Virus record (IMG/VR): IMGVR_UViG_3300035698_012414 | Location: 1 to 22,411 of that record | Source: a virus | Reading direction: 5' to 3' (one strand) | DNA length: 22,411 nucleotides | In this document: positions 1-22,411 of the stretch, in pieces | How positions within the stretch are numbered: the first letter of the stretch is position 1 | How the letters are laid out: every line of letters starts with the position of its first letter | Notes under the pieces: model-generated | What the model was told of the DNA's origin: nothing | What the model saw: the letters and a program-made list of their open reading frames with translations, nothing else | Database searches by the model: none | Translations under genes and position numbers: made by a program

Positions 1-645
1 AAGATCGATGCTGTTAATGATCTTATCACCAAGAAAGGTCTTCAGGGAATGCTTGACCAAATTAATGAGCGAACAATAACCATTGATTACGAGCATGAAG
101 CATGGAGGGATGATGACACCCAAGCAATAAGAAATGATGACATGCTCTCTCCACTAAATAATATTAACCTAAAGATAGGATCAAGAGAAAATGGAGTATT
201 GTCGTTCAACGGAAGTATTGACGAGGTAAGAGTCCACAATTATAGCGTTAATTCATCACTAATCTCAGGATTGTACAATAATAACACGAACACTTTTGTT
301 AGTCAAGAAACAGTTGTTGGAGAAGAATGGAATGCTTGCCTAACCCCTAATGACGGAACTGGTGACGGAATAACAAAGTGCACTAATCATCTTATCCTTG
401 GAGCCTCATCAGCACAGTGCAACCCTACTGCTTCTCAGGACTGGGTTATTACTGATTCACAAGTATGCGATGGAGACACGGTAAGCCTTCCTAACAACAA
501 TATAATATTAGAAGCTGGTGGAACACTTGTTTGCAAAGGCGGAAGCACTATACTTCACAAAGGATTTATCAGAAACAATTGCGGGGATACTTGCACGATT
601 ATCAAGGATTATCTCACTGGATGCACCATAATAAGGCCTTATTAG
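1..645 (+). CDS. LamG-like (concanavalin-fold) protein, C-terminal part, 5' end outside window
   Basis: The frame is open from base 1 to the TAG at 643-645, so the gene begins left of the window; the ATG at 49 is probably internal. About 215 residues are visible. Residues 60-100 (counted from base 1) carry the closing strands of a LamG/jelly-roll domain: LKIGS, then FNGSIDEVRVHNYS, then a helix ending in GLYNN. The last ~100 residues hold eight cysteines and a strand-rich stretch (DGDTVSLPNNN, EAGGTLVCKGG) like the start of a beta-solenoid, which suggests an extracytoplasmic or virion-surface protein. The first ~35 residues look helical, contain DYEHE and do not look like LamG. A role in glycan binding is inferred from the family. 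It sits just before the head module and a promoter, so it ends an upstream operon. Confidence 0.7.
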   Translation, partial: KIDAVNDLITKKGLQGMLDQINERTITIDYEHEAWRDDDTQAIRNDDMLSPLNNINLKIGSRENGVLSFNGSIDEVRVHNYSVNSSLISGLYNNNTNTFVSQETVVGEEWNACLTPNDGTGDGITKCTNHLILGASSAQCNPTASQDWVITDSQVCDGDTVSLPNNNIILEAGGTLVCKGGSTILHKGFIRNNCGDTCTIIKDYLTGCTIIRPY

Positions 646-652
646 GCCATTT

Positions 653-705
653 AATTATATAATTTCAAACAAAGTTTAAATACGAAAAAAACATATATAA
701 TATAA
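653..705 (+). promoter_or_regulatory. Archaeal-type promoter of the head operon (copy 1 of a shared block)
   Basis: A TATA box GTTTAAATAC lies at 674-683. It is preceded by a 20-base element at 653-672 that is identical to 5470-5489, and followed by an AT-rich stretch (atatataatataa) around the expected start site near 705. The protease ATG is at 737 with AGAGGT 7 bases before it. Archaeal TATA boxes are centred about 26 bases before the transcription start, which fits this layout. The start site itself is inferred. Confidence 0.7.
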
Positions 706-736
706 TATAAACCCAAGGGTTAAAGAGGTAAAAAAT

Positions 737-1786
737 ATGAATGACTGGAAAAGAGTAGAATTTTTTGTACCAATTACAGAAAAAACAGAATTTCAAGAAA
801 ATAAAGATTTTCACATCCGTGGAGTGGCTATTTATGAAACCACCACAAGAAACAATGTCACATACAAAGCTGAAGAGCTAGAAGGAGCTGCAGGAAGCTT
901 AAGAGATAAACCAATTCTTAAAGATCACGAAGCAAAGATAGACAACATAGTAGGAAGAACTACAAGTAATGTATTTTATGATGCTAGAGAAAAGAATATC
1001 AAGTTCGAAGCTCGGATAACAGACGAGTCAATAAAGAAGAAGATTGATGAAGGACTTATCAAGAACGTAAGTATTGGATGTTTCATTAACGAAATGGAGA
1101 CAAAAGAATCTAGTGGAAAGACACAAAACATTGCAAGAGGAATCGAATTCTGCGAACTTAGTTTAGTGGCTATACCAGCAGCACCAAATGCAGGATTTGC
1201 AATGGCAATGGCTGAAAGTTTTAGAATCAAAGAATCTTTAGAAGTAAAATCTGAAGAAATATCAAAACCTATTAAGGAGGAAATTATAATGGTTGAAGAA
1301 TCAAAGAAAATTGAAACTCCAGACTTTTCTGAAAAGTTAAATTCTATTACAGAAAGTAATAAAACGTTATCAGAAAAACTGGACAAGTTAGAAATAGAAA
1401 GAGTTAATGATCTTAAAGAACAATACATCACTCTAGCTACTGAAAGAGGGATTGAAGTTCAGAATGCAGAAAGCATGAGCGAAGAATCATTAAAGGCTGT
1501 AGTTAGCAATTTACGTCAAGTAATAGTAACTAAAGAAGAAGCAGAAGAAACCCCGGTGGAAGAAGAAAAGGCTGAAGAGCCAGAAGAAAAAGTAAAAGAG
1601 GAAAAATTACAAATGAAATCAAAATCAGAAGTAAGTGTTCCAGCAGCGGAAGAAAGTAATGACTCAGGATTCATTATAGAAAAGAGCTCAGATATACAAG
1701 GTATCGGACTTTACAAAGCAGTTGAAACACTCGGTGGTAAATTTGTTAAAAACAAAAATTACGCACACGAAGGGGGTAACTTATAA
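737..1786 (+). CDS. Prohead maturation protease with C-terminal scaffold region
   Basis: 349 aa. The N-terminal ~165 residues match the HK97-type prohead protease pattern: PILKDHEAKID with likely catalytic His64, KNVSIGC with likely catalytic Ser112, and FCELSLVAIPAAPNAGF around residues 138-154, the usual end of the domain. From about residue 170 to 300 the protein is Glu/Lys-rich and predicted coiled coil, as expected for a capsid scaffold. In this family the protease is incorporated in the procapsid, cleaves scaffold and capsid N-termini, then itself. It directly precedes decoration and major capsid genes, the standard order. The start at 737 is set by AGAGGT at 724-729. The stop overlaps the next ATG (TAATG). 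An internal SD and ATG allow separate synthesis of the scaffold part. Confidence 0.85.
   Translation: MNDWKRVEFFVPITEKTEFQENKDFHIRGVAIYETTTRNNVTYKAEELEGAAGSLRDKPILKDHEAKIDNIVGRTTSNVFYDAREKNIKFEARITDESIKKKIDEGLIKNVSIGCFINEMETKESSGKTQNIARGIEFCELSLVAIPAAPNAGFAMAMAESFRIKESLEVKSEEISKPIKEEIIMVEESKKIETPDFSEKLNSITESNKTLSEKLDKLEIERVNDLKEQYITLATERGIEVQNAESMSEESLKAVVSNLRQVIVTKEEAEETPVEEEKAEEPEEKVKEEKLQMKSKSEVSVPAAEESNDSGFIIEKSSDIQGIGLYKAVETLGGKFVKNKNYAHEGGNL
1289..1786 (+). CDS. Nested in-frame scaffold protein (internal start within the protease gene)
   Basis: Met185 of the protease-scaffold ORF (ATG at 1289-1291) is preceded by a perfect AAGGAGG at 1274-1280 with 8 bases of spacing, as strong as the SD of any real gene here. 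Starting there gives a 165-aa product made of the Glu/Lys-rich coiled-coil region only. In lambda, the scaffold Nu3 is made from an internal in-frame start inside the protease gene C, so the arrangement has an established parallel. Here the product is inferred from SD strength, frame and domain boundary. The alternative is that AAGGAGG simply encodes Lys-Glu by chance. Confidence 0.65.
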   Translation: MVEESKKIETPDFSEKLNSITESNKTLSEKLDKLEIERVNDLKEQYITLATERGIEVQNAESMSEESLKAVVSNLRQVIVTKEEAEETPVEEEKAEEPEEKVKEEKLQMKSKSEVSVPAAEESNDSGFIIEKSSDIQGIGLYKAVETLGGKFVKNKNYAHEGGNL

Positions 1787-2205
1787 TGGCAGTTAACCCA
1801 GCAGGATTCGTACCTATATTCGATAATGCAACACCAAGAATGCTTGGTGGAGTGGCTATGGAAACTATTAGCGGCGGACAATTAGTACAAATTAGCGGAG
1901 CAGCTGATAATGTAAGCAGTGGAGCATCAAGCTTTGTTGCTAGCGACATTCAATATGCTCTTGGCGCATCAGGATTATCATTTAATGGTATCGCGACACA
2001 AACAGTGACTTCAGGAAACTACGTTTCAGTAGCAACCAGAGGATCATATATCATAAGAGCAGCAGGAACAATTCTTCCAGGAAGAGTAGTAGCTGCTAAT
2101 GGAGCAGAAGCAGTTGTAGCTGACACCACAGCAGGAACAGCAGCTGGAAGATCACTAAGCAGTGCAACCAGCGGAAATTATGTATTAGTGGATATACAAG
2201 GATAA
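1786..2205 (+). CDS. Capsid decoration-like protein (DUF2190-like)
   Basis: 139 aa, rich in Gly, Ala, Ser and Thr, with alternating strands and no charged coiled coil. The pattern of a glycine-rich start, then SGGQLVQISG, YALGASG and ATRGSYIIRAAGTILPGRVVAANG, resembles the small trimeric decoration proteins (DUF2190-like) that sit at the three-fold positions of HK97 capsids. Its place between protease and major capsid gene supports this. The start ATG shares bases with the protease stop (TAATG), with GGGGGT upstream. The fold is inferred from sequence pattern and position, not from a clear motif. Confidence 0.6.
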   Translation: MAVNPAGFVPIFDNATPRMLGGVAMETISGGQLVQISGAADNVSSGASSFVASDIQYALGASGLSFNGIATQTVTSGNYVSVATRGSYIIRAAGTILPGRVVAANGAEAVVADTTAGTAAGRSLSSATSGNYVLVDIQG

Positions 2206-2218
2206 GGAGGAAACAACA

Positions 2219-3067
2219 ATGGAACTAAACACAATAAAAGAATATTTAAACACTGGAACAGGAACCGAGGGGTCACTTCTTATCGAGAAGAAAATCCACG
2301 ATTTACTGATTCCTGAGGTAGAAAAAGCAATCATTCCAAGAACAGAAGCGGCATCATATATTGGGCCTGCACAAATTCCGGGATCAAGCTATGACTTCAA
2401 CCTCGAAGCAGAAAATGCAATGGACGTAAGACTTGTTGCTGAAGGGGGAGAAATCGCTCTCGACAACGATGAATACACCAGCATTAACATCAAACCACTA
2501 AAGTATGGGGTGCAAATCCGTATTACTTCAGAAATGATGGAAGACAGCAAATTCAATATCTTTGATATGAATATTGTTAAAGCAGGTAAAAGACTAGGTG
2601 AAAACGAAAATAGTCTTGTAATTGCACAACTAGACACAGCAGCAAATACCGTTTCCGGTGGAGCCCAGGCTAGCGCAGCAAACATTACAAGAGCTATGCA
2701 ATACCTTGAAGATTCAGACTACCAACCAACTACATTATTTGTAGGGGCAGAGTTTGTTAAGGATCTAAGAGACATTGACACTTTCGTTGAAGCAAATAAA
2801 GTAGGAAACACTGACTTTTTAAGAACAGGATTCCTAGGAATTATTTACGGCTTAAACGTACAAAGAGTTTCTACAAATGCTGGAATGACTACAACTACAG
2901 CATATGTAACAGACAGAACTCAAGCGTATGCACTTGCAGAAAAAAGAACAGTCACCGTTGAAACTTTCAGAGTTGAAACTAATGATATGGATTCTGTAAC
3001 AATTACTCAAAGAGTAGCAGCTAAAGCTTTACGTACAAACGCAATGGCTAAAATCACCACGTCTTAA
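2219..3067 (+). CDS. HK97-fold major capsid protein
   Basis: 282 aa with AAGGAGG just upstream. The layout is that of a compact HK97 capsid subunit. An N-terminal arm (to ~residue 45) is followed by the P-domain/E-loop segment (AEGGEIALDNDEYTSINI then KPLKYGVQIRITSEMMEDS), a central helix (IVKAGKRLGENENSLVIAQLD), and A-domain strands with TLFVGAEFVKDLRD. The C-terminus (ERRTV-like stretch, VETFRVETNDMDSVTITQRVAAK) matches the typical capsid ending in which residues around a conserved Arg/Val-rich strand close the domain. It would self-assemble into the procapsid with the scaffold. No delta-domain is obvious, which agrees with a separate scaffold. A hairpin follows the stop. Confidence 0.88.
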   Translation: MELNTIKEYLNTGTGTEGSLLIEKKIHDLLIPEVEKAIIPRTEAASYIGPAQIPGSSYDFNLEAENAMDVRLVAEGGEIALDNDEYTSINIKPLKYGVQIRITSEMMEDSKFNIFDMNIVKAGKRLGENENSLVIAQLDTAANTVSGGAQASAANITRAMQYLEDSDYQPTTLFVGAEFVKDLRDIDTFVEANKVGNTDFLRTGFLGIIYGLNVQRVSTNAGMTTTTAYVTDRTQAYALAEKRTVTVETFRVETNDMDSVTITQRVAAKALRTNAMAKITTS

Positions 3068-3091
3068 TTATAAGACGCTGGCTTTATAATT
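3066..3091 (+). promoter_or_regulatory. AT-rich hairpin directly after the capsid gene
   Basis: AATTATAAG at 3066-3074 pairs with CTTTATAATT at 3082-3091 (one bulged T) around a 7-base loop, starting at the capsid stop codon. The next gene's AGGAGG lies just beyond. It may protect the capsid mRNA 3' end or partly stop transcription. CTTTATAATT could also be read as a TATA-like box, but it lies too close to the SD of the next gene for that to be the likelier reading. Confidence 0.4.
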
Positions 3092-3109
3092 TACAGGAGG
3101 AAAATTATC

Positions 3110-3517
3110 ATGAAAGATGGATTACCAACAGAAGAAATTCACGTAACAACAATAAGCGGAACTACAGCACAATTCAGCGACATTAATCTTGGAGCTGGAG
3201 CAATTGGCACAGCAGAACTAGCTGATGGAGCAGTAACTTCTACAATACAATCATTTGTAGGAACTGGAAGCCCAGCAGCATTCGGAATAAGTGTTCAAGC
3301 AGGAAGCAATTCAACAACTGCAGGAAGTATAGCATGGGTAGCATTCGGAACTCCGTTCGTAGCAGCACCAGTTAGTATACTTGTGTCACAAGCAGAAACG
3401 CTAGAAGGCATTTATGCACCGGCAGGAAGTTGGACAGCAGGCAGTTTTATCGCAATTACGGAATCAGCAAGTCAGTCATTTAGTTGGTCAGCAACTGGTT
3501 CAGGCGGAATTAATTAA
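3110..3517 (+). CDS. Small beta-rich virion protein, possibly a head fibre
   Basis: 135 aa behind a clean AGGAGG. The first part contains LGAGAIGTAELADGAVTS, a spacer typical of fibre proteins. The last ~70 residues (FGTPFVAAPVSILVSQAE, YAPAGSWTAGSF, then SFSWSATGSGGIN at the end) resemble the C-terminal head of many phage fibres, where strands end in a W-x-A-x-G pattern. No enzyme motif is seen. Placed between the major capsid gene and the connectors, it is more likely a capsid-surface fibre or decoration than a tail fibre, but this is inferred from position. Confidence 0.5.
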   Translation: MKDGLPTEEIHVTTISGTTAQFSDINLGAGAIGTAELADGAVTSTIQSFVGTGSPAAFGISVQAGSNSTTAGSIAWVAFGTPFVAAPVSILVSQAETLEGIYAPAGSWTAGSFIAITESASQSFSWSATGSGGIN

Positions 3518-3885
3518 TGGATAATTTGACAGCTTTTACAGGAATTGAAACAAGGCAAATTCGTAGCCTTGGCCCTGAGACTATCATCTCGGGTGCATTC
3601 CTAATTTATGATTTAATATTTACAAGCACCAGTAAGGGACAAGTTAGTATACTAGCAACAGACGGCGAATACACTCACGTGGTAGCTGTAATGCACGGTC
3701 CTGGAGTGTTTAATCACGCTTTCGCTCATGGGTGGCCTTTTTGGAAAGGGGCAGAATTAGTAGTTGCTAAAGAACTAGCAGACGGACAAGTTGACGTAAG
3801 TGTAGGATTTACAAAGATACCTAGCGCGCCAACGTATGATCAATGGAAACGGCGCAGCGGAACCGTTAACATAAGAGGGAGATAA
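3517..3885 (+). CDS. Unrecognised small protein of the head module
   Basis: 122 aa. The start overlaps the previous stop (TAATG), so it is translationally coupled. I do not recognise the family. The sequence alternates hydrophobic and polar residues in short strands (FLIYDLIFTSTS, VSILATDG, YTHVVAVMHGP), with an aromatic centre (HAFAHGWPFWKG) and a basic tail (WKRRSG, IRGR). There is no signal peptide or membrane segment. A beta-sandwich decoration or accessory capsid protein is plausible from its neighbours. Confidence 0.55.
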   Translation: MDNLTAFTGIETRQIRSLGPETIISGAFLIYDLIFTSTSKGQVSILATDGEYTHVVAVMHGPGVFNHAFAHGWPFWKGAELVVAKELADGQVDVSVGFTKIPSAPTYDQWKRRSGTVNIRGR

Positions 3886-3890
3886 AAATA

Positions 3891-4277
3891 ATGAGTTTAA
3901 AAAGTAATAGAGTAGAGAGAATATCATTTTCACCAACAGAACTGACTTCTAGTTCAGGCGGAATAATTAACGTTTTTAGCGATAGCAGTATCAATGGAAC
4001 AATTAGGAAAGTAGAACTAGTAGCGGGAAACCATACTAATACAGGAAGCTTATTCCTAAACATTAGTGGTGGAGCTTCAGAATTAATATGGAGTAAAGTA
4101 GGCGGTGTTAGTGGAACAAGTGTTGACTATCCCCATGTTTACACATCAGACAATGTAAGAGTTACAGGAAGTCCTAGCCTAGGAATTTCTAGAATTGCTA
4201 TGGATACGTTACACGTTATCGGTAGCGGCATGGGAAATACTAAAAGCGGATTGGGATTAAATATTTATTATCAGTAA
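3891..4277 (+). CDS. Unrecognised small beta-rich protein of the head module
   Basis: 128 aa behind AGGGAGAT. No family is recognised. It is Ser/Gly/Asn-rich, with strands such as GTIRKVELVAGNH, GSLFLNISGGA and DTLHVIGSGMG, and it ends in GLNIYYQ. This composition is like many small virion surface proteins. It is the third of three consecutive small genes between the capsid and adaptor genes and probably shares their role. No catalytic motif is visible. Confidence 0.55.
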   Translation: MSLKSNRVERISFSPTELTSSSGGIINVFSDSSINGTIRKVELVAGNHTNTGSLFLNISGGASELIWSKVGGVSGTSVDYPHVYTSDNVRVTGSPSLGISRIAMDTLHVIGSGMGNTKSGLGLNIYYQ

Positions 4278-4295
4278 ATGGAGGAATAATCAAAA

Positions 4296-4676
4296 ATGGT
4301 ATTAATGAATTTAGGAAGTGTAGCTGAGCAGATATATAATAGAACGGATAACATACCGACAACTATAAGCGGAGCTGGATTACTAAACATCATTGACAAC
4401 CAACGATTATTCATGGAAGAATACACTGGAGATTCTATAGGAAGTACTAGTATAGCTGAAAGATTCCAACCAGCATTAATTGACTTATCAATGGGTGATA
4501 TGTTTGCGTCAATGGACACTTTCGGGGTTGACGCTGCCGGATACAAGATTGGTGACTTTAGTAAGAATAAAGGTAACGATAGTAGTAGTGTTGTCGCGGC
4601 TAATAAGTTCAGTATACTTGGAAAGAGAAAGCTTGAAGAATTAGGTCACAAAACTAGATTCGGGCAGGCTTTATGA
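4296..4676 (+). CDS. Head-tail adaptor (connector) protein
   Basis: 126 aa, mainly helical. GGAGG lies 10 bases before the first ATG; a second in-frame ATG at 4305 is less well spaced. The run of short helices (GSVAEQIYNRT, IDNQRLFMEEYTG, ERFQPALIDLSMGDM) is that of adaptor proteins that bind below the portal as a dodecameric ring (gp6/gp15-like). Its position after capsid genes and before a head-closure candidate supports this. The family assignment rests on pattern and gene order. Its stop overlaps the next start (ATGA). Confidence 0.6.
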   Translation: MVLMNLGSVAEQIYNRTDNIPTTISGAGLLNIIDNQRLFMEEYTGDSIGSTSIAERFQPALIDLSMGDMFASMDTFGVDAAGYKIGDFSKNKGNDSSSVVAANKFSILGKRKLEELGHKTRFGQAL

Positions 4677-5092
4677 GCAGTGACGCATACATTACAGATT
4701 TTAATAACGCTTTACAAGATGAAGGAACTAACATTCGTTTAAGATATTTTGTAAAGTCATACGTTGCTGGTGGTTATGATGACGACATTACACTAACCAG
4801 CGGCACTGATGTTTGGACTAAAGCATTCGTGCAACACATCGATCAAACCAGGGGTTCTTCTGACGCTGTTCTTGTACAACAAGGTATATTATTAGAGAAT
4901 GATTCTAGAATTTACGTTCAAGGAGATGTTTCAACAAGCGGGGTATTTAAGCTACAAATTGGAAGCCCTTCAGGTGAACAATACGGCGTTATTGATAATG
5001 GAATTGTTCCAAGTCCTTTAGTTAATGGAAGTTTAATTTATAAAAAACTTTATGGTCGAGTACTTCCAACAGGAAGTATGTATGGCGAGTAA
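4673..5092 (+). CDS. Head closure (stopper)-like protein
   Basis: 139 aa, beta-rich. The central part (GILLENDSRIYVQGDVSTSG, then KLQIGSPSGEQYGVIDNGI) and the C-terminal part (IYKKLYGRVLPTGS) resemble small connector-complex proteins of the gp16 stopper type, which plug the DNA channel after packaging. The ATGA overlap with the adaptor gene and 11-base overlap with the neck gene indicate coupled translation. The role is inferred mainly from gene order. Confidence 0.55.
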   Translation: MSSDAYITDFNNALQDEGTNIRLRYFVKSYVAGGYDDDITLTSGTDVWTKAFVQHIDQTRGSSDAVLVQQGILLENDSRIYVQGDVSTSGVFKLQIGSPSGEQYGVIDNGIVPSPLVNGSLIYKKLYGRVLPTGSMYGE

Positions 5093-5459
5093 ATTATCTA
5101 TTGAGATAAAAGGATTGCCCCAAGTGGAAAAATATGTTTCTAGCAGAAAAAGCACTTACGCTAAGGTTGCTAGTGTTGCATTAATGAAAGCAGGTTTTTT
5201 TATTGAGGGCGAAGTTAAACAAAGTATTGCTGGTCATAGAGCGGAGCATTCAAGCGTTGACACAGGACGTTTTCTTAATAGTGTTGAAACGAAAAAGAAA
5301 GGTGAGTATGTCGTGCTTGTTGAGAGCACTGTTAAATATGCTAACTTTCTTGAATACGGAACTAGCAGGTTTAATGCAAGATCACACTTTAGGAACACCA
5401 AAGCTAGAAACAAGAATAAAGCTGTTGAGATAGTTCAACAAGCGATAAATAAGGCTTAA
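5082..5459 (+). CDS. HK97-gp10-like neck / tail completion protein
   Basis: 125 aa from the ATG at 5082, chosen over the ATG at 5052 because AGGAAG lies 6 bases before it and the product begins MASKLSIEIKG, the usual start of this family. Typical features follow: a helix with ALMKAGFFIEGEVKQSI, the DTGRFLNSVETKKKG segment, VLVESTVKYANFLEYGTSRF, and a basic C-terminal helix. YA-x-FLEYGTS is the hallmark of HK97-gp10-like proteins, which join the connector to the tail. It is the last gene of the head operon. Confidence 0.8.
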   Translation: MASKLSIEIKGLPQVEKYVSSRKSTYAKVASVALMKAGFFIEGEVKQSIAGHRAEHSSVDTGRFLNSVETKKKGEYVVLVESTVKYANFLEYGTSRFNARSHFRNTKARNKNKAVEIVQQAINKA

Positions 5460-5469
5460 TTCTCATAAA

Positions 5470-5522
5470 AATTATATAATTTCAAACAATGTTTATATAG
5501 CTCAAAACTATATATAATATAA
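5470..5522 (+). promoter_or_regulatory. Archaeal-type promoter of the tail operon (copy 2 of a shared block)
   Basis: A TATA box GTTTATATAG lies at 5491-5500. It is preceded by the same 20 bases (5470-5489) as in the head promoter and followed by the same AT-rich start region (5510-5522). The two blocks align without gaps over 53 bases. The expected transcription start is near 5521, giving an ~80-base leader before the ATG at 5602. Confidence 0.72.
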
Positions 5523-5529
5523 GAAAAAG

Positions 5530-5584
5530 TCACCATGGACACTCTTTCAGTGAGAAAGGCTATTGTGTCGTGCTAATCCAGTGA
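5530..5584 (+). other. Possible structured 5' leader with a 13-codon upstream ORF
   Basis: Three complementary pairs nest within the leader: TCAC 5530-5533 with GTGA 5581-5584, GACAC 5538-5542 with GTGTC 5565-5569, and CTTTC 5544-5548 with GAAAG 5554-5558. The same stretch holds an ATG-TAA mini-ORF at 5535-5576 (begins MDTLSV). GAGGAGAT of the tail terminator gene follows at 5583, so the outer pair touches the SD. Helices this short can arise by chance; a regulatory role is speculative. Confidence 0.3.
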
Positions 5585-5601
5585 GGAGATAATACTAAAA
5601 T

Positions 5602-6051
5602 ATGAGCGTAGGAAGTTTAACATTCGAATCAGACATACCAAAACTTATTAGAGACGTTATTTCTGGAACAGTTGTCGACCCAATTAGTAGTCAAAGAGGC
5701 GCTAATGACAAATTTGTCATGACAAGTTATCCATCAAGGCCTGTATTGTATCCTGTTATCACTGTTAGGGGATTAGATATTAGTGATGCGAGTTTAGGAT
5801 TACAGTCAGAACAAACAGTGATTACATACCCGATGGAAGTTAGGATATGGGCTAGGAATGAAACAGAAAAAGACGCACTCGCAGGAAGCGTTTACGGGCA
5901 ATTACGACTATCACAACTAGGCGCTTCATCATTGGTTGCTAGTGGCTTATACGGATTCCAAAGGACAAGCAGCGTGAACATTGACGAAGGAGCTGGACAA
6001 GGATCAGTGAAGTCAAGAGTGATGGAAATTCAGTACAATTATATTACATAA
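5602..6051 (+). CDS. Tail terminator / tail completion protein
   Basis: 149 aa, first gene of the tail operon. An N-terminal helix (DIPKLIRDVISG) is followed by strands (VLYPVITVRG, QTVITYPMEVRIWARN), a helix (KDALAGSVYGQLRLSQ) and C-terminal strands (VMEIQYNYIT). This alpha-beta layout is that of gpU-like tail terminators, which cap the tail tube and set the joining surface to the head. Position before the tail tube gene agrees. The SD (GAGGAGAT) lies 11-12 bases from the ATG, slightly long. No single diagnostic motif is present. Confidence 0.6.
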   Translation: MSVGSLTFESDIPKLIRDVISGTVVDPISSQRGANDKFVMTSYPSRPVLYPVITVRGLDISDASLGLQSEQTVITYPMEVRIWARNETEKDALAGSVYGQLRLSQLGASSLVASGLYGFQRTSSVNIDEGAGQGSVKSRVMEIQYNYIT

Positions 6052-6063
6052 GGAGATGATAAG

Positions 6064-6378
6064 ATGAAAACAACATTAAAATACATAGGCCAACATCAAA
6101 ACAAAGACAACTATGATGTTGACACAAGAAAAGTAGACGATTTATTGCAGACAGGAAACTATATTCTGATAGACTCTGCAGAATCAAGCATAATCAAGGA
6201 AATAATCAAAGAACAGGGTGAGCCTAAAAAGGTTAGGCCAAAAAGATTTCCTAAAGAATATTGGAGTGAGGACGAAATTCATGAGTGGGTATTATTACAC
6301 AACCCTGAACTAGAATACTCTCCAGAAAATCATACTAAAAAATACATTTTAGAACGTATTAAGGAGGCATATAAATGA
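6064..6378 (+). CDS. Unrecognised small charged protein of the tail module
   Basis: 104 aa behind AAGGAGATGATAAG. I do not recognise the family. The N-terminal half has strands (TTLKYIGQHQN, NYILIDSAE). The C-terminal half is helical and charged, ending YSPENHTKKYILERIKEAYK, which loosely recalls small HeH/SAP-type helix-extended-loop-helix modules. A linking function between tail terminator and tube is possible from position. It overlaps the tail tube start by ATGA and carries that gene's AAGGAGG. Confidence 0.5.
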   Translation: MKTTLKYIGQHQNKDNYDVDTRKVDDLLQTGNYILIDSAESSIIKEIIKEQGEPKKVRPKRFPKEYWSEDEIHEWVLLHNPELEYSPENHTKKYILERIKEAYK

Positions 6379-7370
6379 GTATTTACGTATCAGATAAATC
6401 ACAAGTAATATTTTCATATGAAAGTGGAACCTACGCTAACAGCAGCGGGGCAGGACAATGGTTTGGTGAGGTTCAAAATCATACTATTGAAGACAACGAA
6501 AATTATATTGGAATAAGAAGTGTAGGTGCAGGAACTAGGAATGTTAATAGTTTTGTACAAACACAAAGAGATCACACTGGAACACTAACATACTATCCAC
6601 AAGATTGGAAGATGCTAGGTTTAGCTATTGGGAGCATGGTCGACGGTGGAGCAGGACCTTTCTCTCACACTTTCGCCGAAACTAATGCAGCAGACGGAAA
6701 CGCTTTTACTAGCGGTACAAGTTGTCCGCCAATGAGTTTAAGCATTGAAGACGTTTATGATGCAGGAACTGCTGGAAGTAACTTTGTAAGAACACTTGCT
6801 GGTTGTGTGGTTGATAGTTATTCATTCAGTGCTACTGAAGGAGAATTAGTATCAGCAGAAGTTGGTTATTTAGCGCAGTCTAACACGTACTCAAGTGGTG
6901 CAAAGACAGCAGTAACACCAGCAACGACAAGACCGTTTATGTGGAGAGATATAAGTGTACATATTCCTAGCGGAACTATACTTAATGAAGTTAAAGATTT
7001 CAACTTTTCAATAAGCAACAATCTAGTTGGACCTCATTATCTCAACGGAAGCAGGGATATTTCAGCACCTATTCCTACTAATAGAGAATATGAAGTTACC
7101 ATAACAGCAAACGCAACAGCTCAATGGGTTAAACCATTGTATGATCAATACTTCCGAGGCGGAAGCACGTTCAATATTATGACACGAGCTGTTGATGTTG
7201 GAGCTGGAGCTGGAAGCAGAGATATGACTCTGTCACTATCAGGGTGTGTGGTAAGTGAGTTCGAAGCTGCTAATCCTAACGAGGGAATTGACGAGTTTAG
7301 CTTGACAATTATGCCTAAGTCTGCTAGTGCAGTAATAAACGACGCAATTACATTATATAATCCGTATTAG
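6375..7370 (+). CDS. Major tail tube protein
   Basis: 331 aa behind AAGGAGG. The sequence is strand-rich with little helix, and the second half contains the usual tube pattern: ILNEVKDFNFSISNNL, GSRDISAPIPTNREYEVTITAN, FNIMTRAVDVGAG, then MTLSLSGCVVSEFEAANP and DEFSLTIMPKS. Long-tailed viruses build the tube from hexameric rings of this protein, stacked on the tape measure. Its place directly before the chaperone and tape measure genes is diagnostic. It is longer than the commonest tube proteins (about 150-250 aa), which suggests an extra surface domain, probably in the N-terminal half. Confidence 0.78.
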   Translation: MSIYVSDKSQVIFSYESGTYANSSGAGQWFGEVQNHTIEDNENYIGIRSVGAGTRNVNSFVQTQRDHTGTLTYYPQDWKMLGLAIGSMVDGGAGPFSHTFAETNAADGNAFTSGTSCPPMSLSIEDVYDAGTAGSNFVRTLAGCVVDSYSFSATEGELVSAEVGYLAQSNTYSSGAKTAVTPATTRPFMWRDISVHIPSGTILNEVKDFNFSISNNLVGPHYLNGSRDISAPIPTNREYEVTITANATAQWVKPLYDQYFRGGSTFNIMTRAVDVGAGAGSRDMTLSLSGCVVSEFEAANPNEGIDEFSLTIMPKSASAVINDAITLYNPY

Positions 7371-7372
7371 AT

Positions 7373-7388
7373 AGGTGGTTTTCCACCT
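7373..7388 (+). promoter_or_regulatory. Hairpin directly after the tail tube gene
   Basis: AGGTGG (7373-7378), TTTT loop (7379-7382), CCACCT (7383-7388): a perfect 6-bp stem, two bases after the tube gene stop, followed by a short pyrimidine run. It is a candidate attenuator or mRNA 3'-end stabiliser, which would let the tube be made in excess over the chaperone and tape measure. There is no long T tract, so full termination is unlikely. Confidence 0.5.
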
Positions 7389-7412
7389 TCTATTACGCAA
7401 TAGGAGAAAAAC

Positions 7413-7793
7413 ATGAGTGAATATTTAAAGAAAGAAGGAACATTGTTTGAAAGGGATGAATCAGGAGAGTTACTTCCTGTAGAGGTTATAGTAGAGTCTT
7501 TAGATAATGCAAAAATACTTGTTAGACCAATACCAAAAGGCAAAATGAATGAACTAGCATTGGCAGCAAAGACAGGTGAAACTTCTAAGAACACTGATGA
7601 TTTGATAATCTTAGAGCATTGTATAGAACCCAAGTATACTGAAGAAGAAATAACCAGGCTTAACCTTAAGATGACTAATGCATTAGCATTGTCAATATAC
7701 GCATTGTCACTGGGACTTGATCAGAAAACAATTGAAGAACAACAAGTAAAGACAGCTGTTGATAATCAGAACGCAGAGTTAAAAAAAAATTAG
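7413..7793 (+). CDS. Tail assembly chaperone, short form (gpG-like)
   Basis: 126 aa behind TAGGAG. Acidic and partly helical: an N-terminal strand region (VEVIVESLDNAKILVRPIPKGKMNEL) is followed by helices ending ALALSIYALSLGLDQ. It lies between tail tube and tape measure, the invariant place of the chaperone. The reading frame ends immediately after a run of nine A, the hallmark of the G/G-T frameshift genes of long-tailed phages. The short form is expected to coat the tape measure protein during tube assembly. Confidence 0.78.
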   Translation: MSEYLKKEGTLFERDESGELLPVEVIVESLDNAKILVRPIPKGKMNELALAAKTGETSKNTDDLIILEHCIEPKYTEEEITRLNLKMTNALALSIYALSLGLDQKTIEEQQVKTAVDNQNAELKKN

Positions 7794-7972
7794 CTAACAA
7801 GCGAATGATCAATTTTCTGCATGATTATGGGTATAATCTGTTTAGTATACCTAAACTGACATATCCAGAAATTAATTATCTGGTTGATGCATACAATGCT
7901 GAACAGAAAGAGAAAGTAAAGGAATCAAACAGACAAGAGAAAAGAAACAAAATGAGGAATAAAACAAGATAA
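7413..7972 (+). CDS. Tail assembly chaperone, -1 frameshift fusion (gpGT-like)
   Basis: Slipping back one base on A9 (7781-7789) leaves the zero frame just before its TAG (7791-7793). Translation then continues through 60 open codons (LANKRMINFLHDYGYNL ... ending RNKTR) to the TAA at 7970-7972, which overlaps the tape measure ATG (TAATG). The fusion would be about 186 aa. The extension contains YPEINYLVDAYN and a very basic tail, like T domains that hold the tape measure. Without the shift, 7794-7971 would hold no gene in an otherwise gapless operon. The mechanism is inferred from the slippery sequence and gene order. Confidence 0.8.
7781..7789 (+). other. Programmed -1 ribosomal frameshift site (A9)
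   Basis: Nine A follow TT, and in the zero frame this reads TTA AAA AAA AAT TAG. A-AAA-AAA fits the X-XXY-YYZ rule in the correct phase, and so does A-AAA-AAT three bases later. It lies at the end of the chaperone short form, where the -1 frame is open for 60 codons. No strong downstream hairpin is obvious. Transcriptional slippage on A9 could give the same product. Confidence 0.8.
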
Positions 7973-9723
7973 TGGTTAATCTAGGAAGTCTAGGCGCTGG
8001 TTTAGCAGGTGGTGCTGCAGTATCGATAATTATAAGAGCTGTTGATGAATTCTCTGGAACTTTTGATAAAGCTGGTAAAGAGATGGCTACTTTCAATGCG
8101 CAAACGCTAGCACTTTCAGGTGCTTTTGCAGCATTAGGAGCAGCTGGTGTTCTAGCGTTTGCTAAAATAACCAAGGAAGCTGGTAAGTTAGAACAATCAC
8201 AAGTAGCATTCACAACATTATTAGGGAATGCTGAACAAGCAACAGAATTTCTTCAAGAGCTAGCAGATTTCGCGGCAAGAACACCATTTACTCTCCCAGG
8301 CGTTGAGAAGGCTGCTAGACAATTATTAGCAGTTGGTTTTGAAGCAAGAGAAGTTAAACCCTTACTGAAAAGCGTGGGTGATGTTGCTTCAGGTTTAGGC
8401 CTGGGTGAAGAGGGGTTACAAAGATTAATATTAAATCTCGGACAAGTAAGAAATCAAGCTAAACTCACAGGAAGAGAACTAAGAGATTTTAGTGTTGCTG
8501 GTGTTCCAATGCTTGACGTGCTAGCACAAAATCTTGGCAAGACCACAAAAGAAATCCAAGGAATGGTTACAGCAGGGCAAATAACTTCTAAACACGTTAT
8601 CAAAGCATTCGAATCAATGTCATCAGAAGGCGGAAAGTTTTTTAATCTCATGGAAAAGCAATCAAAAACACTCGACGGTCAGTTATCAAACCTTAATGAT
8701 TCATTTATCCAACTATCAAGAGAACTTGGTCAGGTACTACTACCAGTAATCAAAGGCGTAGTTTCGGGAATATCAACAGCTATAGAACTATTTAGGGAAA
8801 TGCCAGGTCCTTTGAAAACTTTAGTTGTTGGAATAGGAGCACTAGCTGTTGCGTTATCATTCGGGTTCGCAGGATTTTTAGCTTGGCAGGTTATCGTTCC
8901 GCCATTGATGCTGAGCTTGGGCGGCTTATCATTACAAGTAGGAATATTTACTTTAGCAGTTAGAGGATTATTAGCTACTGTTGCTCCATTCGCTTTAATA
9001 TTTACCGGTATTGCTTTGGCGATTATGAAATTACAAGACTCAATGCCTGAAACTACTAATGCACTTGGCTCTTTAGATTCAGGAATGAATAATTTTACAG
9101 GCACTACTCTGGTAGGCCTTAAGACAGGAATGGAGGATGTCAATAACGAATTTGATGAGCTCATGAGTAACATGACAAACCTTTCTGACTTTTTACTCCC
9201 TGGTGAAGGAGCAGCACGGCAAGAGATCCTGGACTTAGAAAAACAAATAAATGATGAGAAAAAGAAGATAAGTAAGGATCTTACAAATACTGAAATAGGA
9301 AATATCAATGCTAGGATTAAATTTCTGGAAGGTAGTCTTGCTACGAAAAAGGAAGACTTACAAACTGATTTCTTAAACGAGAAAAAGCATATTGAGGATA
9401 CAATAAAATTATATGGTATGTATGGTAACAAAGTCACAGATGTAATGCAAGATGTTATTGACAAGATAAGAGAAGGGACAGACGCAATAAAGCTTCAAGC
9501 TGGAGCTTTACAAAAGATATTCCGGGGATTCGCTCCTCTAGAAAACAGGCCTGCTCCAACTTTTGATCCTAAATTCGCTCCTCCTATATCACAACCTGGG
9601 TTTCCTAACCAAGGTTCAACCAGCACGTTTATTTTTAATGGAGACATTTTCGGAACTGATCCTGACGAACTGACAGAGGCAATGCAAGAAAAGCTAAGTC
9701 TTATGATCAGGAGCGGTGGATAA
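7972..9723 (+). CDS. Tape measure protein
   Basis: 583 aa. Residues ~70-240 carry the conserved tape measure N-terminal domain: EQSQVAFTTLLGNAEQATEF, LADFAARTPFTLPGVEKAARQLLAVGF, LGQVRNQAKLTGRELRDFSVAGVPML. A strongly hydrophobic region at ~282-352 should span a membrane several times and may help DNA entry. Charged coiled coil lies at ~410-480, and the C-terminus is Pro-rich. The protein sets tail length; at ~0.15 nm per residue, 583 residues suggests a tail of about 85-90 nm (inference). It is short for the family. No lysozyme or peptidase domain is visible. The start overlaps the chaperone fusion stop. Confidence 0.9.
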   Translation: MVNLGSLGAGLAGGAAVSIIIRAVDEFSGTFDKAGKEMATFNAQTLALSGAFAALGAAGVLAFAKITKEAGKLEQSQVAFTTLLGNAEQATEFLQELADFAARTPFTLPGVEKAARQLLAVGFEAREVKPLLKSVGDVASGLGLGEEGLQRLILNLGQVRNQAKLTGRELRDFSVAGVPMLDVLAQNLGKTTKEIQGMVTAGQITSKHVIKAFESMSSEGGKFFNLMEKQSKTLDGQLSNLNDSFIQLSRELGQVLLPVIKGVVSGISTAIELFREMPGPLKTLVVGIGALAVALSFGFAGFLAWQVIVPPLMLSLGGLSLQVGIFTLAVRGLLATVAPFALIFTGIALAIMKLQDSMPETTNALGSLDSGMNNFTGTTLVGLKTGMEDVNNEFDELMSNMTNLSDFLLPGEGAARQEILDLEKQINDEKKKISKDLTNTEIGNINARIKFLEGSLATKKEDLQTDFLNEKKHIEDTIKLYGMYGNKVTDVMQDVIDKIREGTDAIKLQAGALQKIFRGFAPLENRPAPTFDPKFAPPISQPGFPNQGSTSTFIFNGDIFGTDPDELTEAMQEKLSLMIRSGG

Positions 9724-11259
9724 ATGGTAATATACACTAAAGCAACCATTGCAGGAACTGACTACAGAGATATTGAACAGATCGAGGTTAACAAGGACAT
9801 CAGCGCTAATAATACTAGTGGAAGTTTTAAATTCACGTTTCGTAACGATATAGGAATCAACAAAGATAATTTCACCACTGGTGATGACGTACAAATATTT
9901 GCTGACTCAGGAACCAATCCACCAACTACTAAACTCTTTCGAGGAGTTATTAGTAGTGTTCAATTCAAAGGAAAAAGCACTAATGAAAAGCTTTTAGTTC
10001 AAGGTCGGGATTACACTTCAGTATTTCAAGACGTTAGTGTCAGTCCTGTAGTTTATAACAACACAGAAGTTAGTGCAATAGTTACTGACTTGATTGCAAA
10101 TCATGCGTCTGATATCACTGTTTCCAATGTTCAAGTAACCACAACAACCCTAGGACATATCCGTTTTAATCATCTTAATTTATACGATGCTTTAACAGAA
10201 CTTGCTGATCGTGTGGAATATTATTTTTTTGTTGATACCGATCTTGACTTGCACTTTGCCCCGAAAGGAACTGTGAGTAGTGGATTAACTTTTGATAGCG
10301 ATAACACAACCAGTAGTAACTTTAAGACTACTGATAGAGAATTGTTTAATGAAATTTGGGTTTATGGTGACAGAACTCTCCACGGTAGAAAAGAAACATT
10401 CACCGGTGATGCTGCTGGAAGTGTTTTTCAATTGACCAGCAGTCCTCATAATACAGAAGTATCGGTTGATGGAACAGTGCAGAAAGGTGGGGTGTTCGAA
10501 CTAAATCTTACTACTAGCGGAACACAGTACTTAGTTGATTATGATCAGAGAAATATTATTTTTGTTAGTGGTACTGATGCTGGTGATCATACTCCTGGTG
10601 TAGGTGTTGACAATATAGTAATTAATTATGATCGTTTAACTCCTATCGTGAAACTTGCTGAGGATGACGCGAGTATTGGCACACATGGAAGAAAGTCTAA
10701 AATAATAACTGATAAAAGTATTACGCAAGCATCTCAAGCACGTGATGTTGCGATTAACACTCTTGCCAGATTCAAGGATCCTAGAACTGAGGGAACTGTG
10801 CAACTAAATGGTGTTCTTGTATTGACTCCTGGAGAGTCGGCTATTGTAAACTTTCCTTACGAGGGAATAAATAACGAAACACAATCCATCATTGAAGCCT
10901 CATACACGTTTAACAAGATTAATAATCAAAAAGAGACAGTGGCTAGAGTTCGGCTTAATGAAAGAATAGGAAACCTTACAGACACAGTTAAAAAGATCAT
11001 ACTGGACATTAAAAAGATCCAAGCATCAGACGCTCAAGAAACAGATATTATTACTAGACTCAAAAGTAGTACTGCCACATCTAGCGTTAAAGCTTCTTTA
11101 TGGTCTGTGACTACTAGAACTATTGACAACACATTTATATTTGGACACCCGACTAATGGAAAGATAGGAAGTCCTGTTGTGGGTGTTGGCGGTGGTCAGG
11201 TTGTTATTGGAGATGCAAGAAGTGCCCAAACAATCAACATTAGCGGGGTTGAGTTATGA
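9724..11259 (+). CDS. Tail hub / baseplate hub protein (gp27/gpD-like)
   Basis: 511 aa, starting directly after the tape measure stop. The N-terminal ~230 residues show the hub pattern: strands with GSFKFTFRND, GDDVQIFADSG, KLFRGVISSVQFKGKSTNEKLLVQGRDYTSVFQDV, then ALTELADRVEYYFFVDTDLDLHF. The last is the typical second barrel of gp27/late-control-gpD-like hubs. An inserted strand-rich domain (~250-310) and a long helix (LTDTVKKIILDIKKIQASDAQ, ~425-445) precede a Gly-rich C-terminus. In this position the protein would cap the tip of the tail and bind the fibres. No endopeptidase domain is recognised. Confidence 0.72.
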   Translation: MVIYTKATIAGTDYRDIEQIEVNKDISANNTSGSFKFTFRNDIGINKDNFTTGDDVQIFADSGTNPPTTKLFRGVISSVQFKGKSTNEKLLVQGRDYTSVFQDVSVSPVVYNNTEVSAIVTDLIANHASDITVSNVQVTTTTLGHIRFNHLNLYDALTELADRVEYYFFVDTDLDLHFAPKGTVSSGLTFDSDNTTSSNFKTTDRELFNEIWVYGDRTLHGRKETFTGDAAGSVFQLTSSPHNTEVSVDGTVQKGGVFELNLTTSGTQYLVDYDQRNIIFVSGTDAGDHTPGVGVDNIVINYDRLTPIVKLAEDDASIGTHGRKSKIITDKSITQASQARDVAINTLARFKDPRTEGTVQLNGVLVLTPGESAIVNFPYEGINNETQSIIEASYTFNKINNQKETVARVRLNERIGNLTDTVKKIILDIKKIQASDAQETDIITRLKSSTATSSVKASLWSVTTRTIDNTFIFGHPTNGKIGSPVVGVGGGQVVIGDARSAQTINISGVEL

Positions 11260-11408
11260 CTCTTAAGAAAGATTTTGTTCCTAAGAAACGGTTTAATGAT
11301 TGGGCTTGGGAACTACAAAAAAGGTGGAGTGCATTGTCTAGCACGCAAAAGAGAAGTACCGAACCTGTTGATATACTAAATAATATAATAAGGGAGGATT
11401 TAGAGTAA
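11256..11408 (+). CDS. 50-aa protein of the tail module
   Basis: The ATG at 11256 overlaps the hub stop (ATGA) and the TAA at 11406-11408 overlaps the next ATG (TAATG), so it fits the operon without a gap. The product is basic and Trp-rich near the start (MTLKKDFVPKKRFNDWAWEL), with a helical acidic end (VDILNNIIREDLE). Its 3' end includes the GGGAGG of the next gene. No family is recognised. Exact coupling on both sides is the main evidence that it is real. Confidence 0.7.
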   Translation: MTLKKDFVPKKRFNDWAWELQKRWSALSSTQKRSTEPVDILNNIIREDLE

Positions 11409-11764
11409 TGGTAATGACAGAAGCAGGGAAGAGCGGTCTTGCATTATTAATGGCTGATGGTTCTGCTGTTCCGCGGTATTGTGGAACAGGAACGGGAAGC
11501 GGAACTGCATTAAACACCAACAATGACTTGGTGGCAGAAGCAGGATCAAGAGCTGATTATAGCGATAGAGATGCAACCATACAAAAACAAGTAACTTGGA
11601 CGTATGATTTTAATAGCATACAAATGAGTGGGCTTGATCTTACAGAGTTTGGACAATACTCAGGATCGTTGACAGGTAGTGTATTCATGAGAGAATCATT
11701 CCCAGCAATAGAGTTTGACGGAACCAATGAATTACAAGTTCAAATTACACTAAAACACACATAA
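11408..11764 (+). CDS. Tail tip / baseplate-like structural protein
   Basis: 118 aa behind GGGAGG. The second half has a pattern seen in short tail-associated proteins: KQVTWTYDFNSIQMSGLDLTEFGQYSG, GSVFMRESFPAIEFDGTNELQVQITLKHT. I know this as a recurrent phage virion pattern but cannot attach a family name. It is beta-rich with no membrane segment. Its position between hub and fibre-like gene supports a role in the tail tip. Confidence 0.5.
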   Translation: MVMTEAGKSGLALLMADGSAVPRYCGTGTGSGTALNTNNDLVAEAGSRADYSDRDATIQKQVTWTYDFNSIQMSGLDLTEFGQYSGSLTGSVFMRESFPAIEFDGTNELQVQITLKHT

Positions 11765-11777
11765 TGGAGGACATTAA

Positions 11778-12413
11778 ATGACAACTTTAAACGAAAAATA
11801 TGATGACGGATTCTATCTCCCTGTGGGCGTTAGTGGAGCAAACGCAGGGGCTAGTGGGATTAATGACATCACACAACAAATAAATCTTAATACTCAAGAC
11901 TTAATAGACGGAACTGGAACCACACCAGGAATTGGTTTAAGAATTGCACAGTGGAGAGTACCTGGGGAGTTTATAACAGCCTCAGCAACATTCGCGACAT
12001 TGGGGAGTACTTATCTTAGCCCAAACAGTACAAATAATATTCTTGTTGGAATGAACGTTGACACAAACATCAAAATTGATGTTGCTAATGAAGGAACCAT
12101 CAAGTTCAGAATTATTCCCTCACAAGCAGGACTGGCTACATACGAAACACTTATTGGTAATGCCCAAGGAGGAGTAATTAATCAAACATCCAGTGGTACT
12201 AGTTACAATCAGAAAGTCGCAGGATATGCTATCACAAATACGTTTAATACTGCTGATGCTGCTGAAGGGTTATACCAAGCACAAATGGGTGCTGGTAGTT
12301 ACCAAATTCAATTCCAAGGAATTATTGGTGGTGGCGGGTCAATATTCATGAGCGGGACAAGTGTTGACATATATTATATGGATAATGCAATTAGCGGAGC
12401 AGTGTTGAGTTAA
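11778..12413 (+). CDS. Tail fibre-like protein
   Basis: 211 aa behind ATGGAGG. A Gly-rich N-terminus (VGVSGANAGASGINDITQQIN) precedes strands arranged like a jelly-roll head: FATLGSTYLSP, ILVGMNVDTNIKIDV, GTIKFRIIPSQAG, YQIQFQGIIGGGGSIFMSG. Small receptor-binding or fibre-tip domains of tailed viruses have this look. No collagen repeats or esterase motifs are seen. It is the last beta-rich virion candidate before the membrane proteins, the usual place of the fibre. The host receptor is unknown. Confidence 0.5.
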   Translation: MTTLNEKYDDGFYLPVGVSGANAGASGINDITQQINLNTQDLIDGTGTTPGIGLRIAQWRVPGEFITASATFATLGSTYLSPNSTNNILVGMNVDTNIKIDVANEGTIKFRIIPSQAGLATYETLIGNAQGGVINQTSSGTSYNQKVAGYAITNTFNTADAAEGLYQAQMGAGSYQIQFQGIIGGGGSIFMSGTSVDIYYMDNAISGAVLS

Positions 12414-12766
12414 TGGATAAATCAAGTAGTATTATGACAACAAGTAGCGATGACGTAAAAATAATGTTTGAACGATTACACGAAGTTACCACACACTTGA
12501 CAGAGATCAAGGTTGACACTGCAGATATTAAGCGACACTTGAAAGACTTAAATGGAAGTGTTGCAAGACACGAAAAACAGTTTAACAAAACTGATAATGA
12601 ACTTCGGGAAATAGAACAAGACTTACGAGCTCTTGATAATACTATTTCTGAGAAGACTACTATACCAATAAAAAAATTGGTGTTTTATTTAATAACTGGC
12701 GGAGGAAGTGCGGGAGTCGCGACTGGCGGTATCTTATACGTTCTCTTAAAGTTTGTAGGAATATAA
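12413..12766 (+). CDS. XhlA-like coiled-coil protein with C-terminal membrane anchor
   Basis: 117 aa. Residues ~12-80 form an amphipathic coiled coil (VKIMFERLHEVTTHLTEIKV, HEKQFNKTDNELREIEQDL), followed by IPIKKLVFYLITGGGSAG and a hydrophobic C-terminal segment (~89-115). The layout, coiled coil plus one C-terminal transmembrane helix, is that of XhlA-type proteins, which act with a small holin in phage lysis. It is paired here with a holin-like gene. The start overlaps the fibre stop (TAATG). A role in lysis is inferred. Confidence 0.6.
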   Translation: MDKSSSIMTTSSDDVKIMFERLHEVTTHLTEIKVDTADIKRHLKDLNGSVARHEKQFNKTDNELREIEQDLRALDNTISEKTTIPIKKLVFYLITGGGSAGVATGGILYVLLKFVGI

Positions 12767-12785
12767 TAATTGGAGGAAAATTAAT

Positions 12786-13049
12786 ATGTTAATAGAAGCA
12801 ATAAGCATTGCTGGAGCAGGATTTTTTCGTGCTTTCAGTGGATGGTTAGAAAATAGTTTACAGGATGGGAAAATCCAAACTGTTGAATGGGTTAAACTTG
12901 GAGAGACAGCAATCAGATTTACTGTAATAGGAGCTGGTGTATATTTTGGTACCGACCTTGAACCAGTTGCTGCGGGTGCTGTAACCTTACTTGCTAGTTT
13001 AGTTTATGACAAATTGAACAAAACAAGCCAAACAAAGAAGAAACGATAA
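12786..13049 (+). CDS. Holin-like small membrane protein
   Basis: 87 aa behind TTGGAGG. Two hydrophobic segments (~2-18 and ~48-76) flank a polar, Trp-containing stretch (SGWLENSLQDGKIQTVEWVK), and the C-terminus is strongly basic (NKTSQTKKKR). Small size, two possible membrane passes and a basic tail are standard for holins, which form membrane holes at the end of infection. It follows the XhlA-like gene and ends the tail/lysis operon. No endolysin gene follows, as expected for a host without peptidoglycan. Confidence 0.55.
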   Translation: MLIEAISIAGAGFFRAFSGWLENSLQDGKIQTVEWVKLGETAIRFTVIGAGVYFGTDLEPVAAGAVTLLASLVYDKLNKTSQTKKKR

Positions 13050-13058
13050 AATAATAAA

Positions 13059-13068
13059 CTTTATATAC
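13059..13068 (+). promoter_or_regulatory. TATA box of the acidic membrane protein gene
   Basis: CTTTATATAC preceded by AATAAA (BRE-like), with an expected start near 13090, about 60 bases before the gene ATG at 13152. It lacks the 20-base upstream element of the head and tail promoters, so it may be controlled differently. TGGGT (13090-13094) and ACCCA (13099-13103) can form a small hairpin at the transcript's 5' end. Confidence 0.65.
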
Positions 13069-13151
13069 GCATAAAGCATTATTATTGGATGGGTTTATAC
13101 CCAATGATTTGCCAAAAAATCAAAACAATATTAAAGGAGGATTGATTAATT

Positions 13152-13700
13152 ATGGCTAACGAAAAAACCAATGTTTACTTATTTGTAGCATTGTTCGCGG
13201 TAGGACTATTACTTGGTGGACTTGTGGGTGCAACAGCATTCTCAACTGTAGAAACAGAAGTTAAAACAGTAGAAGTTACTAAGGAAGTAGCAGTACCAGG
13301 ACCAGTGGAATTTGTAGACAAACCAGTACTTACTGAAGCAGTGAGTGTAAACGATGAGACCTATGGGGCTCAAGACGTGGAAGACTTACTTGATGAACTC
13401 GCAGGACGAGGAGATTCAGAAGGACTTGAATCATTATCAGCAATCAGAGATCGTGTAGAAGATGAAGCTAGAGACGAACTCTACGACAACTACGACACTT
13501 GCGATGGTGAAGACTATGACGAAGACGAAATGGATATTGACTTTGAAGACGACTACTCATTAGTGGTTAGTGACAACGGAGACTTAGAATTTAGTTTAAG
13601 TGGTGATGTTGATTATGACGACGAATGTGCAGCAGACTTTACTGTTGATTCAGACTACGACAAGTCAAGAGACGACATTGACGTGAGTGTTGATTTTTAA
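13152..13700 (+). CDS. Highly acidic membrane-anchored protein
   Basis: 182 aa behind AAAGGAGG. Residues ~7-30 form one membrane helix or signal anchor (YLFVALFAVGLLLGGLVG). A stalk rich in Val, Thr, Glu and Pro (~32-62) follows, then an extremely Asp/Glu-rich domain from ~65 to the end. The last ~70 residues alternate as strands (YSLVVSDNGDLEFSLSGDVD). Cys117 and Cys159 could form a disulphide outside the cell. No family is recognised. It has its own TATA box and terminator, which points to separately timed, perhaps strong expression. Surface shielding, cation binding or superinfection exclusion are guesses. Confidence 0.7.
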   Translation: MANEKTNVYLFVALFAVGLLLGGLVGATAFSTVETEVKTVEVTKEVAVPGPVEFVDKPVLTEAVSVNDETYGAQDVEDLLDELAGRGDSEGLESLSAIRDRVEDEARDELYDNYDTCDGEDYDEDEMDIDFEDDYSLVVSDNGDLEFSLSGDVDYDDECAADFTVDSDYDKSRDDIDVSVDF

Positions 13701-13701
13701 A

Positions 13702-13737
13702 TCACACTTAAACCCTTTGTTTTCCTGTGATGGGTTA
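13702..13737 (+). other. Possible H-type pseudoknot in the 3' untranslated region
   Basis: TCACA (13702-13706) can pair with TGTGA (13727-13731), and AACCC (13711-13715) with GGGTT (13733-13737). The two helices interleave, as in an H-type pseudoknot, directly after the stop codon. GGGTT can instead pair with AACCC at 13739-13743, which would compete with the terminator stem. All helices are only 5 bp, so this is suggestive only. Confidence 0.3.
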
Positions 13738-13756
13738 AACCCCGTCACGGGTTTTT
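13738..13756 (+). terminator. Stem-loop terminator at the end of the right-going genes
   Basis: AAACCCG (13738-13744), loop TCA (13745-13747), CGGGTTT (13748-13754), continuing into TTTTT-AATTTT. A 7-bp GC-containing stem with a T tract suits termination of the plus-strand transcript between convergent operons. On the minus strand the same stem is followed by only a short T run, so it should work mainly rightward. Confidence 0.7.
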
Positions 13757-13764
13757 AATTTTAT

Positions 13765-13887
13765 ATGACTATTTCTCAATGCTATTATTGTTTTGAACAC
13801 TATAACAAAATAGTCACTTTAGAATACGCTTGTAAAGATTGCGTTATACTACATCAAGAATCTCTTGAGCACATCGATCCCAACTGA
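13765..13887 (+). CDS. Possible 40-aa zinc-ribbon mini-protein
   Basis: ATG at 13765 to TGA at 13885-13887. The product has two CxxC pairs, QCYYCF and ACKDCV, 16 residues apart, the spacing of a small zinc ribbon. Both pairs fall in the 87 bases between the terminator and the convergent GT4 gene; only the C-terminal tail overlaps that gene's 3' end, antisense. Against it: no SD is visible and a terminator sits just upstream. It may be real, leaderless, or a gene remnant. Confidence 0.35.
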   Translation: MTISQCYYCFEHYNKIVTLEYACKDCVILHQESLEHIDPN

Positions 13888-14929
13888 ATTCTTTAGCTTT
13901 TAACAAGGCTTTTTCTTTCTTGGATGAATATACTACTTTGTTAACGAAAGCTTCTCTCATGGCTTCTTTGATAGCTTTGACGCTAGGTTCTTGCCATGAT
14001 ACACCCTCATATAACAAGTCCCAAGTTACAGGTTTTAGTTTTCCAGGAATAAGCCAAGAATTGTCCGATTTTGCATATTCAGTCTGACCACCGAAATCAC
14101 TTTGTATGGTCGGCAATCCACAAGCCATAGCTTCTAATCCTGCAAGATTAAACGAGTCTGCCATTTGTGTACAGACATAAACATGACAACCATTATACAT
14201 AATAGATAACTGTTGCGGAGTTAGTACTTCAGTATTAATTTTTACGTCTGGACTGTTCTCATTGATTTCAAGGCCCAACTTTGTAACTTCTGTCTTAAAA
14301 TCCCACCCTGGAGAAATGTATGATGGGTTTATTTTGACAATCATTTGCACAGGATCATCTTTAGTGAATTCTTCAAAGTATGCTTTAATTGCATACTGTG
14401 TTCCTCCACGGTCATTAATCCCGCTAGGCCATCCTTTGTTAAGTAGGAATGTAAACTTTTCATGCTTTACTATTTCTTTATCTTCAGAAAATATTTTGTG
14501 TTCTACACCATAAGGAATAACTTTAACTTTATCTAGAATACTACACTCAGAGTTTTTGATACAGTCTTTTGTGTGTTGTGAAGGTACGATTAATGTGTCT
14601 ATTCTTTCATCTTCTAATAGTTGTTTCATTCCATCTGATAGCTTATTTCCTTCCCATAAAAAACAGCCTATAAACTTACTTGTTTCTTCTGTTAGAAGAG
14701 AGAAGTATCCTTGTGGCAACATTATAGCCATGGCTGGAATAGTTGTATCAAAAGGTCTTTTAAACATTATTAGTTCGTCATCAGTGCACATTCCTTCCCA
14801 CCCTTGTGGCATATTAGTTTCAAGTTTAACTTCACACTTCCTGTTCAATGCGTTAGCAAGAAACCTTGAAACCGTAGCGTATCCTGTGGTGTCAAAGTAT
14901 TGCGTGGTTATTATATTTAGTTTATTCAT
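13844..14929 (-). CDS. Glycosyltransferase, GT-B fold, GT4-like
   Basis: 361 aa. The N-terminal Rossmann half begins INIITTQYFDTTGYATVSRF-like, with the TGYATVSR loop seen in viral GT4 enzymes. Mid-protein VKVIPYGVEHKIF is the usual domain linker. The C-terminal half carries ADSFNLAGLEAMACGLPTI (~257-274), the donor-binding E-x7-E motif with Asp258 in place of the first Glu and Glu266 as the second. It would transfer a sugar from a nucleotide donor with retention. It is the last gene of the left-going operon, overlapping the GT2 upstream by 8 bases. The acceptor is unknown. Confidence 0.82.
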   Translation of the reverse strand: MNKLNIITTQYFDTTGYATVSRFLANALNRKCEVKLETNMPQGWEGMCTDDELIMFKRPFDTTIPAMAIMLPQGYFSLLTEETSKFIGCFLWEGNKLSDGMKQLLEDERIDTLIVPSQHTKDCIKNSECSILDKVKVIPYGVEHKIFSEDKEIVKHEKFTFLLNKGWPSGINDRGGTQYAIKAYFEEFTKDDPVQMIVKINPSYISPGWDFKTEVTKLGLEINENSPDVKINTEVLTPQQLSIMYNGCHVYVCTQMADSFNLAGLEAMACGLPTIQSDFGGQTEYAKSDNSWLIPGKLKPVTWDLLYEGVSWQEPSVKAIKEAMREAFVNKVVYSSKKEKALLKAKEFSWDRCAQEILDVV

Positions 14930-15851
14930 TTATTGGTCCTCCAACGATCAAGTTTGTTGATTTTGTTTTGTTCTCCTCAAACTGTATAGACAAAGCGTCT
15001 TCACTGATTCCTATCTTCTTATTGTAATTGCTTATGAAGTCTCCGTGTGTCTGGAGAAGCTTTTTCGTGTGTCTTTTGAGTACGAACTCATTAAGTTGCA
15101 TTAGCTCATTGTAGTCAGCTCTTCGGTCACCACCGCTAGGTGTCTGCAAATGATAAGCTTTAGCCCCAGTGTGAACTCCTATAGTAAAGCCATTAGTTAT
15201 AGCATCAAAACTAAACATTTGTTCTTCACGGAATCCGCATTTAGATAGTTCGTCAGAATACTTAATCTTTTCGTGCACTTCTCTCTTGATTAATGCACAC
15301 GAACGGAAATGATGCGCTGGTAACAAAACTTCATCAACGTATACATGTCCGCAGTCATCAAAGTTTCCTAAGAAGTTTCCTTTCTTGTCTAGCGTTACAG
15401 CATTGACTACTGGACAAGCGTATAATGTGCTTCTAGGAATGGTGTTCGCACCAAACAGTGGAACAACACCACTAACTATGTCGTAACTTTTAATTCCTGT
15501 CATTAATTTTTCGATATATTCTGGCTCTGCTACACTGTCGTCATCTATTCGTAAAAAGTATTTTGCTTTACTATTCTTTAATCCTTCATCAGCCATTTGC
15601 TGACGCATTCTACTAACACCCATGCTTATATCATTTCTTGCTATAATAACTCTATGCCCTGCGATTCTAAACCTTGTTGCTATCGCATTGAGATAGTGTT
15701 GTGATTGCACAGGAATCGTTCCTGCATCATCTAATATAAATATACTAAAATTCTTGTATGTTTGTGTTAACAAACTATTCAATAAGCCGTACAATTCTGC
15801 TGGCCTGTCTTTTGTTCCTATTAGTACCATTACTTCTTCTTTAACATTCAT
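14922..15851 (-). CDS. Glycosyltransferase family 2 (GT-A fold)
   Basis: 309 aa behind GGAGTAG. It has the GT2 layout: VMVLIGTKDRPAELYGLLNS at the start, LLTQTYKNFSIFILDDAG with Asp41-Asp42 for nucleotide binding, and YFLRIDDDSVAEPEYIEKL, in which Asp103-Asp105 form the metal-binding DxD. The later part (HVYVDEVLLPAHHFRSCALI, GFREEQMFSFDAI) matches the acceptor side with an ED-like base motif. It is an inverting sugar transferase of unknown acceptor. It overlaps the nuclease gene by 11 bases and the GT4 gene by 8, so the three are co-translated. Confidence 0.85.
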   Translation of the reverse strand: MNVKEEVMVLIGTKDRPAELYGLLNSLLTQTYKNFSIFILDDAGTIPVQSQHYLNAIATRFRIAGHRVIIARNDISMGVSRMRQQMADEGLKNSKAKYFLRIDDDSVAEPEYIEKLMTGIKSYDIVSGVVPLFGANTIPRSTLYACPVVNAVTLDKKGNFLGNFDDCGHVYVDEVLLPAHHFRSCALIKREVHEKIKYSDELSKCGFREEQMFSFDAITNGFTIGVHTGAKAYHLQTPSGGDRRADYNELMQLNEFVLKRHTKKLLQTHGDFISNYNKKIGISEDALSIQFEENKTKSTNLIVGGPINE

Positions 15852-16176
15852 ATATATCTACTCCTTTGATTCTGTCTTTAATTACCCAGACTTGGTATTT
15901 AATATTATCTGCTCGGTATATGTCAGCAAATTCTTCGTATTCTTTTAATGGTGGTTTAGTATTACTTTTTACTTGTACATGAAGAACCTGAGTTTCTTCA
16001 TTTTCAGTCCTTGGCTTCATGGCTATTATATCCCATAACCCATAAAAGTCAACATTCTTGTTATATAATGTGCTTCCCTTTACCCGTTGCGCGATCCACC
16101 CTTTTTTTAGTAATATTTGTTCTGCTTGTATTTCCCTACGAAATCCCTTAGCTCTGGTGTTTATTTTTCCTGCCAT
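15841..16176 (-). CDS. PD-(D/E)XK nuclease-like protein (Hjc/VRR-like)
   Basis: 111 aa behind GGAGTTAAAAAATA. The fold signature is visible: basic start with GFRREIQAEQILLKKGW (Glu15), RVKGSTLY, then LWDIIAMKP (Asp49) and VLHVQVKSN (Gln68-x-Lys70). This is E...D...(E/Q)xK of the PD-(D/E)XK superfamily, with Gln in the usual Glu place, a change known in some active members. Archaeal Holliday junction resolvases and VRR-type nucleases share this pattern and size. It is oddly placed inside a glycan operon, overlapping both neighbours. Resolvase versus restriction-type nuclease cannot be decided here. Confidence 0.68.
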   Translation of the reverse strand: MAGKINTRAKGFRREIQAEQILLKKGWIAQRVKGSTLYNKNVDFYGLWDIIAMKPRTENEETQVLHVQVKSNTKPPLKEYEEFADIYRADNIKYQVWVIKDRIKGVDIYEC

Positions 16177-17312
16177 TATTTTTTAACTCCTATTATTAGT
16201 TGATGTTTGAACAAGAAATATTCAGGAACAGGTAGAAATATGAAATACTGTGCTAATTTATTAAGCCACCACTCTCTCGTTTCTTTAATTATATGTGTAG
16301 GGTCAGCATCAAGATTAGGATCTCCAATGAAAGGAATAGAAAACAGAAAGTTCTTTGTTCCTGAAGCACGAATATTCTCCAGCACTGTGTCAATGTCTTC
16401 ATAAGAGATATGTTCTAGTAAGTCGTAAGCAATAACCAAGTCATAGTCGCCATCGTATTGGTCTTTAGTAATGTTTCCTTGTAATACTCGCCCCTTAGCA
16501 GGGCTGGAGTTTACTGCATACTTACTTTTTTCTATCCCCACAGCATCCATTCCTAGTCTGTTCATGGCATAAACCCTTGGCCCAACTCCACAGCCAATTT
16601 CTAAAATCTTTTTTGGTTTGAAGTATGTGTTCCAGTCTAAAGCGTCCATGAAGTGTGTTCCTTGTATGCTCATTCTTGTACTAAAATATTCTCTGTCTGC
16701 TTTAAAGTCTTCATCTCGGTAATTGTCTAATACTAAACATAGTACTCCTTCAGAATCATAAATGTCTTTTTCATTAATTATGTGCAATGGCATGAAACCG
16801 AAACTTTCAAACAACATGATCCACATTTCTTTAGTAAGTCGTAACCTATGGGTTTTGTCATTTCTTGAGCATTCTAAAACATAGTCTCCATACATTCTTT
16901 TACTCACAGGAACCCTGATAATTAATTTATTTGGATTTGTATTCCTGAAATGTTTCATGGTTCTTATCAAATCACTATAATTCATGTGCTCCAGAACATC
17001 TAAACAGGTTATTACATCTGTCTTAAATGCTCTTTCTCCAATCACATTCTTAATTTTTGGATATAATTCTTTGCCGTGATTAACAGCCCACTCTGAAGTA
17101 TCATACCCTGAAACATTTTTGAATCCTAATTTATGGAGTTCACTTAGCAACTTTCCGGTAGCGCAACCATAGTCATAAATATGATTGTCAGGATTAATTG
17201 TTCCCACTTTAATAATGTCTTTGGCTAGTTGTTCGTAACTACGTTCATCATAATTCTTATAATTACTAAATTTAGAATTCAGGAAGTACGATTCGTCATA
17301 TAAATTTGTCAT
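16176..17312 (-). CDS. Fused double SAM-dependent methyltransferase
   Basis: 378 aa behind GGAGG. Two class I methyltransferase domains lie in tandem. The first (~40-200) has YDYGCATG (47-53), VSGYDTSEWA and CLDVLEH (103-109). The second (~225-378) has LEIGCGVG (237-244), AVGIEKSKYA and AYDLLEH (295-301), followed by DADPTHI and TREWW, motifs seen in sugar and lipid methyltransferases. Both keep the Gly-rich SAM loop, so both may be active. Substrates are unknown; methylation of a glycan built by neighbouring transferases is inferred. It overlaps the radical SAM gene by 17 bases and the nuclease by TAATG. Confidence 0.82.
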   Translation of the reverse strand: MTNLYDESYFLNSKFSNYKNYDERSYEQLAKDIIKVGTINPDNHIYDYGCATGKLLSELHKLGFKNVSGYDTSEWAVNHGKELYPKIKNVIGERAFKTDVITCLDVLEHMNYSDLIRTMKHFRNTNPNKLIIRVPVSKRMYGDYVLECSRNDKTHRLRLTKEMWIMLFESFGFMPLHIINEKDIYDSEGVLCLVLDNYRDEDFKADREYFSTRMSIQGTHFMDALDWNTYFKPKKILEIGCGVGPRVYAMNRLGMDAVGIEKSKYAVNSSPAKGRVLQGNITKDQYDGDYDLVIAYDLLEHISYEDIDTVLENIRASGTKNFLFSIPFIGDPNLDADPTHIIKETREWWLNKLAQYFIFLPVPEYFLFKHQLIIGVKK

Positions 17313-18390
17313 GAGGAACCTCCACTTCTAGCCCGTGTAACATCCTGTTTTGTCCAGCATAAAAACACTTACCAGCATAACAATTACTAGTATCCATTAC
17401 AGGGAGATTAGAAGGCCAAATATCTTTAACGTCCTTCATGCTTCCAATCTTCCAAGCTTCACTAAAGTTACCGGTATATAATGGAGAAGCTGAACACTGG
17501 TACAATTTACCATCGCTATTAAGGAACGGTTTCAAACGACCTATTCTACAAGCGTCATGAATATCGTAAGATTTCGATTGAAAAAACATTCCTGGAAACT
17601 CTTCCATGAGTGGAGTAATTGCTTCCTTGTATTCTGCTTGTTGTTCAGGACTTTGGCAGTTAGGAACAATACGAACAAATGACGGCCTGCTACGCTTAGC
17701 AAACTCACTGATCTTTTCAAGCTTGGAAATATCTGAGCCTGGAGTCCAAACGTATGACAAGCCTAACGTTCCTTTAATTTCAGGAATAACAATCGAATCC
17801 AGAGGATCTCTTTTTGTCGTGTCACCATCATTCCCATAATAATTTTCTGCGTCAAGGAATGACATTGATATTCTCATCCACTTTAATGTGTCAAGTGTGT
17901 CTTGTGGAACCTTATTCAATAATAAACCATTGGTTATCATTCCAACATCAACATCTTTACTATCGAGATAGTCGACAAGTCTAGGAAGTTCTTTATACAT
18001 TGTAGGATCACCACCACCGGTAATTTCAGCACTTAGTATTGGCCCAACATCAACAAAGTCATCAATGCAATCCTCAAGATCTCCAATTGGTATGGTGTCT
18101 CCTTCGCGGTTCCATGTTGAACAAAAACCACATTCAAGATTGCAATTGTCTGTTGGTGATATTTGTAAAGTTATAGGACGCCATACTCCTCTTTTCGCAT
18201 CTTCAAGTCTATCAAGATGTTGTAACATTTTAGTTCCTGTTGAGGTGTATACTGACTCGAGCATCTTCTTATCGTCAGGAGGAATGTCTGCCTCGTTTCT
18301 TCCTCTGGCATTGTTTTCACCAGCAAACGTATGCACATTATCAACCAGGTCTCGTAACTTCTCAATCTTTTTTTTAGTTTTGAATTCCAT
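17296..18390 (-). CDS. Radical SAM enzyme with SPASM/twitch-like C-terminus
   Basis: 364 aa. CNLECGFC (Cys83, Cys87, Cys90) is the CX3CX2C cluster motif that binds the 4Fe-4S centre and SAM; ITGGGDPTMYKE (~123-134) is the GGE-like SAM-binding motif. An ~70-residue N-terminal extension precedes the barrel. Cys281, Cys299, Cys337 and Cys342 near the end suggest an auxiliary cluster of the SPASM or twitch type. Such enzymes modify peptides or sugars (epimerisation, dehydrogenation, thioether formation). The substrate is unknown; here it lies between a GT2 and a methyltransferase. The SD is weak, so translation probably depends on coupling with the upstream GT2 (17-base overlap). Confidence 0.85.
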   Translation of the reverse strand: MEFKTKKKIEKLRDLVDNVHTFAGENNARGRNEADIPPDDKKMLESVYTSTGTKMLQHLDRLEDAKRGVWRPITLQISPTDNCNLECGFCSTWNREGDTIPIGDLEDCIDDFVDVGPILSAEITGGGDPTMYKELPRLVDYLDSKDVDVGMITNGLLLNKVPQDTLDTLKWMRISMSFLDAENYYGNDGDTTKRDPLDSIVIPEIKGTLGLSYVWTPGSDISKLEKISEFAKRSRPSFVRIVPNCQSPEQQAEYKEAITPLMEEFPGMFFQSKSYDIHDACRIGRLKPFLNSDGKLYQCSASPLYTGNFSEAWKIGSMKDVKDIWPSNLPVMDTSNCYAGKCFYAGQNRMLHGLEVEVPHDKFI

Positions 18391-19159
18391 CTGTTTGTTG
18401 TTTAATTATTTCTTCAATATGAAACTTTTCTTTTATCACTTCAGGATGACTCCGTAGCACTTGAATATAATATGTTATAGGATATGGAATAACAGGCTGG
18501 CCTGGATACGTTCCTGTAATCATATGATAAAATTGCCATTTAAGATATGCATCACGATTCTGAGACTTGTCACTAGAGTTTGTTTCATACCTTCGTAACG
18601 CATCAATCATGTTTTTACAGAATCCATAATGGTGTACCAAAATAAAGGGTATGGTACTACTGGTTTTTGCTCCTTCAGCAAGACCGTGCATTGTCCCGTC
18701 TTTATATTTTATTGATGGAATGCGTTTGAATAGTCTGTTCTGCCATATGTGAACGTTTGTTGTTCTATCAAAATGTACAAGATCACCCATGTAATGTTCT
18801 CCATGTAAATTAAAACATTCAATCTTAGGATTGTCAATTAGTAATTTTTTGAGGTGTTTAATTTCTTCACTAAACACTTCATCACAGTCAGTGGTTAAAA
18901 CATAATCACATGTAGCTTTTGATACAGCAAAATTCTTACAAGTCGTGTAGTCTTCTGGAACAGCAAACTCTTTATAGTATTGTTTAACCATGGGGTATTC
19001 ACGTGTAAGAAATCCTAATGTCCCGTCGACGCTTCCTGTATCTACATAAATTATTTCGTCACAAAACGTTAATGCTGACTTAATAACTTCTTCTAGAAAG
19101 TACTTCTTTTCGTCCTTTCCTATAAGGCACAATGAGATAGTTGGCTCAGGGTTTGCCAT
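18374..19159 (-). CDS. Glycosyltransferase family 2 (second copy, divergent)
   Basis: 261 aa from the ATG at 19159, chosen because GAGGAG lies 8 bases upstream and the product begins MANPEPTISLCLIGKDEKK, right at the GT2 fold; a longer ORF to 19201 has no SD. DEIIYVDTGSVDGT (~34-47) and LTTDCDEVFSEEI (Asp91-x-Asp93) are the nucleotide and metal sites. MHGLAEGAK and LVHHYGFCKN follow, as in the Kdo/SunS-like GT2 group whose members glycosylate lipids or peptides. It overlaps the upstream GT4 by 14 bases and the radical SAM gene by 17. Confidence 0.84.
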   Translation of the reverse strand: MANPEPTISLCLIGKDEKKYFLEEVIKSALTFCDEIIYVDTGSVDGTLGFLTREYPMVKQYYKEFAVPEDYTTCKNFAVSKATCDYVLTTDCDEVFSEEIKHLKKLLIDNPKIECFNLHGEHYMGDLVHFDRTTNVHIWQNRLFKRIPSIKYKDGTMHGLAEGAKTSSTIPFILVHHYGFCKNMIDALRRYETNSSDKSQNRDAYLKWQFYHMITGTYPGQPVIPYPITYYIQVLRSHPEVIKEKFHIEEIIKQQTDGIQN

Positions 19160-20456
19160 TAATTTGCTCCTCGAATAATTTGTCGAACTTATCAATAACA
19201 ATATCCCAAGTATAATTTTCTATAACTGCTTTCCTTCCGTTAGCACCCATTTCTTTTCTTAATTCAGGATCCTTGTATAACGTATATAGTTTATCTGCAG
19301 CATCATCAATACAACACAACCCTCTCTCGACATTCCAAGATCCTGTTTGTGTTCCATTGATTAATTTCATATCATAATCCTTAAAGTTTTCAGAAAAAGG
19401 ATCAACAGAGCATACTTCATCATCAACACCAGCAAGGTTTATAGCCAATCCCGACTTGTACTCAAGGATTAATTCTGGAGTTGTTGTATAATTAGTTGCT
19501 AGAACAGGAACAGCACAACTCATAGCTTCAATAATAGGAACTCCGAACCCTTCACCGCTCGTGGTTAGGATATGAACATCCATCGCATTATATACAGAAT
19601 TCATTTTTTCGTATGAGAACCCGCTGAAGTATTTCATTCCTGTAAATTTAACTCTGTTCTCAAGATTGAATCGTTGAATTAAGAGATCAATCCTGAAAAG
19701 CGTTGCTATGTCATTAGGGTCTATGTGAAGCAGTAGTCTTGCGTCTGGAACGTCATACTTTGTTATGAACTTGTAGAATGACTTAATAGTCCTGTCAAGA
19801 TTCTTTCTAGGTTGATTCCTTGCAACACTCCCCACAACAAAACATCCTTGCAGGTTCCACTCAGCCTTGCATTTTTGTCTTTCGTACTCGCTTAATGGCT
19901 TAAAGTTCTTTTCGTCAACAGCTGCTGGAATATATTCTGTGTCTAGTCCGTGATAGTCTTTAGCTTGTTTTTGTCCAAACTTTGCCATTGCTATGGTGAA
20001 GCTACACTTTTTCAGAACGTTCTCACAACCTGTAGGTAGCCCTCCTCCTCCGTCTGTAGGATAATAGAATGCTGACTTTGTAGGACTAAAATCAAGATTT
20101 AGAAACCATGGGTTTCCTTGAATCATCATGAATGTGTCAAGTAGTGTAACAAAAATGTCAGGCTTTAATTGTTTTATTGTCGGCTCAATAATATCTGCAC
20201 AGTATGGAGCTCTCCCGCTTGTTCCATGTAGTGCATAATTAATTTTTGTTCCGCCCTCAAGCGTCCACCCTGGCAGTACATCAACTTGTGGAAGGCATTT
20301 AGCAACTAACAAGTTATGACAAAGTTGGTGACACTCCCAGCCTTTCTTTGTTAGACCATTTAGAATGTTTAGTGTCATTGTAGCGTATCCTGTTGAAACC
20401 AAGGGCGAATCCGAGAGCCATAACAAAACTCCCTTCTTTTTAATATTTTTTTTCAT
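19146..20456 (-). CDS. Glycosyltransferase, GT-B fold, GT4 family
   Basis: 436 aa behind GGAGG. The N-terminal half has LLWLSDSPLVSTGYATMTLN, with the same TGYAT loop as the GT4 at the operon end, so the two may be distant paralogues. TEYIPAAVDEKNFKPL links the halves, VVGSVARNQPRKNLD is the donor-side strand with the RKNLD motif, and TSGEGFGVPIIEAMSCAVPVL has Glu302 and Glu310 as the E-x7-E pair. All motifs of a retaining GT4 are intact. It overlaps the HNH gene by ATGA. The acceptor is unknown. Confidence 0.87.
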   Translation of the reverse strand: MKKNIKKKGVLLWLSDSPLVSTGYATMTLNILNGLTKKGWECHQLCHNLLVAKCLPQVDVLPGWTLEGGTKINYALHGTSGRAPYCADIIEPTIKQLKPDIFVTLLDTFMMIQGNPWFLNLDFSPTKSAFYYPTDGGGGLPTGCENVLKKCSFTIAMAKFGQKQAKDYHGLDTEYIPAAVDEKNFKPLSEYERQKCKAEWNLQGCFVVGSVARNQPRKNLDRTIKSFYKFITKYDVPDARLLLHIDPNDIATLFRIDLLIQRFNLENRVKFTGMKYFSGFSYEKMNSVYNAMDVHILTTSGEGFGVPIIEAMSCAVPVLATNYTTTPELILEYKSGLAINLAGVDDEVCSVDPFSENFKDYDMKLINGTQTGSWNVERGLCCIDDAADKLYTLYKDPELRKEMGANGRKAVIENYTWDIVIDKFDKLFEEQINGKP

Positions 20457-21046
20457 TGCAATGCCTCCAGTTTATTTAATATTTTTTCGTGGAAATGCTG
20501 TTGCCAGTAATTTCTTTTACCATTCGCTCTTGCATTACAAGCAAAACATAATGTGATGAGATTTTCCTGGTTACTGTGTTTCTTATCATAATCAATATGG
20601 TGGATACTTAGCATCTTTTTATCAGTGAGAGAACATTCTTGGCAAGTATGACTATCCCTATCCCTTATTTTATTTTTTAATTGTTCATTAAAGGCAGGAG
20701 CATAAGGATGTGTTGAGATCCCCCCTTTCCAATTGGGATTATTCTCTAGTTTAAGTTTTGTGGATTGCTTAAGAGCGATGCTTAAATTTTTTTTATGTGA
20801 TTCTGTTTTTTTATTGCCTATAGTCCTCTGAGACATTAACTCTTTATGTGCCTTCGTTCTCTCATATGGTTTTATTTTTCCACTAGCGAACCTTGCTTTT
20901 CTTGTTGTGGTTAGTTTATTGTTTGCTTCGTTTGTTCTTTTCCATGTTTTCCCTAAAGACCCTCTTGGTGAAGGGTTTGTTTTGTACCATTCTTTTTTTA
21001 TTCTACTCATGTTATCTTTATATTCTTGAGAATTCATTTTTGCCAT
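20453..21046 (-). CDS. HNH endonuclease, homing-type
   Basis: 197 aa behind AGAGGT. The N-terminal ~100 residues are basic and repetitive, with short NUMOD3-like stretches (KTNPSPRGSLGKTWK, RTIGNKKTESHKKNLSIA) typical of DNA-binding arms. The C-terminal domain is HNH: NWKGGIS, TCQECS (Cys135, Cys138), IHHIDYD (His149-His150), NQENLITLC, CFACN (Cys167, Cys170). The four cysteines bind structural zinc. Free-standing HNH homing enzymes are common in tailed viruses and cut intron- or gene-free alleles. It sits between the AbrB-like gene and the first GT4 and overlaps the latter, so it is now part of the operon. Confidence 0.85.
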   Translation of the reverse strand: MAKMNSQEYKDNMSRIKKEWYKTNPSPRGSLGKTWKRTNEANNKLTTTRKARFASGKIKPYERTKAHKELMSQRTIGNKKTESHKKNLSIALKQSTKLKLENNPNWKGGISTHPYAPAFNEQLKNKIRDRDSHTCQECSLTDKKMLSIHHIDYDKKHSNQENLITLCFACNARANGKRNYWQQHFHEKILNKLEALQ

Positions 21047-21082
21047 TGAGATACCTCTGGAAAGATTTTACCTTTAGGTTTC

Positions 21083-21271
21083 TTATTCATACTGTTCAGC
21101 TCCACTTGGAGTGTATGTTATTTGCGTTCCGCTGATAATCACGTTGTATGTTGCATGCATGAATTCCTTTGCGAATTGGTACGGAACGGTTAAAGAATAA
21201 TTGTCACCTGTCGGATTGCCTTTTGTTGTAGCCCTGATTTTGTAGTGTTTTCTTAAAAATATTTGTGTCAA
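21083..21271 (-). CDS. Small AbrB-like DNA-binding protein, TTG start
   Basis: 62 aa. KIRATTKGNPTGDNYSLTVPYQFAKEF followed by YNVIISGTQITYTPSG resembles the swapped-hairpin AbrB/MazE fold (a TKxG turn, SLTVP strand, short helix, then a strand pair). Members bind DNA as dimers, often as repressors or antitoxins. The start codon is TTG at 21269-21271; no in-frame ATG exists near it, and AAGGGG lies just upstream. With a TATA box at 21307-21316 the leader would be only ~12-15 bases. As first gene of the glycan operon it could regulate it; this is inference, and no toxin partner is seen. Confidence 0.5.
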   Translation of the reverse strand: MTQIFLRKHYKIRATTKGNPTGDNYSLTVPYQFAKEFMHATYNVIISGTQITYTPSGAEQYE

Positions 21272-21306
21272 TATATCAGCCCCTTATATAATTATATAAT
21301 TTAGAA

Positions 21307-21316
21307 GTATATAAAC
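21307..21316 (-). promoter_or_regulatory. TATA box of the left-going glycan operon
   Basis: On the minus strand GGCAAAA precedes GTTTATATAC, a BRE plus TATA pair, with the expected start near 21285 in an AT-rich stretch ending in AAGGGG. It is the only promoter-like site seen for the nine overlapping or closely spaced genes down to 13844. Confidence 0.68.
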
Positions 21317-21333
21317 CTTTTGCCAAATTCGTC

Positions 21334-21391
21334 GTGGTGCAGGGTCGAGAAGTAATCTTATGACGGAGATAACTGTATAACCCTGCACCAC
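21334..21391. repeat. 12-bp perfect inverted repeat with 34-base spacer
   Basis: GTGGTGCAGGGT (21334-21345) and ACCCTGCACCAC (21380-21391) are exact complements. They lie 18 bases upstream of the minus-strand TATA box and 12 bases beyond the stop of the 40-aa gene. The element is GC-rich against an AT-rich background. It could be a two-site operator, a structured RNA or the end of the upstream transcript; no T tract follows on the minus strand. Confidence 0.7.
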
Positions 21392-21403
21392 TTTAACGTT
21401 GAA

Positions 21404-21526
21404 CTATTCATCCAATACCCATTGAAGTGTGTCTCTGCAACCTGTAATGTAGTCATCATTAGGATATAATTTTAGTATTGTGTTTTCAGCTGCTAATAGT
21501 TTTCTTATTTTTTCTTTTGTTTTCAT
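21404..21526 (-). CDS. 40-aa small protein
   Basis: The ATG at 21526 follows a perfect AAAGGAGG, 7-8 bases upstream, one of the strongest SD sites in the window. It ends with TAG at 21404-21406. The product (begins MKTKEKIRKLLAAENTILKL, ends RDTLQWVLDE) is probably two helices. Its 5' end overlaps the end of the Myb-like gene in another frame. No family is recognised. The SD, in a unit of several small genes, is the main support. Confidence 0.6.
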   Translation of the reverse strand: MKTKEKIRKLLAAENTILKLYPNDDYITGCRDTLQWVLDE

Positions 21527-21743
21527 TATTTTCCTCCTTTGAAGTCATTGCATTAGCTGATAATAACCCTAGTCTTATCAAGAATTTACGTCTTGATTTA
21601 CAACCACCGATAGGCCTTCCTATGATTGTACTAATATCTATCCATGGCTGGTCATCCTGTAACAACTTTATTAGCATTTGGTCCTCTACATGACACCAAA
21701 ATCTTGATTCCCTATTCACTTTAATCGCTTCAATAATACCCAT
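21486..21743 (-). CDS. Myb/SANT-like small DNA-binding protein
   Basis: 85 aa behind GGAGGAGAGA. RFWCHVEDQMLIKLL, then QPWIDISTIIGRPIGGCKSRRKFLIRLG (~14-60) follows the SANT pattern: a helix with acidic residues, Trp before the second helix, and a recognition helix with CKSRR. Viral proteins of this kind act as transcription regulators or guide terminases and nucleases. The C-terminal ~20 residues are a charged, Lys/Asn/Glu tail. The start overlaps the stop of the membrane protein gene (TAATG). A regulatory role is inferred. Confidence 0.6.
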   Translation of the reverse strand: MGIIEAIKVNRESRFWCHVEDQMLIKLLQDDQPWIDISTIIGRPIGGCKSRRKFLIRLGLLSANAMTSKEENNENKRKNKKTISS

Positions 21744-22177
21744 TATTCTTTAATCTCTCCTCCAATGATTGTTACTTTTGCTGTCTCGTTCCACATGTGA
21801 TAATAGTACTCTGCGTCGGAATCGTAAAGCAGGCATCGTATCGTCTGGTTATATGGATCACTGAATTCTAAAGAATCACCATGCATCATGGCGCACCAGT
21901 CATCAGGATTGTCTAAGTAATTAACGAATCCATCAATAATAGAACCATTCCCTATTATTGTTTGGTTCACAAAAAAGATATTAGTATGATTAGCGAAAAC
22001 AATATCGTTACTAGTGTTCCAGTTGCCACTAAAGCCTGTTCTTTCTATAAAACTTTCATGCCACTCTCTTAGTTCTTGAGCTTTAGCATTAGAACTATCA
22101 TTTAGTTTGTCAACACTAATCAATCCAACAATTATTATTAATAAAGCTATTACCATAACCGCTTTTCTTTTACTCAT
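21743..22177 (-). CDS. Signal-anchored protein with seven N-glycosylation sequons
   Basis: 144 aa. A basic start (MSKRKA) precedes one hydrophobic helix (~6-22); the rest would face outside. N-x-S/T sequons occur at Asn26, 54, 63, 71, 77, 110 and 130. Cys95 and Cys115 could form a disulphide. No family is recognised. Archaea N-glycosylate secreted proteins on such sequons, so this is a plausible glycoprotein on the infected cell or virion membrane. The SD is weak (AAGGG), and the start overlaps the zinc-ribbon gene's end, implying coupled translation. Confidence 0.68.
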   Translation of the reverse strand: MSKRKAVMVIALLIIIVGLISVDKLNDSSNAKAQELREWHESFIERTGFSGNWNTSNDIVFANHTNIFFVNQTIIGNGSIIDGFVNYLDNPDDWCAMMHGDSLEFSDPYNQTIRCLLYDSDAEYYYHMWNETAKVTIIGGEIKE

Positions 22178-22322
22178 TTTTTAATACCCTTAGTAATCGT
22201 TCTTGTAACTTACTCCCGCAAAATACACAATTTCCATGATATATATATTTTTCATCCCATACCCCGTCCTCTTCATACTTTTTGACAATCTTGTCACAAA
22301 CAGGGCATCCTGAAGAGTTCAT
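22170..22322 (-). CDS. 50-aa zinc-ribbon protein
   Basis: ATG at 22322 behind AAGGAG (9-12 bases upstream), stop at 22170-22172 overlapping the next gene's start. The product begins MNSSGCPVCDKIVKKYEEDG and later has GNCVFCGSK: two CxxC pairs 22 residues apart, one zinc site, then a basic helix (LQERLLRVLKNE). It could bind DNA, RNA or a protein partner. No closer family can be named. Its place as first visible gene of a unit with a Myb-like protein hints at early regulation. Confidence 0.7.
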   Translation of the reverse strand: MNSSGCPVCDKIVKKYEEDGVWDEKYIYHGNCVFCGSKLQERLLRVLKNE

Positions 22323-22338
22323 TCCTTAATTCTCCTTG

Positions 22339-22372
22339 AAAGGTTCAGATAATAAACATTATACGAACCTTT
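22339..22372. promoter_or_regulatory. 34-bp near-perfect palindrome upstream of the small-gene unit
   Basis: On the plus strand AAAGGTTC (22339-22346) pairs with GAACCTTT (22365-22372) and ATAAT (22349-22353) pairs with ATTAT (22358-22362). Two mismatched bases per side separate them and the loop is 4 bases. It ends 16 bases before the zinc-ribbon start. On the minus strand its centre reads TTTATTAT, a possible TATA box, so it may be an operator over a promoter. A terminator of an upstream left-going gene is the other option. Confidence 0.5.
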
Positions 22373-22411
22373 AGAACTATAAGTCACTCTTCACCCACTT
22401 TATTTCTTCTA

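Follow-up and report, generated by a model that had tools for sequence, protein, structure and literature searches.

A conserved glycosyltransferase operon with exchangeable tailoring genes in uncultured tailed viruses of likely archaeal hosts

Why would a tailed virus carry four glycosyltransferases (GTs) together with a radical SAM enzyme and a methyltransferase, and what would such a set build? The question is raised by a 22,411-bp linear record of an uncultured tailed virus, which we analysed over its whole length (hereafter the window). Its head and tail genes form an HK97-type virion block that faces, on the opposite strand, a tightly overlapping run of genes at 13844-21271 (Table 1). 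Because this block adjoins it, we consider the operon to be viral. The initial annotation had described an operon, encoded by the virus and lying beside head and tail genes, for assembling and tailoring a glycan, and the PHROGs and Pfam matches agree with it: the flanks are virion genes, not host chromosome, and the genes are real and virus-borne. Pfam, PHROGs and NCBIfam also recovered the two GT4, the two GT2, the radical SAM enzyme and the two-domain methyltransferase that it had listed; the 111-aa nuclease-like ORF, the HNH endonuclease and the 62-aa ORF had been omitted. The operon is read in the order 62-aa ORF, HNH, GT4b, GT2b, radical SAM, tandem methyltransferase, 111-aa ORF, GT2a and GT4a, so that several GTs and sugar-tailoring genes (four GTs, the radical SAM enzyme and two methyltransferase domains) share one strand. 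As had been noted, adjacent genes overlap, by 1-56 nt from GT4a through HNH; 36 nt separate the HNH gene from the 62-aa ORF.

Table 1. Positions of the virion block and of the operon genes in the window, with the supporting matches.
Feature	Coordinates	Strand	Evidence or remark
Head and tail block	737..13049	+	Protease, major capsid protein, neck, tail tube, tape measure, tail proteins (PHROGs/Pfam)
GT4a, last frame gene	13844..14929	-	Glycos_transf_1 8e-10; PHROG 2170 1e-29
GT2a, penultimate frame gene	14922..15851	-	Glycos_transf_2 1.6e-12
111-aa PD-(D/E)XK / Holliday-resolvase-like ORF	15841..16176	-	PHROG Holliday junction resolvase 3e-4, weak
Two-domain (tandem) methyltransferase	16176..17312	-	Methyltransf_23 5e-24, two stretches
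Radical SAM enzyme	17296..18390	-	Radical_SAM 3e-10
GT2b, GmaR/SunS-like GT2	18374..19159	-	ORF opens at 19201; likely start ATG 19159
GT4b, first GT of the conserved frame	19146..20456	-	Glycos_transf_1 2e-19
HNH endonuclease	20453..21046	-	Pfam HNH 6e-7; PHROG HNH 1e-11
62-aa operon head gene, TTG start	21083..21271	-	Relatives precede GT4b in 15/25 complete operons

The initial claim that all key motifs are intact is nearly correct. The EX7E motif of GT4b is complete and the DDD and FREE motifs are invariant among the relatives of GT2a; the exception is GT4a, in which the first glutamate of EX7E is replaced by an aspartate (DSFNLAGLE), as it is in one relative. For GT2b, the start given in Table 1 is the probable one because the first 14 residues of the ORF are absent from its relatives and are modelled with low confidence. 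Its DxD motif (TDCDE) is conserved in relatives. Compared with the PDB, the GT2b profile matches GmaR at 6.3e-33 (positions 4-195 of 237) and SunS at 2.5e-16, and the comparison of predicted structures with characterised families, suggested alongside the initial annotation, placed its model (pLDDT 91) closest to those of SunS and ThuS. GmaR is the Listeria enzyme that adds GlcNAc to flagellin (PMC9638930), the PDB entries of SunS and ThuS call them glycocin S-glycosyltransferases, and these enzymes glycosylate proteins directly in the cytoplasm. We regard GT2b as a candidate protein-modifying transferase from its profile and predicted fold. The case for a protein acceptor is built on this one of the four GTs, and its closeness to GmaR and SunS may be biased by which relatives have solved structures.

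The radical SAM enzyme carries the CX3CX2C core as CNLECGFC, with three cysteines that are invariant in the alignment, and its C-terminal part contains a C-x12-G-x4-C site followed by a CxxxxC pair. Of the label “radical SAM/SPASM-like”, the radical SAM part is supported by the core motif; the auxiliary-type motifs were read from the sequence, and the Pfam SPASM model itself stays below threshold (E 0.042). The protein is probably of the MoaA/SPASM-twitch kind with one likely auxiliary cluster site. Its orthologs in viral contigs are 40-44% identical. A fold search matched SuiB, DesII, BlsE, viperin, SpeY and BtrN and favoured no single reaction, the nearest folds including both peptide enzymes and enzymes whose substrates are sugars or derived from sugars (DesII, BlsE, SpeY, BtrN).

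The relatives of the N-terminal domain of the tandem methyltransferase are methyltransferases encoded after a radical SAM gene, and those of its C-terminal domain are methyltransferases fused to GT2b. By its domain relationships, then, the “double” methyltransferase consists of two domains that are joined here and separate elsewhere. Among the 12 closest relatives of the radical SAM enzyme (score at least 390, a cut of our own; some contigs are near-duplicates), a methyltransferase gene lies directly next in nine and one small ORF later in a tenth, and three of the 12 contigs show a GT2 - radical SAM - methyltransferase trio without the conserved frame described below. Because the methyltransferase follows in most close relatives and the trio occurs outside the frame, we see the radical SAM enzyme and the methyltransferase as a portable pair. 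This would explain the two-domain protein, whose N-terminal domain would be the radical SAM partner and whose C-terminal domain is normally fused to GT2b. The “three tailoring centres” proposed at first are thus better read as a radical SAM-methyltransferase pair plus a methyltransferase that normally belongs to GT2b. A related pair is present in HTVC008M and SynMITS9220M01, with radical SAM proteins 24-27% identical to ours, and such pairs probably act on sugars.

The smaller ORFs are of a different nature. Relatives of the HNH endonuclease occupy scattered positions across related contigs, and this gene is probably a homing-endonuclease passenger; the 111-aa ORF, for which no relative was found among the related operons, is probably a passenger too. 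The 62-aa family shares the pattern R-K-x-T...GD.YGITIP..IA..F and gave no match in the Pfam search; by eye it is possibly AbrB-like, and the protein a putative regulator. Finally, the “one visible promoter” of the initial annotation does not stand out from chance, as a sigma-70 scan returned 29 sites against 33.5 expected, and this model would not apply in an archaeon.

Is the operon peculiar to this virus? The capsid protein has 25 relatives in viral contigs (49-66% identity) and none in public phage records, which also hold no relative of GT2a. The island was recognised in four of the capsid contigs and in a virus found within a metagenome-assembled genome (MAG) of Candidatus Pacearchaeota, and in all five it has the same end genes and forms one strand-coherent block; its absence from the remaining capsid contigs is uninformative, since these are short or span mostly the head region with its upstream genes. 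Scans of viral contigs with the single radical SAM, GT4b or methyltransferase sequences gave nothing usable and profiles were required, which revealed 29 GT2a loci and 127 GT4b relatives, 80 of the latter being kept for analysis. Twenty-five operons are complete, meaning contigs that show both GT4b and GT4a after removal of obvious duplicates, and the order GT4b, GT2b, GT2a, GT4a is found in 24 of these 25; as contigs were selected for GT2a or GT4b, such counts describe order and content, not frequency among viruses. The search for the gene set in related viral contigs therefore ended in broad conservation, with a frame that can be written GT4b - GT2b(+methyltransferase) - variable genes - GT2a - GT4a. 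GT2b is fused to a methyltransferase in 17/25 complete operons.

The variable part is rich in tailoring functions. Among 92 inner genes, 22 encode radical SAM proteins, 11 a B12-binding domain, about 14 match a methyltransferase model and 11 are GT2; NAD-epimerases (9/92), UDP-sugar dehydrogenases (3/92) and cytidylyltransferases (2/92) complete the picture. One relative also has genes for a PfkB kinase and a cytidylyltransferase-like protein, a pair that would resemble ADP-heptose synthesis. By local profiles a radical SAM gene is present in 17/25 complete operons, and the glycan regions of pelagimyophages and cyanophages have one too; the view that combining radical SAM chemistry with GTs in a viral operon is unusual must thus be abandoned. 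The subtype seen in the window, GT4b - GT2b - (epimerase) - radical SAM - methyltransferase - GT2a - GT4a, recurs in four other contigs, and the segment from radical SAM to GT4a is found with inserted genes in two more.

The outer GTs have also evolved together. GT4b, GT2a and GT4a have distance matrices that correlate at r 0.79-0.85, and the matrix of GT2b correlates with theirs at r 0.48-0.58. The three outer GTs correlate with the tail protein at r 0.48-0.55 (Mantel p 0.001-0.042), and the correlation of GT2b with the tail protein is not significant. The outer GTs are thus inherited together, with a looser link to a virion gene. Since dozens of related viruses keep the same outer genes and swap the inner ones, the operon counts as a conserved trait of these viruses, of a kind that is known in general terms.

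Two lines of evidence bear on the host. One relative, G007, encodes a PCNA_N protein (6e-9) and a family B polymerase (PolB), together with the 7-deazaguanine genes FolE, QueC, QueE, QueD and a TGT-like gene. In addition, capsid peptide patterns searched against 84,980 species genomes gave one confirmed locus, in the Pacearchaeota MAG. There, contig C11 starts with the same fibre repeats in which the capsid contig C14 ends. Tail genes and the operon lie on C11 as well, with a gene that matches the G007 PCNA by local profile, not by Pfam; both contigs are probably pieces of one virus. Capsid relatives occur in 6/371 genomes of the phylum of this MAG, five of them distant. Given the PCNA and PolB genes of one relative and the occurrence of another in a Pacearchaeota MAG, an archaeal host is likely, and Nanoarchaeota/Pacearchaeota are the best lead, with binning errors being possible.

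We tentatively propose that the operon is a glycan-synthesis island of archaeal tailed viruses that builds a short tailored oligosaccharide on a viral protein. The conserved frame would make this oligosaccharide from host nucleotide sugars, and the swappable inner genes, here the radical SAM enzyme and its partner methyltransferase, would chemically change one of the sugars. Assembly of the glycan would take place in the cytoplasm, one step after another, with a viral protein, probably of the virion, as acceptor: GT2b would add the first sugar, GT2a and the GT4s would extend the chain, the methyltransferases would methylate sugars, and the radical SAM enzyme would bring a change beyond ordinary enzymes (epimerisation, deoxygenation or dehydrogenation). 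A specific oligosaccharide as product, suggested by the initial annotation, is plausible. No membrane segment is predicted in any operon enzyme, and scans of the window proteins (Pfam, PHROGs, NCBIfam) recognised neither a carrier-lipid transferase nor a flippase, polymerase or oligosaccharyltransferase, which speaks against an O-antigen-type export locus. From the likeness of GT2b to GmaR, SunS and ThuS, together with these absences, we infer that sugars are added directly and stepwise to a viral protein; as the window is a fragment, carrier and export genes could sit elsewhere or in the host. N-glycosylation sequons are not enriched in the virion proteins of the window. Separately, a small membrane protein at 21743-22177 has 7 sequons against 1.6 expected (uncorrected p 0.001 among 32 proteins). 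We hold with more reserve a wider reading, in which the whole Nanoarchaeota-like virus group might share a dedicated, largely host-independent protein glycosylation, with a four-GT and methyltransferase frame and a swappable radical SAM centre (MoaA-like or B12-dependent) making unusual sugars, so that each virus would have its own virion glycan.

The glycan could instead be destined for the host. Remodelling of a host surface glycan during infection (the S-layer N-glycan or another envelope saccharide), perhaps through extension of the host dolichol-linked oligosaccharide with further sugars, would block superinfection or aid progeny exit. Pelagimyophage GTs have been interpreted in this way (PMC7029224), as have archaeal virus GTs by analogy (PMC9723712), and the idea would fit the STT3-type oligosaccharyltransferase encoded in the Pacearchaeota MAG, the weak match of GT2a to the dolichol-phosphate glycosyltransferase model AglG (1.7e-6, far below the cut-off) and the variable inner genes that resemble O-antigen loci. 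However, the operon has no membrane GT, flippase or carrier transferase, its outer GTs follow a tail gene, and GT2b is nearest to protein glycosyltransferases; we therefore judge this explanation rather unlikely, though it is the chief rival.

Viral GTs can also glycosylate modified DNA bases, as in T4, and an anti-restriction shield on virion DNA could be suspected from the 7-deazaguanine genes of G007. Yet these genes lie outside the operon and need no sugar, the window showed no recognisable base hydroxylase or hydroxymethylase, and a set of four GTs, accompanied in relatives by epimerases and sugar dehydrogenases, better fits a free-standing oligosaccharide, which makes DNA glycosylation quite improbable. 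As public collections contain some GT-rich viral contigs that are in fact cellular, one may finally ask whether a host surface-polysaccharide locus was misjoined to the virus in assembly, or a cargo set acquired once. This is already contradicted by the repeated finding of the same block next to tail genes on independent contigs of many metagenomes, one of them a 62.9-kb contig with the operon and a tape-measure gene running off both ends, and its probability is close to negligible. Oligosaccharide synthesis for a viral protein is the reading that we tentatively retain.

Most of the virus-made glycans known so far come from giant algal viruses and some phages. If our proposal is true, an operon with a fixed frame and a swappable centre exists across many uncultured, probably DPANN, archaeal viruses, and would lend itself readily to comparing the ways in which viruses vary their own coats or those of their hosts. 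The operon also offers soluble enzymes for expression, including radical SAM-methyltransferase pairs, and its gene-order signature can be used for finding such viruses.

Virus-encoded virion glycosylation is already known (PMC4691112, PMC11256854), as are GT and radical SAM genes in archaeal virus contigs (PMC9723712); a full-text literature search, of partial coverage, found no description of the conserved frame. Bacterial O-antigen and polysaccharide loci also have conserved edges and variable middle sugar genes, whereas the operon described here is viral, has few genes and includes no recognised polymerase, flippase or carrier transferase. GmaR, SunS and ThuS share their GT domain with GT2b over most of its length, but GT2b is without the TPR/antirepressor part and no peptide substrate gene was recognised nearby. 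In mycobacteriophages Che8 and Rita, phage GT genes have been connected with glycosylation of the major capsid protein (PMC11256854); compared by description, these phages have few GTs, no reported tailoring operon and a bacterial host. Closer in content is the hypervariable region of pelagimyophages and cyanophages such as HTVC008M and SynMITS9220M01, which holds, as here, GTs, sugar-nucleotide genes and a radical SAM-methyltransferase pair, radical SAM genes being known from pelagimyophage glycan regions (PMC7029224); these are nonetheless T4-like bacterial phages in which no GT4b...GT2a-GT4a frame was found. Finally, chloroviruses (PBCV-1) and mimiviruses make their virion glycan with their own GTs and without host transferases, and the operon is likewise virus-encoded. 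While those unrelated viruses have scattered genes, here one ordered operon, with a putative virion glycan as its product, would add a radical SAM tailoring step that is not in their description; and the PBCV-1 protein A64R, which fuses a GT and a methyltransferase (PMC4691112), is paralleled by the GT2b-methyltransferase fusion in relatives of this operon.

The second GT4 glycosyltransferase gene (GT4a) of the glycan-building operon is interrupted by an inserted ORF in both G004, a contig that also carries a relative of the window capsid protein, and L104, another viral contig. By eye, the ORF inserted in G004 is endonuclease-like, and an HNH ORF adjoins the split gene there; the operon is therefore, as read from these sequences, invaded by homing-type elements. 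In another capsid-sharing contig, G006, one of three neighbouring genes encodes a SAMP2-like, ubiquitin-like product (Pfam E 1e-4, under the cut-off), one a ThiF/E1-like product (8e-15) and one a product without Pfam match that is JAMM-like by eye. Together they could form a ubiquitin-like conjugation cassette within a viral glycan operon.

Coordinates of the features discussed
Contig	Position	Strand	Feature
Window	13152-13700	+	182-aa membrane-anchored, very acidic protein, between tail genes and operon
Window	21743-22177	-	144-aa protein, single membrane segment (prediction)
G004	18970-20754		GT4a in two pieces, interrupted by ORF
L104	11901-13606		GT4a in two pieces, interrupted by ORF
G006 (L043; IMGVR_UViG_3300009285_002889)	9333-11157		Three neighbouring operon genes between GT2a and GT4a
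G007 (L045; IMGVR_UViG_3300017971_003303; 62886 bp)	4886-14557		FolE, QueC, QueE-like, QueD-like (PTPS) and TGT-like genes with PolB, PCNA, PD-(D/E)XK nuclease

The G007 genes listed probably constitute a 7-deazaguanine DNA-modification set in a relative. Since the tape-measure gene runs off both ends of this contig, its genome appears to be circularly permuted and near-complete. Outside the operon frame, a GT2 - radical SAM - methyltransferase trio occurs in L194 (161 kb), L196 (52 kb) and L197 (228 kb), contigs of much larger viruses.

The 144-aa window protein has 7 N-x-S/T sequons vs 1.6 expected (uncorrected p 0.001), and no relatives were found in the related contigs. An anchored protein similar in look to the 182-aa one occupies the equivalent position in the virus of the Candidatus Pacearchaeota MAG (G016 C11 9882-10508).
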